Source: a virus. Taken from it: a DNA stretch of 58,039 nucleotides. The notes under the pieces were generated by a model. That model was not told the origin of the DNA and searched no databases. It saw nothing but the letters and a program-made list of their open reading frames with translations. The translations under genes and the position numbers were made by a program. Shown piece after piece: positions 1 to 58,039 of the stretch. The stretch's first letter is position 1. The number at the start of each line of letters is the position of its first letter. The stretch lies in IMG/VR virus record IMGVR_UViG_3300037246_001186, positions 1 to 58,039 of that record. The stretch is one strand, 5' to 3'.

Positions 1-103
1 GTACCTCGCGCTCAGCAGTTGGAAGCGCATACCAGTCAGCCTCTCCCCGGACAACCTCCTTGATGCACCGACCTCCCCTATCGAATTGTCGCTTCCTTGC
101 CAT
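1..103 (-). CDS. N-terminal fragment of small phage protein (duplicate of 57706-57966)
   Basis: This is the first 34 codons of the gene that is complete at 57706-57966, cut off by the contig start. The ATG at 103 follows a strong ribosome binding site (GGAGGT, just upstream in the minus direction). The mismatch in the terminal repeat changes one residue: Arg here, Gly in the complete copy. It is not a separate gene. Confidence 0.85.
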   Translation of the reverse strand, partial: MARKRQFDRGGRCIKEVVRGEADWYALPTAEREV

Positions 104-118
104 GGTACCTCCGTGGAG

Positions 119-172
119 GGGCACTGCCAGGTGCTCGGTGAGGGAGGAGAACGGCCCTCCCTGGCAGTGCCC
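119..172 (-). other. Long inverted repeat between two early genes
   Basis: Perfect 13-bp arms (119-131 GGGCACTGCCAGG, 160-172 its reverse complement) flank a 28-nt centre that holds a second stem (GGGAGG/CCTCCC). No T-tract follows in either direction, so it is not a standard terminator. It lies between the stop of the 179-406 gene and the ribosome binding site of the next gene. It could be an mRNA-stabilising hairpin, a processing site or a protein-binding site. A second copy exists in the right terminal repeat (57982-58035). Confidence 0.7.
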
Positions 173-178
173 GCTCGG

Positions 179-406
179 TTACGCCAGCGCTCGAAAGCCA
201 GCCGTAGTCAGGCGCACGAACCAGTGCTGTGCGCCGCCTCGGAAGCGATACGACACCGCCTTCAGGAAGCCCTTATCGAACAGGGAGCTGAGCGTGCCCG
301 CTCGAAAGGTCTTGTAGGCCGTGGTCGATCGCAGGCCCTTGGAGCCCCGCCCGGAGCTGACATCCGCAATCGCGGAGAGGGTGTTGAATTGGTAGGTGGA
401 CATTTG
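179..406 (-). CDS. Small basic protein, possible winged-helix-like
   Basis: 75 residues from the ATG at 406, which has GAGGT seven bases upstream; an earlier in-frame ATG at 415 lacks that spacing. The sequence has alternating Thr/Leu helical stretches (NTLSAIAD, GTLSSLFDKGFLKAV) followed by basic and aromatic residues (YRFRGG, HWFVRLT), which resembles a small winged helix, but I do not recognise the family. It is the first gene after the strong promoter and GAACTA operator at 430-479, so an early regulatory or host-takeover role is plausible. Confidence 0.65.
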   Translation of the reverse strand, partial: QMSTYQFNTLSAIADVSSGRGSKGLRSTTAYKTFRAGTLSSLFDKGFLKAVSYRFRGGAQHWFVRLTTAGFRALA

Positions 407-429
407 GTACCTCACTAGTGGTTGGTTGA

Positions 430-479
430 TAGTTCAAGAACTAAAACCCAAGGATAGTTCAGGAGTAGTTCCGTGTCAA
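430..479 (-). promoter_or_regulatory. Early promoter with GAACTA operator half-sites
   Basis: In the minus direction there is TTGACA (479-474), a 17-nt spacer, then TATCCT (456-451): a perfect -35 and a 4/6 -10. Two GAACTA half-sites (471-466 and 460-455), 11 bp apart or about one helical turn, fall in and beside the spacer. A palindrome TAGTTC-AA-GAACTA (430-443) lies just past the start site. The layout suggests a repressed early promoter driving the 179-406 gene and, through the circular junction, the operon down to 49 kb. The -35 overlaps the stop codon of the GGDEF gene. Confidence 0.7.
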
Positions 480-1045
480 CTGGTGTTGCGTGTTACAACC
501 AGGTTCCCTCCAGCGCCCTTTGCTGTGTAGAGAGCCGCATCCGCCCGCTTAATTAGATGTCCCGGACTGGGCGCAATCCTTCCTTCCAGATCAGTGGAAG
601 TAGCTCCGCAACTGATTGTCACTCGATCGGGATCCCAACACCAATTGGCAATGCGGCTACGCAACTTCTCGGCAATGACAGTTGCCTGCGATGTGTCCGT
701 ATCTGGTAGTACCAGTAGGAACTCATCTCCCCCATACCGCCCCACGCTGTCTACACCTCGCAGCGTGTTCTTCGCGACAGAGGCGATCATCTGTAACACC
801 TCGTCACCTGCCGCGTGGCCGCGACTGTCGTTGATGACCTTGAAGTTGTCCACGTCGATCATCACGACAGCAGTGGGGCGACTATATCGTCGCGTGAACT
901 CAAGCGCCTGCTCCAAATGCCTGAGGATGCCACGTCGGTTGTCGATCCCAGTCAGCGGGTCCGTCACTGAGAGCTTCTCGAACACCCTTAGGCGCTCTCT
1001 CAGCTCCACGTTCTCATCTCGGAGTACTTGGATGGTGTTGATCAT
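476..1045 (-). CDS. Diguanylate cyclase (GGDEF domain)
   Basis: 189 residues, predicted to make cyclic di-GMP from two GTP in the cytoplasm. A short N-terminal coiled coil (about residues 5-27) leads into one GGDEF domain. The metal-binding Asp lies in MIDVDNFKVIND, the signature GGDEF is intact, and KRADAALYTAK carries the late conserved Lys/Asp. An RxxD inhibitory site (RGVD) sits five residues before GGDEF, as in product-inhibited cyclases. There is no membrane segment or sensor domain. The start has GGGAGGGG upstream and overlaps the metallophosphoesterase stop by 4 bases, so the two are co-translated. A cyclase on a phage is rare. Domain assignment is very secure; the role in infection is inference. 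Confidence 0.95.
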   Translation of the reverse strand: MINTIQVLRDENVELRERLRVFEKLSVTDPLTGIDNRRGILRHLEQALEFTRRYSRPTAVVMIDVDNFKVINDSRGHAAGDEVLQMIASVAKNTLRGVDSVGRYGGDEFLLVLPDTDTSQATVIAEKLRSRIANWCWDPDRVTISCGATSTDLEGRIAPSPGHLIKRADAALYTAKGAGGNLVVTRNTS

Positions 1046-1599
1046 CGCCCCTCCCTGGAACCACAGGGCTCCTGCCCGTGGCTCATCATGTGGTAGCGTA
1101 CAGTGGTGAAGTCAACAGGCTGGAAGTTCCAGCTGTCCACCCCGATGTCAAAGACCTTGCGATCCATCCGCGGTTCCAGTGTGCCATGGCTGTGCCCATG
1201 CAGGTGCCAGCTCCCACGGTGACTGCTCGGCCACACGTCCATGCGGTAGTGGCAGAGGAAGATGAGTTGGCCATCCACCATGATCTCCAGCTGCTCGTGG
1301 ACTTCATTGAAGTGCTGGATATCCTTGCGATGGTCGTGGTTGCCTTTGATGAGAACCACATCACCGTTCAGCCGGTCCAGATAAGTCGATGGTGTCTTCC
1401 GGCCCTTGGAGAGTGAGAAATCCCCGAGGTGGAATACAGTCTGATCGGGTTGTACCCGAGAGTTCCAGGCATCGATCATCGTGGCGTCCATCACTGCCAC
1501 ATTGGGAAACGGTCGGTTGCAATACTTGATGATGTTCGCGTGCCCAAAGTGCGTGTCAGCGATGAACATCACCTTGTTCTTGGAGTACTTGTGCGCCAT
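1042..1599 (-). CDS. Calcineurin-like metallophosphoesterase
   Basis: 185 residues from the ATG at 1599, chosen because AAGGAG sits 9 bases upstream; the open frame extends 18 codons further without a binding site. The metal-binding blocks are in order: FIADTHFGHAN, LGDFS, KGNHDHRK, then HLHGHSHG. These are the hallmarks of the calcineurin-like superfamily, whose members cut phosphomonoesters, cyclic nucleotides or nucleic-acid ends. The 4-base overlap with the diguanylate cyclase suggests linked function, for example nucleotide turnover, but the substrate cannot be read from sequence. A weak promoter (TTGCAA-N17-CTACGC) may lie between the terminator at 1651 and this start. Confidence 0.9.
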   Translation of the reverse strand: MAHKYSKNKVMFIADTHFGHANIIKYCNRPFPNVAVMDATMIDAWNSRVQPDQTVFHLGDFSLSKGRKTPSTYLDRLNGDVVLIKGNHDHRKDIQHFNEVHEQLEIMVDGQLIFLCHYRMDVWPSSHRGSWHLHGHSHGTLEPRMDRKVFDIGVDSWNFQPVDFTTVRYHMMSHGQEPCGSREGR

Positions 1600-1650
1600 G
1601 ATCTTCTCCTTCGGCATCAGCGTAGCACAACTTGAGGGAAACTTGCAAGA

Positions 1651-1678
1651 CAAAGCCCCCGGAGTCTCCCCCGGGGGC
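1651..1678 (-). terminator. Rho-independent terminator-like hairpin
   Basis: An 8-bp GC stem (GCCCCCGG / CCGGGGGC, arms 1655-1662 and 1671-1678) with an 8-nt loop is followed in the minus direction by TTTG. It separates the operon ending at 1791 from the metallophosphoesterase-cyclase pair. The T-tract is short, so termination may be partial. The 110 bases between it and 1791 contain a 4-codon ORF with a good ribosome site (ATG near 1717) but no real gene. Confidence 0.7.
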
Positions 1679-1790
1679 CTGGGTCATCAACTGTTGATTG
1701 GTTCTAGAAACTATTCATACTTTTACCTCCAGTCGATCAAGCGAAAGGGCAAATGCAAGTAGGCATGCGTTCTATATCGGTCAGGATAGA

Positions 1791-2063
1791 TTATTTCTTT
1801 AGCGGAGGCAAGGGGCCGAAGCAGGGGGGCTTATACTGGACGCCATGGATGGTCCGACCGTGGTGTCGGCGAACGCGGGCGCGGAATTGACTGCGCTGCT
1901 TGCGCCTCAGTTGCGCATTCTTCACGCGTAGGCCATGGGCGTAGGCCACCGCAGGCTTGTAGATGCGAGGCTCGCACAACTCCGCCATCTCCCGGGCCAG
2001 GCGGCGATGCGGGCAGGCGTGCTCCAGATCCAGTGGATTTCCTTGCTCGGATGTAGTGTTCAA
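1791..2063 (-). CDS. Basic hypothetical phage protein
   Basis: 90 residues from a TTG at 2063, preceded by GGAG in the end of the upstream gene; starting further upstream would run through that gene in another frame. The C-terminal half is very basic (RVKNAQLRRKQRSQFRARVRRHHGR), consistent with nucleic-acid binding, and ends in Pro-rich residues. Family not recognised. It is the last gene of the operon before the terminator at 1651-1678. Confidence 0.55.
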   Translation of the reverse strand: MNTTSEQGNPLDLEHACPHRRLAREMAELCEPRIYKPAVAYAHGLRVKNAQLRRKQRSQFRARVRRHHGRTIHGVQYKPPCFGPLPPLKK

Positions 2064-2064
2064 T

Positions 2065-2394
2065 TCAGTCTCCAGACAATACGTAGTTAAGCAATTGATG
2101 TGCCACGGCCTTGGAATCTTCCAGGTGGTCCTTGAGTGCGGCGATCGTTTCACCTTGAGGCTTCGTTGCAGCGGGTCTGATCCCAGCGTTCCAGAGATCC
2201 TCCATGAGCTGTTCTGCTGACTCCTTTGTAATGGTGAACGCAGGCTGGATAAAGCGGCTATCGTCGAGGGGTTCACTCATCGTTATTGGTTCCGCGTAAC
2301 TGATTCTTCCCTCCCCGAGAGGCTCGCGGATATAAATCTCGATACCCATGGCGGGCATATTAAAGAAGGCTGACACTTGGATAGGTCGTCTCAA
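2065..2394 (-). CDS. Conserved phage protein, unknown function
   Basis: 109 residues from a TTG at 2394 that overlaps the upstream stop (TTGA) behind GAGGAG. The C-terminal part (SAEQLMEDLWNAGIRP, then DHLEDSKAVAHQLL) matches a pattern I associate with a small protein found in many phage genomes. The N-terminal part alternates short beta-like segments. The function of the family is unknown to me. The start is shared in style with the next gene, which uses the same GGAGACTGAATTGA context. Confidence 0.65.
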   Translation of the reverse strand: MRRPIQVSAFFNMPAMGIEIYIREPLGEGRISYAEPITMSEPLDDSRFIQPAFTITKESAEQLMEDLWNAGIRPAATKPQGETIAALKDHLEDSKAVAHQLLNYVLSGD

Positions 2395-2702
2395 TTCAGT
2401 CTCCTCAGATACTCCGGCTCCCAATAGGGCCGGGCCTTCGATCGATACTCAGTTATCTTCTCTACCATGATCCAGCCTGACTCCACGCAGGTGAAGTCAC
2501 CCATCAGCTTTGCGGCGGATCCCAGCAAGGAGGTGAGGCCACTCTGGAAGCAATGAACAGGGCGATCACCATAGTCTTGGGTGTCATCGTGCGCATGAAT
2601 CACTAGCACACCCTCAACCACCATCAGACGGATCATGAAGTTGTCCAGCTCGGGGACATCAAAGCTAAATGGATTCTTCTCCACGAACTCAATCAGTGTC
2701 AT
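2391..2702 (-). CDS. Hypothetical protein
   Basis: 104 residues from the ATG at 2702, which has AAGGAG upstream and lies inside the end of the preceding gene (14-base overlap). It has predicted beta-rich content (NFMIRLMVVEGVLVIHAHDD) and an acidic N-terminus. No family recognised. The coupling to neighbours and the ribosome site support it as a real gene. Confidence 0.6.
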   Translation of the reverse strand: MTLIEFVEKNPFSFDVPELDNFMIRLMVVEGVLVIHAHDDTQDYGDRPVHCFQSGLTSLLGSAAKLMGDFTCVESGWIMVEKITEYRSKARPYWEPEYLRRLN

Positions 2703-2889
2703 CAGGATCCAGCTCCTTCGCTCGGCGTTCGTGGTAGTCGGCGAGTGACATTGAAGTCGTGGCCTTGTTAAGCTCTCCAGACTGCGCCCAGCCTGTAGCC
2801 TTCTGCGCATACTTGGTAGAGAGGCGGCGATGCTTTTCAGCCCGCCGCCTCAACCACACGTTCAAAAGTATTCGATGGCTCAGTCTCAT
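2689..2889 (-). CDS. Small hypothetical protein
   Basis: 66 residues from an ATG at 2889 that overlaps the upstream stop (ATGA). Arg/Lys-rich helix (LRRRAEKHRRLSTKYAQKA) followed by an acidic tail. The N-terminus is mildly hydrophobic, so a peripheral membrane or nucleic-acid-binding helix is possible. No family recognised. Confidence 0.55.
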   Translation of the reverse strand: MRLSHRILLNVWLRRRAEKHRRLSTKYAQKATGWAQSGELNKATTSMSLADYHERRAKELDPDDTD

Positions 2890-3236
2890 GGGCACAGCAG
2901 GAAGGGCACGCCAAGGGCATTGTACACCGTCAGGCATACCACATCACCGGCAGAGGCAACGGCTTTACGATGACGCTGCGCCTGGACCAGCGACCGGAAT
3001 GAATTCACAACAGGGGTGTCCGCTGAGGTGTACCGATCGTAATCCTCCAGGTGGTTCATGTCCCGAAGTTCAGACGTTCCTGCGATCTTGTCTGGGTTGT
3101 CAGAGCAACGAAGCTCCCCCATGGTACTACAATGGATGTCACCAGCCTTGGAGGGCGAGGCGACGATGAGATGAAGCCCAGCTGCGATAGCGAAGGCGAG
3201 TAGAATAAGCAGCCAGTTCTTTCTGAAATGTGTCAT
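2886..3236 (-). CDS. Secreted or membrane-anchored small protein
   Basis: 116 residues. The N-terminus is a classic signal or anchor segment: basic start (HFRKN), hydrophobic core (WLLILLAFAIAAGLHLIVA) and small residues after it (SPSKAG). The mature part has Cys pairs (DIHCSTMGELRCSDN) and a hydrophobic C-terminus ending FLLCP. It is likely exported to the periplasm or held in the inner membrane. Exported phage proteins often act in exclusion or lysis; no specific role can be assigned. Confidence 0.6.
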   Translation of the reverse strand: MTHFRKNWLLILLAFAIAAGLHLIVASPSKAGDIHCSTMGELRCSDNPDKIAGTSELRDMNHLEDYDRYTSADTPVVNSFRSLVQAQRHRKAVASAGDVVCLTVYNALGVPFLLCP

Positions 3237-3430
3237 AGGTAAACTCCATAGGTTTCATGATCTCCACTATAATTAGGGAAGTCACTGAACCCAACTACAG
3301 TATTTCGCATAACAGTGTCCATGTCAACCGGTTCCAAACAAATACCTCTCACCTTCTCATCAGGCTTATCAGGCTCGGGGTCTAGTTTGGCCGCAGCCAA
3401 GCGCAGGAGTGATGCTAGTAAACGTCGCAA
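3233..3430 (-). CDS. Small hypothetical protein
   Basis: 65 residues, starting inside the end of the sugar kinase gene (16-base overlap) and ending in an ATGA overlap with the secreted-protein gene. N-terminal amphipathic Leu-rich helix (RRLLASLLRLAAAKL), then an acidic linker and a soluble tail. Support comes mainly from operon continuity. Confidence 0.5.
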   Translation of the reverse strand: MRRLLASLLRLAAAKLDPEPDKPDEKVRGICLEPVDMDTVMRNTVVGFSDFPNYSGDHETYGVYL

Positions 3431-4380
3431 GGCTTCGGATTCTCCACGTAACTCAGTTGATTCAGAATCTGTGTCGCATTCACTATTGAGGTCCTAGGTT
3501 GCAGTACAGCTGCGCGTCCAGCGGCGTTAGCGATCTTCAGCGAGTCATGCCAGTCACCACCAGCAAGGCGGCCAAGCAGCAAGGCGGCAGCGAACACATC
3601 ACCCGCGCCGCACACCATGGGGTCCTCAACGGGTGTCGTTGGAGAGGACTCACCATTCACGATGTCAGCCCCCAAGGGTCCACCCGTTACGACAATGGAG
3701 CAATCATCCCTCAGTCCAGAAGTGTCGAGCAACTCGAACTCCTCAGTGTTGGGGGTTACGCAGTCAAACACGTTGTTCAGTACGAAGGACGGAGTGCTGC
3801 GGTGAGGATCCAGGTGCATGGTCAAGTCCCCGCTCAAAACCTTCATGTCCATGAGGCGGCGCATCATCGGACACCCAATAGCGCCGTGCCCGTAATCAGA
3901 GAATAGGACACCATCAGCCCACCCATGAGTATTACCTAGCTCCCTGGCCATTATGGTGGCACACCCCAGACTGACTTTGCCTTCACTCACTCGATCAATT
4001 CTCACAGCTCCGAAGTCGCTATCAAACGACTCCACGCGAGTCTTCGTAGTTGTCACCACATCAGAGAGCCCAGGAGCTGAGATCACGCTGTTGCGGATGC
4101 GCCACCTATCCATGAGTCTGGTAACGATCTCGGACTCACGGTCGTTGCCCACGAGGCCCACCAGGCACACCTTAGCGCCCATGGCTGCAAGGTTCGCAGC
4201 TACGTTCGCCGCTCCACCGAGATAGGGCGTCTCCGACACCTCGTTATACACAGCCATCTTTCCTGCCGGATCGTCACGGTGGTTGTTGATTACTTCGAGG
4301 TAGGTGTCGAGGATGATATCGCCGACAACGACGACCTTCTTCCCCTTCCACGACTCAATGATGCTGGGTAATGTTGTCAC
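3415..4380 (-). CDS. PfkB-family sugar kinase, HldE/RfaE kinase-domain-like
   Basis: 321 residues from a GTG at 4380 (AAGGGA upstream, GTGA overlap). Features of the heptose-7-phosphate kinase branch of the ribokinase fold: VVVVGDIILDTYLEV near residue 15, LGGAANVAANLAAMGA near 55, TTTKTRV, and the catalytic ATP-site signature CGAGDVFAAAL near 270. HldE-type enzymes phosphorylate heptose-7-phosphate on the way to ADP-heptose for LPS core. The length fits a kinase domain alone, without the nucleotidyltransferase half. With the cupin isomerase and the GT9-bearing glycosyltransferase it suggests phage-directed sugar activation. The fold is certain; the exact sugar is inferred. Confidence 0.85.
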   Translation of the reverse strand: MTTLPSIIESWKGKKVVVVGDIILDTYLEVINNHRDDPAGKMAVYNEVSETPYLGGAANVAANLAAMGAKVCLVGLVGNDRESEIVTRLMDRWRIRNSVISAPGLSDVVTTTKTRVESFDSDFGAVRIDRVSEGKVSLGCATIMARELGNTHGWADGVLFSDYGHGAIGCPMMRRLMDMKVLSGDLTMHLDPHRSTPSFVLNNVFDCVTPNTEEFELLDTSGLRDDCSIVVTGGPLGADIVNGESSPTTPVEDPMVCGAGDVFAAALLLGRLAGGDWHDSLKIANAAGRAAVLQPRTSIVNATQILNQLSYVENPKPCDVY

Positions 4381-4502
4381 TCTTGGTCCCTTCGTTTGAA
4401 TGGTAGCAGCACCAGCTGTACCGGTAGGAGCAGCAACCAAAGTGAAAAGTAGTAGATGACACTCAACAGAGCCATCCACGCTCTGTAGAGATGCCAGCTC
4501 AT
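4377..4502 (-). CDS. 41-residue single-span membrane protein
   Basis: ATG at 4502 overlaps the primase stop (ATGA), and the stop overlaps the kinase GTG. The product has one long hydrophobic segment (MALLSVIYYFSLWLLLLPVQ and onward to LLPF) flanked by a short N-terminus and a basic KRRDQE tail. It is a small inner-membrane peptide of unknown role; a holin-like or exclusion peptide is possible. Confidence 0.6.
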   Translation of the reverse strand: MSWHLYRAWMALLSVIYYFSLWLLLLPVQLVLLPFKRRDQE

Positions 4503-6655
4503 AGTCCTGGGCCTGGGGCAGTCACTGATGTAATATTCTGTGACTTCTGTGCTGTCCTTGGCCATTGGATCCCATACCTCTCTGTCAGATCCCGAAGGAT
4601 AGCATCGTTCTCGGCGATGGCAAAGCCTCCCCGCGGGGCTGTCTTGCCCGAGCTTCGACTGGGCACCCGCCGACGCGAGTGCTTCAATCCTAAGGATTGG
4701 AGGCGACGCGGCACTGTGTTCAGGGGCAGGCCCGTGCGCTCCAACGCTTTGTCATGAAGATGCTCAGTGGTGATGAATAGATCCTTTCCATCGTCGATGA
4801 TGTGAGCCTCGCCATCGTCGATGACTGAACATAGAGCATCAATCAGGTACGACTCCTCGGAAGTTTCCCTAGTCTTCTTAGCGTCGGCTCTCCGCTGCGA
4901 CGCCACAGCCATCAGGTTGTTCAGCTCCAGAGTCATCCCATCAGGTACCATAGACACCAGCGGAAAGAACACCTGGCCAACAAATGTCCCGGCCTCTCGC
5001 CGGAGCCGGATAGCCCTTGGTCCCTCGGGATCCGGAAGTCCTCTTGAGAGTGCTCTCCCTCGGAATGCCAACAGCTCGCCACGAAGCACGGCTGCGTCCT
5101 CGTAGAAGCGAGCGGGCAGGCACATGAGGTCCATGCTCTCAGGGACTGTGATATCGGACATCTTGATATTGACGGTCCTCCGAGCGAGTGACTCGTCCTC
5201 ATCGTGACCATAACCAGCGAAGATCTTGCAGCCGAAGAGGGGGAACTGCTGGATCACCTTGCGCCCACCGGGGGCATCGACGACTCTAATCACGCCCATG
5301 CCTCGGCGGTATCCTAGGCACAGGGTATCGACCATCTTCTGTTGTGATTCCCTTGACATCCCGCGGTCCAGGTGGAACTCGTCAAACACCATGGTGATGA
5401 AGCCGAAGTACTCGACGACTCTATGGATGTTCGACACGGTGGGCTGAGACACGAAGCTTCTGGAGCACAGAGAGGACATCACCTCCAACCCTCGGCCCTT
5501 GCCGGTGCCGGGCGGGCCGTAGAAGCGGAGGTAGGGGACGTGGTGGAAGCCCGCGTCCTCAAGCCGGTAGCTCATCAGGACGTAGGCCACCAGGCAGTCG
5601 TAGACACTCTCGTCCAGATGCACCCAAGTCTGGATGAAGTCCCGTACCGCAATCCACAGCTGCTTGGAGGACATCGGCTTATCGGGAGGGGACTGAGGCA
5701 GGATCAGCGTGCGCTCTTCAAGGTACTGGAGCGTGGCGCCCTCCACATCAGGCAGGAAGGTAGTGCCGTCGTAGCTCCACGAGTCCATAGTGCGCCAGCC
5801 CCGATGAGTGCGATCGATATCGGTGTCGCCGTACTTCGCCAGCTCGGGGGTCACGTCCTCCAGTGGGCCGTAGACGGACAATGCCGTTCTACGAGTCTTC
5901 TCATCGTACACCATCATGATGAGGGTGGGCTCATCGTCGCCCTGCTGCCAGATGCGCCGAGACTGGACGAAGGCCATCACGTCCTCTGCGGCATCCTTTT
6001 CGCGCTTGTCTAGCTCCTCTGCGCCCTCCCAGTCGCTGGTGCCCAGCAGCTGGAACAGCGCGGCCTGGGCAGCGTCTGGGGTGGCAAAGGTGGCGAGCCA
6101 GTCCTCAACGTCCTGCCCCTCGGTGGGGAGATCGACGATGGCAACTCTGAGCGCCCCGGAGTCCAGCGCCTGGCGGGCTGCCTTGATGACGGCAGCTCTC
6201 CCAGCAGGGTCGGGGTCGAGCAGGAAGCGGACGGACTTGCCCTCGTAGACAGCGGCGCGATCGACGGCAGCAGCTGTGCCCCTCGCCCAGAAGTTGTTGA
6301 CCCCGCCACCGCATAGCACGCCAGTAGCCCCGATAGAAAGCAGCGCCACAGCGTGGCCCTCTCCCTCGACTGCGATCAGCTCCTTCTTTGCCCTATCGTC
6401 CACCAGCAACGGGCGCAAGCCGTAGGGGGCCTTCGACTTAAACGGCGCTCCGGTCTTGGCGTTGTGGGGCCGCTCACTCTTCACCAGGAACCACTTGGTG
6501 TCGGAGGCCATCAGGATAGCAGGAAACTTACCCTGGTCGCCCACCGACAGGCACCCATCGTCAGGCTGGTCTGAATGAAAGAGTGAAGCAGAGCGCTCTG
6601 CGTCAAAGAACTTGAAGCGATCCAGAGCTTGTGCTTTCTGTCCGCTAGTCAGCAA
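4499..6655 (-). CDS. Toprim primase and P-loop ATPase fusion (replication)
   Basis: 718 residues from a TTG at 6655. The N-terminal quarter has Toprim-like elements: LIAVEGEGHAVAL (catalytic Glu), GGGVNNF, then RFLLDPDPAG (DxD-like). The middle carries a Walker A (FYGPPGTGKG, near residue 375) and a Walker B-like block (ITMVFDEFHLD). It resembles phage and plasmid primase-helicase or primase-ATPase proteins that prime and unwind at the fork. The zinc-binding domain usual in front of Toprim is not evident. It lies beside the sigma-like factor and dNMP kinase in a DNA-metabolism operon. Confidence 0.8.
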   Translation of the reverse strand: MLTSGQKAQALDRFKFFDAERSASLFHSDQPDDGCLSVGDQGKFPAILMASDTKWFLVKSERPHNAKTGAPFKSKAPYGLRPLLVDDRAKKELIAVEGEGHAVALLSIGATGVLCGGGVNNFWARGTAAAVDRAAVYEGKSVRFLLDPDPAGRAAVIKAARQALDSGALRVAIVDLPTEGQDVEDWLATFATPDAAQAALFQLLGTSDWEGAEELDKREKDAAEDVMAFVQSRRIWQQGDDEPTLIMMVYDEKTRRTALSVYGPLEDVTPELAKYGDTDIDRTHRGWRTMDSWSYDGTTFLPDVEGATLQYLEERTLILPQSPPDKPMSSKQLWIAVRDFIQTWVHLDESVYDCLVAYVLMSYRLEDAGFHHVPYLRFYGPPGTGKGRGLEVMSSLCSRSFVSQPTVSNIHRVVEYFGFITMVFDEFHLDRGMSRESQQKMVDTLCLGYRRGMGVIRVVDAPGGRKVIQQFPLFGCKIFAGYGHDEDESLARRTVNIKMSDITVPESMDLMCLPARFYEDAAVLRGELLAFRGRALSRGLPDPEGPRAIRLRREAGTFVGQVFFPLVSMVPDGMTLELNNLMAVASQRRADAKKTRETSEESYLIDALCSVIDDGEAHIIDDGKDLFITTEHLHDKALERTGLPLNTVPRRLQSLGLKHSRRRVPSRSSGKTAPRGGFAIAENDAILRDLTERYGIQWPRTAQKSQNITSVTAPGPGL

Positions 6656-7181
6656 GATTCAGCACCTTTGTTCTAATGACCTGCTTGGCCTGCTCGACGA
6701 GTCGCTGAGCGCGACGGGGCTGGATGCCGAGGAGTTGTCCTGCTTTCGATGCGTCCATATCAGTGCTGATCATTCCAAGAAGCCCAACTTGCTCAAAGGT
6801 GATCACTCCGTGGTTGTACGCCTGAGTGATGAGGCTACGCAACTCCTCGGCTGAATTCTCGTCCTGAGGCAATGCGGCAATGCCCACAAGGTCATCGATG
6901 TCAGTCACGATCTCTCGGCCTTGGTCTCTACCCTTCTTCAGAAGGTGGTTGGATAGCCACCCCCTCAAGTTGAGGTTCACCCACTGCTGCAACGGCACAC
7001 CCCTGGAGGCGTCATACCGGGGGATGATCGATGTGAGCAAGTATGTGTATGCCTCGCTATACAGGTCTTCGCTATCGACGTTCAGCCCAGCGCGTCGGGC
7101 ATGGTTGCCCCACAGCCCTGCCATGCGCCGGCACGCGGGGAGGTGCTGTTCAACGAGCTGGTTTCGCTCCGCGTCATTCAT
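6645..7181 (-). CDS. Sigma-70-like RNA polymerase factor
   Basis: 178 residues. The N-terminal half reads as sigma region 2: EDLYSEAYTYLLTSIIPRYD followed by GVPLQQWVNLNLRGWLSNHL, with a basic KKGRDQGRE after it. The C-terminal half holds a helix-turn-helix like region 4 (ASKAGQLLGIQPRRAQRLVEQ). Such phage factors redirect host RNA polymerase to late promoters. Two matching promoter-like sequences at 34359-34406 and 41534-41581 are candidate targets. It overlaps the primase by 11 bases and is coupled to the gene before it. Recombination-directionality or structural roles are less likely. Confidence 0.75.
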   Translation of the reverse strand: MNDAERNQLVEQHLPACRRMAGLWGNHARRAGLNVDSEDLYSEAYTYLLTSIIPRYDASRGVPLQQWVNLNLRGWLSNHLLKKGRDQGREIVTDIDDLVGIAALPQDENSAEELRSLITQAYNHGVITFEQVGLLGMISTDMDASKAGQLLGIQPRRAQRLVEQAKQVIRTKVLNLAD

Positions 7182-7428
7182 ACTCTTCTAGCGCCTCATC
7201 GGACATCGGGTGGCTCAGAGCTTCAGGCTGTAGCGCTAGGGGTATCCCCGCCTTCTTGTCCAGGCGCCCCTGTGGGCGTGTGCAACCGTCCTCATGTTCT
7301 GCGTTGTCCAGCTTCCTTGCACCCACGGCGAGGTTCACCACCCATGTGATGACACCACAGTCCCGACAGCGCGCAGCGGGCATGTCTTGCTTCTTCTCTC
7401 TCTCACCTACAAGGCCATCATCAATCAC
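7174..7428 (-). CDS. Small protein with Cys/His cluster
   Basis: 84 residues from a GTG at 7428 that overlaps the dNMP kinase stop. RCRDCG in the first third and HEDGC further on could bind one zinc. The C-terminus is acidic (SDEALEEYE) and overlaps the sigma-like gene. Function unknown; small zinc proteins next to phage transcription factors are common. Confidence 0.55.
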   Translation of the reverse strand: MIDDGLVGEREKKQDMPAARCRDCGVITWVVNLAVGARKLDNAEHEDGCTRPQGRLDKKAGIPLALQPEALSHPMSDEALEEYE

Positions 7429-8032
7429 CGCTCAATAGCTCCTTGTGTGCCTTCCCTCCGGCGAATATCAACTCATCGACTGCCTGGTAGAGGAAGGTAA
7501 GACGCCCAGGGGGAGCCACAACCAGCGCATCCTTCGGCAGCTTGCGCCACTCCTCGTCGGAGGTGTGCCCAGTTCTTGTGCTCTCAGCACCCAGCTTGAT
7601 AGTCTGCCACACCACACCGTCGCGGCTGTGGATAGCCTCGAACTCATTAGTAAATCGGACATCAGAGACGACCCACTTGCAATCTCGGAAGGCATCTACT
7701 TGAGTAGCGATACCGTGCTTCACCCAAGTAGCCCTATCGAGGAAGCGGAAGCCATCAGTACCGATATGCTCCATGATCTTGCGTCCGGTCTGCGGTGTCC
7801 CACTCGGATCGGTGATACCAGGCAGCTCCTCGTTCTTGTCTGCTTGAGATCCAAAGAAGTGTCGCGGCTCGGCACCTAGTGGTCCGTACACACGGAGGCA
7901 AACTACTTTCAGTGGCTCGGCCCATGACAGACGCCGGTAACCATAATGCTCCACAAGATAGTCCGCTACAGCGTCCTTGCCGGATCCAATGTCACCGCAC
8001 AGTCCGATTATCTGTGGAAAGTTCTCACTCAT
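7421..8032 (-). CDS. Deoxynucleoside monophosphate kinase
   Basis: 203 residues with a Walker A at the N-terminus (GLCGDIGSGKDAVADYL), RLSWAEPLK, then VVSDVRFTNEFEAI in the middle, which together match the phage T4 gene 1-type dNMP kinase family. The enzyme phosphorylates dNMPs to dNDPs to feed phage DNA synthesis. Phages with modified bases also need such a broad kinase. It is coupled to the nuclease-like gene upstream by a 4-base overlap. Confidence 0.85.
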   Translation of the reverse strand: MSENFPQIIGLCGDIGSGKDAVADYLVEHYGYRRLSWAEPLKVVCLRVYGPLGAEPRHFFGSQADKNEELPGITDPSGTPQTGRKIMEHIGTDGFRFLDRATWVKHGIATQVDAFRDCKWVVSDVRFTNEFEAIHSRDGVVWQTIKLGAESTRTGHTSDEEWRKLPKDALVVAPPGRLTFLYQAVDELIFAGGKAHKELLSGD

Positions 8033-8640
8033 TCGTCATCTCCCTTTAGCATGCCTCTTGGGATCGGTCGCATCTGCGCCGTCTCCACAACGTAGGCACC
8101 ATGGCCCTTCGCCCAACCACCACGAGGGAGGGGCTCGCCCCCTCGATAGAACACGGACCTCCGATCGAACTCTGATCTTCCTCGGATGTATCCCAACACC
8201 CAGAGGCGCCGGGGAGCACTCATGCTGTACCAACAGAGGATCACCAGGTCTACGTCCTTGATAGGCTCGCGATCCTGGTGCATGGGAATGGTCACGAAGT
8301 TGAACTTCGATGGGTGTGTCCAGCCTTTCGTGACAGTCCGCGTCTTGACTTCAACGCGAGACACACCAACCTCACCACCTGCGCTTAAAGTTTCCCGCGC
8401 ACTCTGGCCAGTACCCAGTGCCAGGTCGTAGGCGAGGATAGGTGAGGGCTCGCACCACATATCACCCACGGCTGCGTTGACTGCTCGACAGATCGCACGC
8501 TCGGCGGCGAAGCCAGCCCAGGAAGCCCGACCTCGCTTCCGCCACCAGCTCTTGCCCAGCATCTCGCGCATCTGCTTGCGCCCATACTTCTCGTCAGCGC
8601 AGGTGAGGCGGATCGGAACGTAGTCAATCGGTTCTGCCAT
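8029..8640 (-). CDS. Putative PD-(D/E)XK nuclease
   Basis: 203 residues from the ATG at 8640 (TGATG overlap). The core shows AYDLALG followed by SRVEVKTRTV, the spaced Asp and Glu-x-Lys of the PD-(D/E)XK nuclease fold, with FNFVTIPMHQD and DVDLVILCW as the following strand-helix units. Members act as Holliday resolvases, recombination exonucleases or restriction-like enzymes. An upstream open frame exists but has no binding site. Substrate unknown. Confidence 0.6.
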   Translation of the reverse strand: MAEPIDYVPIRLTCADEKYGRKQMREMLGKSWWRKRGRASWAGFAAERAICRAVNAAVGDMWCEPSPILAYDLALGTGQSARETLSAGGEVGVSRVEVKTRTVTKGWTHPSKFNFVTIPMHQDREPIKDVDLVILCWYSMSAPRRLWVLGYIRGRSEFDRRSVFYRGGEPLPRGGWAKGHGAYVVETAQMRPIPRGMLKGDDE

Positions 8641-8966
8641 CAGTGAAGTCCCTGTTTCAATATCAGTGCTCCGATAGCCATGCAACCAGAGCCAGCAAGA
8701 ACGAGAGACCAGCTCCCTATCTCCCCTGAAGCGAGGAAGTACACTGCCCCGGTGCGGCACACCGTGTTACCGAGTGAGAACACCGCCCACGCCCACAGCC
8801 AGTGGGGTGCCCCATTCCACGCAAGATACAGACAAGTCTGTGTGATGAGGATGAGGGGGATGGTGAAGGGTGCCGCATCCAACCAACGATCGTTGGTCCT
8901 GTTGAAATACTCAAGACCAACGATCGCGATATTGGACACGAAGGATGCTGCCCACCAAGGGATCAT
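8640..8966 (-). CDS. Small polytopic membrane protein
   Basis: 108 residues with four apparent hydrophobic spans: WWAASFVSNIAIVGL, FTIPLILITQTCLYLAW, HWLWAWAVFSLGN and WSLVLAGSGCMAIGALIL. The architecture resembles small multidrug-resistance-type or holin-like four-helix proteins, but no specific motif is visible. It sits between the nuclease and a DNA-metabolism gene, so location does not reveal its job. Confidence 0.6.
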   Translation of the reverse strand: MIPWWAASFVSNIAIVGLEYFNRTNDRWLDAAPFTIPLILITQTCLYLAWNGAPHWLWAWAVFSLGNTVCRTGAVYFLASGEIGSWSLVLAGSGCMAIGALILKQGLH

Positions 8967-9901
8967 TAGAGTCCTGCGTCCTGGTCGGAGCCCTCTGCTT
9001 CCTTGGCCGCAGCCTTGGCACTTGCCTGCGCACTCCGCGCCTCATCAGAGGCCTCGTCACGCTCCTCTGCCTCAGCAGCTCGCTGCAACAGAGCGGTGTA
9101 ACCGGCACGCTGGAGGGCGAAGTTCTCACGCATGACCTTGGTGAGTGCCCCCTCGAACTCGAACACGGCGGTGCTGTACTCGCCATTGGCACCCTCGTTG
9201 TTCTTCAGCTTGATCGTGGTCAGTGCCTCATGCGGGAACAGGCGACCTTCAACCGTTCCGATCTTCTGGCAGTACGCCGCCCACGGCTTGAACGAGCGGT
9301 TGGTGAACCGGATCCGCACGGGGAGATCCTCCCCCGGAACCATGACAGCCAAACTGATGTAGTTGGTACACGTCTGGGGGCTATCTTCCTTCTGATTCTT
9401 CATAGCCTCGAACGCTGCCTCACGCGCATCGCGTTGCTTCGCGTCGCGGTTACGGGGACAGGAAGCACAACCCTTCTCGGACTGTGGAGTCTCCGCGTTG
9501 CCTGCGATGAGCAGACCATCATTGCTGAAGCAGGGCGGTAGTTCACCGGCCTCGGTGGAACCGAACTTGCTATCCCAGTAGCTGTTGTGCCGGGTGAAGG
9601 CCACGACAACTCCGGTGATTCCGACTTCGCCCGGGATCTGCTTACCGTCAGCTCTTTGATACAAATTGGCGCCGTGGCCCTTGATCTTGACGACTTCCAA
9701 CATGGGGCGAACGTTGCCCATGGCCTCACGGACATCAGCACCGGTAGCGGTTCCCTTCTCGATTGCTTCACCAGTCTGAACAGTTTTGCGGAGGGAATCC
9801 ACGGTGAAATCACCGAGACCTTCCATCTCCAGGCCTACGGGGGCGATGACTGTTTCTTCTGACTGCTCTGCTGTCTCTGTCTTCTTTGCTTTCTTCGCCA
9901 T
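8966..9901 (-). CDS. Phage DNA-metabolism-associated protein with Cys cluster
   Basis: 311 residues; GGAG upstream of the ATG. Lys-rich start, then a beta-rich core with CFSNDGLLIAG, CASCPRNRD and TCTNYISL, probably one zinc site, followed by VPGEDLPVRIRFTNRSFKPW. The C-terminal 60 residues are a charged, Ala-rich coiled region. Proteins with this spacing of PxC, CxxCP and Cys motifs occur near primases in phages and integrative elements. A single-strand-binding or replication-accessory role is plausible but unproven. Confidence 0.6.
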   Translation of the reverse strand: MAKKAKKTETAEQSEETVIAPVGLEMEGLGDFTVDSLRKTVQTGEAIEKGTATGADVREAMGNVRPMLEVVKIKGHGANLYQRADGKQIPGEVGITGVVVAFTRHNSYWDSKFGSTEAGELPPCFSNDGLLIAGNAETPQSEKGCASCPRNRDAKQRDAREAAFEAMKNQKEDSPQTCTNYISLAVMVPGEDLPVRIRFTNRSFKPWAAYCQKIGTVEGRLFPHEALTTIKLKNNEGANGEYSTAVFEFEGALTKVMRENFALQRAGYTALLQRAAEAEERDEASDEARSAQASAKAAAKEAEGSDQDAGL

Positions 9902-9907
9902 TTCGAT

Positions 9908-10504
9908 CTAGCTCCTTGTTTTGGCGGTATCCTTCTTGATACCGCGGACAATTAGAATCTTCTTTGGGATCACACTGATGCCGGGAGGGAAGGACTCGTC
10001 TGTCTCATCCACACCCTTGTTGGTGTACTCCCTGCGTATGAAACCGTTGCGGGCCTGGGCGTTCACGGTCAGCATGTCGGGGTGGTGCTCCTGGACCCAA
10101 TCGATGAAGGCCGCGGGGTCATCCACCGCAGTATCGTAGCGCTCGGACACGGTACAGTTCTCACCGCCTCCACCCATGCCCTTGAACTGCTTGGTACCCT
10201 GCGTCTCCATCGCCTCGATCATCCGCCACTGCTGTGCATCCAGCTCGGCATTCACGATCTTCAGCGACTCCTTTAGAGCTGCTTGTCGATGGCGCAGGAC
10301 CACCACGTCGGCGAACTCGTTCTCAAGGGAGCCAAGCTCCTCAGTACCCAGCTCATTGCTGTCGGTACCGTCGGAGCCTCCTGCATCAGTGAGGAGCTGA
10401 TCGAGGACACCGGGTGTGTCGCTCTCTGGGAAGTGCTTCTGCATCGCTCCATCGAACTGAGCGAGAATACTGGGGTCTGCTTCTTTCGTCTTCTTACCGG
10501 CCAC
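9908..10504 (-). CDS. Hypothetical phage replication-region protein
   Basis: 198 residues from a GTG at 10504 with AAGGAG upstream. Acidic N-terminal third, a coiled-coil stretch (VVLRHRQAALKESLKIVNAE), then a compact C-terminal domain with SERYDTAVDDPAAFIDWVQEH and a GISVIPKKILIVRG ending. The pattern is familiar from phage proteins beside helicases, but I cannot name the family. It is adjacent to the 8966 gene and likely co-expressed. Confidence 0.6.
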   Translation of the reverse strand: MAGKKTKEADPSILAQFDGAMQKHFPESDTPGVLDQLLTDAGGSDGTDSNELGTEELGSLENEFADVVVLRHRQAALKESLKIVNAELDAQQWRMIEAMETQGTKQFKGMGGGGENCTVSERYDTAVDDPAAFIDWVQEHHPDMLTVNAQARNGFIRREYTNKGVDETDESFPPGISVIPKKILIVRGIKKDTAKTRS

Positions 10505-10841
10505 GTATACTCCTTGTCAGCCTAACGCTGTCATCTTCGAAATGTTCAGTTGATACCTCTAGGATCATCGCGCCCTCTGTTGTTAGACACTGAAAACAGT
10601 GGGAGATCCCGGGGAGGATGTCCACGATGTCTCCTTTGCGGAGGTGCATCGGCACACCTCCGAGAGTGAGAAGCACTTCTCCTCCTAGCATAGTGAAGGT
10701 TTCGGTCTTCTTCTCATGGTAATGGATGCTACAACAAGCGCCGAAGTCTACGTACAGAATCTTGCCGCAGTATAGAGGGCTGTTAGCGAGCCACTCCTCC
10801 TGGCCCCACACCTTCTTATGGACCTCGGGTCGTCGGATCAT
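10494..10841 (-). CDS. Cupin-type sugar-phosphate isomerase-like protein
   Basis: 115 residues forming one cupin barrel. IHYHEKKTETF supplies the His/His/Glu metal ligands, GDIVDILPGISHCF the third His, and LEVSTEHFEDDSVRL the end typical of the mannose-6-phosphate isomerase C-terminal cupin. VWGQEEWL at the start also fits. Stand-alone members interconvert sugar phosphates or act in sugar-nucleotide supply. Its presence with an HldE-like kinase and glycosyltransferases supports a sugar role. It overlaps the helicase stop by 4 bases. Confidence 0.8.
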   Translation of the reverse strand: MIRRPEVHKKVWGQEEWLANSPLYCGKILYVDFGACCSIHYHEKKTETFTMLGGEVLLTLGGVPMHLRKGDIVDILPGISHCFQCLTTEGAMILEVSTEHFEDDSVRLTRSIRGR

Positions 10842-12682
10842 AGCGCTGCCAGCATTGATTTCATGGAGTCTCCTGTTACCACGTCGGCTAGGTTCTGCTT
10901 GTTCCGCAGAGCCTCAAGCTGAACGTGTGAGAGTGTCTTTTTCATCCGGTTCCCTCGGGCAGGGGGAGCGAGGCCTAGAAGATAAACTTCAGTCACTGGC
11001 CTAGTCTGCCCCTTGCGGTCAACGCGCTTCCTCGCCTGCGCCCACGTCCCATACTTGAACGTCAACCCATAGAAGAGGATAGTATCTGCGACCGTAAGAT
11101 TCAACCCCTTGGAGCCACATTCCCACTGAACGATGAGAACTCTGCATTCTGGATCATCCTTAAAGCGCTGCCGTCGGAGATCTCGCTCATCCTCCTTGAC
11201 ACCACCATGAAAACTAACTGGATTCCAGCCATTCCTCTCACACATCTCGGACAGAGCCTCAATCTCAGTCGCAGGGTGCTCCGCAAAGATCACGACCTTG
11301 CGCTGCGGGTCGAGCATCGCAGTCTTCATGTAGCCTTCAATGGCATCCAGGAATGGATTAGACTTCAGGGCCTTCCACCCTGCGTCCACGCCATCGCTGT
11401 CCATACACTTCACGAAGCCACCCAGAACCTGAGCCATCTTCTGATACCTGGTGAGGATGTTGCGGCCATCGATCAGGAAGTCACCATGCTCAGCCATCAT
11501 ATCCGACTTCAGCTCGCGCAGAATGCGCCCCTGCTCCGCACTCAGCTCAACAGGGAGCGTGCGGGCAGTCACAGGCGGTAGATCCAGGCAGTCCTTGGCT
11601 AGTGCCCTGAAAGACACCCGGGAGAGGCGCCGGTTGAGGTCGTCAAGGTTGCTATAGCCGGTGATGGTAGATACGAAGCGCGTGCCACCTCCCCTAGTTC
11701 TAACGGAGATGCGCTGCCGACGGGCGTAGGCACGATCGAATGAGAGTGCGGTGTTGAAGCCAAGACACCCGGGCTCCAGGATCTCGAACTGCGAGAACAC
11801 ATCCAGCGGGCTGCACTCCACAGGCGTACCGTTCAGAATCATACGGTAGTCGAACTTCTTCGACAACGTGGTTATCGCGTTGGTCGTGAGAGCATTCGGG
11901 TTCTTAACCTCGCCAGATTCATCAGCCACGAACATACCAGGCGGTGCAGCAGAAATAATGTCCAGTGTGCCCTGAAAGCGAGTAGCGGCGGGTGTCCGCT
12001 TGTTGATGTCGTATGCGAACTCCTCGTAGTTGGTAACGATCCATAGCAGCGAATCAGTCTCCTTGGCGAGTAGGCGCCGGAGGTACGCTTGTCGCTTGTC
12101 GCGGGAGCCTCGCAATATACGGACCTTCGGCTCACCCTCGGTGTGTATAATGACTTCGCCATCGTCGGCTCCCCATGTACCCTTCAAGTGATTCGGCGCC
12201 ACAACCATCACCCACTTGATGAGGCCCTGCGCGTGCAAGTGATTGGCAAGGCCCACAGTGACGAGGGACTTCCCTGTACCCTGCTCCATCAGCAGGGCGG
12301 CGTAGTTGGCTCCAGCCGCGATGCGCGATATGCAGAAGTTCATCCCCCGCACCTGCTGCTCCATAGGCTCGGTACACAAAAGAGGGTCGAAGATCAGCTC
12401 CTGCTCTTTCTCCTTCAGGGACTCCGCCTGATTCAGAGCCTCCCTCATCGATTGAAGATCGTTGACAGCTCCGAGGGCTTCCTTCGCTACCTCAGGGTCA
12501 AACGCAAGCATGATGTCACTGCACACGTCAGCGTCGTAGGGGAAGCTGAACACCGCTGAGCCCTCAACGGTGCCCTCGTGGTGGCACCCGCGGATCTGAC
12601 GCGCAGCAGCGCGCAAGGGGAGGATGCTCGGGAGCACCAGCACCAGGCGCGTGCCGTCTCTGCTTAGTCGGAGCTGCTTCAC
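10838..12682 (-). CDS. SNF2-type DEAD-like helicase
   Basis: 614 residues from a GTG at 12682. Helicase blocks in order: MEQGTGKSLVTVG (motif I, near 140), WIVTNYEEF, MFVADESGEVKNP (motif II), MILNGTPVE (III), VVIFAEHP (IV), CGSKGLNLTVADTILFYG (V), QARKRVDRKGQTRPV (VI). The DESG box and ending are SNF2/RapA-like. It likely translocates on DNA or remodels nucleoprotein during replication or recombination. It is joined by short overlaps to the methyltransferase-like gene before it and the cupin gene after it. Confidence 0.9.
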   Translation of the reverse strand: MKQLRLSRDGTRLVLVLPSILPLRAAARQIRGCHHEGTVEGSAVFSFPYDADVCSDIMLAFDPEVAKEALGAVNDLQSMREALNQAESLKEKEQELIFDPLLCTEPMEQQVRGMNFCISRIAAGANYAALLMEQGTGKSLVTVGLANHLHAQGLIKWVMVVAPNHLKGTWGADDGEVIIHTEGEPKVRILRGSRDKRQAYLRRLLAKETDSLLWIVTNYEEFAYDINKRTPAATRFQGTLDIISAAPPGMFVADESGEVKNPNALTTNAITTLSKKFDYRMILNGTPVECSPLDVFSQFEILEPGCLGFNTALSFDRAYARRQRISVRTRGGGTRFVSTITGYSNLDDLNRRLSRVSFRALAKDCLDLPPVTARTLPVELSAEQGRILRELKSDMMAEHGDFLIDGRNILTRYQKMAQVLGGFVKCMDSDGVDAGWKALKSNPFLDAIEGYMKTAMLDPQRKVVIFAEHPATEIEALSEMCERNGWNPVSFHGGVKEDERDLRRQRFKDDPECRVLIVQWECGSKGLNLTVADTILFYGLTFKYGTWAQARKRVDRKGQTRPVTEVYLLGLAPPARGNRMKKTLSHVQLEALRNKQNLADVVTGDSMKSMLAAL

Positions 12683-13272
12683 TTAGGCCTGGCCACCAGA
12701 TAGCCCTCATGGCGCTGCTGGATCTCGCACAAGTGCGTTTTGCCCAGCGCATCGATGAATGCGTCGGGTGTACCTATCGGACCAAGCGTCACCCTCCCAT
12801 CGGGCTGTGTGTACTTGAATGGTCCGTTGGCGAACTCCTCAGTAGAGTACAGGCGCCAGTCGTCGATGATGAAGACATCGCCGCTGTGATCGTAGTTGCT
12901 ATTGACGATGCTAAGGATTTCATCCTCTAGCGGCAGCTTCGGTGCATCACCAGGGTCACCATAGCGCTCGGGGAGGTGAGCATCCAGCCACCACAGGGTT
13001 GGTCCCTTCAAACAACCAACAATTACCTCAATGTATGTGCGTGAATCCCCCCGAAGAATCGACCACCTCTCATCGCAGGGTCGTTCCAAAACCATTCGGT
13101 CGCGAGCCTTTCGACACAAATCAGGCTGCAACTCAACACTCCACAATCTCTTGAACGGAAACCGCATCGCATGGAGGAGGCCATCACCTTTCCACGTCCC
13201 TGTCTCAACGAAGTTGTTGAGCTTGTAACTACTCTGTATCTGGTAGATAGGCCATGTGCTTAGTAATCCCAT
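12679..13272 (-). CDS. Class I methyltransferase-fold protein
   Basis: 197 residues. FVETGTWKGDGLLHAM resembles the SAM-binding loop, LWSVELQPDLC the next acidic strand, WWLDAHLPERYGD and FIIDDW the later strands of the Rossmann fold, with Asp/His residues as in TylF/FkbM-type enzymes that methylate sugar hydroxyls. The neighbours are sulfotransferases and glycosyltransferases, so a glycan is the likely acceptor. TAATG overlap upstream, GTGA downstream. Confidence 0.7.
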   Translation of the reverse strand: MGLLSTWPIYQIQSSYKLNNFVETGTWKGDGLLHAMRFPFKRLWSVELQPDLCRKARDRMVLERPCDERWSILRGDSRTYIEVIVGCLKGPTLWWLDAHLPERYGDPGDAPKLPLEDEILSIVNSNYDHSGDVFIIDDWRLYSTEEFANGPFKYTQPDGRVTLGPIGTPDAFIDALGKTHLCEIQQRHEGYLVARPK

Positions 13273-13913
13273 TAGCTTCTCACCAGTGCGACCAGGCGCT
13301 GCTTCTGCTCCATCCCAGCAGGTTGATCCTCAGTATACAGGACCTTCCAGTTGTTAGGGATGTGTAGGCCACGGGGAAACCAGCTGTAGCCATTTCCGCC
13401 AGGACCCGTCGCGCCATCGAAAGTCTGGGCAGGATCCGTGGCGAACGATAGGAGCACATACCGATGGAATCCCGTGCGACTGAGGAGGTAGTCAACCAGG
13501 TCGTCATGAACAGAATTCTCGGGGATGTGGTAGAGGACATCCACCGCTGCAACAAGATCAACTCGAAGTGGGTCTTGGAGATCACTAGAGAGGAAGTCAC
13601 CGAAGGTAGAGAGGACGAACTCCAGCTCTGGGTAACGCTCAATAGCGGTCGCTACGATAGGAGCGCAACCATCTACACCCATGTACATGATGCGGTTGAA
13701 ATCCTCCCATCGATCGAGGTACATCATGTCACCGATACCGAAGTCGAGCATTCGAAGGGCAACACCGCGGTGTCCAACAAAGTCCTGATAGATGGCACGC
13801 ATCGCCTTGGTCTTGGTCTCTGTCCACGCCGCGTTGTTACCGGAGAGCTTGCCGTTCCGGGCAAAGGACACCTCCATATGCTTCATCGACTCAATCTCGG
13901 TTGTCGCCTTCAT
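13272..13913 (-). CDS. SAM-dependent methyltransferase
   Basis: 213 residues from the ATG at 13913, which overlaps the sulfotransferase stop (ATGA) behind GGGAG; the upstream in-frame ATG at 13925 is less well placed. Motif I is RMLDFGIGDMMYLDRW, motif II MGVDG, and VDLVAAVDVLYHIPE fits motif IV, all of the class I fold. The residue after motif IV is not a DNA-methylase DPPY or NPPY, so a small molecule or sugar is more likely than DNA. Confidence 0.75.
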   Translation of the reverse strand: MKATTEIESMKHMEVSFARNGKLSGNNAAWTETKTKAMRAIYQDFVGHRGVALRMLDFGIGDMMYLDRWEDFNRIMYMGVDGCAPIVATAIERYPELEFVLSTFGDFLSSDLQDPLRVDLVAAVDVLYHIPENSVHDDLVDYLLSRTGFHRYVLLSFATDPAQTFDGATGPGGNGYSWFPRGLHIPNNWKVLYTEDQPAGMEQKQRLVALVRS

Positions 13914-14698
13914 ACTTTCTCCCATCCGTAACCAAGAGCGGCATAGGCGTCACCAGCCAGCTCGAATAAAAGTTCAAACTCATCGACGTTGAACTCTTGC
14001 TCCCATCGACCGATGCGCTGGGTGCGATTTACTGCGTCATGGAGAGCGGAACTAGCGTGAGCTACATGCTTGTGCGGATTGTTAGTCATAAGGCAAGCTG
14101 CGCTGCGACCTAGTTCCTCAGGATCAATCCCACCTACGAAGCGAGCTATACCCCTCCCTACTATCATAGGGTGCATCACCAAGTCCTCATAGCGAACGAT
14201 GGTGATACTGGAGTCATGGCGACTCCGAGCGAAGGCTTCAAGCCTCGCCCAGAAAGTAGCGATGATGACACGCGCTGGGTACTTCGATAGCTCTTTCGAC
14301 TCGGCGGGTGACAGCGCCCAATCCCACTGGTCGTTGGTGCGCTTGCGTAACCACTCCTCTGTACTCTGGCCATTCTTCCTGTTCGCCCTCACAACACTGC
14401 ACGCCACATCTCGACCGTCCCGAACGATGTGGAGACCACGGCCTCCCGTGATGTCACACACCTCAGCCAAGCGGACGATGTGACGAGGCTCCTTATCCAC
14501 GATGCGCATCTCCCCACGTCGAGTCCACTGACGTAGCGCCGCTGGATCAGATACTCCTTGACCAGGATGACCGAGGCGGAGGATCGCTGCACTCTGCTCA
14601 TAGGCTACACAGCAGTTAGCTACTCCCTCGAAGAGTTGACCGAGGATGGTGGTGCCGCTGCGCCCATGTCCTGCGATATGAATCGGTGTGTAGATCAC
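13910..14698 (-). CDS. PAPS-dependent sulfotransferase
   Basis: 262 residues from a GTG at 14698 (GTGA overlap). GHGRSGTTILGQLFEG near the N-terminus is the 5-prime phosphosulfate-binding loop, and HIVRDGRDVACSVVRANR near residue 90 the 3-prime phosphate-binding segment. These two blocks define carbohydrate and small-molecule sulfotransferases, which move sulfate from PAPS to a hydroxyl. It is one of two in this operon. Sulfotransferases are uncommon in phages. The acceptor is probably the glycan made by the neighbouring glycosyltransferases. Confidence 0.88.
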   Translation of the reverse strand: MIYTPIHIAGHGRSGTTILGQLFEGVANCCVAYEQSAAILRLGHPGQGVSDPAALRQWTRRGEMRIVDKEPRHIVRLAEVCDITGGRGLHIVRDGRDVACSVVRANRKNGQSTEEWLRKRTNDQWDWALSPAESKELSKYPARVIIATFWARLEAFARSRHDSSITIVRYEDLVMHPMIVGRGIARFVGGIDPEELGRSAACLMTNNPHKHVAHASSALHDAVNRTQRIGRWEQEFNVDEFELLFELAGDAYAALGYGWEKV

Positions 14699-15702
14699 TT
14701 TGTACTGTTCCCGGGGAGTAGACGCACAGTGCGCGCACGACGAGTTCGCGCCACCTTGTGGTCCATTTCGGTATTTCCATCGTGTGGTTCGGTCCTGAGA
14801 ACGTTACCTCCAGGAGCGTAGTATCTCGCAGCGTACTGGTTCCGCATGTCATCTCTGATTGCTATGTCCTGCTCGTAGCGAACAGCCGCCATCCCTGGTT
14901 CGGCGATCAGCTCAGTACCATCAGACAGCTCCAACCAGTTCTCATCCACGATGCGGTTGTAGTCTACACTGAACATACCATTAGACCGAACTCGCGCGAA
15001 GGCCAGCCCATGCACCCATGTGTCGATCATCTGACCACGGGCGTAAGGAGGCGGCGGGTCGATGCTCGCCAAGCAACCAATGGACATCGCCATGTACTCA
15101 CCGGTAAGATTGCGAAGAGAGGCAATCTGATACTGATGGTTGTGGCCGTAAATGGTTGATACGCCAGTCTTCTTAATCATGTCAGCGGGAGTGCGCACCC
15201 CCTTGATGTGTCCATGCGTGAAGTGCAAGTCTCCGATCGCCCAGAAGCTGTTTTCAGGTACCCACTCCCACACGCGCTCATCCATACGGAGGCGCCTCTT
15301 GAGATTCACCATGTCACGCATGGTTGGGTACTTGGCCTCGAACTGCGTTGCCCACGCCTCGTGATTACCCTCGATGAAGATCACTTTGATGCCATGTGCC
15401 GCGGTGATGGCTTGAATGTCATCGAGTCGGTTGTTCACCAAGGCGATGTCCTCTTCAACAAAGACTTGATCCGCCCTAAGGGCAGACCAGCGACTCATCG
15501 ACTCCCAGTTTCCGAAGTCTCCGATGATGACGAAGTGGGTTATTCTATCACCGTAATGGACGAGAGCCTGAATCATCAGATCCCAGCACGGGAGTGAATA
15601 CGTCGGAGTATCAATCATATACCCAATGTGAACATCGGGTATGACCATGACGAAGTGTTCCTTCTGAGAGGGTGCCCGCCGCTTCGGAGGTCTGTACGTC
15701 AA
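14695..15702 (-). CDS. Calcineurin-like metallophosphoesterase
   Basis: 335 residues from a TTG at 15702 overlapping the upstream stop behind AAGGAAG. Metal-site blocks: MVIPDVHIGY, IIGDFGNWESM, IEGNHEAW, FTHGHIKG and IYGHNHQY. It is larger than the enzyme at 1042 and not closely alike. Phosphatases of this fold appear in phage DNA repair and nucleotide handling. In this operon one alternative is removing 3-prime phosphate from PAP, the inhibitory by-product of sulfotransferases, but that is speculation. Confidence 0.85.
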   Translation of the reverse strand: MTYRPPKRRAPSQKEHFVMVIPDVHIGYMIDTPTYSLPCWDLMIQALVHYGDRITHFVIIGDFGNWESMSRWSALRADQVFVEEDIALVNNRLDDIQAITAAHGIKVIFIEGNHEAWATQFEAKYPTMRDMVNLKRRLRMDERVWEWVPENSFWAIGDLHFTHGHIKGVRTPADMIKKTGVSTIYGHNHQYQIASLRNLTGEYMAMSIGCLASIDPPPPYARGQMIDTWVHGLAFARVRSNGMFSVDYNRIVDENWLELSDGTELIAEPGMAAVRYEQDIAIRDDMRNQYAARYYAPGGNVLRTEPHDGNTEMDHKVARTRRARTVRLLPGNSTK

Positions 15703-16229
15703 TTAACTTCCTTTGGATCTTCGGGTGCAACAGGACTCTCGGGTACCCCCGCGGCGTTCTCCGCTTCAGTCCACTTCGTGAGGCTATCTACCAGCTCCTT
15801 AGCTTTCTTTCCAAGAGGTCTCTCATCATCCTTCTTGAGGCGACTCTCAGTGACGGTGCTGGGCTTGCCCCGGTCCACGCGCTCCAACTCTATGACTGTC
15901 TTGAGTGCTCGGGAAAGCGTCTCCAATCCGGGAGCCTCGGCTCGCTCAACAGGATTCGGACTCTTGAGTGCCCTGACCGCGTTGTCAAGAGCAGTCTCGA
16001 CAGCCTCAGCTGCCGCCATGGCAACCGGAATCAAGCGCTGCGTGCGTGCCGACTCAATCTCATCCGCCAGTGCCTCGTAGTACGCGAGGAACAGTGGCTC
16101 GCGCAGCCACCGATACAAGGTAGTGCGATTCACTCCCTCGTCAGTGGCGATCTTTGTACGGTGGATGCCTCGTAGCAGTGCCTCTGCTACGCGCTTGTGT
16201 TGCTCGGTTAAGACTGTTAGTCCTGCCAT
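15699..16229 (-). CDS. HTH protein, possible small terminase-type
   Basis: 176 residues. N-terminal helix-turn-helix (QHKRVAEALLRGIHRTKIAT, then NRTTLYRWL) followed by long helices (FLAYYEALADEIESARTQ) and an acidic tail. The layout, HTH plus a conserved aromatic helix, is that of some phage small terminase subunits and of transposase-like HTH proteins. The large terminase is 21 kb away, which weakens the terminase idea. It could instead regulate the glycan operon it sits in. Confidence 0.6.
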   Translation of the reverse strand: MAGLTVLTEQHKRVAEALLRGIHRTKIATDEGVNRTTLYRWLREPLFLAYYEALADEIESARTQRLIPVAMAAAEAVETALDNAVRALKSPNPVERAEAPGLETLSRALKTVIELERVDRGKPSTVTESRLKKDDERPLGKKAKELVDSLTKWTEAENAAGVPESPVAPEDPKEVN

Positions 16230-17008
16230 TATGCCCCTTCCACTCTTATATCAACTCCATTCATCTTTCTGCGATACTCCCTGAGTAAGTCAGGCAACTT
16301 CTTCTCCCACCTCTGGATGAAGTACTCACCATTGTGGTGATCCTGCTTTCCACAGAGAGAGCGGGTACCCCCCTCTCCGTGTATAGCCACAGCGTCACGA
16401 GCGCATCCGACGCTGCCACCCCTCTCCAAGATCTTCAAACACAAGTCAGTGTCCTCAAACCCGTAGTTGTAACCCTCGTCGAATCCGCCCACTTCGTTGA
16501 ATACATCTGCACGCACCATCGCAGCAGCAAACGTCACCGACGGGGTGTAAACAAAACCCTGCCCGCGATAGCGGTCTCGGGGCTCATTCCTTCCAATGTG
16601 GTCGCACCTGTATGGTAGCACGATTCGGGTACCGGCATGATTCACCGTACCGTCCTCATGGAGAAGAAGCGCTCCGATCACATCAGCCTGATTCCGGTAC
16701 CACCACAACCTGTCAAGGAACAGAGGCTCCGGGATGGCGTCGTCATTCAGGAACAGGATCCACTCGGTGTCGGGAGCGGCCTTCACCGCGGTGTTGTTTC
16801 CGACGGAGAAGCTCGTATTGAAGCGCGGATCGAGGGTGGCCCAATCGGCCTTCAAGGCAAGCGATACCTTTTCGGGGTCGCGGTCATTGTTCACCAGGAC
16901 TCCGAGGTACTGCGGAACCTCCCCCTCCTGCTGAGCCAGGGCCTTCAGCAGTCGCTGGAAGTACTTGATGTTTCGGCTCAGCGTCACGATAGTGAGTTCA
17001 CACGCCAT
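16229..17008 (-). CDS. Family 2 glycosyltransferase
   Basis: 259 residues of GT-A fold. ELTIVTLSRN starts the nucleotide-sugar fold, WILFLNDDAIPEPLF holds the DxD-like metal motif, and GGFDEGYNYGFEDTDLCLKI is the catalytic ED segment of GT2 enzymes with inverting chemistry. HGEGG follows near the C-terminus. It transfers a sugar from an NDP donor, probably at the cytoplasmic face. It lies between sulfotransferase and HTH genes with short overlaps. Confidence 0.88.
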   Translation of the reverse strand: MACELTIVTLSRNIKYFQRLLKALAQQEGEVPQYLGVLVNNDRDPEKVSLALKADWATLDPRFNTSFSVGNNTAVKAAPDTEWILFLNDDAIPEPLFLDRLWWYRNQADVIGALLLHEDGTVNHAGTRIVLPYRCDHIGRNEPRDRYRGQGFVYTPSVTFAAAMVRADVFNEVGGFDEGYNYGFEDTDLCLKILERGGSVGCARDAVAIHGEGGTRSLCGKQDHHNGEYFIQRWEKKLPDLLREYRRKMNGVDIRVEGA

Positions 17009-17669
17009 GATGAACTAGCCCCCCATCTACAAACATATCCACACTCTGCCACGCCTGATGACAATTATCGCGCGGCAGTGCCAACTTGTCACCGAGTGTA
17101 GCTACAGGCTCAATGAGGAAGTCTGCGAACTCAGCCTCAACAGCGCCAGGCATCTGAGACCACTTGAAGATCTCCTGGTTGTACACGGCAATCAGCATCT
17201 CAGCTCGCTCCGCGTCCCAGCCCTCACGCGCCATCAGTGACGAAACGATGGCCTCTGGCTTGCGCCTAACGATCACCGGGAGCAGCTCCAAACCCATGCG
17301 GTCAGCGAAACGCCTCCATAGTGGGAGCATCACGCACATCCTCGGATCCTTGACACCGGGCAGATCCACCTCACCCATGCGGTTTAGCTCATACCAACGG
17401 CAGAGACTATCCAAGGCCAAGGTTCCCTCTCGGCTCCAAAAGGCACTGCCTCTTAAGATAGGCCGACGGCACCACGCCCTACCATTCAACGCAAGGAGTC
17501 GATCGTGTGCTCGAACGACAGGCATCGCCTCGTAGTAGCCCTTCGGGTTATCACTGCTCGCGGGCATCAGCTGGTTACCAAAGTCCACCCCCAAGCGAGC
17601 GAGAGTGCCCGCAACAGCAGAAGTCCCACTGCGGTGCATCCCTATGACACACAGAAGCTTACTCGGCAT
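16998..17669 (-). CDS. Second sulfotransferase-family protein
   Basis: 223 residues. CVIGMHRSGTSAVAGTLARL is a clear 5-prime phosphosulfate loop, and LPVIVRRKPEAIVSSLMAREG a 3-prime phosphate site. NPKGYYEAM between them matches the bacterial sulfotransferase branch found in polysaccharide clusters. It differs from the enzyme at 13910, so the two may sulfate different positions. It overlaps the glycosyltransferases on both sides by 11 bases. Confidence 0.82.
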   Translation of the reverse strand: MPSKLLCVIGMHRSGTSAVAGTLARLGVDFGNQLMPASSDNPKGYYEAMPVVRAHDRLLALNGRAWCRRPILRGSAFWSREGTLALDSLCRWYELNRMGEVDLPGVKDPRMCVMLPLWRRFADRMGLELLPVIVRRKPEAIVSSLMAREGWDAERAEMLIAVYNQEIFKWSQMPGAVEAEFADFLIEPVATLGDKLALPRDNCHQAWQSVDMFVDGGLVHHGV

Positions 17670-19896
17670 CAGGCATCACCAGCTCGGGGGCTTCTGGCTC
17701 CTCGATATCGATGAACTCGCGCAGCGCCTTGGCGATACGCCCCGGTGTCAGCGAGGCAACCCACGCACCTGGATCAGCCTTCGGGAACGGGCCAGCGGGG
17801 AACGTATCCCCAGCGATCTCAGTATCCGTCGGAATCACAGATGCAGTAGGCGCCTCGTAGTGACTCAGCCGAGTCTCCGGAGAGAAGAGTGAGAAGCAAC
17901 CCAGCGTCGGGGTACCCACCGCTGCCGCCAAGTGCATGACTCCAGAGTCCGCAGCGACGACTGCCCCCACACACGATAGGATGCACACCAGCGTTTCCAT
18001 ATCAGACTGACCAGACATATCGAGCACCCCATTGAGGCGGATGCCGAGGTTCGTCTCGCCAACGACGAGAGGCGTAAGCCCCATGCCCTTGATGAGCGGG
18101 AACATCTGGGTCAGGTAGTTCCGGGGCAACTGCCGGTGAGGGCTGCCAGACTCGAACGCCAGTGCGACGCATGAAGTTGGATCCACTCCAAACTGCTCCA
18201 GGAACTGCGCCCGGATCATCTGGACCTTCTCCTCATCCAGTGTCACACCGAAGGGGAGGAGTTCATCGTCCTCTAGCCCCATCCAACGAGAAATCGTCAG
18301 AGAACGGTTGACGCTCGGATCTCCCCACGTCGATCTATGCTTCGGAAAGTACAGACCTTCAAGTCGAATCGTCGTGTTGACAGACGTGTTCGGAGTCTTG
18401 TGGGTCTCGTAGGCATCGGCCAATCCCAGTAACCGCGCAAGGTGCAAGCGCTGGCGCTGGACACGAAGCTTGACAGAGCCGTGCTTCCGCAGCGCCTCCA
18501 GGGCCGGACCAGCCATGACGAGATCTCCGTGCCCTGGGTTGTTTACCATGGTCACGAGGAACTCGTGCTCATCGCCGGGTACCGCCATCTTCATCCCACT
18601 TCTCTCCTTCATCAGCTCCTTCTCCTGCTCAGCCACGATGCCAACCCACTGCTGCTGGACACTCTCTAGGCTGGACACTCGCTCGACGAAAGCCCTCCCC
18701 TTATCGCTGTGGCGCTTGAACTTGGGACGCTTCCCATCGATGATGTTCATGATCGTCTTGGCCGCGTTGGCCGCGTTCGGGAAACCCATGCGGCGAGCGT
18801 ACCCTCCACGCATGACGTGTGAGCGCTTCGCTGTCTCATAGAGGTGGACGTTGGGGGTGTCCTTGTGCCAGGCAGCTCGGGCACTATCGTTCGGAACGAC
18901 GCACGGAACGCCACAGGCAAGAGCCTCCCACAGAGGATACTGGAAACCCTCGCCAGTGCTCGTGGAGAGGAACACGTCGGCAGAGGCGTAGATAGTGCGG
19001 GACATCTCCTCTTCGGGGACTCCGCCACCAGCGGGCCAGATGATATCTCTTCCGCGCTGAAGACCATAGCGCTCCGCCATCAGCGGGAGGTTGTAACCGA
19101 GTCCGGCACCCTGCGACTCCTCATCCTCCATCATGTGCTGGTTCAGGAGGAGCTTGCCACGCAGGCTGGGCCGCTGCTTCAGGATGCGCTCCATAACCTC
19201 CTGCGCCATCCAATTGATCTTGCGCTGCTGATTCCGCTCCAACTGGAGGATCACGAACGTATCCGGATCAACACCAAGGCGCTGCTTCGCATCCCGGCGC
19301 TCCTCGTCCGTGGGTATGGCGTACTTCTCCAGATCCACACCGTGAGGGATGACTTTCAGGCGCTGTTCGAGTGCCTCGCGATTCGACTTGCCACCAGCCA
19401 GCTGAATCGTCCACTCCATCAGATCGTGAACATGACTGGCCATAGTAACAGGGACATCGAAGTACGCATCCGCGCCCAGAACGGACATCTCGAAATGTGA
19501 GAGCGGCCCACCATCGACAGGGAACCAACCCATCATGCGAAAGCCAGGATTAGCCTGCCGCAAGGAGTGGAAGACAGCAAGCGCCGACGTTGGCGGTTCG
19601 GTGCCGGGCACCGGATACTTCCACGGAACCTCGGGATCAAACGTCGTCCACATCATATCGAACTCTTCGCCCTGAACGATGCGCGGGATCTCATGGAGTC
19701 CGTAGGGATCCGACTCTCTCAGCGTGGGGGCGTACACCTTCCACGGAATGTCTTGGATCGTCACTGGATCCAGATTCACAGCCAGTTGAGTGATGGTATG
19801 CCCTGCGTCGTGTAATGCGTGGAGGATGTGCTGGGCGGATCGGCCAAAGCCGGTGTGGGCTGTTGGTGCGTCGCACCATGCAAAGATTCTAGCCAC
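17659..19896 (-). CDS. Bifunctional glycosyltransferase, GT4-type plus GT9-type
   Basis: 745 residues from a GTG at 19896 with GGAG upstream. Residues about 1-430 form a GT4-like enzyme: HTGFGRSAQHIL, IPHGVDLEKY, QLERNQQRKINW, and STGEGFQYPLWEALACGVP for the donor site. Residues about 445-735 look like a GT9/heptosyltransferase domain: NNPGHGDLVMAGPAL at its start and AADSGVMHLAAAVGTPTLGCF near its end. GT9 enzymes use ADP-heptose in LPS core synthesis, matching the HldE-like kinase at 3415. The fusion order is unusual in a phage. Domain calls are confident; substrates are not. Confidence 0.85.
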   Translation of the reverse strand: MARIFAWCDAPTAHTGFGRSAQHILHALHDAGHTITQLAVNLDPVTIQDIPWKVYAPTLRESDPYGLHEIPRIVQGEEFDMMWTTFDPEVPWKYPVPGTEPPTSALAVFHSLRQANPGFRMMGWFPVDGGPLSHFEMSVLGADAYFDVPVTMASHVHDLMEWTIQLAGGKSNREALEQRLKVIPHGVDLEKYAIPTDEERRDAKQRLGVDPDTFVILQLERNQQRKINWMAQEVMERILKQRPSLRGKLLLNQHMMEDEESQGAGLGYNLPLMAERYGLQRGRDIIWPAGGGVPEEEMSRTIYASADVFLSTSTGEGFQYPLWEALACGVPCVVPNDSARAAWHKDTPNVHLYETAKRSHVMRGGYARRMGFPNAANAAKTIMNIIDGKRPKFKRHSDKGRAFVERVSSLESVQQQWVGIVAEQEKELMKERSGMKMAVPGDEHEFLVTMVNNPGHGDLVMAGPALEALRKHGSVKLRVQRQRLHLARLLGLADAYETHKTPNTSVNTTIRLEGLYFPKHRSTWGDPSVNRSLTISRWMGLEDDELLPFGVTLDEEKVQMIRAQFLEQFGVDPTSCVALAFESGSPHRQLPRNYLTQMFPLIKGMGLTPLVVGETNLGIRLNGVLDMSGQSDMETLVCILSCVGAVVAADSGVMHLAAAVGTPTLGCFSLFSPETRLSHYEAPTASVIPTDTEIAGDTFPAGPFPKADPGAWVASLTPGRIAKALREFIDIEEPEAPELVMPDAE

Positions 19897-19898
19897 GT

Positions 19899-20300
19899 TC
19901 AGGACTCCAGTGTCTTAGTGAGCTGATCCACATACGCCTGAATTGCCATGCGTGCTCTGGACTTGCTCTGTTTATGCGGCATGATCCCTCTGTCTCTTCG
20001 GTGCTTGGCAATAGTCGCGGAGGCAATACCACTCCGCCTAGCCAGTTCCCGATCAGAGATCTTGCCTAGAAGGTGAACCACCCTGGCCACCCGATCGTAC
20101 TTTGGAATGCGCAACTCTCTTCGTAACCGCCCTACAAGACTACGGTGTACGCCTAGCTCCGCAGCGAGGGACAGATCCGTACACTTTCCCAGACGCATGA
20201 TAATCGAACTGTAGTCATTCCGTTGTCCGGGCTCATGTTCTATGCTAGACTGGTCGATAAGCTCAGCATCGGAGGTAGCACTCAATGAACCAGCCCTCAT
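19899..20300 (-). CDS. DNA-binding protein with tandem HTH repeats
   Basis: Up to 133 residues; the start is uncertain. The ATG at 20300 lies inside the integrase gene, a TTG at 20285 has GAGGG upstream, and an ATG at 20198 has no ribosome site. Two related 35-residue units each form an HTH: LGKCTDLSLAAELGVHRSLV with RRELRI, and LGKISDRELARRSGIASATI with RRDRGI. The C-terminus is basic. It is divergent from the integrase with overlapping 5-prime ends, so it could control integration or the glycan operon below it. Confidence 0.65.
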   Translation of the reverse strand: MRAGSLSATSDAELIDQSSIEHEPGQRNDYSSIIMRLGKCTDLSLAAELGVHRSLVGRLRRELRIPKYDRVARVVHLLGKISDRELARRSGIASATIAKHRRDRGIMPHKQSKSRARMAIQAYVDQLTKTLES

Positions 20301-21172
20301 CCCTTACTTTCAGCGCCTTCGCCTCCATCAGTATTGATCGACGCATTCTCACTGAAGGTACAACTCAAGGATACCTGCGCTTGCTCGATCACGCAACCCC
20401 CACGCTGGGGTGCCACCAGATCGGAGCTATCTCACGCGGACACGTTCAGGAGTGCCTGGCTGATTGTCGCGACAAGCTCTCCCCATCGACAGCCCAGAAC
20501 GTGCTGAAGCTCATCCGAAGCATCCTGAGAGACGCAGGCAGCACCGCTGCCGACAACATCACTGTTCCTGTCCATGAGCCCAGCATCAGAGTGCTGGACG
20601 CAAGTGAGGTTAGCACACTCCGCACGTACCTGGCCGCACTTGAAACACCGACAGCCTACGCCCTCCTCGTACTGATGGGAACAGGCTTGAGGCGGAGTGA
20701 GCTTCTGAATCTGACTGTGGATGATTGGAGAAGTGGGAGCCGACAGCTGCATGTGGCGCGCTCCAAGTCTCGACGAGTGCGAGACGTGGATGTTCCTGAC
20801 TCGCTGTGTGAGGTGCTTGAGAAAGCTGTCTCTGACAGGATGAAACAAGATAGTGTCACTCCTCATTTCGAAAGTCTGAAAAAAGCCCGAGTAAATTTTC
20901 AGAGTAGAGCTGAGACCAGTGGGCCGCTGTTCGCCATCAGTAAAGACACTCTGCGACGCGCGCTGAATAGTGCCTGTGAAGCTGTTGGTCTTCCTCACAT
21001 ACGCATCCACGCCCTGAGGCATACCCGCATCACCTACCTTCTCATCCGAGGTGTCACTCCCCTATACGTTAGCCAGCAAGCAGGACATAGCTCTCCTGCT
21101 TTCACCCTATCGAGGTATGGCCACCTTGTCGCCGCCTCAACAGAGCAGCGAAGATCCTGGTGTAACGCCTAG
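20285..21172 (+). CDS. int: Tyrosine recombinase (phage integrase)
   Basis: 295 residues, the only clear plus-strand gene; GGAGGT precedes the ATG. An N-terminal core-binding domain (about 1-95) is followed by the catalytic domain with MGTGLRRSELLNL (Arg), HALRHTRITYLL (His-x-x-Arg), QQAGHSS (His) and LSRYGHL (Tyr). All key residues are present, so the enzyme should be active in insertion into the host chromosome. It converges on the last tail gene with a 4-base overlap. A repeat shared with intergenic DNA lies inside it at 20870-20902. Confidence 0.95.
   Translation: MNQPSSLTFSAFASISIDRRILTEGTTQGYLRLLDHATPTLGCHQIGAISRGHVQECLADCRDKLSPSTAQNVLKLIRSILRDAGSTAADNITVPVHEPSIRVLDASEVSTLRTYLAALETPTAYALLVLMGTGLRRSELLNLTVDDWRSGSRQLHVARSKSRRVRDVDVPDSLCEVLEKAVSDRMKQDSVTPHFESLKKARVNFQSRAETSGPLFAISKDTLRRALNSACEAVGLPHIRIHALRHTRITYLLIRGVTPLYVSQQAGHSSPAFTLSRYGHLVAASTEQRRSWCNA
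20870..20902. repeat. Repeat copy A inside integrase: candidate antisense terminator or attP core
   Basis: The 22 bases 20870-20891 are identical to 44994-45015, and the core AAAAAGCCCGAG also occurs at 28203 and 35259. Here the arms CTGAAAA (20876-20882) and TTTTCAG (20896-20902) form a 7-bp inverted repeat around 13 bases. On the minus strand it reads as a hairpin with a U-rich end, 270 bases after the last tail gene. Its place upstream of the HxxR, His and Tyr codons also recalls integrases with attP inside the gene. Confidence 0.6.
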
Positions 21173-22113
21173 CTTCTAACGGTCTTCAGGCTGAATGACA
21201 GATTGGCCGGATCAGTCCCAGACACCGACCCTAACACCGCGGTCACCCGGTCACCTGAGGTGACACTATTGGCACTCGTAGCCGTGTGGATACCCTGCGA
21301 TCCTGATGCTGTCACGTCACTCATACCCGATACCGGAGTACCATTGATAGCGACGGTAGCCTGAACTTGGCCAGGTCCAGCAAACGGAGTAACCTCAACA
21401 TCAGCCATGATTCTGATAACCGTACCAGAAAATACCCCGTTCGTAACATTCACTCTCATTAGATGGCTCAAATCAATATCATACAGATGTACGCCTGGAT
21501 CGAAACGAACAGTCTTTCGATACTCATCAATACCTGATGTAGTGATATCAACGGTACCATCCTGAAGAGCTAGGCCGCCTGCACCATTATCAGTAACCCG
21601 AAAGAGCTGAATCAACCCAGGGCTTCCCTCTTCTGTAACCTGAAACGAGAATGACATAGCCGTCACCCAACCGGTCTGAACTGCTTGAGGCCCTGACTCA
21701 GGTTTTCCTACCTGATTCCCCTGGAATGAATAGTTCAAGTTTCTAACTCGGGTACCAGATAAAGTGGCACCAACCTCGTGCCCCCATGTGTACTTATGTA
21801 CATGACCAATGGTGCCTGACGCTGTTCTAACAGCTAGGTCTTGAATCTCATAGTCGTAGAAGGCTCTCTCATCCAGCACAAGAGTGTCACCACTGAGCAC
21901 CGTTTGGGTGTGATGTCTGATCGACTCAATAAGGCCCGCTATACTCTGCGCACCAGCTAGCTCCAGACTCCCTGATAGTGCCAGACTACCATCCAACGCG
22001 AAGGATGTGGCCGCAGGCTCCAGGTCAACAAAGTTGCTACGCATCTTACCAATGTCACCACCAGCCCCTCGGACAACATTGACATCAGCCGGTATCGTTT
22101 TATCATACGCCAC
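21169..22113 (-). CDS. Putative tail fibre or receptor-binding protein
   Basis: 314 residues from a GTG at 22113 with GGAG upstream; the last gene of the structural operon. Beta-rich, Gly/Ser/Thr-rich sequence without Cys, with DGSLALSGSLELAG near residue 40 resembling fibre repeats and SGTVIRIMADVEVTPF near the end. Position after the tail hub gene is where siphophages keep distal fibres. No chaperone or peptidase motif is seen. Confidence 0.55.
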   Translation of the reverse strand: MAYDKTIPADVNVVRGAGGDIGKMRSNFVDLEPAATSFALDGSLALSGSLELAGAQSIAGLIESIRHHTQTVLSGDTLVLDERAFYDYEIQDLAVRTASGTIGHVHKYTWGHEVGATLSGTRVRNLNYSFQGNQVGKPESGPQAVQTGWVTAMSFSFQVTEEGSPGLIQLFRVTDNGAGGLALQDGTVDITTSGIDEYRKTVRFDPGVHLYDIDLSHLMRVNVTNGVFSGTVIRIMADVEVTPFAGPGQVQATVAINGTPVSGMSDVTASGSQGIHTATSANSVTSGDRVTAVLGSVSGTDPANLSFSLKTVRS

Positions 22114-22125
22114 AGCACAACTCCT

Positions 22126-24825
22126 CTAAACTTGTGAAAACCGATCCAACCACCGCTGACCAGTGTTGAACTCATCCGCCCATGTGTCAAGCTGATCGAA
22201 TCTATCAGCCCAAGTAAGCGCCTCAGATATATCCTGAACAGGCGCAACTGCCCTGCATGTGAGATTGAACTTGTCACCATTCTGTGGTTCAGTCATAATC
22301 GACTCGACCACGCAACGAGCGCGCTTCGGTGCGTTTCTAGCTGCCAAGAAATCAACCGTAACAACACTCCCACGATCAAGTCCATGCGCTATCCACGCAG
22401 TGCTGAAAAAGAAACGCAGCTTGGAGAAAGCATAACGCGACGCCATCGCAGCAGCCATTCCAGCCACACTCGTGGCAGCATCATACTTCGAATTGCCTAC
22501 GTCCTGTGAATGAGCCCAGAACTTAAACCGCCCTCTTGGGTCTAGCTGCTCGCCAAAGATAGCCACGCTATCAGCGTCTTCTTGATCCTCTGAACGCTGC
22601 CACGTCGGCTGCGATTCTGAATAGTCTGGAGCGTAATCGATCAAGACTTTGTTAATGATATCAGAAACAGGTGTACGCTCCAGCGTTGTCCCGTTGTTTA
22701 GCATGGTGTTTGTGCCAGAGATACCGGGGAGGACAAACGACTGTACAACCTGAAAAGACTCTACGACAGAGAGTGGCTCATGAAACACCATCTCATGTCC
22801 ACTCGGTCCATAGTGGAAGTCAGCACGCGCCTGTATAGCTAACTGCCTCTCCAGCTCTGACCAGCTATTGATCGGGTCAAGCAAAACAAAGTTCCACCTA
22901 ATGTTCTCATCCTGGTGTCTTGCGTCCGCGGCATCATATGCTGATTCATTGATCGTATTAAGCCTACCATCCACTCCAAGAAGATGCGCCTGTAAACCCG
23001 CCATCGCAGCAGCCGGACGACTGATAGGCTGCTGCGTGAAACCACGGACAGTCTCAGTATCTCTCCAAGGACTAAGGACATCACTCCCATCGGCAGCCAC
23101 CGCATACTCTGTAATCTGCGAACCCCTGAGATCCGGAGGCATGCGAAACACAACATCGGCATACTGCATGACCGGCCCTACAGCACCAGAGACCCCTGTA
23201 CCAACACTGACATCCGTATCTCTAGTCAGCTCTATATCAACTTCTAGGTCATGCTCCCACCAAACCTCCTGGACATTTCCAGCTGTCGCCGAGGACATCC
23301 GCACTGTCTCATTGAAGTTTCTAGTCGTAGGCTGCGTGAATCTGTATGTACCAGCGGAGCCCACAGAGCCAAAGGTGATTGTACCTGTGGAGTCCTTGAA
23401 GTCGACTGAGCCAGTCGAGATAACATGCAGCGTGCTGGCTGTGGTGTCATCATCCGAGAAGGGTGCAGGTGGACTGTTGAATGTGATAGTGATGACATTC
23501 AGTGGATCTACTAGAACCGCAGTTGAAGCGTTTCCATCACGAGCCTCCACATTATCCGCACCTGTTCCACCAGTGCCATAGTTCAACTTACTGGTCATGC
23601 GCTCTTTATTGTTGGTACCAAATACAGGTTGCGCAGTGACCTCTACATCATTCGGATCATTTTGCTCAAAGAATACTGGCACGTTGGGGTCAGCTGTACT
23701 CCCCCTAGGTAGCCTAAGGTATGTTTCGTTATTTCCCAAGTTACTAACATGGGCAGAGCCTCCGCCTGTAACAGAGATCTCAAACGGCCATCGCTCAGGG
23801 TCAGCCGTAACAATGCGCCCACTAGCAAACCTGAAACCCACTGAGCCAGCCAAGTCAGGCGAGTAGAGTAAACGATATTCTGCAAGAGCCCACCGAAAAC
23901 CATCGACACTAGGTACCTCTTGAACATAGGCCCCTCGTGGGACAGCGGCGGCCAAACCGCTTGCCAACTCAAACGTTAGAAGATTGTTGATTGCATCAAA
24001 CACGACAGCACCAAAGTCAGGTACTACCGAATGCACGGGGGTTTGGTAATGCAGCACCACCTTAGTCACATTGACACCACCCGCTGACTTCATCATGTTA
24101 ATACCTGAAGTCAGTGGATGAATCTGAATAACAGTGTCACCAGCGTTATAACCCGACACAGTAAAGCCACGAGTCACAGCAGCTGTCGTGGGTGGCCGAA
24201 ACCATGTATCCGGTCTACCCACCACGATGGGATATGCCTTACCAATATCACGCTTGTCTAAACCAGTGCTATTCGTGGAGGTTGGCTCAGGTGGAATCAC
24301 TAGGCGCTGGCGCACTACCTGATTTCTCTTAGCACCGCGGTTGTACAAAACGATATTAAACCCATCCAGGTTCATATCTTGAGGAGCACCAAAGAAGCCA
24401 TCTAGAACTAGCGTCGTCCAATCTGCGTCAGCTAGATCACTCATGCTTGTACCAGGCTTTAGATAGCCTACACGCAGCGTGGCCTTTGTATTCTCCCATC
24501 CGTAGACATCATCTACAACCGACTCCATCACGGACACAGAGGCATTCAACGGTAGATTCATGACAGGTATGATAATCGCTGGAGAGCTTGGACTGCCACC
24601 AGGAGTGAATGCCGCAGCACGCATCACATTCTGTGGGTATAGAATCATGTTGTCAAACGTCTGACCGAGCGCCTGCCCACTCCGAGTAGACCAATAAAAG
24701 TCCACATCAGAATGAGAACCACGCCCCTTCAACTGACCGCTCAGTAGATAGACCGCTCCCTCAAGATTGGAACGCTGAGTGGCGACACTCTGATTTACTG
24801 AAATGTCAAGCTGATTGCTACTCAT
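22126..24825 (-). CDS. Tail tip / central hub protein
   Basis: 899 residues, the largest product, overlapping the gene before it by ATGA. The N-terminal part has multiple beta segments with DVYGWENTKATLRVGY and GKAYPIVVGRP, typical of hub proteins; the C-terminal part (SWSELERQLAIQARADFHYG, and DRGSVVTVDFLAA) matches the gp27-like ring domains of siphovirus tail-tip proteins. It likely forms the tail tip that opens on receptor binding. Confidence 0.7.
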   Translation of the reverse strand: MSSNQLDISVNQSVATQRSNLEGAVYLLSGQLKGRGSHSDVDFYWSTRSGQALGQTFDNMILYPQNVMRAAAFTPGGSPSSPAIIIPVMNLPLNASVSVMESVVDDVYGWENTKATLRVGYLKPGTSMSDLADADWTTLVLDGFFGAPQDMNLDGFNIVLYNRGAKRNQVVRQRLVIPPEPTSTNSTGLDKRDIGKAYPIVVGRPDTWFRPPTTAAVTRGFTVSGYNAGDTVIQIHPLTSGINMMKSAGGVNVTKVVLHYQTPVHSVVPDFGAVVFDAINNLLTFELASGLAAAVPRGAYVQEVPSVDGFRWALAEYRLLYSPDLAGSVGFRFASGRIVTADPERWPFEISVTGGGSAHVSNLGNNETYLRLPRGSTADPNVPVFFEQNDPNDVEVTAQPVFGTNNKERMTSKLNYGTGGTGADNVEARDGNASTAVLVDPLNVITITFNSPPAPFSDDDTTASTLHVISTGSVDFKDSTGTITFGSVGSAGTYRFTQPTTRNFNETVRMSSATAGNVQEVWWEHDLEVDIELTRDTDVSVGTGVSGAVGPVMQYADVVFRMPPDLRGSQITEYAVAADGSDVLSPWRDTETVRGFTQQPISRPAAAMAGLQAHLLGVDGRLNTINESAYDAADARHQDENIRWNFVLLDPINSWSELERQLAIQARADFHYGPSGHEMVFHEPLSVVESFQVVQSFVLPGISGTNTMLNNGTTLERTPVSDIINKVLIDYAPDYSESQPTWQRSEDQEDADSVAIFGEQLDPRGRFKFWAHSQDVGNSKYDAATSVAGMAAAMASRYAFSKLRFFFSTAWIAHGLDRGSVVTVDFLAARNAPKRARCVVESIMTEPQNGDKFNLTCRAVAPVQDISEALTWADRFDQLDTWADEFNTGQRWLDRFSQV

Positions 24826-25574
24826 AGAACAACCGCGACCTCTTGAACAGTAACACTAAGTCTATCAACTCCAGCCTCATCCTGGAATGGAAATGGTGGC
24901 TCAGGTACCTCTGCCCAGTACTCGCTAGCGAGGTCATCCTTGAAATAAAACGACTCACCACCTGCCACACCATCAATCCATGTGTTAATCGAATCTACCT
25001 CAGCTCCACTAATAGCCACAAGCTGATATCCAGTTCTCTTAAGGACAGGGCCATCCTTCTTAACAAAAGGCTGACCACCGGGGATGTGGATGCGACTAAA
25101 CTGGCGCACCTTGACTCGATTGACACCAACCTCTGGAGAGCGCGGAAACTGAAACTTATTAGATAGAGACATCTCTTGAGCAGTGTACTGGCTCCCAGAA
25201 ACGCTACCACTCACTGTGAGCCTCCAGACTCTCCGCGCTGTTGCTCCAGAGAACTCCCTCACAAAAGTCTCAGTATCACCTGATAGTGTGAAGTCAAGTA
25301 ACGTTGCATTGTTTCCACCACCAACGTCTTCTGACTCAAGAATGAACCTGTGACCACTGACAGCTAATCCTCTTGGAATTGCCAGCGCATCAGCAGTCTG
25401 ATCACTCGTAAGAGTAACCTGAACAAAGCCGGAAGGTGTCACACCACTCGTAACACGATACCCAAGGCTGATGGAACCATCAGCAATCCTACCAACCACA
25501 TTACTGCTCGTGGCGTTACTCCCTGATAGCGCTCCCCCACTAAACAGATTTCCATAATACGAAATGGGCTTCAT
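24822..25574 (-). CDS. Tail protein downstream of tape measure (distal-tail-like)
   Basis: 250 residues of mostly beta structure, starting right after the tape measure gene and overlapping the hub gene. FQFPRSPEVGVNRVKVRQFS in the middle and SFYFKDDLASEYWAEV near the end resemble distal tail or minor tail proteins. Assigned mainly by gene order. Confidence 0.6.
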   Translation of the reverse strand: MKPISYYGNLFSGGALSGSNATSSNVVGRIADGSISLGYRVTSGVTPSGFVQVTLTSDQTADALAIPRGLAVSGHRFILESEDVGGGNNATLLDFTLSGDTETFVREFSGATARRVWRLTVSGSVSGSQYTAQEMSLSNKFQFPRSPEVGVNRVKVRQFSRIHIPGGQPFVKKDGPVLKRTGYQLVAISGAEVDSINTWIDGVAGGESFYFKDDLASEYWAEVPEPPFPFQDEAGVDRLSVTVQEVAVVL

Positions 25575-25587
25575 AACTCATCAAACC

Positions 25588-27540
25588 TCAAAATCTATTT
25601 CCACCAAACCCAGCAGTTCTAACTGCGTTTGCGGTCGGGATAGTACCAAGCCTCTCAGCCTCTCTTGTTCTAGCTTGGATGAACTGATTGCGCTCCGTAG
25701 GATCGAATATCCCGAGCCTACTCAGCTCGGATACTAGATCGCTATTGAACTGAGCTAGCGCTTGGTTCACCTGCGCCCGCGCCACGGCGGCCATCTGATC
25801 AGCAACTGCTCTGGCACTGCGAGCCTGGATACCCCCGAAGATCCCACCAGTTCTATTGATACTTCGGCGTGCCTGACCAAGTGACTGCAATGTTGAGAAG
25901 ACATCAGACGTGTCAAGACCCAAGCTCCCACCGGCTCTGCGCCCGCTGTCATCACCACCAGCTCCGCCGACGCCACCTCCTCCAATGCCACTCGCTGCGG
26001 CGGAAGCATCGTCAAATGCACCTGCCGCACCCTCCGCCTCTTGCCGCATGCGCGAGGTCTGATCGGCGGCTAGTGCGATCACATCGGCGAGAGTCTTAGT
26101 AGCAGGCAACAAGTTCTCACGAGTCATCCCAGTCATCTCTCGTAGCATCTCAAGCCTCTTTGCCAACCCTCTGTTTATATTTATGGTCACTCCCTCTTGT
26201 TCCCGCGCATGAGTAACCATCTCATCCATATTCTGTCTAGCGGAAGAAGTAAAGGTGTGAACTCCTCTCCAAAGCTTGGCCAAGGTGCTCGTCTTATCAA
26301 CGTTGTCCCTGATGGCAGCAGAAGCAGCCTCTGTCTCCGTCACCACGTCCTCAGCTGCCCGAGCTACCTGCTCGATCGCAAACTTCGTCGCATCAGACTC
26401 GGACTTCATCTTCGCGATCTCGCCAGCTATTTGACCGAGATCCTTCTTCATCTCGCTAGATGTCTTTCTCAACTCCCCCATGAACGGAAGGCGAGAGAAC
26501 GCCTCAATCAGATTAGCGATAGTCTTCTGAATATCGAAAGCTAGATCCTTAGCGATGATACTCAGCTCCAAAGAACCGATCTTTACCACTCCAATCACTT
26601 GGGCGATGAACAACTTAACATTCGCAATCCAAATGGGTACATTCAAGGACGTGTCTGCAATCTTATCAATCGTCGCAAGGAGGCTAGTAGCCATACCCTT
26701 AAACATATCAGTCATCGCCGCCTTGTTCTGGCGCGCCATACCCACTATCACCTTGACAGCACCAATCCCAGCCTTGGTCAGGGCGTCGAGAACTGGATTG
26801 ATCGCATCACCCACAGCGATCTTGAGATCCAAGAAGGCATTGATGAGCCGCTTGCGCAGACCCTGGGTAGTGTCGGCAACCTTACGGGAGAAATCCCCCA
26901 AGATCTCAGTAGTGAACTTGAATGCCTCTCCGGCCTTCAGTTGCTCCTCAGTGAGAACAGACAAAACAGGAAACGTCTCGCGCAACTCACCAAGCATACC
27001 AGCCATCGTCTTACCAAACTGGAACGCAGACTGGAGAGCATCGCGACCGGTGGCGGAGGAATAGTCCAACACCGCCTTGGTGCTCATAACCAGGGTGTCC
27101 GACTGAACACCAAGAATCGAAAGGGTCTTGGCAATTGAAAGTGTCATCGTTCTACTGTGCTGAGTGGAATCCTGCATCGCCTGCGCGAATTCCTCAAGTT
27201 CCTTAGTGACCGTCCCTACGTTGCTGACACCCTGTAGCGACAGCGATACAGCCAAGTTCCGGACAGACTGCTGCATATCAGCAGCAGCCTGGGAGCTTTC
27301 CTTTAAGAAACCAATCAAGCTCTTCAGTGGTGCAGTAACCCCACGGATGATCCCGGGGAGCACCAACATCAGGTCTCTGAGGACCGCAAGGTTCTTAGCG
27401 AATGATCCGAAGCCCGCACCGGACTTCTTCACGTTCTTGCCCATCTTGTCTAAAGCCTTCGTAGCCCGCGAAAGAGCTTGGATGAAACCCTTGGCGTCTA
27501 GGTCTAATTGGCCTGTAACCTTGCCAGCATTAAACGACAC
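25588..27540 (-). CDS. Tail tape measure protein
   Basis: 650 residues from a GTG at 27540. Long alpha-helical protein with a hydrophobic central segment (LLATIDKIADTSLNVPIWIA, then IAQVIGVV) and Gly-rich linker (ASGIGGGGVGGAGGDDSG). These are hallmarks of tape measure proteins, which set tail length and help DNA entry. At the usual ratio it predicts a tail of roughly 100 nm. It directly follows the two chaperone reading frames. Confidence 0.85.
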   Translation of the reverse strand: MSFNAGKVTGQLDLDAKGFIQALSRATKALDKMGKNVKKSGAGFGSFAKNLAVLRDLMLVLPGIIRGVTAPLKSLIGFLKESSQAAADMQQSVRNLAVSLSLQGVSNVGTVTKELEEFAQAMQDSTQHSRTMTLSIAKTLSILGVQSDTLVMSTKAVLDYSSATGRDALQSAFQFGKTMAGMLGELRETFPVLSVLTEEQLKAGEAFKFTTEILGDFSRKVADTTQGLRKRLINAFLDLKIAVGDAINPVLDALTKAGIGAVKVIVGMARQNKAAMTDMFKGMATSLLATIDKIADTSLNVPIWIANVKLFIAQVIGVVKIGSLELSIIAKDLAFDIQKTIANLIEAFSRLPFMGELRKTSSEMKKDLGQIAGEIAKMKSESDATKFAIEQVARAAEDVVTETEAASAAIRDNVDKTSTLAKLWRGVHTFTSSARQNMDEMVTHAREQEGVTININRGLAKRLEMLREMTGMTRENLLPATKTLADVIALAADQTSRMRQEAEGAAGAFDDASAAASGIGGGGVGGAGGDDSGRRAGGSLGLDTSDVFSTLQSLGQARRSINRTGGIFGGIQARSARAVADQMAAVARAQVNQALAQFNSDLVSELSRLGIFDPTERNQFIQARTREAERLGTIPTANAVRTAGFGGNRF

Positions 27541-27792
27541 TTACAATCCTTTTCTCGCTTTGAGATGCGATGCCTTCACAGCACTCTCTACCTTATCCTC
27601 GAACGGTTCTGTTGATTCAGGTGCGAGTACATCCAACATCCCACCACCAAGATAAACGAACTCACCTAGTGTCAACGTTCCGTCACTCAGATTCCTCAGC
27701 GTGTACTGCGGGTAGAAGTTCAGGAACTTCGCTATCAGCCCCCTCGTCGGGCTCCCCCCCTTCTTCCTCCGTGCGAAAGGACAACCTCCCAA
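27541..27792 (-). CDS. Tail assembly chaperone extension, reached by frameshift
   Basis: Open frame of up to 83 codons lacking a convincing start of its own. It overlaps the chaperone gene end and continues to the base before the tape measure start. The protein portion GLIAKFLNFYPQYTLRNL to the end is the likely T extension of a G-T pair. Ribosomes would enter from the 27683 frame at the G7 run 27754-27760 by a -2 (equivalently +1) shift; the -1 frame hits a stop within a few codons. Confidence 0.75.
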   Translation of the reverse strand: MGGCPFARRKKGGSPTRGLIAKFLNFYPQYTLRNLSDGTLTLGEFVYLGGGMLDVLAPESTEPFEDKVESAVKASHLKARKGL

Positions 27793-28123
27793 GCGTGTTG
27801 AGCGCTTCGGTTGCGGGCTTCAAGAGCGCCGCCTCCTCCGGGGGTGTCAGATCCTTCCTATCCATCGCCTTCCCCACGGTGGGGGACAGAGCGCGCAGGA
27901 TAGGGCGTAGGAACTCGAACACTTTCTTGGTGAACGCGTGAGAATCCTTCGCGTTCTCATCGTCATCTGGCAGCAGGGGGATCACATCGTCATTGAAGAT
28001 GCTCGACGCATTGAGGAGTGAGAAGACAGTCCCTCCCAGGATGTGCTCCTCACCTCGGAATCGGATGATGATTGGCTTGAAGTCCTCTGCTGCTGCGTCG
28101 ATGTCGAAGATATCTGTAGACAC
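27683..28123 (-). CDS. Tail assembly chaperone (G-type)
   Basis: 146 residues from a GTG at 28123 with AAGGAG upstream. FKPIIIRFRGEEHILGG near the N-terminus and an acidic C-terminus (EEEGGEPDEG) fit the G component of tail assembly chaperones, which bind the tape measure during tail building. A run of seven G in the last third allows a fraction of ribosomes to enter the 27541 frame. It lies between the tail tube protein and tape measure as expected. Confidence 0.75.
   Translation of the reverse strand: MSTDIFDIDAAAEDFKPIIIRFRGEEHILGGTVFSLLNASSIFNDDVIPLLPDDDENAKDSHAFTKKVFEFLRPILRALSPTVGKAMDRKDLTPPEEAALLKPATEALNTLGRLSFRTEEEGGEPDEGADSEVPELLPAVHAEESE
27754..27760 (-). promoter_or_regulatory. 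Programmed frameshift slippery site (G7)
   Basis: On the minus strand the mRNA reads GAA-GGG-GGG-GAG in the chaperone frame. The seven consecutive G would let tRNAs on GGG re-pair after a -2 slip, giving the frame of the downstream extension. Phage Mu uses a -2 shift on a G-rich site in the same gene pair. The shift here is read from frame geometry, not measured. Confidence 0.7.
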
Positions 28124-28150
28124 GGTTATATACACTCCTTGAGTAGAAGT

Positions 28151-28233
28151 GCCTGGGGGCAACATACCCCCAGGCGCTGTTCATGTTTCCTCGATACTCT
28201 CAAAAAAGCCCGAGTAGACTTTTGGTACCGAGG
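28151..28233 (-). terminator. Paired hairpins after the tail tube gene, including repeat copy B
   Basis: Two structures lie between the tail tube and chaperone genes. The first in transcription order (28233-28189) has 9-bp outer arms (CCTCGGTAC with one G-U pair) around CAAAAG/CTTTTG and carries the shared core AAAAAGCCCGAGTAGACTT with a T-tract. The second is a perfect 9-bp GC hairpin (28151-28159 with 28167-28175, loop of 7). They probably lower expression past the highly made tail tube gene or stabilise its 3-prime end. Confidence 0.65.
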
Positions 28234-28241
28234 AAGAGTTA

Positions 28242-28766
28242 CTAGCCGCCACTGACAACCGATCCGGAGTAGATCCGGTACGGAGTCTCAACCCCACTGA
28301 TGGTCGTCCGGTACAGCTGGAACGTCACCGGAGTAACCATCTGGTTCTCCTCCGACAACACAACGTCACCAAGCTCAACCGGCGCGGCCTTTTCGGCGAT
28401 CAGAGTCATGCTCCCATCGCGAGCGACGATCCGCAGCTCCTTGGCATTGGCGCGGAACGAATCCCCGGGCACTGCCTTCGGCAAGAGAACCACAGTCCCA
28501 CTCACCCCATCTTGGCTGGTAGCGAATGGATAGATGACCCCCGAAAGGGTAGGCAACCCAGTCGAGTCTGACACGGGGATGGTGAACATCGTCGTGTCAC
28601 CTCGGCGGAGAGTATCCACCGGATTGACGTTGCCCTCATCATTCGCCGTCAAATCCAAGTTCTCAAGAGTCGTGGACCATACCACGTCACCAAACACCCG
28701 AACCTGGGTGCCCCCAAAGTACACATCCGCGGACAGCCCGTGGACGGTATCTGTTGCAAACGCCAT
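28242..28766 (-). CDS. Major tail (tube) protein
   Basis: 174 residues; GGAGGT upstream of the ATG. Beta-rich with no Cys, LDLTANDEGNVNPVDTLRRG in the middle and FQLYRTTISGVETPYRIYSG near the end, consistent with tail tube subunits. Its position before the chaperone pair and the hairpins that follow it match a gene expressed at high level. Confidence 0.75.
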   Translation of the reverse strand: MAFATDTVHGLSADVYFGGTQVRVFGDVVWSTTLENLDLTANDEGNVNPVDTLRRGDTTMFTIPVSDSTGLPTLSGVIYPFATSQDGVSGTVVLLPKAVPGDSFRANAKELRIVARDGSMTLIAEKAAPVELGDVVLSEENQMVTPVTFQLYRTTISGVETPYRIYSGSVVSGG

Positions 28767-28767
28767 T

Positions 28768-29187
28768 CTATGTACCTCCGTCCTTTCTGATTAGTGCGTC
28801 AAAGTTCACGCTGAACATGAACCGCTCTGGTGGCTGTCCAGCTGACGGCCCCAGCGGGACCGATTGTGGCAGCGCAATCGCGCGAATCCACAGTACATCG
28901 TGACCCGCAAGAGTCACGCTGATTCGTTCATTCAATCTATCGTAGACAGCACGACACGCCGTCTGCCCACTCACCATATCGTTCGAGTCCACCAGCGCCT
29001 GGAAAGCATACTGCTCCTTGGCAGCGTGGGGGAACGGCAACCCTCCGGTCTGATTGATCACCACGTAGGTGTCGGCACCAGTCTCCCGGCGCAGGTTCTC
29101 TTGGATACAGACGCCAGACTGTGCATTGATCGTACCCACACTACCGGACACCAGATCGTCCACAACCGCTTTAAGGAAGTCAGCCAT
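28768..29187 (-). CDS. Tail terminator / minor tail protein
   Basis: 139 residues. The pattern ADFLKAVVDDLVSG, TYVVINQTGG, YAFQALVDSNDM, ACRAVYDRLNE and RFMFSVNFDALI matches small tail-terminator-type proteins, which cap the tail tube and join it to the head. Order neck, terminator, tube supports this. Confidence 0.65.
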   Translation of the reverse strand: MADFLKAVVDDLVSGSVGTINAQSGVCIQENLRRETGADTYVVINQTGGLPFPHAAKEQYAFQALVDSNDMVSGQTACRAVYDRLNERISVTLAGHDVLWIRAIALPQSVPLGPSAGQPPERFMFSVNFDALIRKDGGT

Positions 29188-29654
29188 TACCTTCGGCGCC
29201 TCCCACTCCGTCGTCTCCCAGCACCCCGGCGCCCGCCCTCAGCCCCTCGCCAAAACGCGATGAGTGCCTTGCCCAGATTCTTCGACATCGCATCCTGCAT
29301 GAACCGAAGAGGTCGCTCCATGTACTTAGGACCAGCGGGTCCAAGGTTGTTGCCAGGCTTGCGCCGCGTGCGTGGCCCTCTTGCATCTTCTGGATTCTCA
29401 TGCGCAGCGGCAGCATGCGAAACGTTGAACGTCACGCTAGCTATGATACGCTTCCCCTTATCCTCAACCCGAACAGTAGTACTTGCCTCCAGATCGCCAA
29501 TATCATGAGGTGCCAGCTCCACGGACAGTGCCTCAAGCGTATTCCCAAGGCGCAGCATCCCCTGCTCTGCAACGGTAGCGTACACCCCCGCGCCGAACTC
29601 GTCAATCATCTCAACGAGACCATCAATGGGTATGCTGAGACCTGACTCTGCCAC
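29187..29654 (-). CDS. Neck / tail completion protein (HK97 gp10-like)
   Basis: 155 residues from a GTG at 29654. SIPIDGLVEMIDEFGAG at the start and SVTFNVSHAAAAHENPED in the middle match the HK97 gp10-type tail completion family. The C-terminal 20 residues are extremely Arg/Gly-rich, suggesting contact with DNA or acidic surfaces. It lies between head closure and tail terminator genes. Confidence 0.65.
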   Translation of the reverse strand: MAESGLSIPIDGLVEMIDEFGAGVYATVAEQGMLRLGNTLEALSVELAPHDIGDLEASTTVRVEDKGKRIIASVTFNVSHAAAAHENPEDARGPRTRRKPGNNLGPAGPKYMERPLRFMQDAMSKNLGKALIAFWRGAEGGRRGAGRRRSGRRRR

Positions 29655-29974
29655 TACACCCTCTCCTGAAGCTGCAATCCAATATGATCCACGACCCCAC
29701 GATCACTCCGACCGGGGATGACCTTCAATACGATGTAGGTTACGGCACTCACCACCATCTGATCGCGTCTCTCTACGTCAGTGCCCGCAGGCACGAAGGC
29801 CAGCGCGTCGGTGGAGTTGACCTCGCCTGTGGTACTGATGAGGGCCTGCATCTTACGATCAAAGAACGCACACTTGATCGAAGTAGTAGTCTCTCCAGCT
29901 ATGAGCTGGTTACGCTCATTCAGCGTAGGTCGCGACAACAAGGCGGGCGTCCGCATCCGAATTGCTGTGCCCAT
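29654..29974 (-). CDS. Head-tail joining (head closure) protein
   Basis: 106 residues of compact beta-rich protein (IKCAFFDRKMQALIS, VVSAVTYIVLKVIPGRSD), the size and position of head closure or stopper proteins that seal the portal after packaging. TGATG overlap with the gene before it. Assigned by order and size. Confidence 0.55.
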   Translation of the reverse strand: MGTAIRMRTPALLSRPTLNERNQLIAGETTTSIKCAFFDRKMQALISTTGEVNSTDALAFVPAGTDVERRDQMVVSAVTYIVLKVIPGRSDRGVVDHIGLQLQERV

Positions 29975-31317
29975 CAGCTACACTCCTGATCACTGAACCA
30001 GTTGCTGGTTCCTGCTACTAACCACGCCGCACCAACGGCATCGTCTTTCCAATCGGGGATACCCTCTGTATCCATCCAATCCGGTCCAATGGCACTGTCA
30101 AGCCAATCTGGTGGGAACTCGGGGTCATACCAGTCACACGGCCCTCTCGCTACTTTCGCTACAGTGATGCGAAGCGTCGCCACAAGAGTCTCCAGTGGCC
30201 GACTCGTCTGCAACTGGATGAACTGCGCAGTCGGAGGAGCCACCCGCCACACCTGTACATCAATGATATCCCCATCATCAAGTTCATCGGCATACAGCTG
30301 ATTACAGAACTCAAGCTCAGTCTCTACCTGACCAGTAGGCCAGTCGGCGAAGGCTGTCTCTGACTCGGGGGTCTGACCACCCACTCCATTGAGCCATGTA
30401 CCTGTTCCAATCCGACCAACGAACTCTGTAGTGTCAACTCCTTGCGTCAAGCCTGTACTCTCTCGCGTCTTGATCCCAGTGCTAGTGCTGGTCACATCCT
30501 GATACGCACCACTATTCAAGCTGTACATCTGAATGAACTGAGCCTCATCCTCCCACGGAAGATCCGACTGAATCAACCACCGCGGTCGAAAGCCATTCTG
30601 GCCTCCAATGAATCCATCCCCTGAAGCAAACAGTGTCACGTCAGTGTTAACCGGTGCTAGCCACGTCGCCCCACCACTTCCTGGTGCTAGGTTCTCTGGA
30701 CCATTGTTCGCTCTAACTCTGAAGGCAGCCTGTGTCCAGTCGTCACCGATGCGTTGCCTCCTAATAATGACATTAGGAGTGTTATCATATCCAGCCTGAA
30801 ACACATCACCATTGCTCTCGCGAAGCCTGAAGTTGATCGAATCGTCTTGATCATTGCTTACCTTAAAGCGTAAAGAGACCTCAACCTCTGCTTGTCTCTT
30901 GACTCCCTCGAAAGGTATATTGCCTGTAAATTGACCTGACCGCATGGCCGCATTATTGTCATCTACATAGAAGGCTGCACCAACTGTTGCGATACTCCTT
31001 GGAACATCATCATTATGATCATAAAAGTCATTCGATGGATCAAAGTCAACTTCAACAAAAGCTGAGCTAGTGCTGACAACAACAAATCCAGTGCTATTTC
31101 TATTTCTATGCCATCTGAGTGCAACACCATCAGGACTGCTACTCTCTACCGTTGCCCGGAGGCGCATGATTCCGCCAGTGAAGTTATTAGCCGCCACCTC
31201 CCAAGGTATTGACTCATTGATCTCGCCTGCATGAGTAGCCTCACCATCTGCCAAGCCACCATCATTAAACTTAACCACAAAGTTCACTTGAGACAGGTCA
31301 TTATCAGGAACTCTCAT
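29974..31317 (-). CDS. Structural protein with C-terminal Trp-Asp repeats
   Basis: 447 residues inserted between connector genes. Beta-rich, resembling head fibre or decoration proteins (SQVNFVVKFNDGG, then AEVEVSLRFKVSND). The last 50 residues hold four short units built on DW: CDWYDPEF, PDWLDSAIG, PDWMDTEG and PDWKDDAVG, ending in AWL. Such Trp-rich repeats could bind capsid or tail partners. No family recognised. Confidence 0.55.
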   Translation of the reverse strand: MRVPDNDLSQVNFVVKFNDGGLADGEATHAGEINESIPWEVAANNFTGGIMRLRATVESSSPDGVALRWHRNRNSTGFVVVSTSSAFVEVDFDPSNDFYDHNDDVPRSIATVGAAFYVDDNNAAMRSGQFTGNIPFEGVKRQAEVEVSLRFKVSNDQDDSINFRLRESNGDVFQAGYDNTPNVIIRRQRIGDDWTQAAFRVRANNGPENLAPGSGGATWLAPVNTDVTLFASGDGFIGGQNGFRPRWLIQSDLPWEDEAQFIQMYSLNSGAYQDVTSTSTGIKTRESTGLTQGVDTTEFVGRIGTGTWLNGVGGQTPESETAFADWPTGQVETELEFCNQLYADELDDGDIIDVQVWRVAPPTAQFIQLQTSRPLETLVATLRITVAKVARGPCDWYDPEFPPDWLDSAIGPDWMDTEGIPDWKDDAVGAAWLVAGTSNWFSDQECS

Positions 31318-31336
31318 AGCTAGTTACTCAGATCCT

Positions 31337-31948
31337 CTAAACACGACCAGCACGTCGATTCAACTCGATACGCAATGGTTCCTCTACTACATCACTGATG
31401 AATGGGTGAAAGGGATAGCCCATGTTGCGCGCATCAAAGATGGCCTGCTGAATGATCTCCAGTTTATTCATACCTGTATCAGCCACTGCTCCATTCAGCA
31501 TCTCAAGAATCTCATCACGATTCATGATTGCGTTTGGGAAACGCTTGTCTTTTCTAACTATCTCCTGAGTTCTATAGAACTCACCATCAGGCACCCACTT
31601 ACCATGAATCTGAACAAAGGACTCACCATCACCAGTCCGATCATTCACACCCTTCTGATCACCACCAACAAAGGCACCCTCAGTACGCGCACCTCCCTCG
31701 GGAGCTGCTCTCAGATAGAGGATATAATCATCATCGGCTACCTCTCGCCTATCACCCCACTCATCTGTGTAGGTACAGAACGTGCCCAACCGTCGAGGTG
31801 CGTCCCAAGGCTCACCATCAAGATGACTGAACTCATCCGCATTGGTGAACTCACCATTGATGAACGTACCCTCACGATATCGAATAACCCATGCTCTGGG
31901 CCTGGGTGCGTCGTTATCTCTCGGTGCTGAGTCCTCATAAAGCGGCAC
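31337..31948 (-). CDS. Hypothetical structural-region protein
   Basis: 203 residues from a GTG at 31948, GGGAGG upstream. The N-terminal half is rich in Tyr, Asp and Gly with beta character (AWVIRYREGTFINGEFTNAD), the C-terminal half helical (RDEILEMLNGAVAD, KLEIIQQAIFDARNMGY). The helical part recalls connector or head-fibre anchors. Assigned to the virion by location only. Confidence 0.5.
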   Translation of the reverse strand: MPLYEDSAPRDNDAPRPRAWVIRYREGTFINGEFTNADEFSHLDGEPWDAPRRLGTFCTYTDEWGDRREVADDDYILYLRAAPEGGARTEGAFVGGDQKGVNDRTGDGESFVQIHGKWVPDGEFYRTQEIVRKDKRFPNAIMNRDEILEMLNGAVADTGMNKLEIIQQAIFDARNMGYPFHPFISDVVEEPLRIELNRRAGRV

Positions 31949-31950
31949 TC

Positions 31951-32649
31951 TTACAACCTCCCGGTCACCTTCAGGAGATCGCGAAGGATCGCCTTTGTCT
32001 TGGGTGCGATGAACCGCGCCATCCCATGATTCAACGTAGGAATCCGAGTCTCACTGTACCCACTGCCATACGTTCTCGACTGGACATCGGCCTCCTCGTT
32101 GGTGCTGACGGCGGTGTCGCCCAAACCGTACTCCTCGCTCCCGAAGTGGATTCCATACTCCACCTGGAAAGCCACAGCCTGCTCCAGCACGTCAGGTAGC
32201 CTCGGAGAACCAAAGGGATCCTGGTCCACGAAGCGAGGGAACTTGCTCTCCTGATGAACCATGAACTCAGTCGTTTCCGACAGCGCCACAGTGAACCCAG
32301 TGAGTAGCGTGACTGAATCGGTAGTACTGGCAATGATCTGACGCTTCTGACCAGCGCCGGATTCATTCAAGAGGTGGACGTACACACCGCCCTTCGCCCA
32401 GTAGTTGGGGCGACGATCACCAAACGTGGTTGAAGGGAGAGTCGTGGAGCCGGAGGCTACCACGGCAGAGGGCTTACCGGTGAGGTCATGTGCGATGAAC
32501 CGCACATGCTTCCCCACATAGGCGTCGATCAAGACCTCAGCGTCGTTGATAAACTTCACCGACAACGCCTCGTCTGTGACGCCAGACATCGTATGGATGT
32601 AACCAGCGAGGGCGGAGGGTGCGATATAATTGAACTTCGATGTCGCCAA
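31951..32649 (-). CDS. Head-tail connector protein
   Basis: 232 residues from a TTG at 32649 behind GGAGGGT. DEALSVKFINDAEVLIDAYV near the start and PDVLEQAVAFQVEYGIHFG in the middle are helical segments found in adaptor proteins that bind the portal. KTKAILRDLLKVTGRL ends it. It is the first gene after the capsid terminator, in normal adaptor position. Confidence 0.6.
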   Translation of the reverse strand: MATSKFNYIAPSALAGYIHTMSGVTDEALSVKFINDAEVLIDAYVGKHVRFIAHDLTGKPSAVVASGSTTLPSTTFGDRRPNYWAKGGVYVHLLNESGAGQKRQIIASTTDSVTLLTGFTVALSETTEFMVHQESKFPRFVDQDPFGSPRLPDVLEQAVAFQVEYGIHFGSEEYGLGDTAVSTNEEADVQSRTYGSGYSETRIPTLNHGMARFIAPKTKAILRDLLKVTGRL

Positions 32650-32670
32650 CTGTTACCCTCCGTGCTGCAC

Positions 32671-32704
32671 AAAAGCCCCGCCCGCCACACAGGCAGACGG
32701 GGCT
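32671..32704 (-). terminator. Terminator after the major capsid gene
   Basis: A stem of AGCCCCG with CGGGGCT (arms 32674-32680 and 32698-32704, inner pairs GCC/GGC) is followed in the minus direction by TTTTG. It lies between the capsid stop (32739) and the connector start (32649), so it limits read-through after the most abundant product. Confidence 0.75.
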
Positions 32705-32738
32705 ATGATTCTTTCAATGCGACTCAGCAACCAACCTG

Positions 32739-33545
32739 CTACGGTCGATCAATGACCACCATCAGATTGGAGTCGATGGTCTTCTGACCCCAGATCGCTC
32801 GACCGGAGTAACCGACCGAGAAGTGGCGCGGCTGGTCGAACACCCGAACGTCGATCGTCCGGAGCATGGCCATGGCCAGCGCAACCCGGTGCATGCAGAT
32901 GGCGTCGCCGCCAGTGGCAACCGGGATGTTGTTCGACATGAAGACTTCAAGGCCGAGGACCGTACCAATGAAGCCAGTCTTGTTGATCGTTGAACCAGCA
33001 ACTGCGTCTGCTCGCACGAAGTCATTGGTATTCAAGAGGTCCGAGTAGGCGTTGGGATTCACGACGAGAACGCGATCCGTCTGCGGGGCGTTGTTCTCAT
33101 TGAGGATCTCAATGGCCGAGACCAGCGTGGCCTTGTTGACGGCGCCAGACAGCGTGGTCCCTGCGTTGGCCGCTTCCGCGAAAACGAACTGGTCGATGAC
33201 CGATGCGAGTGCAGCGGAGCGCTGCTTCAGGATCGACTCGCCGAGGGCGACGTTGGCCTGATCCTGCTCTGCATAGCGAACCTGGAAATGGAAGCCCTTC
33301 TCCTTGTCCAGATTCAGCAAGAGAGTGGACTCCGTTGCGTCATCCGGACTGTCGATCAGATTCGACACGTCGTCGATCTGCGCCGTGCTGTACTGGAACT
33401 TCGGAATCCGCACGGCCTCCGCAGCTCCACCTGGATCGACCCAAGTAAGGTTCACGACTTGAGGCGCAATCGCAGCAGCCGCAAACTCTAGGTATGCGAC
33501 ATCACTGAAGCGTGTCGGATAGAAGTTGTTGAAAACGTTGGCCAT
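32739..33545 (-). CDS. Major capsid protein
   Basis: 268 residues, no Cys in the first 215 positions, preceded by a scaffold gene and followed by a terminator. FYPTRFSDVAYLEFAAAAIA, AAEAVRIPKFQY, ASVIDQFVFAEAANAGT and VLVVNPNAYSDLLNTNDF match phage coat proteins of HK97 fold (P22- and SU10-like lineage with N-terminal helix). Late in the chain GGDAICMHRVALAMAM continues the P-domain. The assembled shell uses the separate scaffold at 33609. Confidence 0.85.
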   Translation of the reverse strand: MANVFNNFYPTRFSDVAYLEFAAAAIAPQVVNLTWVDPGGAAEAVRIPKFQYSTAQIDDVSNLIDSPDDATESTLLLNLDKEKGFHFQVRYAEQDQANVALGESILKQRSAALASVIDQFVFAEAANAGTTLSGAVNKATLVSAIEILNENNAPQTDRVLVVNPNAYSDLLNTNDFVRADAVAGSTINKTGFIGTVLGLEVFMSNNIPVATGGDAICMHRVALAMAMLRTIDVRVFDQPRHFSVGYSGRAIWGQKTIDSNLMVVIDRP

Positions 33546-33566
33546 CTGCTATTCATCTCCTGCAAA

Positions 33567-33596
33567 GGCCCATAGGTGGGCCGGGTTTACCAACCC
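33567..33596 (-). other. Two small hairpins between scaffold and capsid genes
   Basis: GGCCCA-TAGG-TGGGCC (33567-33582) and GGGTT-TACC-AACCC (33583-33596) lie in the 63-base gap before the capsid start. The first is followed by TTTGC in the minus direction, too short for a firm terminator call. They may tune the scaffold-to-coat ratio or protect the capsid mRNA end. Confidence 0.5.
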
Positions 33597-33608
33597 AGCC
33601 ACCGAGAG

Positions 33609-34277
33609 CTAGTTGCTCTGTGCGAAGGAGTTGGCGTTGACCGCCTTGGGCCATGTGTGTTCTGAGCGCTTTGCTCGCGCTTGAAAATCCTCAGTCAGTC
33701 GTACTTCCACTGGAGTCGCGAGGTACTCCTCCATCGTAATCAAGTCGTCACCACCACCCTGATTCGCGGGGTTGGAGGGAGTCACTGGCCGACGCGGAGG
33801 CGCCGGAGTCTCATCTCCCGATGGGGCTGGCTTTTCCTTCTTGAAGAGTGCGGGATACTTGGTGACGACTGCTGAAACCGCGGCATCCACGGCGCCCGCT
33901 TCGGGGGTGCCAGCGTCATCCGTCGGAATCGCATCCAGATCAACCAAACCACGCAGTGCCGACGCCTGCTCTCCCGCGAAGCCACTGGCTCCAATCGCAT
34001 CGGAGAGCTGATTGCCAATGGAAAGCTTGGTTACTCGGGCTTCTGCCACGGCTACACGATCATTGGCGATCTGAAGAGCCGCGTCCATGTTCCCAGCGCT
34101 CTGCTCAGCTGCCTGGCGTCGGGCTGATTCAGCCTCGACTTCCGCGTCAGCTTGCTTCTTCGCGGCTGCCTTGAGCCGTCGATTCTCGCCTTGCATCGCG
34201 TCATGCTCTGCCTGGCTGATGGCAACATGGCCTTCGGGGAGTTCGTTGGTGCCTTGCCCTTCTTCTTCCTTGGCCAT
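33609..34277 (-). CDS. Capsid scaffolding protein
   Basis: 222 residues; GGAG upstream of the ATG. Highly charged and Ala-rich with a long coiled coil (AEHDAMQGENRRLKAAAKKQ and onward) and a Pro-rich linker (PAPPRRPVTPSNP), then a short C-terminal helix for coat binding. The composition and place just before the capsid gene identify it as scaffold. Confidence 0.8.
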   Translation of the reverse strand: MAKEEEGQGTNELPEGHVAISQAEHDAMQGENRRLKAAAKKQADAEVEAESARRQAAEQSAGNMDAALQIANDRVAVAEARVTKLSIGNQLSDAIGASGFAGEQASALRGLVDLDAIPTDDAGTPEAGAVDAAVSAVVTKYPALFKKEKPAPSGDETPAPPRRPVTPSNPANQGGGDDLITMEEYLATPVEVRLTEDFQARAKRSEHTWPKAVNANSFAQSN

Positions 34278-34358
34278 GGATATCGCTCCATCGGGTCTAC
34301 AGCTATACAGGCCTGATACATCCGGCTGTGTGCGGATGGGCCTCTCCCGATCAAGTCG

Positions 34359-34406
34359 GGGAATCTCTTACACTCATTACATTAACGACCAGTCCTCGCT
34401 GAACGC
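34359..34406 (-). promoter_or_regulatory. Candidate late promoter 1 (scaffold-capsid)
   Basis: On the minus strand GCGTTC (34406-34401), a 15-nt spacer, then TTAATGTAATGAGTGTA beginning at 34385. The same layout, with GCGTTT and TTAATGTAATGGGTGCA, occurs at 41534-41581 in front of the whole structural operon. This copy overlaps the end of the minor head gene and leads into scaffold and capsid. It does not resemble a sigma-70 promoter, fitting recognition by the phage sigma-like factor. Confidence 0.65.
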
Positions 34407-35245
34407 GGCGTTCTTGGTATTAAATCAGAGTTTCTGCCCAGGATCGGCAGGGGGATCGAGGGCGCCGGGATCGTCGGGAAGCCTACGGGCAGCGGAGGCT
34501 GCTCGACATCCACGCCGATGGCAACCACGTAGCGGTGCTGGCAGTTGGGATGGAACAGGCCAGCGGCTCTAGCGTCGTCCACAGTCGGGAGATTGGGTGT
34601 AGCTCCGGTCAGCGACAGCAGCTCTCCCTCCCAAGCTCGGCAAACATCGTGTAGGGTGCCATTGGCAATCACCCTCACCACATCGACTCCGTTGGAGAGG
34701 TACCGCGTCCGGAACGACTCGCGGCGAGCCTCAGCCACAGCAGTCCGGCCCAGCATCTCGGCGTAGCGCCCAACACGCCAGAAGCGCCCAGAGGGCGTCT
34801 GAACCATCGGCCCATCGCGCCCCATGCGGACCACACCATCGGCATCCAGGGCAGCGATTACGGCATCGAAGCCCTCAAAGCGATTGCCCAACACCAAGGA
34901 TCTGGAGATGGCATCTCGAACGAAAGACAGATCTGAGCTGATTCGCCCTTCGAGTGCAGCCAGCGATTGCGTCTCAAGCTGCGTCAGTGGCAGATTCGAG
35001 CCGCGCCCCGCGGCGCCCAGAGTGCGCTCCGCCGCCTCGGATCCAACACGAAACTCGCCTCCTACATTGTCACCAGCCCACCTCTCAGTGCGAGCACCCA
35101 TCGTCGCCAAGTCGCGCCGAAGGCGTCGAAGAACCCTTTCGATATCCACTCTATTCTGTGTACCTCGGGCAAGGCGAAATAGGTCTTCTAGTTGCCTCTC
35201 TACGCGCTCATACATCGCGACCAATCGGTCAGCTGATCTCGGCAT
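34382..35245 (-). CDS. Minor head protein (Mu F / minor capsid-like)
   Basis: 287 residues. RRESFRTRYLSNGVDVVRVI, DVCRAWEGELLSL and AAGLFHPNCQHRYVVAI match the C-terminal part of minor head proteins encoded after portal genes, including the GLFHPNCxH signature. The N-terminal half is helical. They are injected or scaffold-associated head components. It is the last gene before the capsid promoter. Confidence 0.75.
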   Translation of the reverse strand: MPRSADRLVAMYERVERQLEDLFRLARGTQNRVDIERVLRRLRRDLATMGARTERWAGDNVGGEFRVGSEAAERTLGAAGRGSNLPLTQLETQSLAALEGRISSDLSFVRDAISRSLVLGNRFEGFDAVIAALDADGVVRMGRDGPMVQTPSGRFWRVGRYAEMLGRTAVAEARRESFRTRYLSNGVDVVRVIANGTLHDVCRAWEGELLSLTGATPNLPTVDDARAAGLFHPNCQHRYVVAIGVDVEQPPLPVGFPTIPAPSIPLPILGRNSDLIPRTPRSARTGR

Positions 35246-35247
35246 CT

Positions 35248-35279
35248 AAAAAGCCCTTAAAAAGCCCGAGTAGACTTAA
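35248..35279 (-). repeat. Repeat copy C after the portal gene, terminator-like
   Basis: Contains AAAAAGCCCGAGTAGACTT (35259-35277), identical over 19 bases to 28203-28221, preceded by a second partial AAAAAGCCC at 35248-35256. In the minus direction AAGTC-TACTCG-GGCTT forms a small hairpin followed by T-rich sequence right at the portal stop. It likely acts as a weak terminator or 3-prime end signal. Confidence 0.6.
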
Positions 35280-37204
35280 TTTTCTTCGCCAGTTTCCTCA
35301 TCAGTCTTGTCATCGCCACCACCCCCACCAAACGGTGTTGGCTTGGTTGCCTCGAACTCGGGTGTGCCTGCTTGAGACAGAACGCTGTTGGCCTCAGCTG
35401 AACTCATCCCATACGCGATCTCCAGCAGCGCAACTCCAGAGTCCCTTGGGATCCGGCCGCTAGCGACTGCCACGATCGTGTCAATCAGCGCCTTCATCTG
35501 ACCACCATTCGGCAGATTCTTCTGGATCTCGGACTGAACGCCCAGTCCCGGATCGCCAGTGAGGTCCGCACCCTCTTCCTCGCCACCTGTCTCAAGCTCA
35601 TCCTTGACGGCAACAGCGGCACCCGCTGTGGTAGCGGGTGACCCATGGAACGTCGCGGCGCCAGCCGCGGCCTCATCCACGCGATCTTGAAGGATCTCGT
35701 CCAACTCAGCATCTGCCTCGTTCGGGGTGAGATTGTCCAAGTCACGAACAGCCCTCTTCGTGCTCACCAGTCCAGCGTGCTTGCGGGCCACGTAGTCCTC
35801 AACTTCCTGCGTCTGGTCCTCCAGAATCGGATCTCCGAAGTGTGGCGTAACACCAGACTTCTTATAACCGTTCTTGCCATCATCCTTGAGCGCAGCCAGC
35901 TCCATCTTCTGACCAATCCGGAAGATCGACTCGATGGTGTGCGCCAACACCACGCGCACGTCCTGGACCTTGTTGACTGTTCTATGAGCCTTGAACCGCA
36001 GCGCACGGGCCGACTCAACCTGCGACCCATCACGCTCCAAACCGAAGGAAGCAGGGCTGGTCTCAGAGATCATGAACAGGTACTCTTCTAGCTTCTCAAT
36101 CTCCTTCTCAGCACCAGTCAGTTGGGTGTTCCACGTCAGATACTCAGGCTTGACAGCCTTCTCAAAGATGTCGGGGGACACCTCGATCACGTCGAAGTCG
36201 CGCAGATTCGCACGCCCCTGCGAGTCCAAGATTCCGGGGCCAACGATCAGCTTCGGTCGGGCATGCTTCTCCAACACCTCGTCCACCTGCGCCAGCCTGT
36301 TCTCCAGGCTGAGTACCAGCGGGGTGATGCGGTTGACCTCGGACTCGCCGAAGTGCTCACCTGCCTTGACTTGAAAACCAAGGTGCAAGAGCGGAATCTC
36401 GTCGATACCAGTGGAGTAGTCCTCCAACTCTGGGAACGCAACCTTCACGTTCAGCTTCGCGCCTACCTTCGCACCATCCCATCGGTGGAGGTGGAACGCC
36501 ACCTCGCCAGGAGTGTGAATCTCGCGCAACACCATCATGTCGCCTGTCCGTGTCTGCACACCCTTGCGCGGATGTGCCTTAGCGTCAAACGGAAACACCC
36601 ACGCGAGGGTAATCCCATCGATGCGAGTCTTGTCAAGTGGATTCACCTCTGGAAAGTAGTGCGTTGGCTTAACGTAGCGAACCATCGCCTGCGGGATCGT
36701 TACACCAGTCTCTTCATCAACCTTATCCTCGATGTCCAGGCGAAGCACTGCATCGCCGTACACAGGGAGCGCCTCGGTGGTCTGCTTCAGCAGCTCACCC
36801 AGGTGTGACGCCTTCGTGATCCGATTGACGGTGGCCTGCGCATCTTCCAAGTTGTCGCCAGACGCATTGCCAAGAGCCCTAGCTCTAATATGGAACTCCT
36901 GACTCACAGTGTAGTCGCGCATGAGGCGCCCGAACATCCCGGGGAAGTCAAGCGGAATCCAGAACTTCTCAGTGTCGGAGTCAACCCCTCCAGTCCCAGT
37001 GCGCAGCGACTTGAAGGCCGCAAGGTGATTCTTCGGATCCATCATCACCTCTGCGTTGATATACCCCGCAATGCGCTTCTTCGCTGGAGCATCCGGGACG
37101 TAATAGATCTGCCCCGGGGTGTGTGCCCCTGCAATCTCACGCTCCCCACCTCCGGGCAACCGCCCAGTGAACACATCACCTACACCGAATCCAGACTGCA
37201 TCAT
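35276..37204 (-). CDS. Portal protein
   Basis: 642 residues from the ATG at 37204, which overlaps the terminase stop; a longer frame upstream runs through the terminase gene and is rejected. LRLDIEDKVDEETGVTIPQA, DGITLAWVFPFDAKAH, ITPLVLSLENRLAQVDEVLE and RALRFKAHRTVNKVQDV are helical and strand blocks seen in phage portals. It forms the dodecameric DNA entry ring and is coupled to terminase. Confidence 0.85.
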   Translation of the reverse strand: MMQSGFGVGDVFTGRLPGGGEREIAGAHTPGQIYYVPDAPAKKRIAGYINAEVMMDPKNHLAAFKSLRTGTGGVDSDTEKFWIPLDFPGMFGRLMRDYTVSQEFHIRARALGNASGDNLEDAQATVNRITKASHLGELLKQTTEALPVYGDAVLRLDIEDKVDEETGVTIPQAMVRYVKPTHYFPEVNPLDKTRIDGITLAWVFPFDAKAHPRKGVQTRTGDMMVLREIHTPGEVAFHLHRWDGAKVGAKLNVKVAFPELEDYSTGIDEIPLLHLGFQVKAGEHFGESEVNRITPLVLSLENRLAQVDEVLEKHARPKLIVGPGILDSQGRANLRDFDVIEVSPDIFEKAVKPEYLTWNTQLTGAEKEIEKLEEYLFMISETSPASFGLERDGSQVESARALRFKAHRTVNKVQDVRVVLAHTIESIFRIGQKMELAALKDDGKNGYKKSGVTPHFGDPILEDQTQEVEDYVARKHAGLVSTKRAVRDLDNLTPNEADAELDEILQDRVDEAAAGAATFHGSPATTAGAAVAVKDELETGGEEEGADLTGDPGLGVQSEIQKNLPNGGQMKALIDTIVAVASGRIPRDSGVALLEIAYGMSSAEANSVLSQAGTPEFEATKPTPFGGGGGDDKTDEETGEEN

Positions 37205-38712
37205 CGAAGCTGCCTCCCTACTCTCGCAACGCGCGTGCGTTGTCGTGAAATCAAAATCAGCGCCCATACGAGGGCGTCCACGCAGTCATCCATTCCGGGA
37301 ACGTTATGCGCAGTCGGAAACGCCATCATCTCTTCGATGAGGCGCTGTACTCCATTGTGCTCGGTGGGCTCTTCAAGATAGACTCTTAGGTTCTCAAAGA
37401 ACTTCCGGACTCCGGAAGCCCTCCCCACCTTGTCCTTGCCTTGCGTCTGCATCGGTCGCAGACTCGTAATCATGCCATAGAGACCGGGCGCCTGCTTCAT
37501 CGCTTGGATCAAGAACTCCATGCCTCCTACGTTCTCGACTCCAATCTGCTCTGGCGCATACGCCTTCTTCAGGTACTGAGCCCTAGCGATGATCTCCTTC
37601 TCAGTCCACTGCCCCCGCACCACGTTGCGCACGTAGAAGTACGGTGCCACATACGACAACACCACGAAGGCACAATAGTCATTCTTGAGACCGGCCTTGA
37701 TGGCGGGATCGAGAGCGATAACCGTGCGCGCTCTCCGGCGCGACTCCAGTGGCAGCTCGTTCCACTTCGCGAAGCGCTCCACCCACTCATTCTCAAAGAA
37801 CTCACCCAGAAGTAGATCGACCTGGTTCTGATACTGAGTAGCGAAGGCGATAGCACCAATCTCATGCTTGATCTCCCCCAGGACCTTGGTGCTGAACAAC
37901 TGAGGCCAGTAACTGATCTCCTTGCCAGTCTTCCCGGTCAGCGCCGGAGTCAGGCGCAGGTTCCAGGCGCCATCGTCAGCCCACCCCTTGACGGTCTGGT
38001 ACCAGTCTCCAGGGTGATACCGGGTGCCACATCCAATAGTTCGAGCCCATGGCTCATGCGTTGGCTTGACAGTGAACTTCCAGAAGTCGTCGATGCGCTT
38101 GCGCTGAAGCTCAGTCCGAGCGTTGTCGAGAGTCACATAGTCATCGGCGAGCACTATGTCATAGTGACCACCTGTCACCTTGCTGCCTAGCCCCATCGCG
38201 GTAAAGGTGCCTTCTCGTAGGTTGGCGGTGCGAAGGGAAGTGTCGGACTTTGTATTAGTCCAGCGCTTGCCCACTAGGTGACCAAACAGGTCGGTAATGC
38301 GCTGGCTCTCCAAGATCTGCTTGGCCTGCCAGTGCAGCTCCTCAGCCTTGTCAGCTGAGTTACCAGTCAGCGCAATGCGGATGTTCCATGGTCCAATCGG
38401 ATGGGGTGACTCAGGGAACAGATCGCCAATAGCTGGATCCATGTTCTTAGGATCGGCTATCGCCAACCATGTCACAAACAGCAAAGCGGTAGTGGATTTA
38501 CCACTACCGCGGGGTGCTAACCAGAAGGACCGGGGGTTGTGCAGGAAGTCTTCAAGAGCATCACCGTGGAATGGCTCCACGAACAGCCCCTGGTGTACCA
38601 TGAGGTTACGGGGGTGACGCTCGATGAATGCTCGGACAACCTCGGGATGGACAGCCGCCAGCTCGTCGAGGAGCTTAACCCTTTCGGCTGGATCTGTCGG
38701 TAGATCGATCAT
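37201..38712 (-). CDS. terL: Terminase large subunit
   Basis: 503 residues. Walker A FWLAPRGSGKSTTALLF near residue 65, Walker B HYDIVLADDYVTLD, and the nuclease domain with VIALDPAIKAGLKNDYCAF and VENVGGMEFLIQAM. It powers and cuts DNA during packaging. The small subunit is not next to it; the HTH protein at 15699 or the 48-residue product at 38675 are weak candidates. Confidence 0.93.
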   Translation of the reverse strand: MIDLPTDPAERVKLLDELAAVHPEVVRAFIERHPRNLMVHQGLFVEPFHGDALEDFLHNPRSFWLAPRGSGKSTTALLFVTWLAIADPKNMDPAIGDLFPESPHPIGPWNIRIALTGNSADKAEELHWQAKQILESQRITDLFGHLVGKRWTNTKSDTSLRTANLREGTFTAMGLGSKVTGGHYDIVLADDYVTLDNARTELQRKRIDDFWKFTVKPTHEPWARTIGCGTRYHPGDWYQTVKGWADDGAWNLRLTPALTGKTGKEISYWPQLFSTKVLGEIKHEIGAIAFATQYQNQVDLLLGEFFENEWVERFAKWNELPLESRRRARTVIALDPAIKAGLKNDYCAFVVLSYVAPYFYVRNVVRGQWTEKEIIARAQYLKKAYAPEQIGVENVGGMEFLIQAMKQAPGLYGMITSLRPMQTQGKDKVGRASGVRKFFENLRVYLEEPTEHNGVQRLIEEMMAFPTAHNVPGMDDCVDALVWALILISRQRTRVARVGRQLR

Positions 38713-38821
38713 TCAACAGTCTCTTCAGATTGTCTCGGATGTCCAGCAGCACCTCCAGCAGGAGCGCCCACTTCGGGCCGAACTGTAAGGCTGTACTGAG
38801 TACTTCCTTCCGAGGCCTCAT
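38675..38821 (-). CDS. 48-residue helical protein overlapping terminase
   Basis: ATG at 38821 overlaps the preceding stop (ATGA). The product (MRPRKEVLSTALQFGPKW, then ALLLEVLLDIRDNLKRLL and a basic tail) is one amphipathic helix with charged ends. It overlaps the terminase start by 38 bases. Roles such as small terminase-like or translation coupling are possible; nothing can be proven. Confidence 0.55.
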   Translation of the reverse strand: MRPRKEVLSTALQFGPKWALLLEVLLDIRDNLKRLLNDRSTDRSSRKG

Positions 38822-39267
38822 CTCTTGGCTCGGAACAATCCATAAACCTCTCGGAAGCGTCTCCAGCGGCTCAGAGGCTTCTCGCCCTCATCCCACTCGC
38901 GGTAGGAACTAGCACCCCAGATACGAACTCGGCCCCAGTACATCCAGGCCAGTTGATTCTGTCGTATCCTTCCGGCGCCCTGCAACCGCAGCTGCGTCAT
39001 CATATTCTCTCGGAAGTTATTATCGGCCAGCCACCGCGCCTGCCAGGTGCCACCCAAACAACCAGTACGATACGCCCAGTCGTGAATCACGCACGCGGGC
39101 CAGAGCTTGTACACCTTCCAAGGTGCGACGATGTACGCGTCTGGGCTGTTGCTGCAACCATCACACTCCCACATCCTCGGGGGCTTCGGTCCAACCAGCG
39201 CCTCCCAGTAGGTAGAGCTAACAGCGAGCCGCTCGCCCCCTACAACAAACTCATACGATCTACTCAC
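38818..39267 (-). CDS. Phospholipase A2-like / DUF1353-like protein
   Basis: 149 residues from a GTG at 39267. WPACVIHDWAYRTG holds a His-Asp dyad in the CxxHDxxY style of phospholipase A2, followed by ADNNFRENMMTQL. CDGCSN upstream may be a metal or disulfide site. The DUF1353 family seen in phages shares this HD motif. Placed next to terminase, it may act in lysis or entry. Function inferred. Confidence 0.6.
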   Translation of the reverse strand: MSRSYEFVVGGERLAVSSTYWEALVGPKPPRMWECDGCSNSPDAYIVAPWKVYKLWPACVIHDWAYRTGCLGGTWQARWLADNNFRENMMTQLRLQGAGRIRQNQLAWMYWGRVRIWGASSYREWDEGEKPLSRWRRFREVYGLFRAKR

Positions 39268-39946
39268 TGACAGTCACCACGGCCTTCAACCTTGACTGAG
39301 CTGTACCACCCTTCACGGTTACCGCCCTTGCTCTGAACGCATGAAACACAGCAAGCGTAGCACTCTGACCAGGCCCTGTACCGATCGTAACGGTGTTGTG
39401 TCCAACAGTCACATCGGTTGCAGCTGCCTCAGCGGGAAAGCCTCCCAGCGTGTGCGTGCCTACGCCAGCATCAGTGAGTTCGATGCGACCAGCAGCCTCC
39501 TCTCCAGCTAACGCCTTCTCAGCACTCAGGCGTGAGGAGTGTAAGCTCACGGTGTTCTCGTCCACAACACAGATCCAATACAATGTAGCCACTGCCAAGG
39601 GGCTCGGCAGCGTATCAGTCGTCGTCAGAGTGACCGGACCATTCACATGGTCGTCGTCATACCCATGACTAGCTGAACTCAGGTTGACACCAGCCCTTGT
39701 AACTACTCTAGGTAGCTGGTCTCCAGTTCTAACCTGAAATGACCCATTCTCAACGAGGAGACCAACAAACTGAGTCGCATCGTCCTTATGAAGCACCGTA
39801 GCGGTTACTCCCACAACAGCAAGCACCTTATCAGGGAGGAAAGCTGGAATACTTCCCTCTCGGATATCAAGGGACAACTCACCCATTGCGTTGGGTGTAC
39901 CTATCAACTTCAGATAATCGTGTCGTGTTCTAAGGGTGTCACTCAT
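39260..39946 (-). CDS. Beta-rich virion-associated protein
   Basis: 228 residues from an ATG overlapping the upstream stop. VLAVVGVTATVLHKDDATQ and TLYWICVVDENTVSLHSSRL look like beta sandwich or fibre modules, and GQSATLAVFHAFRARAVTV ends it. Probably a minor tail or head decoration component. No enzyme motif. Gene order before the packaging genes supports a structural role. Confidence 0.5.
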   Translation of the reverse strand: MSDTLRTRHDYLKLIGTPNAMGELSLDIREGSIPAFLPDKVLAVVGVTATVLHKDDATQFVGLLVENGSFQVRTGDQLPRVVTRAGVNLSSASHGYDDDHVNGPVTLTTTDTLPSPLAVATLYWICVVDENTVSLHSSRLSAEKALAGEEAAGRIELTDAGVGTHTLGGFPAEAAATDVTVGHNTVTIGTGPGQSATLAVFHAFRARAVTVKGGTAQSRLKAVVTVSE

Positions 39947-40320
39947 GGCAGCTTGTTTACTTCACCCTGCCCAAGCTCCTCGAAAGTTAGTCGCCTGGTC
40001 TCAGTAGTTTGGCCCTCACCACCTTCGAGCACACCTAATGCTTCAGTAGCGCTCGCATGGTTCTCGGGCCAGTCTTGGGCGCTATTCCTCACCCGCCACG
40101 CAAGATCGGGATCGGCATCCAGAACCTCGTTCGGGATCTCCCTCGCCTCCGCAGCAGTGATGTAGCTCTTGTCGTACTTCTGGCGAGCCAGCTCTACATC
40201 GCGCAACCGCGCCATCTTCGCAGACGACGCGGGGGTGTAGTCCTGCCCCATCTCGGCAGTACTCAGATTCTTCGAGGGCGGCCCCTGATCGATCTTAGGT
40301 GCCAAACTGGATCTCACCAC
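39943..40320 (-). CDS. Hypothetical protein
   Basis: 125 residues from a GTG at 40320, overlapping the gene before it by 26 bases and the next by ATGA. Charged and helical (AKMARLRDVELARQKYDKSY), no known motif. Likely expressed with the late operon. Confidence 0.5.
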   Translation of the reverse strand: MVRSSLAPKIDQGPPSKNLSTAEMGQDYTPASSAKMARLRDVELARQKYDKSYITAAEAREIPNEVLDADPDLAWRVRNSAQDWPENHASATEALGVLEGGEGQTTETRRLTFEELGQGEVNKLP

Positions 40321-40669
40321 TGACAGCGAGGGATGCTCGTGCCGCGGTCAGTCGGGCCGGATTCTCGGCGCCAGTAAGGCTGATGTCCGCATAGCGGAAT
40401 GCCATCTCACGCTGAAGCTGCATGACGCCAGAGAGCACGGCGCCAGAGACACACTGCATCCCTGAGGCGACACCACTCACAGCGAGCACGCCACTCATCG
40501 ACAGGATGTTCACCGCGCGCTGAAGGAACGCGGGATACGTCTCATTCGAGAATGCACTGGTCGCCTGGCCATCGGCTTCGAGGCCGGTGACGGTCGCCAA
40601 AACCAGAGTCTCCGATGAGAGTCGGTTGGTGGAAAAGTCGTATACGGGAACTGTTCCTGAAAGTGCCAT
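40295..40669 (-). CDS. Hypothetical structural-region protein
   Basis: 124 residues from the ATG at 40669, which has AGGAG 5 bases upstream; the longer frame lacks one. Gly/Ser/Val-rich middle (ILSMSGVLAVSGVASGMQCV) could be a membrane-associated or beta segment. Family not recognised. Confidence 0.5.
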   Translation of the reverse strand: MALSGTVPVYDFSTNRLSSETLVLATVTGLEADGQATSAFSNETYPAFLQRAVNILSMSGVLAVSGVASGMQCVSGAVLSGVMQLQREMAFRYADISLTGAENPARLTAARASLAVSGEIQFGT

Positions 40670-40677
40670 TGGTACTC

Positions 40678-40872
40678 CTACTTGAAAAATGCTGCTATTG
40701 CAATCAAGACAGCTGCCACGCCAGGCACCGCGCCCCACGCCCTTGCTCGTCCTTGAATCCTTGCTATGTCCACCTGCAACCCAGCGACTCGCGCATCCAA
40801 AGCGTCGAAGCGCTTTAGAACGTATGTCTGATAGTCGTTGAGGTTGCCTGGTCGGTTGTCACTCGCACTCAC
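40678..40872 (-). CDS. XhlA-like lysis-associated membrane protein
   Basis: 64 residues from a GTG at 40872. N-terminal coiled coil (TYVLKRFDALDARVAGLQVD) and a C-terminal membrane span (AVPGVAAVLIAIAAFF) ending in Lys. This N-in, C-terminal-anchor layout is that of XhlA/hemolysin-type holin accessory proteins. It is one of the few lysis candidates in the genome. Confidence 0.6.
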   Translation of the reverse strand: MSASDNRPGNLNDYQTYVLKRFDALDARVAGLQVDIARIQGRARAWGAVPGVAAVLIAIAAFFK

Positions 40873-41062
40873 ACTCTATTTCCTCTACGTCGGATGGCTC
40901 TGGTTCAGCGTCATCAGCTAGCGCAGCGGCAATGCGGCCACGAGTCCTTGAGAGTCGAGCCGCGGCTGGATCCTCATACTGCTGTACACCAGCGCGATCT
41001 ACGCGCTCTGATAGCGGTTCCTGATGCGCTGCTTGCGCTTGCGCTTGGCCGCGTCGCCTCAT
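40859..41062 (-). CDS. Small charged protein
   Basis: 67 residues from the ATG at 41062, overlapping the stop of a 29-residue membrane ORF (ATGA). Arg/Gln-rich start, acidic end (EPEPSDVEEIECECE) with three Cys in the last residues or nearby. A longer GTG-started frame exists but competes with the upstream small ORF. Function unknown. Confidence 0.45.
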   Translation of the reverse strand: MRRRGQAQAQAAHQEPLSERVDRAGVQQYEDPAAARLSRTRGRIAAALADDAEPEPSDVEEIECECE

Positions 41063-41148
41063 TGCAAGAATGCTACAAGGCAGAGAGCATAGGCACAAAG
41101 AGCAAGCGCACAGGCCACGAACTCGCACACTGCGGGGTGAATGCGCAT
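41059..41148 (-). CDS. 29-residue hydrophobic peptide ORF
   Basis: ATG at 41148 lies 4 bases after the stop of the 41153 gene, and its stop overlaps the next ATG. The product is almost one membrane span (VACALALCAYALCLVAFL) with four Cys. No ribosome site, so expression would rely on coupling. With the XhlA-like gene two genes away, a holin-like role is possible. Confidence 0.4.
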   Translation of the reverse strand: MRIHPAVCEFVACALALCAYALCLVAFLQ

Positions 41149-41152
41149 TGGC

Positions 41153-41419
41153 TTAGCGCGCGTTGCCGTGCGTGCCGGAAACGTGGGTGTCCATGGGGAC
41201 ACTCTCTTCGCCACCACCATCGCCAGGTGTGCCCTTGCCGGAGCCGGTCACGGGGCTTGGCCCGCCAACGTGGGTGTCCATGGGGATAGACTCCATGCCG
41301 CCGACGGCGCCAGTGGTCTCACCCTTACCGGAGCCGGTCGAGATGACAGCGCTGTTGTGGGTGTCGCTAGGGATGCTCTGAGGGCCTCCGCCCGGAGCTG
41401 CTACTTCAAACTGGCCCAT
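41153..41419 (-). CDS. Gly/Ser-rich protein with triple DTH repeat, first late gene
   Basis: 88 residues; GGAG upstream. Three imperfect copies of a short unit end in SIPSDTH, SIPMDTH and SVPMDTH, separated by TGSGKG segments. No globular core is evident. It is the first gene after the candidate late promoter at 41534-41581 and probably abundant. It may be a small virion or DNA-packaging peptide. No family recognised. Confidence 0.6.
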   Translation of the reverse strand: MGQFEVAAPGGGPQSIPSDTHNSAVISTGSGKGETTGAVGGMESIPMDTHVGGPSPVTGSGKGTPGDGGGEESVPMDTHVSGTHGNAR

Positions 41420-41533
41420 GTAAAGGTCTCCTCAATAGATGAAATAAGAAGCCACTGCCAGCCTCGCCAAAGGCCAAGATAAACAAAAGCTCAAGGATGC
41501 ACGCATCCAAGAGGAGTCAAATGGGCGATAGGC

Positions 41534-41581
41534 AGTGCTCCTATGCACCCATTACATTAACGATCACGAAGGAGGAAACGC
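41534..41581 (-). promoter_or_regulatory. Candidate late promoter 2 (structural operon)
   Basis: On the minus strand GCGTTT (41581-41576), 15-nt spacer, TTAATGTAATGGGTGCA from 41560. It matches the copy at 34359-34406 over the GCGTTY box, the spacer length and 15 of 17 downstream bases. It sits 115 bases in front of the first late gene. No TTGACA or TATAAT is present, so host sigma-70 alone is unlikely to use it. Confidence 0.65.
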
Positions 41582-41626
41582 AGGCTCGGTGAGGGAAAGT
41601 GATGCGCATATATGGGATTCGAGGGG

Positions 41627-41720
41627 TGCAGCCTCATGTTGCAGGGGATGCAGCCTCATGTTGCAGGGGATGCAGCCTCATGTTGCAGGGGGTGCAACAT
41701 TATGTTGCAGGGTGCAACAT
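41627..41720. repeat. 22-bp iteron-like array with palindromes
   Basis: Three copies of a 22-bp unit beginning TGCAGCCTCATGTTGCA start at 41627, 41649 and 41671. A fourth (41693) has diverged into the perfect palindrome TGCAACAT-T-ATGTTGCA, followed by another TGCAACAT at 41713. Regular spacing of about two helical turns and TGCA ends suggest binding of a dimeric phage protein, such as terminase, an initiator or a repressor. Confidence 0.8.
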
Positions 41721-41966
41721 TCTTGGTCACCATTCGTGAGCCGTTGTTGCATCTATCTGCGGTGCATGGGACGGCACCCCCGCGGGGTGACGTTTTTAGG
41801 GGATGGCCCCCCGCGGGGACTGCGCATGAGTTGCACATTGCCTGCCGGTCTATGAGAGAGTCTACGATGATAGTTGCGCACTCCCTGCCTCCCCCTGAGG
41901 GGCAAGCCTGCTGCTGGGGCGGCAGGCTCTAAGTGCACGAGCGCACGCTATAGCCCTCGATGGCTG

Positions 41967-41993
41967 TGCGCCAATACTCTCAGTATTGGCGCA
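41967..41993. repeat. Perfect 12-bp inverted repeat
   Basis: Arms TGCGCCAATACT (41967-41978) and AGTATTGGCGCA (41982-41993) with a 3-base centre CTC. There is no T-tract next to it. A perfect 27-base dyad in non-coding DNA is a good candidate for an operator, a recombination core or a cruciform. Confidence 0.8.
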
Positions 41994-42213
41994 TGGGTAG
42001 GGATAACGCGGGGTTACACTGGGGGTCTGCCTACGTTGCCCAGCAGCGGTCTCGAATCGACCCCGCACGCACAGCCCCCTACCCTGGGGGAGGGTACCGA
42101 AAACCGGGGGATATCCCAATTTGCCTATAAGCTGCGCACGAATGATACGGTACGGGAACGCGCAGATCATGCGCAGCTAGTGTGCATAGCGTGAGAGAGT
42201 ATGCGAACCCCAC

Positions 42214-42313
42214 TGGTGGGCCTGCTACTGGTGGGCCTGCTACTGGTGGGCCTGCTACTGGTGGGCCTGCTACTGGTGGGCCTGCTACTGGTGGGCCTGC
42301 TACTGGTGGGCCT
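42214..42313. repeat. 15-bp tandem repeat (six and two-thirds copies)
   Basis: Unit TGGTGGGCCTGCTAC repeats exactly at 42214, 42229, 42244, 42259, 42274 and 42289, with a last partial copy of 10 bases at 42304. The minus strand would encode GPPVA repeats in an 85-codon frame, but that frame starts inside the terminator and has no ribosome site. The perfect identity indicates recent expansion. Confidence 0.9.
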
Positions 42314-42359
42314 ATAAAGAAAGAAGGGCAGGACACCCTACCGTAGGGGGTCCTGCCCT
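42314..42359 (-). terminator. Strong intrinsic terminator
   Basis: A long hairpin: 9-bp GGGCAGGAC/GTCCTGCCC (42326-42334 and 42350-42358), one mismatch, then CCCTA/TAGGG around CCG. In the minus direction the stem is followed by TTCTTTCTTTA. It ends the transcript of the Cys-rich gene at 42403 and isolates it from the late promoter beyond. Confidence 0.85.
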
Positions 42360-42402
42360 AGATCGGCGCACAGGGGCTAATTATGCGCCTATCAATGCCA
42401 CT

Positions 42403-43770
42403 CTACCACCAGTGTGCCGCCGATAGCCTCTTGAGGCGAGTCTTTCTCAGAAGAAATCGGGGGACAGCCTGCCATATCGGCCTATATATCCCTGCCACTT
42501 TGAAAACGAAAAAAGCCTGCTGCTTGCTCTCTTCTTCAGCGATCTCTTCTCTTTTTTCATCGGCACAATAAGTGCAGTAATCCAACCCTTCCACCTGCTC
42601 CGCTTGCTTTTTATCATGCCGCTCTATGCAAGTATCGCACTCAATACTATCACCCTCTGTGCAATCCTCACACCAGTACACGTCGCCAAATTGCGTTTTT
42701 ACTTCGGTGAAAGAATCCTTACCCCAGTCGCCGCAAGCTTCGCAGCAGCTGTATTCTTCGAGGCAGGATTCACATACTGAATGATTGTCACCTATGTCGG
42801 TTACTTCTCTGTCGGAAGAATACTCGCCGCACTCATGACAGCAAGTATAGTGCACCCTAAGACAATCATCACAAACGTAGTGACAGTCATCTATAACCGT
42901 CATAACATCATTAGGGCAAGTCTCTTCACAGTCCTCACAGCAGAATGTATAATCATCCAGACAGTCCTGACACCAGCTAGCACAGCCGAAGCAACCACCC
43001 TCGTTCTCAGGGTCATAACCCTCCCCGCACTTCTCGCAGCAGCAGCAGCCTCCTATGCTTCCCGTTTCGGTTTTCATGCTCATATCGCCACATCGACGGA
43101 GAACTAGATACTCGTTATCAAGTACGCAAGCGCCCTCGCACCCATCCCAATAGGGGGAAACAAAGCCCCCACCGTCCGCCGCTATGTTAAGTATCCTCGC
43201 CCCGTCAAAGGCTCCAGTATCCCCACAGCTATATCCCTCCCGCTCAAGGGCACCCTCTAGCCTGCCCGCATCTCCGAATATTCTAACCCAAATCTTCTTC
43301 TCGGGCCAAACTACTGAGCGGGCTGTGACTTCGCCAAAGTCTTTCTCAAGATAGGCGATAGCGAGATCACCAGCGCCATACACGCTAACTTGCTCGGCGC
43401 CTTTCATGCAGCTACTAGGCCCATCGGCATAGACCCTAACGATATCTTCAGGGGTGGTCGCAAGCTTGAAGCCCAGGTTTTCACAGTATTTAGCGAAAAC
43501 CGCAGCGTAGCGTTGAACCTCGGTATCTGGTAAAGCCGGAAAATTACTCTTGAGATACTTACCGGGACGCATACGCGTCTGTCTATCCTGCTCGCCCATC
43601 GAGTCATCCGACGTGAAGGCTATCTTCGAATCATCCGCCGTTGAAACGTGCGCGTAATGATTAAGAAAAGCCTCACTGAAAATCCACCAGTCTTCATCGC
43701 GCCAAGGTAGGTGGGTGTATTCCCCCGTATCAAAAAGAGCCTGCTCGCGTTTTCGCCACTCACTCCGCAT
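42403..43770 (-). CDS. Large Cys-rich zinc-knuckle protein
   Basis: 455 residues. The N-terminal half is a compact domain (FPALPDTEVQRYAAVFAKYC, YADGPSSCMKG, FGEVTARSVVWPEKKIWVRI) whose pattern I have seen in other phage proteins of unknown function. From about residue 235 there is a string of CxxC pairs (CCCCEKCGEGYD, CFGCASWCQDCLDD, CCEDCEETCP, CCHECGEY, CEACGDW, CEDCTEG, CDTCIERHDKK), enough for several zinc fingers. Nucleic-acid or protein binding is likely; function unknown. A GGCCGATA box lies 37 bases before the start. Confidence 0.75.
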   Translation of the reverse strand: MRSEWRKREQALFDTGEYTHLPWRDEDWWIFSEAFLNHYAHVSTADDSKIAFTSDDSMGEQDRQTRMRPGKYLKSNFPALPDTEVQRYAAVFAKYCENLGFKLATTPEDIVRVYADGPSSCMKGAEQVSVYGAGDLAIAYLEKDFGEVTARSVVWPEKKIWVRIFGDAGRLEGALEREGYSCGDTGAFDGARILNIAADGGGFVSPYWDGCEGACVLDNEYLVLRRCGDMSMKTETGSIGGCCCCEKCGEGYDPENEGGCFGCASWCQDCLDDYTFCCEDCEETCPNDVMTVIDDCHYVCDDCLRVHYTCCHECGEYSSDREVTDIGDNHSVCESCLEEYSCCEACGDWGKDSFTEVKTQFGDVYWCEDCTEGDSIECDTCIERHDKKQAEQVEGLDYCTYCADEKREEIAEEESKQQAFFVFKVAGIYRPIWQAVPRFLLRKTRLKRLSAAHWW

Positions 43771-43806
43771 CGGATAGCCCCCGAGTTACTTGACGTTATG
43801 CCAGCC

Positions 43807-43819
43807 TATCGGCCAAACA
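43807..43819 (-). promoter_or_regulatory. TGTTTGGCCGATA box upstream of the Cys-rich gene
   Basis: The minus strand reads TGTTTGGCCGATA followed by CATAAC, a possible -10. Close copies stand 28-29 bases before two small genes (44367-44379 and 44605-44617), and one inverted copy lies at 44697-44709. The constant placement argues for a shared promoter or operator. Confidence 0.55.
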
Positions 43820-43908
43820 GCCGCCAAGCTTTAGCTTGCACATTAGTTGCGCATTGGTGTGTAAGCGAATAGCGCGCCGCTATGGCACGCTACCCTTGAT
43901 ACCTAGGC

Positions 43909-44070
43909 TTAGAACCAGTCTACTATAAAGATCAACCCCCACATACCTAGAAGAAGAAGAAAGTACTGATGAAAAGCGGGAAAACACTCCCGCTGCTGCT
44001 GCTGCTGCTGCTGCTGCTTTTGAGCAAAAGCAGCGTCATCATATGCCAACTCACCGGTTTTTCGAGTCAT
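43909..44070 (-). CDS. 53-residue poly-Gln membrane protein
   Basis: ATG at 44070, seven bases beyond the stop of the preceding small ORF. The product starts MTRKTGELAYDDAAFAQK, has eight Gln encoded by a CAG run, then a hydrophobic C-terminal segment (YFLLLLGMWGLIFIVDWF). It is a tail-anchored small membrane protein. The CAG run is a triplet repeat that could vary in length. Family unknown. Confidence 0.5.
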   Translation of the reverse strand: MTRKTGELAYDDAAFAQKQQQQQQQQRECFPAFHQYFLLLLGMWGLIFIVDWF

Positions 44071-44076
44071 ATCGTA

Positions 44077-44187
44077 CTATCCCCATATCACAATAGCAAC
44101 ATAAAGAATAACATATACAAGAACAACCTTCACCGCTAGAGAATCGCTCCATAGCTTGCGATCCCGCCGTGCGCCATAATATCTCAC
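44077..44187 (-). CDS. 36-residue membrane peptide
   Basis: GTG at 44187 with AGGGGG upstream. Basic N-terminus (RYYGARRDRKLW) and one membrane span (VKVVLVYVILYVAIVIWG) up to the stop. It lies between two other tiny membrane ORFs in the same direction. Coding status rests on composition and context. Confidence 0.45.
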   Translation of the reverse strand: MRYYGARRDRKLWSDSLAVKVVLVYVILYVAIVIWG

Positions 44188-44242
44188 AGTAGCCCCCTAT
44201 CCCTGTTATCCTCCCATGCGGCTGAAGTTAAATAGATATAGT

Positions 44243-44338
44243 CTATATCTTTTCAATCAGCAGTGTCCAGACCCACAATGGCGCCAAGGCGCAAATTGCG
44301 AACGCCGTGACTGCGACCACGAAGTTTTTTGCCGTCAT
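44243..44338 (-). CDS. 31-residue membrane peptide
   Basis: ATG at 44338 with a strong GGGGAG site 7 bases upstream and a GGTCGAACA-type box at 44367-44379. The product is one span (FVVAVTAFAICALAPLWVWT) with short ends. It could be a holin-like, exclusion or regulatory peptide. Confidence 0.5.
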   Translation of the reverse strand: MTAKNFVVAVTAFAICALAPLWVWTLLIEKI

Positions 44339-44366
44339 CTCGTTCTCCCCTTTGTTATAGTAGGCT

Positions 44367-44379
44367 TATCGGTCGAACA
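44367..44379 (-). promoter_or_regulatory. TGTTCGACCGATA box
   Basis: Minus strand TGTTCGACCGATAAGC followed by ACTATAAC, a good -10-like element, 29 bases before the 31-residue ORF. It is the second of three similarly placed boxes. Confidence 0.55.
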
Positions 44380-44415
44380 AACTAAGACTTTAGATAAAAC
44401 AGTCCTCCTATTAAA

Positions 44416-44577
44416 TCACTTCGCTTCATTCTTGGGGGAGCACTCAAAGCAGTTTCTAAATGCCCCTATCCTTAGGTCACCCCCCATCCCTGAATGCCGA
44501 TGGCCACAGCTGAGAATAATAGTTACCCAGTAACCATCATTTCGCAGGGCTACAATAGTCCGCCTAACAAAGGTCAT
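44416..44577 (-). CDS. 53-residue zinc-binding protein
   Basis: ATG at 44577 with GGAGG 8 bases upstream; the longer frame has no site. MTFVRRTIVALRNDGYWV leads to LSCGHRH and NCFEC, a Cys-His and CxxC zinc pair typical of a small phage protein family that occurs beside replication genes. Function unknown. Confidence 0.6.
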   Translation of the reverse strand: MTFVRRTIVALRNDGYWVTIILSCGHRHSGMGGDLRIGAFRNCFECSPKNEAK

Positions 44578-44604
44578 CAAAAAAACCTCCAGTCTATAGG
44601 GGCT

Positions 44605-44617
44605 TATCGGCCAAACA
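44605..44617 (-). promoter_or_regulatory. TGTTTGGCCGATA box
   Basis: Minus strand TGTTTGGCCGATAAGC then CTATAGAC (a -10-like element), 28 bases before the 53-residue zinc protein. An inverted copy lies about 80 bases away at 44697-44709, so a dimeric regulator could bridge the two. Confidence 0.55.
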
Positions 44618-44655
44618 AACGGGGCTTGAGAGATATCGGTGAAAAAAGCGAAAAT

Positions 44656-44689
44656 AGCTTGAGTACGCAACTAATGCGCAACTCAAGCT
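44656..44689. repeat. Inverted repeat, operator-like
   Basis: Arms AGCTTGAGT (44656-44664) and ACTCAAGCT (44681-44689), perfect over 9 bases, with inner CGCA/TGCG. There is no T-run after it. It lies between the two GGCCGATA boxes upstream of the small-ORF cluster, an expected operator place. Confidence 0.65.
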
Positions 44690-44993
44690 GTGCGATTGTT
44701 TGGCCGATATAGCGAGAGCGATAGGAGTCTATCGAGGGGGCTAATAGAAGGTTCCAGTATTACTGAAAAATAACATACAATTCTTTCCCCGGGGGAACAT
44801 GCCCTGGGGTTACGCTTGACATTTTTTCAAGGGGGTGATCTCGGTCGCTCCCCATGGGGAAGGAAACGAAAAACGAGGGTACTTCCGGAACGCGCAAGTA
44901 ACCGGCAGTCTCAGTAACGCGCAGCGGATGTGCAACTCTGGCTGCAAGTACTGTGCAACTTCAGCGACACAAGGTAGGGTCACTCTCCAGTCT

Positions 44994-45021
44994 GAAAGTC
45001 TGAAAAAAGCCCGAGCGTTTT
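44994..45021 (-). repeat. Repeat copy D
   Basis: The 22 bases 44994-45015 are identical to 20870-20891 in the integrase gene. The minus strand reads CTCGGGCTTTTTT, as in the other copies, 180 bases after the nuclease gene stop. No clean hairpin precedes the T-run here, so a terminator role is less clear than for copies B and C. Confidence 0.6.
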
Positions 45022-45199
45022 CTAAAACGACCAAAAAGTGGCTTTTTTTCATGAAAAGCTGATTCAAGAAAATCGGAAAATTTCGGCGAGATCAACATAC
45101 TTACGCATGTTAGCGGAAAAATGAATCGAAAACAACTCTCCAGTGTAGTACTGGATAGCATGCTAGAATAATCCTAGCCGATATAGTCAATGCAATCTG

Positions 45200-45592
45200 T
45201 TAAATGATAGCATAGCTCGTCAACTGATCTTCTGGCCACCAGTCCACCAAGGTATCAATAGTCGCCCACTCATGCTCTATCCAACGATCCTCACCTACAA
45301 TAAGCAGACGTGATTGACCACCATGTTTGATGACTTGATCCAGAAAGAACTGCTGCGCCCTGGTACAGGATGACCGGGGGGTACCCTTTTTTGAATGCTT
45401 TATCGCAGAATACGTCTTAGCCTCGATGAATAAGAGTCCCTCACCCCAGCGCCCCACCAGCCAATCGGGCACACCACTGAGTGTTGAAGCAGGCAGCTTC
45501 TGGTACCATTGCCTCTTGGCGATACCAATGGCTGCCCACTTGTCTCCACGCTCTCGCTCGGGGCCGCTAGCCACTCCTGTGCGGCGTCCCAA
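45200..45592 (-). CDS. PD-(D/E)XK nuclease, VRR-NUC/resolvase-like
   Basis: 130 residues. SGVPDWLVGRWGEGLLFIEAKTY carries the PD and Glu-x-Lys of the fold in the close spacing of VRR-NUC and small resolvase enzymes. A TTG at 45592 or a GTG at 45574 may start it; neither has an ideal ribosome site and coupling to the DUF5675 gene is likely. It follows the polymerase operon, so recombination or junction cutting is a sensible role. Confidence 0.75.
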   Translation of the reverse strand: MGRRTGVASGPERERGDKWAAIGIAKRQWYQKLPASTLSGVPDWLVGRWGEGLLFIEAKTYSAIKHSKKGTPRSSCTRAQQFFLDQVIKHGGQSRLLIVGEDRWIEHEWATIDTLVDWWPEDQLTSYAII

Positions 45593-45998
45593 CTACGCGC
45601 AGAATGGCACTCTGATCATCGTCCATCCAGAGCATGAATGACTCATAGGCTGCTCGACTCGAACCGACACCAAGATGCTTTCCGATCAACCCAGCATACA
45701 TACCAATACCAATACATCCTATGACATTGTGCGACCAGTTGGCACGGTGTAGCAGAATATAGGTACGATCCGGTACGTCGATAACCTGGTAGGCATCGTA
45801 GCCCCCTCGATTATACTCTCTAAGACTGAGATAGTACACGCCGACAGGGATACAAGATACGCCTACAGCGTTGTTCAACCAAGGTCGCTCTACTGTATAA
45901 AGCGTCGGCCCAGCGCAGCCACGCGAATCCTCAGTGCTCATCCTCCCTAGTGTGGTCACACCATCGTCAATGAAACGGTCTAGCGTTAAAAACCTCAT
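45567..45998 (-). CDS. DUF5675 family protein
   Basis: 143 residues. TVERPWLNNAVGVSCIPVGV, YQVIDVPDRTYILLHRANWS and CIGIGMYAGLIG follow the DUF5675 pattern. The family is common in phages and near lysis genes; no enzyme activity is known to me. ATGA overlap with DNA polymerase. Confidence 0.8.
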   Translation of the reverse strand: MRFLTLDRFIDDGVTTLGRMSTEDSRGCAGPTLYTVERPWLNNAVGVSCIPVGVYYLSLREYNRGGYDAYQVIDVPDRTYILLHRANWSHNVIGCIGIGMYAGLIGKHLGVGSSRAAYESFMLWMDDDQSAILRVVGTPHRSG

Positions 45999-48337
45999 GC
46001 GCTACTCCACGGATCTCTCCTGCCATATAGAGCCACACCATCACAGCCCCAGTCCTTTGGCAGCTCCTCTTTCACTGCCCATGACTCATATGCCACCTTC
46101 GGCTCCACCACCATGGGAACCAGCGACTTCTTACCCGCCTTGACCATCAGCTTGGAGATAGCCTGGCACACCTCTTTGGTCACTGCCTCCTTCTTGACTC
46201 GAAACATCAGCTCATCATGAATCGGTACCACCATCTTCCAATCATCGTCGAGACCATTCTGCTGGAGATAAGTATCGATGGAAACGATCGACCGCAACAG
46301 CAGCTCACGCTCACTGCGCTGGACGATGTAATTCATCCCCTTGAAGCCACCATCCAGATAGACACGAGCACCTCCTATGGTGCGAATGAAATCCTGATGG
46401 CTATACTTGCTCGGCTTACCGGTGCGCCGCAGCCTCTCCTCGACAAAGATCTTGACACGCCCCAGCTCGGTGTATGCCTTGTTCCAGAAGATATCCATGA
46501 GCTTGTAGGCTGTCTTCCAATCGCTGTTGATCATGTCGGAGACCTTCGCTCCGCCAGCACCAAACGGGATCGCAAAGTCTACGTTCTTGGCCTTGTCTCT
46601 ATCCAGCTCAACGCCGAGACGCTCACACGTCTCCAGCATGATGGTGTGTGGATCAAACTCCACACCCTCGTTGAGGAAGCCCTCGACGAGATTCATTCGC
46701 TGCGGTCGGCTGTTGTAAGTCTCCCACCCACCAGTGTGAATGAACTTGCGGCACGCAGCCTTGTCACCTTCCGGTCCATGGGGTGCTTTACCCTTGCAGC
46801 TCCCACGCTTGCCCATGGTACAACCCCATGTGAACCGGTACCCGAACGACGGAGGAATGGCAATAGCGTAGTGACCCATCAGGCGCATCTGGCACCCGCT
46901 ATAGTCGAACATCACGAAGGCATGCTCCTCACCAGGCTGGAAGCAATGCCTCACGCTCTTCACCTGATTCTGATAGGCCACCTCGGGGCTCTTGTCCTTC
47001 TTCGGCTTCGCTGTGTTCATGACAGCGGGCTTCTCGGAAGCAAACCGCGTGGTCACGGCAGCAAGAGGTGATAACGTAGTGTGTACGTTTCCTGTCTCAC
47101 CAAACGCAGTCAGTGGGCGGTAGAAGGAAGTCAACTCCTTGTTCGCCTTGCGATAGTCTCCGATAAGGTCGAGCAGCCGCGCAGCGTCCTCCGAGGTGAG
47201 ACCACTCTCCAGCTGAACAGCCCCCTCTGACACCAGCTTGGTCCGGACGTGTTTTAGCGTTGCCTTCTTCGTGTCTCGATTGCCACGATACGTCGGCAGC
47301 TTCAGCTCATCGTACAGCTGACCAGCTAGCGTGGGGCCATGTCCGAGGTTCAGTATGATACCAGCGAGGGCGTGGATCTCAATCACGAGATCCTCTACCT
47401 CCTTCTCCTTCTGGCCAGCTCGCTCGATACACATCGCCTGATCCACGGGCATGCCGCGCTTCTCCATCCCAGCTACGATGCGCCGCTCCTGCTTATGCAG
47501 AGCAAGCAGCTCACGAATGGGTGCCTCCTGATACGCCTCTCTCGCTCGACACACCGCAGCCACCTTCAGCAGCAAGCGCGTGTCCATGCAAGCGTAGGGC
47601 GACACCGCGGTGCGCAGCGGGAGCATGCTCCAGTCGTTCAGCATGGCGGAGCCCTTACCCAGTGCCCGCCTGGCCTGGTTCAACAGCCCCTGCTCGTCCG
47701 GATCCACACCACACCACGTCTCGCCCAGATGCTTCAACGAGTGCCCTCCGTGGACGAAGCCACCCTTCCCCTCATTCAGCTTGTCGTCCCAGAGATCCAC
47801 GGGCCTCGGGTCGGTGAACACCGATAGCGCCTGGGTGTCCTCCATCCGATCCCAAGGCAGCTGGATCCCATCCACCAGCATCATCCGCGTGTCAAAGGGC
47901 CAGTTCTGTGCCAGCCACTCCACGTCGGGGGCATCGAACATGGCCTGGATGAGCCTCAACACACCAGCGAGCGGGAGGTTGGGGTCAGCCTCGCCATCTA
48001 GCTCCCACGTACCATACTCAGTCACACCCTCCGCGTTATGGAGGCGCTCCACCCACTCCCGCCCCTGATTCTTCTCGTCTGCGACGATCTGCTCCTCAGA
48101 CCGGCGCCAGTCGTAAGGCACATGCCGAACAGGAGCGTAGAAGTCAACCTCCGTCCCCTCAAGGTCATAGCTGACGCTGAAGCCGCAGAAGCGGGTGTCG
48201 GTAGCCCAGCTCGTGAAGCGCTTGTCCTTCACCTCGGTGGTCTCGGTGTCGAAACCAGCCTGCGCGACCCTGCGCTCCAAAATCGGGGTAAGTACCTCTT
48301 CTAGCTGGGAAATTGTCTCGATCAGTCCAGTCTGCAC
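45995..48337 (-). CDS. DNA polymerase A with 3-prime exonuclease
   Basis: 780 residues from a GTG at 48337 with AGGAGAG upstream. The exonuclease part has AGFDTETTEV, LAQNWPFDTRM and later DT residues. Polymerase motifs: HAFVMFDYSGCQMRLMGHY (A), DRDKAKNVDFAIPFGAGGAK (B) and MVVPIHDELMFRV (C). In motif A the usual Glu after DYSxx is Gln (DYSGCQ), as in some phage enzymes. Also present is a Cys insertion (GCTMGKRGSCKGKAPHG) before motif B. It replicates the phage genome; the origin-like region lies directly upstream. Confidence 0.92.
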   Translation of the reverse strand: MQTGLIETISQLEEVLTPILERRVAQAGFDTETTEVKDKRFTSWATDTRFCGFSVSYDLEGTEVDFYAPVRHVPYDWRRSEEQIVADEKNQGREWVERLHNAEGVTEYGTWELDGEADPNLPLAGVLRLIQAMFDAPDVEWLAQNWPFDTRMMLVDGIQLPWDRMEDTQALSVFTDPRPVDLWDDKLNEGKGGFVHGGHSLKHLGETWCGVDPDEQGLLNQARRALGKGSAMLNDWSMLPLRTAVSPYACMDTRLLLKVAAVCRAREAYQEAPIRELLALHKQERRIVAGMEKRGMPVDQAMCIERAGQKEKEVEDLVIEIHALAGIILNLGHGPTLAGQLYDELKLPTYRGNRDTKKATLKHVRTKLVSEGAVQLESGLTSEDAARLLDLIGDYRKANKELTSFYRPLTAFGETGNVHTTLSPLAAVTTRFASEKPAVMNTAKPKKDKSPEVAYQNQVKSVRHCFQPGEEHAFVMFDYSGCQMRLMGHYAIAIPPSFGYRFTWGCTMGKRGSCKGKAPHGPEGDKAACRKFIHTGGWETYNSRPQRMNLVEGFLNEGVEFDPHTIMLETCERLGVELDRDKAKNVDFAIPFGAGGAKVSDMINSDWKTAYKLMDIFWNKAYTELGRVKIFVEERLRRTGKPSKYSHQDFIRTIGGARVYLDGGFKGMNYIVQRSERELLLRSIVSIDTYLQQNGLDDDWKMVVPIHDELMFRVKKEAVTKEVCQAISKLMVKAGKKSLVPMVVEPKVAYESWAVKEELPKDWGCDGVALYGRRDPWSSA

Positions 48338-48432
48338 GCTCTCTCCTCTTTGAATACCTCGTGAGGGTAGCCCATTGATTCAAAAGGGCAACTTCATAGC
48401 TTGATTACGTCAACATGATAAAAACAGGGGGT

Positions 48433-48918
48433 GTGCGGGCAGCTTTCGTGTGCCCGCACGGGCACTTTTCTCCTTCGATCTCAGTAACTTACAGCGACTT
48501 GAATCGCTTGGGTGTGCGGGCACACGAAAACTGCCCGCACAGGCTAACCACCTGTTTTCTCTCAAGAAAGTACACTGCTGTGCGGGCGTGCGGGCAGTTT
48601 CCGCCCTTATATATAATAATATATATATATATATAAATGGACGAGTTGTTGGTTTTGGGCTCTCACATTCAGGTTGTACCTTGAGGGGGTACCATTTCCG
48701 GAAACTGCCCGCACGCCCGCACACCTCACCGCTTTCCTCAATGATATCAAGGACTTAACCCCGTGCGGGCTAAAATCGGTGCCCGCACACCCCCTGTGCA
48801 ACTCACCGGCCTAACCCCGCTAACCCATTCGTCTTTTTGCCCGTGCGGGCTACTACCCTCTGTGCCCGCACACCCCCGACTCAAAAGCCCTCTCCTCGCG
48901 TTTCAGCCCGTGCGGGCA
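48433..48918. other. Candidate replication origin: GTGCGGGCA arrays with AT-rich core
   Basis: At least 13 copies of GTGCGGGCA (or its complement, some with the last base changed) start at 48433, 48451, 48514, 48532, 48580, 48588, 48706, 48714, 48763, 48780, 48843, 48863 and 48910. Most form inverted pairs 17-20 bases apart. The central pair is a perfect 24-bp inverted repeat (48580-48603 and 48699-48722) flanking 95 bases that include an unbroken AT stretch (48607-48637). This looks like initiator sites plus an unwinding element, directly upstream of DNA polymerase. No gene is seen in 48338-48953. Confidence 0.7.
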
Positions 48919-48953
48919 ATGCGGCAATGCGCACCAAGCCACCTGCCTAATTA

Positions 48954-49250
48954 TTAGGCAGCGTCGTATTCTTCCAGCACTATTTTCAGCTCCCCCATTT
49001 CATAGTCTGATCCAGCATCTGCCGTGAGGACAGCCCGCGCCGCATCGATAACGCTGGATGTGAGCTGGCGCCGATGACATCCACGTTCAAACTCAGTAGG
49101 CCCGCGCCCCCTGGCGCGCTTTTCCCGCTTCTCCGGTGAGTGAATACCGCAGAAGTCACCATACTTGGCCGGGTTCGAGCACTCAAACATCTGAGTGTAG
49201 TGCGGTGGCCTTGAGAACGTGGCCACACACCCCTTCTTGTCTTTGCTCAT
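48954..49250 (-). CDS. Small zinc-binding protein
   Basis: 98 residues from the ATG at 49250 overlapping the upstream stop (ATGA). GCVATFSRPPHYTQMFECSN and YGDFCGIHSPEKREKR hold three Cys and a His as in treble-clef zinc fingers, followed by a helical acidic tail. It is last in the early operon before the origin. Confidence 0.65.
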   Translation of the reverse strand: MSKDKKGCVATFSRPPHYTQMFECSNPAKYGDFCGIHSPEKREKRARGRGPTEFERGCHRRQLTSSVIDAARAVLTADAGSDYEMGELKIVLEEYDAA

Positions 49251-49531
49251 ACTCTCTCCAATGCGGCAAGGAACTCCATGAGCTGGACGCAACCAGCCTT
49301 TGCTTCATCCATCGAGTCGAAATACTTGCTCAGCTTGACATCGCCGATCCACTCACATCCGAGCCAGCTTGGCCCCGGCCATTCTTCCGCATTTCGGTTC
49401 GCCTTGAATTCGACCCTTGCCTCGACGTATGGTCCATTCCGCTCCACTTCAAACCGCGCGCTCTCCTTGGTCGTCACCTTCTGATGATCTTGGTAGTGAG
49501 GGTAGACACCCTCCCATACTAATTTAGACAT
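49247..49531 (-). CDS. Hypothetical early protein
   Basis: 94 residues from the ATG at 49531 with GGGAGG upstream, inside the end of the previous gene. Charged, with Trp-rich WPGPSWLGCEWIGDV in the second half and a helical end. Family not recognised. Confidence 0.55.
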   Translation of the reverse strand: MSKLVWEGVYPHYQDHQKVTTKESARFEVERNGPYVEARVEFKANRNAEEWPGPSWLGCEWIGDVKLSKYFDSMDEAKAGCVQLMEFLAALERV

Positions 49532-49781
49532 TTTTCGCCTCCCTTTCAGCCCCATGTGCCCTCTCGCAGTCGCAGTGCTCCATGCAGCAATTATCGTTGC
49601 AGTTACAATCAGTCTTCTTCGCCACCTCCCTCTTGAAGTAGAACGTGACGATAACGCTCATGACTCTCTCAACGCTGACGACAGACATCAATTTCCACCC
49701 CTCCTGCGCTTGCGCATTGAGGTATCTCTCTTGACTCCTATTCGACGGTCCAACTAGGGACCACACCTTGTACTCCCACAT
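49524..49781 (-). CDS. DUF4177-like protein with Cys-rich tail
   Basis: 85 residues from the ATG at 49781; a GTG one codon earlier overlaps the previous stop. WEYKVWSLV, YLNAQAQEGWKLMSVVSV and VTFYFKREV reproduce the DUF4177 core. The C-terminal CNCNDNCCMEHCDCERAHG holds seven Cys/His residues for metal. A second DUF4177-like gene lies at 50106. Confidence 0.65.
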   Translation of the reverse strand: MWEYKVWSLVGPSNRSQERYLNAQAQEGWKLMSVVSVERVMSVIVTFYFKREVAKKTDCNCNDNCCMEHCDCERAHGAEREAKNV

Positions 49782-50116
49782 CACTCATCCGCCTCATAGC
49801 TCACAGACAAGAATGCCATACGTCCAGGGAATTTCATTAGCAAGTTCCTCAGCGGCTGGTACACATACGAGTGTCTCTCAAGAATCGGACTGCTGCTGGT
49901 TTTGCCCTTGTACACCAAAGCACCCACGACACCATCGTACTTGACCAAGTAGGCGTCAATGTCCTCCTCAGTGCTCAGGTGGAGGGTGATTTTATCTGCT
50001 GTGATGCCGAAGGCTTCCTCAATCCATTCATAGCAAATGATGCCACTCCATATGTTTGAGGGTCTTGCATAACTCTTACCCGTAGAACGCCTCGTTAGTT
50101 CAACATCAATCTTCAT
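49781..50116 (-). CDS. Hypothetical early protein
   Basis: 111 residues; GGAGAGAG upstream. Mixed alpha/beta composition (IICYEWIEEAFGITADKITL, EEDIDAYLVKYDG). No family recognised. It lies in the overlapping early operon between the two DUF4177-like genes. Confidence 0.55.
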   Translation of the reverse strand: MKIDVELTRRSTGKSYARPSNIWSGIICYEWIEEAFGITADKITLHLSTEEDIDAYLVKYDGVVGALVYKGKTSSSPILERHSYVYQPLRNLLMKFPGRMAFLSVSYEADE

Positions 50117-50414
50117 TGCTCTCTCCTTTCATCTTGGATAGCATTCTACCACAGCTCGCCACTACCTTCCGGTCAGCCTTCCTCGACAGCTCTGCCCACC
50201 GGGTCAGCAAAGAGGCAATGCACTCGTCGATGACACTATTTCGAGTGACACTGCTCTTGAGGCGCTTGAAGTACCACCACGCCCATCTAGGTTCAGATGG
50301 GTGCTGCACAATCACATGCACCAGCTGCCAGCCGAGGTCGCCACGAGTCTCAAGGATCACCTGCTCATCCTTGCCGTCGATCAGCATCTCAAGCCTCTCG
50401 TATTCATACTTCAA
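50106..50414 (-). CDS. Second DUF4177-like protein
   Basis: 103 residues from a TTG at 50414 that overlaps the upstream stop (TTGA), behind GGAGGTGAAGG. KYEYERLEML, ETRGDLGWQLVHVI and WAWWYFKRL match the DUF4177 layout, then a helical extension. Paralogue-like to the 49524 gene though sequence-divergent. Confidence 0.55.
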   Translation of the reverse strand: MKYEYERLEMLIDGKDEQVILETRGDLGWQLVHVIVQHPSEPRWAWWYFKRLKSSVTRNSVIDECIASLLTRWAELSRKADRKVVASCGRMLSKMKGESNED

Positions 50415-50599
50415 TCCTTCACCTCCTCGGCGATGATCTCGGTAATTATCGGATCTTCGCACTCATTGGTACAAGAGTGGCAGAGGTATACATCAGCATC
50501 CGAGGCCTCATTGCTGCGAAGTGCTTCCTTCTTGCTCTTGGCTTCTACTACACCGAGGTCCTTCGAGCTACTCACTATCGCTGTCAGTCGAAATTTCAT
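50411..50599 (-). CDS. Small protein with CxxC
   Basis: 62 residues. FRLTAIVSSSKDLGVVEAKS begins it, YLCHSCTNECEDPIITEII carries a CxxC plus Cys. It is 3 bases after the stop of the 50603 gene. Function unknown. Confidence 0.55.
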   Translation of the reverse strand: MKFRLTAIVSSSKDLGVVEAKSKKEALRSNEASDADVYLCHSCTNECEDPIITEIIAEEVKD

Positions 50600-50602
50600 T
50601 GA

Positions 50603-51124
50603 TCAGTCCTCATCAAAGGGGAGTTCTAGGGCCAGCTGCGCTCCCATCTTGGCCACATCCAGCTGACGCTCCGCAGAGATATCTTCAGGACAGGTGATCA
50701 CTACTGCGGCATTCTCCTCAAATCTCACATGCCTCCTCTCCAGCAGAGAGAGCATCGCAGCAGCCTCATCAAGCTGATCAGCAGCCTCACCCGCAGAACA
50801 CTGGTCCGCCCTTAGGCGCTCGGCGGCGTCCTTGAACTCAGCTAGCATAGTGTCAATGCGGCTCCGCCTGATCCTCTCGGGCCGGAGCACTTCCAGCCCC
50901 GCCACTATCCCTAGCGGAGCAGAAACCATCCCATCGACAATAGGATACTCCCCCTGAGGTGCCTCCTCGGTGGGGGTGCAGCCCTGGTTCAGCTCAGCTT
51001 TCCTTCTTGCAATGATGACTTCCTTCTCCTCTTGAGGTATGTCGCTCTCCCTGATGCCTCTCTCGATCATCTCGGTGACTGATTCAACATCACCCTCAAC
51101 ATCATGGTCAATTTGCTCGGGCAT
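50603..51124 (-). CDS. Acidic helical early protein
   Basis: 174 residues from the ATG at 51124, with the same AAGGAGAAGATC leader as the metallophosphoesterase at 1599. Highly acidic N-terminus (DHDVEGDVESVTEMIERG) and helical middle (LAEFKDAAERLRADQC). It may bind a host protein or mimic nucleic acid. No family recognised. Confidence 0.6.
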   Translation of the reverse strand: MPEQIDHDVEGDVESVTEMIERGIRESDIPQEEKEVIIARRKAELNQGCTPTEEAPQGEYPIVDGMVSAPLGIVAGLEVLRPERIRRSRIDTMLAEFKDAAERLRADQCSAGEAADQLDEAAAMLSLLERRHVRFEENAAVVITCPEDISAERQLDVAKMGAQLALELPFDED

Positions 51125-51353
51125 GATCTTCTCCTTCATCTGTTATAAGATAATCGCACACATGACAGCCTTCCACAGGACAATTGGCCGCCAAGTCTCT
51201 GAGTGTCGCCGAGCAACGATCGTATCCGTAGTTCCATGAGTCGATTGCATCCTGTGCGGCGTCGGCTTTGGGTCTTCCAACCTTGATGATCAGTGCGATG
51301 GCGATGACGCACAGGGGCCATGAGACCTGTACCAAGAATTCCATCCAGTTCAT
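51108..51353 (-). CDS. Membrane-anchored small protein
   Basis: 81 residues; GGAG upstream. N-terminal membrane anchor (FLVQVSWPLCVIAIALIIKV) then a soluble part with Cys and His residues (CSATLRDLAANCPVEGCHVC). It probably faces the cytoplasm and could act in exclusion. Unknown family. Confidence 0.55.
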   Translation of the reverse strand: MNWMEFLVQVSWPLCVIAIALIIKVGRPKADAAQDAIDSWNYGYDRCSATLRDLAANCPVEGCHVCDYLITDEGEDHARAN

Positions 51354-51362
51354 CTTTTCTCC

Positions 51363-51620
51363 TTATCGGTTGGGTGTTGCCGCAGCTTGAGTTTTCTCAG
51401 CTTCCTTAGCAAAGGTGATCACTTGCACTCGGTGGCCGCACACATTACAGTATTTGAAGCTGGCCATCCATGCAGGCTCAGCGAAGAAGCTGTGGGGCTG
51501 TATCTTTACACACTGGCTACAGTGGCGCAGGCAGTCATCGAGGAAGGTGGGGAGTGGCCCCACGACGTTCAGCTCTTCCAGCAAATACTCAACTAGTAGG
51601 CTACTCCCTCTGCGGTTCAT
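51363..51620 (-). CDS. Zinc-ribbon early protein
   Basis: 86 residues from the ATG at 51620 (TGATG overlap); the longer frame runs inside the previous gene. HCSQCVKIQP and FKYCNVCGHRV provide two CxxC pairs for one zinc. Likely nucleic-acid or protein binder. Confidence 0.6.
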   Translation of the reverse strand: MNRRGSSLLVEYLLEELNVVGPLPTFLDDCLRHCSQCVKIQPHSFFAEPAWMASFKYCNVCGHRVQVITFAKEAEKTQAAATPNR

Positions 51621-52003
51621 CAGACACCGCCCAGCTTTCTGGCTGCGAGTGTCGAGTAGCCGGACACCGTAGTCAGGAAGGATTTCTGCCAAATCCAATT
51701 ATCCAGCATGAAGCAGCGGTGCTGATCCTGGTCGAAGGTGATTGTTTGATCGTCAGAATCCTCCAGCATACTGATCATTGACTTGTAGTCTTCGGAGTGA
51801 TCCTCAGGGGTGACGAGGTTGATGTTGATGGGGACGGCGCCCTCCCTCGCAAACAGCTCCTCCAGGCCCTGATTGAGCATGTTCTGCGCGTGGTCACGGT
51901 AGCCTTGAACCGCTTCCGCGTGGATCTCTTGGTGCTCGACCAAGTTCACCTTCATCCGGTCGATCACTGCTTGGGTGTCAAATGTCATTTGAATTGTGTT
52001 CAT
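51620..52003 (-). CDS. Conserved phage early protein
   Basis: 128 residues from the ATG at 52003 with AAGGAG upstream. TFDTQAVIDRMKVNLVEHQE at the start and MLDNWIWQKSFLTTVSGYS near the end are patterns shared by many phage proteins of unknown function. Overlaps neighbours by 1-4 bases. Confidence 0.65.
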   Translation of the reverse strand: MNTIQMTFDTQAVIDRMKVNLVEHQEIHAEAVQGYRDHAQNMLNQGLEELFAREGAVPININLVTPEDHSEDYKSMISMLEDSDDQTITFDQDQHRCFMLDNWIWQKSFLTTVSGYSTLAARKLGGV

Positions 52004-52062
52004 GTTGGCTCCTTGTTTTGCAGGCACTCGAACAGCACACTGCCGTCCTCATACACCGTCAT
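52000..52062 (-). CDS. Tiny ORF (20 residues), uncertain
   Basis: ATG at 52062 with GGTGGAG about 12 bases upstream, stop overlapping the next gene (ATGA). The 20-residue product is MTVYEDGSVLFECLQNKEPT. It may be a genuine microprotein or only a coupling leader. Earlier TTG/GTG starts near 52083 are also possible. Confidence 0.3.
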   Translation of the reverse strand: MTVYEDGSVLFECLQNKEPT

Positions 52063-52069
52063 GTGAGGG

Positions 52070-52456
52070 TTACACTCCACCAATGGGTCCGAGTTGTGAG
52101 TCTTGAAACTCCACAACGCCAGTCCACGTCGTGACCCCCACGAGGTGGCCATCCATGATGTACCCGCAGGCGATGGAGGCAACGCGGGCATGACGCAGTG
52201 AGAGCAACGGGATCATCACATCCTGCTCGGGTGAGAGGTCCGTCCCAGCGTAGACGTGGGAGCCATCCACTTCTACAGCACAGTCGATGGTGCTGGTAGG
52301 GAAGGGGGTGCCTGACTTGTAGGTGTTCGGCGTGCAGAAGGTGAGGTTACCAGACTTGGCGTCGATCACTGGCCCAAGGGGGTAGGTACACTCCGCCAGC
52401 GCCGGGGAGGCGAGGAAGAGGAAGAGCATGAATAGCATAAGAACAAGGGTTTTCAT
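52070..52456 (-). CDS. Secreted phage protein
   Basis: 128 residues; AAGGA upstream. Clear signal peptide: KTLVLMLFMLFLFLASPALA with cleavage expected after ALA, leaving a mature protein with a few Cys (ECTYP, FCTPN, DCAV, ACGY) suited to disulfides. It acts in the periplasm or at the surface. It could serve exclusion or host manipulation; no family recognised. Confidence 0.6.
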   Translation of the reverse strand: MKTLVLMLFMLFLFLASPALAECTYPLGPVIDAKSGNLTFCTPNTYKSGTPFPTSTIDCAVEVDGSHVYAGTDLSPEQDVMIPLLSLRHARVASIACGYIMDGHLVGVTTWTGVVEFQDSQLGPIGGV

Positions 52457-52487
52457 GTTGGTTCCTTTCGTTTGGGTTTACACTACA

Positions 52488-52563
52488 TGGTCAGGAGTGG
52501 AGGGATCGAACCTCCGTACCCGGGGTCACAACCCGGTAGATTGGCCTGCTATCCTAACTCCTG
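52488..52563 (-). tRNA. tRNA-His (GUG), with A73 and no encoded G-1
   Basis: A full cloverleaf reads from 52563 to 52488: acceptor CAGGAGT/ACTCCTG, D stem GGAT, anticodon stem CCGGG/CCCGG with loop TTGTGAC (anticodon GTG), T arm GGAGG-TTCGATC-CCTCC, discriminator A, encoded CCA. The usual tRNA-His mark G-1 paired to C73 is absent: position -1 is T and 73 is A. That form is the rule in a group of alphaproteobacteria. The 5-prime end overlaps the stop of the gene at 52549. Confidence 0.9.
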
Positions 52564-52818
52564 ATCTTCTGGCGGTTCAGGGGTCTCATCCTCGTCGAGC
52601 CAGTAGGTTACTTTCGCTTGCTCTCGCATGTGATCTCCGATCAGTATAGCTTCGCGCCAGCGTCCTAGCCAGAAGCCAGCGTAGGGAAAGTTGAGCTGGT
52701 AGTTCTCCGATGCTGCGTGTGCGAACACGGGGCGGTCGGGGCGCGCATCGGTTACGACTTGATACGGTCCTGTGTCCGATACTGGTAAGCGCTCATCTAC
52801 ACTGATCCATTTCGGCAT
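52549..52818 (-). CDS. DUF551-like protein
   Basis: 89 residues from the ATG at 52818 with AAGGAG upstream. KWISVDERLPVSDTGPYQVV at the start and VTYWLDEDETPEPPEDQ at the end are the DUF551 signature (WI-LP at the start, Pro-rich end), frequent in phage and prophage genes of unknown function. The last five codons are inside tRNA-His. Confidence 0.75.
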   Translation of the reverse strand: MPKWISVDERLPVSDTGPYQVVTDARPDRPVFAHAASENYQLNFPYAGFWLGRWREAILIGDHMREQAKVTYWLDEDETPEPPEDQELG

Positions 52819-52834
52819 GGGAACTCCTTCTGAG

Positions 52835-52912
52835 TGGTCGGGATGGCAGGATTCGAACCTGCGGCCTTCCGGCTCCAAACCGGAAGCTCTGGCCAGACTG
52901 AGCTACACCCCG
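52835..52912 (-). tRNA. tRNA-Pro (UGG)
   Basis: Cloverleaf from 52912 to 52835: acceptor CGGGGTG/CATCCCG, D arm with AGCTCAGTCTGG, anticodon stem TTCCGG/CCGGAA with loop TTTGGAG (anticodon TGG), T arm GCAGG-TTCGAAT-CCTGC, discriminator A, encoded CCA. The 5-prime end overlaps the stop of the gene at 52903. Confidence 0.93.
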
Positions 52913-53151
52913 GGGAGGTCATCAATTATTTTGCAGATGGAACAGTCTTCTCCACCCTCGCATGGAATCTTGTATACGTCAATCGTGGGATGGATCGGGA
53001 CGTGGCCGCAGGTATCACTCTGCATGTCCCCCCAGCAGATAGGGAGGCCCAGTCTCTCAGCACCCGCTCTCTCGTCGGGGGTGAACTTACGGTGGCAGGT
53101 TTCACTTGCGCACACGGCACTGCAAAAGGTCTTGTCTTTGTAGCAGATCAC
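52903..53151 (-). CDS. Small Cys-rich protein
   Basis: 82 residues from a GTG at 53151 (GTGA overlap, GGAGG upstream). Cys/His-rich (FCSAVCASETCHRKF, CWGDM, CGHVPIH, CEGGEDCSIC), fit for two zinc sites. The end overlaps tRNA-Pro. Function unknown. Confidence 0.6.
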   Translation of the reverse strand: MICYKDKTFCSAVCASETCHRKFTPDERAGAERLGLPICWGDMQSDTCGHVPIHPTIDVYKIPCEGGEDCSICKIIDDLPGV

Positions 53152-53567
53152 TTTTGCCTCCGATCGTCCATAGCTTTTCTGAGCCCGGGCCAGTCCTTAC
53201 GCCGATCTCCTCGCCTCGGCCAGTCAGCTACGCTGCGCTTGCTGATGCGCCGGTTGACTCTGGCAATGCTCCTGCGATTGAAGGAGGTGCTCTCTTCATT
53301 GCGCCGCTGCTCCACGCGCCGATCCTTCACCACCCCCTGCTTTCTCAAGGCGTTCAGCAGCTCCTTGGCCTCGTCGGACAGTTTGATCTCTACCACCAGC
53401 GTGGCCACCTGCTTGCATGTCTTGGTGTGAGTCCGCGAGTGCTCCAGGGTCTCGCTGTTCCATGAGTCTCTGTAGCGCTCACCCGCGTCGATGCCGACAC
53501 CACAATCGGCACACACCCACGGCTTGGATGCGGTTCTGATCTTGGATATTGTTCTACCTCTTCTCAT
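53148..53567 (-). CDS. Zinc-finger protein with basic tail
   Basis: 139 residues from the ATG at 53567 (ATGA overlap, AAGGAG). WVCADCGVGIDAGERYRDSW with HTKTC further on forms a single zinc finger of the CxxC-x-GERY type, and the last 60 residues are strongly basic (RRSIARVNRRISKRS, RRGDRRKDW). Probably nucleic-acid binding. Confidence 0.65.
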   Translation of the reverse strand: MRRGRTISKIRTASKPWVCADCGVGIDAGERYRDSWNSETLEHSRTHTKTCKQVATLVVEIKLSDEAKELLNALRKQGVVKDRRVEQRRNEESTSFNRRSIARVNRRISKRSVADWPRRGDRRKDWPGLRKAMDDRRQK

Positions 53568-53785
53568 CTCTTCTCCTTCAGTGCGTCGAGGAGGCGACGC
53601 TGGCAACGCCCACAGTATCGAGCATCGACACATGGGTTCAGGTTGTTTCTGATCTCAATCGCTCGGCGACCTGCCTGACGTAGCTGGAGGCAGCCATCAC
53701 AATAGTAGGCGTGCTTCATCCTTACCAGCATGATGGGCTTGATGCTGGGATTTCGATTGAGGGGTGTGACTCTCTTGTCAGGCAT
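53564..53785 (-). CDS. Small zinc-ribbon protein
   Basis: 73 residues; GGAGG upstream. HAYYCDGCLQLRQAGRRAIE and ARYCGRCQRRLLDAL contain two CxxC pairs. It resembles small phage zinc ribbons that bind nucleic acids or RNA polymerase. Unknown specific role. Confidence 0.65.
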   Translation of the reverse strand: MPDKRVTPLNRNPSIKPIMLVRMKHAYYCDGCLQLRQAGRRAIEIRNNLNPCVDARYCGRCQRRLLDALKEKR

Positions 53786-53889
53786 CAGCGCCTCCGAAAG
53801 AGTGTGGCGTGTACTACCACAAACATGAGACCGGCCAATGCCAGGCCTAGCCCAATGTGGTCAACGAGAGTAAGCGATTCATACCACAT
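53785..53889 (-). CDS. 34-residue single-span membrane protein
   Basis: ATG at 53889 shares a base with the RNA ligase stop (TGATG), and its stop shares one with the next start. The product is one span (VDHIGLGLALAGLMFVVVHA) with a basic LFRRR tail. Translational coupling on both sides makes it a likely gene. Confidence 0.6.
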   Translation of the reverse strand: MWYESLTLVDHIGLGLALAGLMFVVVHATLFRRR

Positions 53890-54839
53890 CAGAACAACTC
53901 CGGCGCATTCTTCTTGGTTTCAGTGATGCAGCAGGCTCTTAGTCTCCGGAAGTTGACCGTCGGGAACTTGAGTTTCTTGACGGCACTCCACAGCTCCTCA
54001 GTGACCACGCAGTGGAATATGGTCTCCAGGAGCCGGGGGATGATTGTTTTTCTGTTGTTTTCGAGGATGGTTAGGTACTCGGATCTAACATGCCTTCCGA
54101 TCAATTTTGAGTAAGACCAAACGATCTTCGCCAGCTCCTTATCGACTAAAGCCCGAGTTATACAGCTCTGAGCAATGACGATCTCCGGTTGGACGGCACC
54201 CTCCTTGACGGTAGTTCCAAATTCTCTCTGATTGCTTTCCTTGAACTCGTTGTTCACGATCTTAGCCCAGGGCTGGCGCCCGTACTTGTTCGTCCAGCTG
54301 TAGTTCTTGAGAACGATGCCCTCGCCGATACCCCTGCCATCCGCGATGAGGTAGGTGTTGGCTTGCACTTGGGCTCTGAGCTGATCCTCGGTTGGGTTGT
54401 TTATGATGCAAAGAGGCTCGATCACTGGGATGTTCTTTGATAGGCACCAAGGGGCGTACTCAGTGTAATGGAGATACCCCCTGGTTTGCATGTCCCAGAT
54501 GTCAAAGATGTAGAAACGCCTCCAGGCGTCGTATCTATACGTTCTGAGGGTATGTGGGACTAACCACTCCCCATAGATGTTGTGGTGCATGAACTTGTGT
54601 AGCAGAGAGTCGAAAGTTGGAGAAGATTGTGCCATCTTGAAAAAGTTGTGGTTGTCCTTCTCTGCTGAGAGCACCCTGTTTCGTGATCCAGCACAGCCAA
54701 CGCCTAGCTCACTCAGCCAGACACTGGCGTTGGTGCCATCCAGCTTGGGAAAGACGTACACCTCGCCGATGTCGATGCCCTCGACTTCGCTGTTGCCATA
54801 CCTCTCCACATGGTCGAACTTTCTAAACAGGCTGGTCAT
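53889..54839 (-). CDS. RNA ligase (Rnl2-like)
   Basis: 316 residues. VYVFPKLDGTNASVW is motif I with the adenylated Lys in KLDGTN. GSRNRV, YGEWLVP, EGIVLKNY and WAKIVNNEF follow in order as motifs Ia, III, IV and V of Rnl2-type ligases. It seals nicked RNA using ATP. Phage ligases repair tRNAs cut by host defence nucleases; the two phage tRNAs fit that use. No partner kinase-phosphatase is seen. Confidence 0.9.
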   Translation of the reverse strand: MTSLFRKFDHVERYGNSEVEGIDIGEVYVFPKLDGTNASVWLSELGVGCAGSRNRVLSAEKDNHNFFKMAQSSPTFDSLLHKFMHHNIYGEWLVPHTLRTYRYDAWRRFYIFDIWDMQTRGYLHYTEYAPWCLSKNIPVIEPLCIINNPTEDQLRAQVQANTYLIADGRGIGEGIVLKNYSWTNKYGRQPWAKIVNNEFKESNQREFGTTVKEGAVQPEIVIAQSCITRALVDKELAKIVWSYSKLIGRHVRSEYLTILENNRKTIIPRLLETIFHCVVTEELWSAVKKLKFPTVNFRRLRACCITETKKNAPELF

Positions 54840-55338
54840 TGGCTTCCTCTGTGCTAGTCTTATTCAAGTTAATCACCTGAAATTTCGGCGATTTTTCCGG
54901 ATCCATATATTTCGTTACGCACACCACGTAGCCAGGCGGCAATGCGGCAACGTATTCAATGTTGCACCCGCAGAAGGGATCATCTAGATTTATATCGTGA
55001 TCGTTGAGGAGCCTGCGGAATCGCATTCCTGTCCAGAGTTCTGACGACACCAGGAAGTTCACCAAACCACAGTCACTATCCTGAAGCAGCTTGATCGCCT
55101 CCTTGATCTTCTCCATAGTGAGTTCTCCCGCCCCTGCTGTGTTGGTTGAGGAGTTGAACACTGGTCCATGACCGTCAGAACCCAACCAGCCCACCGGATC
55201 ATACTCAGCCTGATATAGGCGGTCGCTCTCCTCCATGTGGGCGAGGCAACAGAGTGCCAGGCCCGACACCTTCGACACGTAGAGGCCATCGTCGGTAATC
55301 GAGATTGGTCGAGTGCAATATCCGCAGCTAATCGGCAT
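54823..55338 (-). CDS. Hypothetical early protein with N-terminal zinc motif
   Basis: 171 residues, TGATG overlap upstream. SCGYCTRPISITDDGLYV and LCCLAH near the start can bind one zinc; the rest is mixed alpha/beta (EKIKEAIKLLQDSDCGLVNF). No family recognised. Overlaps the RNA ligase by 17 bases. Confidence 0.55.
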   Translation of the reverse strand: MPISCGYCTRPISITDDGLYVSKVSGLALCCLAHMEESDRLYQAEYDPVGWLGSDGHGPVFNSSTNTAGAGELTMEKIKEAIKLLQDSDCGLVNFLVSSELWTGMRFRRLLNDHDINLDDPFCGCNIEYVAALPPGYVVCVTKYMDPEKSPKFQVINLNKTSTEEANDQPV

Positions 55339-55826
55339 CAGTCTGTGGGCTCAATTTCAAACTGCTCCTCAGTCTGCTCAGCCGCGGGGCAGGCTTCGAT
55401 TATGTATCCCTCGGCAGCGGTAGCGGCAGCATATTTCTCAATCAATCTCGACTGCTGCGCCACCGTGGCGATCAGATCCTGGCAGCGCTTGGTGAGCACA
55501 CCATTCTCCTTGACAACCCTGGCGTGAGACTCGTCGATCTCGTTCAGCTGATGGGTGAGGAAGCTGATAGTCATCTCCTTACCGGCCACGTTCTCACGGG
55601 CTTCACCGCGCATCTTGCCCAGCATCCGGATGCGCGTTCTAATGTTGGGGGTCTTGCAGTGAAGATCCGTCATCCCAAACTCATCCAGCTCCAGCGAGGC
55701 CAGATTCATCTCGCGGTTGGCGCACTTGGTCACCTCGATCTCAGCTTCAAGCAGTCTGGTGAGGTAATCAAGGCAGATGTCGGTGCGGGTGTGGCCGCAG
55801 ACTTTCAGTTGGCAATGCTTAATCAT
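55338..55826 (-). CDS. Coiled-coil early protein
   Basis: 162 residues from the ATG at 55826 (ATGA overlap, CAGGAG). HCQLKVCGHTRTDICLDYL at the start could hold zinc; the middle and end are long helices (SFLTHQLNEIDESHARVV, CQDLIATVAQQSRLIEKY) and an acidic tail. Possible host-protein binder. Confidence 0.6.
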   Translation of the reverse strand: MIKHCQLKVCGHTRTDICLDYLTRLLEAEIEVTKCANREMNLASLELDEFGMTDLHCKTPNIRTRIRMLGKMRGEARENVAGKEMTISFLTHQLNEIDESHARVVKENGVLTKRCQDLIATVAQQSRLIEKYAAATAAEGYIIEACPAAEQTEEQFEIEPTD

Positions 55827-56116
55827 CTTGTTTTCTCCTGTGGTGCAACCGAACACGACTGGTGAACGGTACAGGTTGGGTGCTCGCTTGGTTTGATGGG
55901 GCTTCGGATACGGCAAACATCCCCGTCAATGAAGATCACCTGGCAGATACCACAACGCTCCTCTTTATAACCTTTCCAGCTCCATGTGAATGGTCTGCCG
56001 TAGAAGAAGTGTGGGTCTATCGGGTCGGGGGTCTCGCCCAGCTTGCGCTTCAGCTCACGGATCTCCTCAGCCTGCTCGACGACCTTCATCCTGAGGCGCC
56101 CGATGTAAGTGTCCAT
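55823..56116 (-). CDS. Small Cys-containing protein
   Basis: 97 residues; AAGGAG upstream. Helical N-terminus (RLRMKVVEQAEEIRELKRKL), then ERCGICQVIF, VCRI and PTCTVHQSC as possible zinc ligands. TGATG overlap with the gene before. Function unknown. Confidence 0.55.
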   Translation of the reverse strand: MDTYIGRLRMKVVEQAEEIRELKRKLGETPDPIDPHFFYGRPFTWSWKGYKEERCGICQVIFIDGDVCRIRSPIKPSEHPTCTVHQSCSVAPQEKTR

Positions 56117-56337
56117 CAGCTCTCCTTCCTTATTTCAACGTCGTCATATTCGTAAGTGGCGCGGATGAATAGCTCACCATTTTCGGCCAGCCACTGCTCA
56201 GCGGCGTGCTGGGTAGCGAACTTCTTGAACTGGAACTCACGCCCAGGATTCGTGATGCACCATCTCTCCGCAGGATCGCGGGCGCTCTTGTCCTCAATGA
56301 TGAGGGCCGTTGTGGTTGCGATGATGGCGAACTTCAT
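56116..56337 (-). CDS. Small hypothetical protein
   Basis: 73 residues with a pattern of beta strand, helix, strand (FAIIATTTALIIEDK, HAAEQWLAENGELFIRATY). No motif recognised. Overlaps its neighbours by 1-4 bases. Confidence 0.55.
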   Translation of the reverse strand: MKFAIIATTTALIIEDKSARDPAERWCITNPGREFQFKKFATQHAAEQWLAENGELFIRATYEYDDVEIRKES

Positions 56338-56888
56338 TGCTTCTTCCCCTTCTTGTAGCCTCGATTGCTCGGCGGGATACCACTGATCTTGGTGACATCG
56401 CGTCTTGACGCATCAGTCGGCTTCACCAACTTGATGCGCGAGGCACTGATCGTCCCAGTACTATACTTTCCCAGCACTCGGTAGTCAATGACACCCCCTG
56501 GATGTCTCTCAGTGAACCCAGTACAGAGGATCGTGACCTTGCCATTCGCTCCCTTCACTGCGCTCCCATCAGTCCGGAACAGACGCGCCTCGGCGCGCTC
56601 GATCAAGGGGGCGCCGTCAATCCCCACAGGGTGCTTGGTCTGGTCGTGCTCACTGATCTCGTGAGTGTGAATCATGTTGGAGTGCAAGGCCTGGCGCACT
56701 GGTCCCTCACGCATTGTGAGTGGGGCTTCGATTCCATTCCAGTAGGGTGGCGCATCACCCGCGCCTAGAGTGTATAGCTCATACCTAGCGCGGCCCAGCT
56801 CAGCACTTCCAAAGTCAAACACTTTGAATACTGACTGGTGGAACTTGATGGCCTCTCTCACGACCTTCAGCTTCTCAACTCTGTTCAT
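56334..56888 (-). CDS. Hypothetical early protein
   Basis: 184 residues. N-terminal helical part (EKLKVVREAIKFHQSVFKVF), beta-rich middle (GKVTILCTGFTERHPGGVID) and a strongly basic C-terminus (RRDVTKISGIPPSNRGYKKGKKQ), suggesting nucleic-acid contact. Family not recognised. Confidence 0.55.
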   Translation of the reverse strand: MNRVEKLKVVREAIKFHQSVFKVFDFGSAELGRARYELYTLGAGDAPPYWNGIEAPLTMREGPVRQALHSNMIHTHEISEHDQTKHPVGIDGAPLIERAEARLFRTDGSAVKGANGKVTILCTGFTERHPGGVIDYRVLGKYSTGTISASRIKLVKPTDASRRDVTKISGIPPSNRGYKKGKKQ

Positions 56889-57217
56889 ACTATCCTCGGT
56901 TCTCCGGAGTAGACGCTACTCGGGATGGTGACACACTCTTTTCCGAACAGCGTGCCGGGGTGAGTTGGTTGCTCCCCCCGGATGGCGCGATCGTTCGCTC
57001 CTTCCCACTGACTCTGCGGGAAGAGCATAGGGCTACACTCCTTGAAATGATCGATCAGGATCTCAAAGTCATCAGAACCAATGATGATCGTACTATCGGG
57101 GATCATCTCGCGCAGGTTGTGCTGGAGCTGATCCATTAGACCACAGAGGATCTCCTCAGGCTTCTTCCTGCGGGGAGTCAGAGCGCTCATCCCATCATGA
57201 TTCTCAACTATGTTCAT
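56885..57217 (-). CDS. Hypothetical early protein
   Basis: 110 residues from the ATG at 57217 (ATGA overlap). RRKKPEEILCGLMDQLQHNL is a helix after a basic stretch, then STIIIGSDDFEILIDHF and a Pro/Gly-rich end. No family recognised. Confidence 0.55.
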   Translation of the reverse strand: MNIVENHDGMSALTPRRKKPEEILCGLMDQLQHNLREMIPDSTIIIGSDDFEILIDHFKECSPMLFPQSQWEGANDRAIRGEQPTHPGTLFGKECVTIPSSVYSGEPRIV

Positions 57218-57474
57218 TGGCTTTCCTCTCTTGCCAGGCAACAAAGCCTCATTTGTTCCACATTATCAGCATAGGCATGGTTATCAACAGTCTCCAGCGT
57301 GCACGTAACCACATGAGCATGAGAGGGTTTAATCCCAATGGAGGATAGAGGACTGAATTGCCCGCGATGCTGATCATCACTAGTCAGCATATTAGGGCTG
57401 CCAAGCTTCAGCTCAAACATCCCGCAACCGAGGTTGTCCACGCACATCCCTACGACATTGACCCGGTTACTCAC
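57214..57474 (-). CDS. Hypothetical early protein
   Basis: 86 residues from a GTG at 57474 with AAGGAG upstream (GTGA overlap). Several Cys (MCVDNLGCGMF, TCTLE, LCCLA) and His; otherwise no recognisable motif. Confidence 0.55.
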   Translation of the reverse strand: MSNRVNVVGMCVDNLGCGMFELKLGSPNMLTSDDQHRGQFSPLSSIGIKPSHAHVVTCTLETVDNHAYADNVEQMRLCCLAREESQ

Positions 57475-57713
57475 TGATTCTCCTTCTGTCCTTGGGCAAG
57501 GAGGGCAACGCGCGTCAGGTGGTCGATGACTCTTTGACCCTTCGCGCTAACCTCGGTGCCTTTGTTCTTCGTCCATCCCAGCCTAATCGCTGCGTCTATG
57601 GATTGGTCTTGCATATGTCCTGGGAGCTGGTCCCAGGTGTTGTACATTTCTTCGCCTTTCGACGCCATCATGAAGAGTACCAGCGGCGTGCCAAGGATGA
57701 CTAGCTTACTCAT
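57471..57713 (-). CDS. Small protein with hydrophobic N-terminus
   Basis: 80 residues. KLVILGTPLVLFMMASKG could be a short signal or membrane-associated helix; the rest is helical and polar (QSIDAAIRLGWTKNKGTEV). It overlaps the neighbours by a few bases. Unknown function. Confidence 0.5.
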   Translation of the reverse strand: MSKLVILGTPLVLFMMASKGEEMYNTWDQLPGHMQDQSIDAAIRLGWTKNKGTEVSAKGQRVIDHLTRVALLAQGQKENQ

Positions 57714-57966
57714 CGCGGATCCTAGCCTTCGCGCGGTAGTGGCCGTTGTTCTCCCCCATCAGTGAGCAGCCCGTCACCTCCATGTCTGCTAGCTCGCCTC
57801 CCAGCATCTGCGGCAATGGCTCGCCGACAGTCGGGCAGAGGGTCACCAGCATGGTCTTTCCATGTACCTCGCGCTCAGCAGTTGGAAGCGCATACCAGTC
57901 AGCCTCTCCCCCGACAACCTCCTTGATGCACCGACCTCCCCTATCGAATTGTCGCTTCCTTGCCAT
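57706..57966 (-). CDS. Small conserved-looking early protein
   Basis: 86 residues from the ATG at 57966 with GGAGGT upstream. Arg/Lys-rich start (ARKRQFDRGGRC), then TAEREVHGKTMLVTLCP and LPQMLGGELADMEV. Its 5-prime part and upstream region are repeated at the contig start. On the circular map it follows the 179-406 gene under the operator-controlled early promoter. Confidence 0.6.
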   Translation of the reverse strand: MARKRQFDRGGRCIKEVVGGEADWYALPTAEREVHGKTMLVTLCPTVGEPLPQMLGGELADMEVTGCSLMGENNGHYRAKARIRDE

Positions 57967-58039
57967 GGTACCTCCGTGGAGGGGCACTGCCAGGTGCTCG
58001 GTGAGGGAGGAGAACGGCCCTCCCTGGCAGTGCCCGCTC
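57864..58039. repeat. Right copy of 176-bp terminal direct repeat
   Basis: It matches bases 1-176 with one mismatch (C at 57912, G at 49). The right copy includes the second occurrence of the 13-bp inverted repeat. See the left copy for interpretation. Confidence 0.95.

Follow-up and report, generated by a model that had tools for sequence, protein, structure and literature searches.

What would a tailed phage make with an overlapping run of glycosyltransferase, sulfotransferase and methyltransferase genes, and to what would the product be attached? The locus that raises this question belongs to an uncultured virus of bacteria, read as a tailed phage with an integrase (IMG/VR record IMGVR_UViG_3300037246_001186, positions 1 to 58,039; this whole 58,039-nucleotide stretch is referred to below as the window). 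A first-pass annotation had described it as an eight-gene operon for building and sulfating a glycan, with host LPS or capsule, virion proteins or modified phage DNA as possible targets.

Organization of the operon

All eight genes of the proposed set were recovered as open reading frames on the minus strand (12679-19896), each with the boundaries first assigned to it. From the 17659-19896 frame down to that at 12679-13272, they encode proteins of 745, 223, 259, 176, 335, 262, 217 and 197 amino acids and start with GTG, ATG, ATG, ATG, TTG, GTG, ATG and ATG, respectively. Successive frames overlap by 11, 11, 1, 4, 4, 16 and 1 bases; the overlaps originally described thus reach 16 rather than 11 bases, and the small gaps mentioned alongside them do not exist. 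Nor do the eight genes make up a complete operon. Downstream of the last of them (MT2), the run continues unbroken into a SNF2-type helicase gene (10838..12682, minus strand; PF00176, PF00271, phrog_62) with a 4-base overlap, then into a cupin gene (10494-10841; overlap, 4 bases) and an open reading frame at 9908-10504 (overlap, 11 bases). The operon is therefore larger than first proposed, the helicase being part of the same run and standing outside the glycan module.

The GC3 of the cassette matches that of the phage core genes, and the cassette is thus no obvious recent insert and marks no obvious assembly join. No nucleotide-level similarity to the cassette was detected in 50,697 phage records, and a search of 84,980 species genomes for prophages with the same terminase, conducted in view of identifying the host, found none.

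Two sulfotransferases of different subfamilies

ST2 (13910..14698, minus strand; 262 residues) is, by sequence, a canonical PAPS sulfotransferase predicted to transfer sulfate. It scored above the cut-offs of both PF00685 (42.9 bits against 22; E 5e-11) and PF13469 (42.2 bits against 27; E 1.5e-10), and harbors both a 5'-phosphosulfate loop (GRSGTT, residues 12-17; 14648..14665, minus strand) and a 3'-phosphate motif of the R-x7-S type (RDGRDVACS, residues 93-101; 14396..14422, minus strand), the two being retained in its relative on viral contig L044.

ST1 (16998..17669, minus strand; 223 residues) is more divergent. Its own sequence matched no Pfam, NCBIfam or PHROG family at E 0.1, but 17 of the 24 members of its alignment matched PF13469 (Sulfotransfer_3). 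The solved structures closest to its AlphaFold model (pLDDT 85) were 4gbm, 4gox and TPST2/TPST1, with TM scores of about 0.5-0.57, and sulfotransferases ranked above most kinases in the fold search. A putative 5'-phosphosulfate-binding loop (GMHRSGTS, residues 10-17; 17619..17642, minus strand) is mostly invariant or nearly so over the 24 sequences, residue 15 being variable. Besides a KDPR motif, conserved columns delineate a candidate 3'-phosphate-binding motif from R136 to S144 (R136-x7-S144; 17238..17264, minus strand), the spacing of which, 8, is that of R130/S138 in SULT. Based on its homologs, predicted fold and motifs, ST1 was assigned to the sulfotransferase superfamily, as a member of a divergent P-loop subfamily. 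The possibility that the sulfotransferase-like proteins were unrelated NTPases was looked for and did not materialize: a kinase-type NTPase is disfavoured for ST1 by the mostly lower ranking of kinases and by the Sulfotransfer_3 matches of its homologs. The operon thus carries two sulfotransferases, one recognized through Pfam and the other through its aligned homologs and model.

Glycosyltransferases, methyltransferases and accompanying genes

The first gene of the cassette (17659..19896, minus strand) encodes a 745-residue fusion of a GT4 glycosyltransferase (about residues 3-422) and a GT9 glycosyltransferase (about residues 440-745). Both halves scored above their cut-offs (PF13692, 32.7 bits against 27, and PF01075, 35.1 bits against 22), the GT4 half also matching phrog_2170 across residues 3-422 (E 1.7e-23). 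The GT2 glycosyltransferase (16229..17008, minus strand; 259 residues) was recognized by PF13641 below the cut-off (E 2.6e-5) and by NF041875 (E 5e-9). A PfkB sugar kinase, nearest to the heptose-7-phosphate kinase domain of HldE, is encoded far from the operon (3415..4479, minus strand; TIGR02198, 130.6 bits, below the cut-off of 345; structure 4e84) and is a possible source of donor for the glycan.

MT1 (13272..13925, minus strand; 217 residues) is a SAM-dependent methyltransferase matching phrog_3382 (E 2.4e-10) and, weakly, PF08241. MT2 (12679..13272, minus strand; 197 residues) had no Pfam match and was assigned to the O-methyltransferase fold on account of its homologs and of an AlphaFold model resembling COMT, PaMTH1 and TylM1. 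The seven enzymes named at the outset, two sulfotransferases and two methyltransferases among them, are thus borne out and share one run of overlapping genes with an eighth product which that description had left out of its title, a 176-residue HTH DNA-binding protein of the small-terminase/transposase-HTH type (15699..16229, minus strand; PF13022 above cut-off, phrog_2538 E 8.6e-7).

The remaining gene (14695..15702, minus strand; 335 residues) encodes a calcineurin-type metallophosphoesterase (PF00149 above cut-off, PF12850, phrog_221), and its suggested role in removing inhibitory PAP did not hold. Known PAP phosphatases, of the CysQ type, belong to the inositol-monophosphatase family, the profile of which the protein did not match; it matched calcineurin-type and phage metallophosphoesterase families only. 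Its sole relative among sequenced phages, that of HTVC033P, belongs to a replication module in which there is no sulfotransferase. Family and context together led us to reject the PAP-removing role, and the enzyme probably stands outside the glycan chemistry.

Relatives in other viruses and in bacteria

A narrow pattern search of viral metagenome contigs returned relatives of ST1 on 41 uncultured viral contigs. Among the 50,697 phage records there was one only, Pseudomonas phage Y4, which we discount as a phage carrier of ST1: the 10.8 kb inspected encode, judging from translations, a histidine kinase, an APS kinase and glycosyltransferases but no recognisable phage genes, and the record is labelled UNVERIFIED, so that this is likely to be bacterial host DNA. 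The contention that sulfotransferases are rare in phages therefore needs qualifying: the ST1 type went undetected in cultured phages but occurs on the 41 metagenome contigs, and phage sulfotransferases of other subfamilies have already been annotated. ST2-type relatives in viral contigs were limited to L044 and a short match on L138. Pattern scans of viral contigs with single ST1, ST2 or fusion sequences gave no matches; alignments were required.

Searching gene neighbourhoods in other phages, as had been advised, revealed that related sets recur. In both L049 and L044, GT2, ST1 and ST2 follow the minor-head gene. The order on one strand of L049 is TerL, portal-like, minor head (phrog_24776), GT2, ST1, ST2, scaffold-like, capsid-like and GT2-GT2, where PHROGs matched TerL and the minor-head gene only and the portal and capsid genes are named by position and sequence. 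L044 and L045 are divergent relatives of L049 in which a portal-like gene, one more gene and the minor-head gene precede GT2 and ST1. Of 48 distinct GT4 loci, 13 have this same minor-head gene immediately ahead of GT4, that of the cultured cyanophage S-CBS4 among them, and genes neighbouring GT4 were assigned to portal, minor-head, head and terminase families; since the contigs were picked for holding GT4 or ST1, this adjacency is partly due to selection. Some GT4 genes adjoin primase or exonuclease genes, and a sulfotransferase was detected in 3 of the 45 records of phages with a phrog_2170-type GT4, the window included.

In L111, ST1 is followed by GT4 with a 4-base overlap; the pair lies downstream of a gene for a virion structural protein and is bracketed by two copies of a gene that is repeated in that region. 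Relatives of MT2 occur as fusions with a GT9 or GT2 domain, namely an MT2-TPR-GT9 protein encoded a few genes past a capsid-like gene in L130 and an MT2-GT2 protein in L137. Two sulfotransferases of differing subfamilies lie near each other on five further viral contigs. In bacteria, the relatives of ST1 are frequently large glycosyltransferase fusions of the surface-polysaccharide kind: ST1 and GT2 share a single open reading frame in 13 of 53 bacterial loci, and one of 1957 residues (L170) combines ST1, GT2 and an ST2-type domain.

The probable acceptor

What is documented above comprises the families of the genes, the layout of the operon, the folds predicted for sulfotransferase and methyltransferase, the way in which the parts recur and fuse, and the placement of related sets in capsid modules; from these we infer enzyme activities, step order, sugars and acceptor as follows. 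The GT4-GT9 fusion and GT2 would add two or more sugars, which MT1 and MT2 would O-methylate and ST1 and ST2 would O-sulfate; as no APS kinase was matched in the window, PAPS would be drawn from the host. The acceptor would most likely be a virion protein of the phage itself, or several such proteins, such that particles may exit the cell with a short, methylated, sulfated and negatively charged glycan. The occurrence of related sets among the capsid genes of other viruses makes the virus particle the probable site of attachment. None of the cassette proteins has a likely transmembrane segment, the sole hydrophobic peak among them being the GT9 motif, and this fits a cytoplasmic acceptor. We thus see an even chance that the operon is a cytoplasmic phage system for assembling a glycan and decorating it with methyl and sulfate groups, virion proteins being the most likely target.

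In weighing attachment to the virion, we counted in its favour the ST2 profiles, the identities of ST1 and MT2, the gene order in L049, L044 and L045, the adjacency of GT4 to the minor-head gene, L111, L130, the fusions among ST1, GT2, ST2 and MT2, the contigs with paired sulfotransferases and the mycobacteriophage precedent discussed below. Counted against it were the position of the cassette, which in the window lies outside the capsid module, beyond the tail genes and adjoining both the integrase and an HTH gene whereas its relatives lie in or beside structural modules; its continuation into the helicase; the surface-polysaccharide character of the bacterial ST1 fusions; the lack of a detected sulfotransferase in most phages with this GT4; the GT4 genes next to primase or exonuclease genes; the part played by selection in the minor-head adjacency; and the naming of the L049 portal and capsid genes by position and sequence.

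The position beside the integrase (20285-21172) and HTH gene, a common site for conversion genes, makes host-surface conversion possible: sulfated or methylated sugars on host LPS, capsule or exopolysaccharide would block superinfection by phages using the same receptor. The fusion of bacterial ST1 relatives to GT2, the APS kinase encoded close to ST1 at 4 of 53 bacterial loci and at the Pseudomonas Y4 locus, and the HldE-like kinase elsewhere in the phage, GT9 being classically a heptosyltransferase family, are all compatible with it. We nonetheless hold such conversion to be rather unlikely, as GT2-ST1-ST2 relatives lie in a capsid operon, the genes of which are normally expressed late in lysis, and as the operon has no flippase, polyprenyl-phosphate glycosyltransferase or membrane segment. 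Gtr serotype-conversion cassettes likewise place glycosyltransferases near a phage integrase; in contrast to them, the window has no GtrA/GtrB and no membrane Gtr, and has sulfotransferases and methyltransferases.

It is less probable still that the enzymes act on a small molecule or a host glycolipid unrelated to the receptor, or that the set is cargo without present function; in favour of this, no family library recognized ST1; against it, all eight frames are open, overlap and have conserved motifs, and their parts recur and fuse across unrelated phages and bacteria. Glycosylation and sulfation of modified bases in the phage DNA, for which a genome-based proposal of DNA modification linked to glycosyltransferases and sulfotransferases (Iyer et al. 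2013, cited in PMC10829341) and the T4 gp1-type dNMP kinase encoded at 7421-8032 can be adduced, is very improbable: the window ORFs scanned yielded no enzyme that would make a hydroxylated or otherwise anchored base, be it dCMP hydroxymethylase/thymidylate synthase-like or of a TET/JBP or related family. Of the targets originally listed, virion proteins are thus the one that the relatives favour, and DNA finds little support in the window.

Relation to known systems and significance

Attachment of a glycan to the virion has a precedent in those mycobacteriophages that carry glycosyltransferase and methyltransferase genes and bear glycans on their capsid and tail-tube proteins (Freeman et al. 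2023, cited in PMC11600133, PMC12619734 and PMC13313380). The window resembles them in combining several phage-encoded glycosyltransferases with methyltransferase; it differs in that the citing passages mention no sulfotransferases and in that modification there was shown by experiment and is deduced here from genes. The cyanophage/Microcystis phages S-CBS4, Mae-JY09 and TJE1 have the same phrog_2170 GT4, placed within or alongside their virion structural genes; a methyltransferase is annotated close by in two of these phages, and all three lack the GT9 fusion. Phage sulfotransferases have been annotated before, with a role called unclear in 2023 (PMC10580990). Those of S-SCSM1, FoX4 and OM43 phages (phrog_3347) are of the PAPS type, as in the window, yet of other subfamilies, and in the literature searched they are not described as occurring in pairs inside a glycosyltransferase operon. 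The bacterial proteins L170 and L177 combine ST1 and GT2, once with an ST2-type domain, in a single large multi-domain polypeptide of a bacterial genome, unlike the separate phage genes of the window.

More tentatively, and at slightly less than an even chance, several tailed-phage lineages may cover their own capsid or tail proteins in a glycan, methylated and sulfated, by means of a phage-encoded GT-ST1-ST2 module and host PAPS, giving the virion a sulfated surface. The recurring GT2-ST1-ST2 set offers a well-defined unit that can be put to the test; that it seems to be missing from cultured phages may explain why it was overlooked. Virion glycosylation is known in few phages, and we found no report of a sulfated glycan on a phage particle. 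If our proposal is true, phages would control both how the surface of their particles is charged and what its chemistry is, with a bearing on adsorption, diffusion and recognition.

Results

Setting and content of the operon

Nearly all genes of this 58,039-base IMG/VR virus record lie on the minus strand, among them those for DNA polymerase A (45995-48337, −), the large terminase (37201-38712, −), the portal (35276-37267, −), the major head protein (32739-33545, −) and the tail (down to ~21.2 kb, −). After an integrase (20285-21172, +) and an HTH gene bordering the operon on the integrase side (19899-20300), the operon runs from 19896 to 12679 and continues into genes for an SNF2 helicase and a cupin and others beyond them. 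No DNA-level resemblance to it was detected among 50,697 phage records, and no prophage with the same terminase among 84,980 species genomes.

Elsewhere, we noted a stand-alone GGDEF diguanylate cyclase domain (476-1045, −; PF00990, E 5e-39) in this phage, and a second metallophosphoesterase (1042-1653, −) with relatives in 16 fetched loci, S-CBS4 and other GT4-bearing contigs being among the 12 listed. An RNA ligase (53889-54839, −; PF09414) shares its region with two tRNA genes (His, Pro). The GC3 of a large tail-region protein gene (22126-24825, −), at 0.48, falls below that of the other measured genes (0.57-0.74), making recent exchange of a tail gene possible. One scanned ORF matched prokaryotic phospholipase A2 (PF09056); judged by sequence, it is probably the terminase neighbour at 38818-39267 (−), and a similar-looking gene lies upstream of the terminase in another fetched locus (L003, 1250-1723).

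Family matches and predicted folds show an intact operon of predicted glycosyltransferases, methyltransferases and two sulfotransferases, as the first-pass annotation had proposed. The first gene (17659-19896) is a GT4-GT9 fusion by profile matches, the GT2 gene (16229-17008) gave a weak but consistent family match, and MT1 (13272-13925) matched a phage methyltransferase family. MT2 (12679-13272) had no Pfam match; its AlphaFold model is a confident O-methyltransferase fold. Outside the operon, a PfkB kinase (3415-4479, −) might supply a GT9-type transferase; its closest family match, to the HldE heptose-7-phosphate kinase domain, scores far under the cut-off for that family.

ST2 (13910-14698) carries both PAPS-binding motifs and is a textbook sulfotransferase by family. 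ST1 (16998-17669), with its own sequence as query, was recognised by none of the family libraries searched. Conserved in its alignment with relatives are a loop of the GxHRSxTS type, the motif KDPR and an R-x7-S pair, and 17 of the 24 aligned members matched Sulfotransfer_3. The top fold matches of its AlphaFold model (pLDDT 85) were the curacin and olefin-synthase sulfotransferases and a tyrosylprotein sulfotransferase, kinases mostly ranking lower; TM-scores of ~0.5-0.57 show a common fold with solved sulfotransferases, not close kinship. On motifs, aligned relatives and model, ST1 is a predicted divergent sulfotransferase. The phage record yielded no APS kinase match, so PAPS would have to be host-supplied.

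The proposal that the operon metallophosphoesterase (14695-15702) clears PAP did not hold up. The enzyme is of the calcineurin type (phrog_221), whereas known PAP phosphatases are of the inositol-monophosphatase type. Among sequenced phages it has one relative, which lies after a DNA polymerase and has no annotated sulfotransferase close by. Together with the HTH gene preceding it (15699-16229), it is probably an operon passenger.

Recurrence of the gene set

With an alignment as query, ST1 relatives were found in 41 viral contigs. For the 117 genes lying no more than three places from ST1 in 28 distinct contigs, Pfam matches comprised 20 GT2 genes, members of further glycosyltransferase families, methyltransferases, UDP-sugar dehydrogenases and sulfotransferases besides ST1. 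Using a home-made GT2 profile, GT2 was about five times commoner within three genes of ST1 than six or more genes away (14/153 vs 4/220; Fisher p 0.0013). Sulfotransferases of different subfamilies were paired closely in the fetched loci L049, L044, L013, L017 and L015. By tblastn, these sulfotransferase types were not found in cultured phages except in the record of Pseudomonas phage Y4 (OQ572406), which is marked UNVERIFIED; we discounted it, as the 10.8 kb stretch concerned (histidine kinase, glycosyltransferases, an ST1 relative and APS kinase) looks bacterial rather than phage-derived.

ST1 and GT2 form a single protein in 13 of 53 bacterial loci. In a Chloroflexi locus (L170, 5935-11805, +), one 1957-residue frame combines ST1 with several GT2 domains, TPR and a sulfotransferase domain of the ST2 type, and MT2 is fused to TPR-GT9 in one locus (L130) and to GT2 in another (L137). 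That several separate genes of the operon are glycosyltransferase-joined domains elsewhere supports a functional link.

Discussion

Parts of the operon associate recurrently in uncultured phages, and in three contigs they do so inside the capsid module. Locus L049 reads TerL, portal-like, minor-head (phrog_24776), GT2-ST1-ST2, scaffold-like, capsid-like and then a double GT2, its portal and capsid names resting on position and sequence; L044 and L045 are divergent versions. Of 48 distinct GT4 loci, 13, S-CBS4 among them, have the phrog_24776 gene directly before GT4; some GT4 genes sit outside this slot. In PHROG tallies, many neighbours of GT4 are portal, minor head and virion proteins. The contigs behind all these comparisons were chosen because they hold GT4 or ST1 genes. 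Two kinds of glycan cassette thus share one capsid-operon slot, which suggests virion proteins as acceptors. Lysogenic conversion by the cassette would suit its place beside the integrase, but its proteins have no likely membrane segments, the lone hydrophobic peak being the GT9 motif, which counts against conversion of the Gtr type. A role of the enzymes in DNA modification is disfavoured by the absence of a base-anchoring enzyme among the window ORFs scanned.

Published work on phage glycans describes phage glycosyltransferase and methyltransferase genes together with glycosylation of capsid and tail proteins (PMC11600133, PMC12619734). Single sulfotransferases have also been reported from phages, with a role called unclear (PMC10580990). 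In the open-access literature, coverage of which was incomplete, we found no account of a phage cassette for sulfated glycans. We infer the enzyme activities, their chemistry and the virion as acceptor, and give this reading roughly an even chance: the operon would then sulfate glycans on the phage's own particle.
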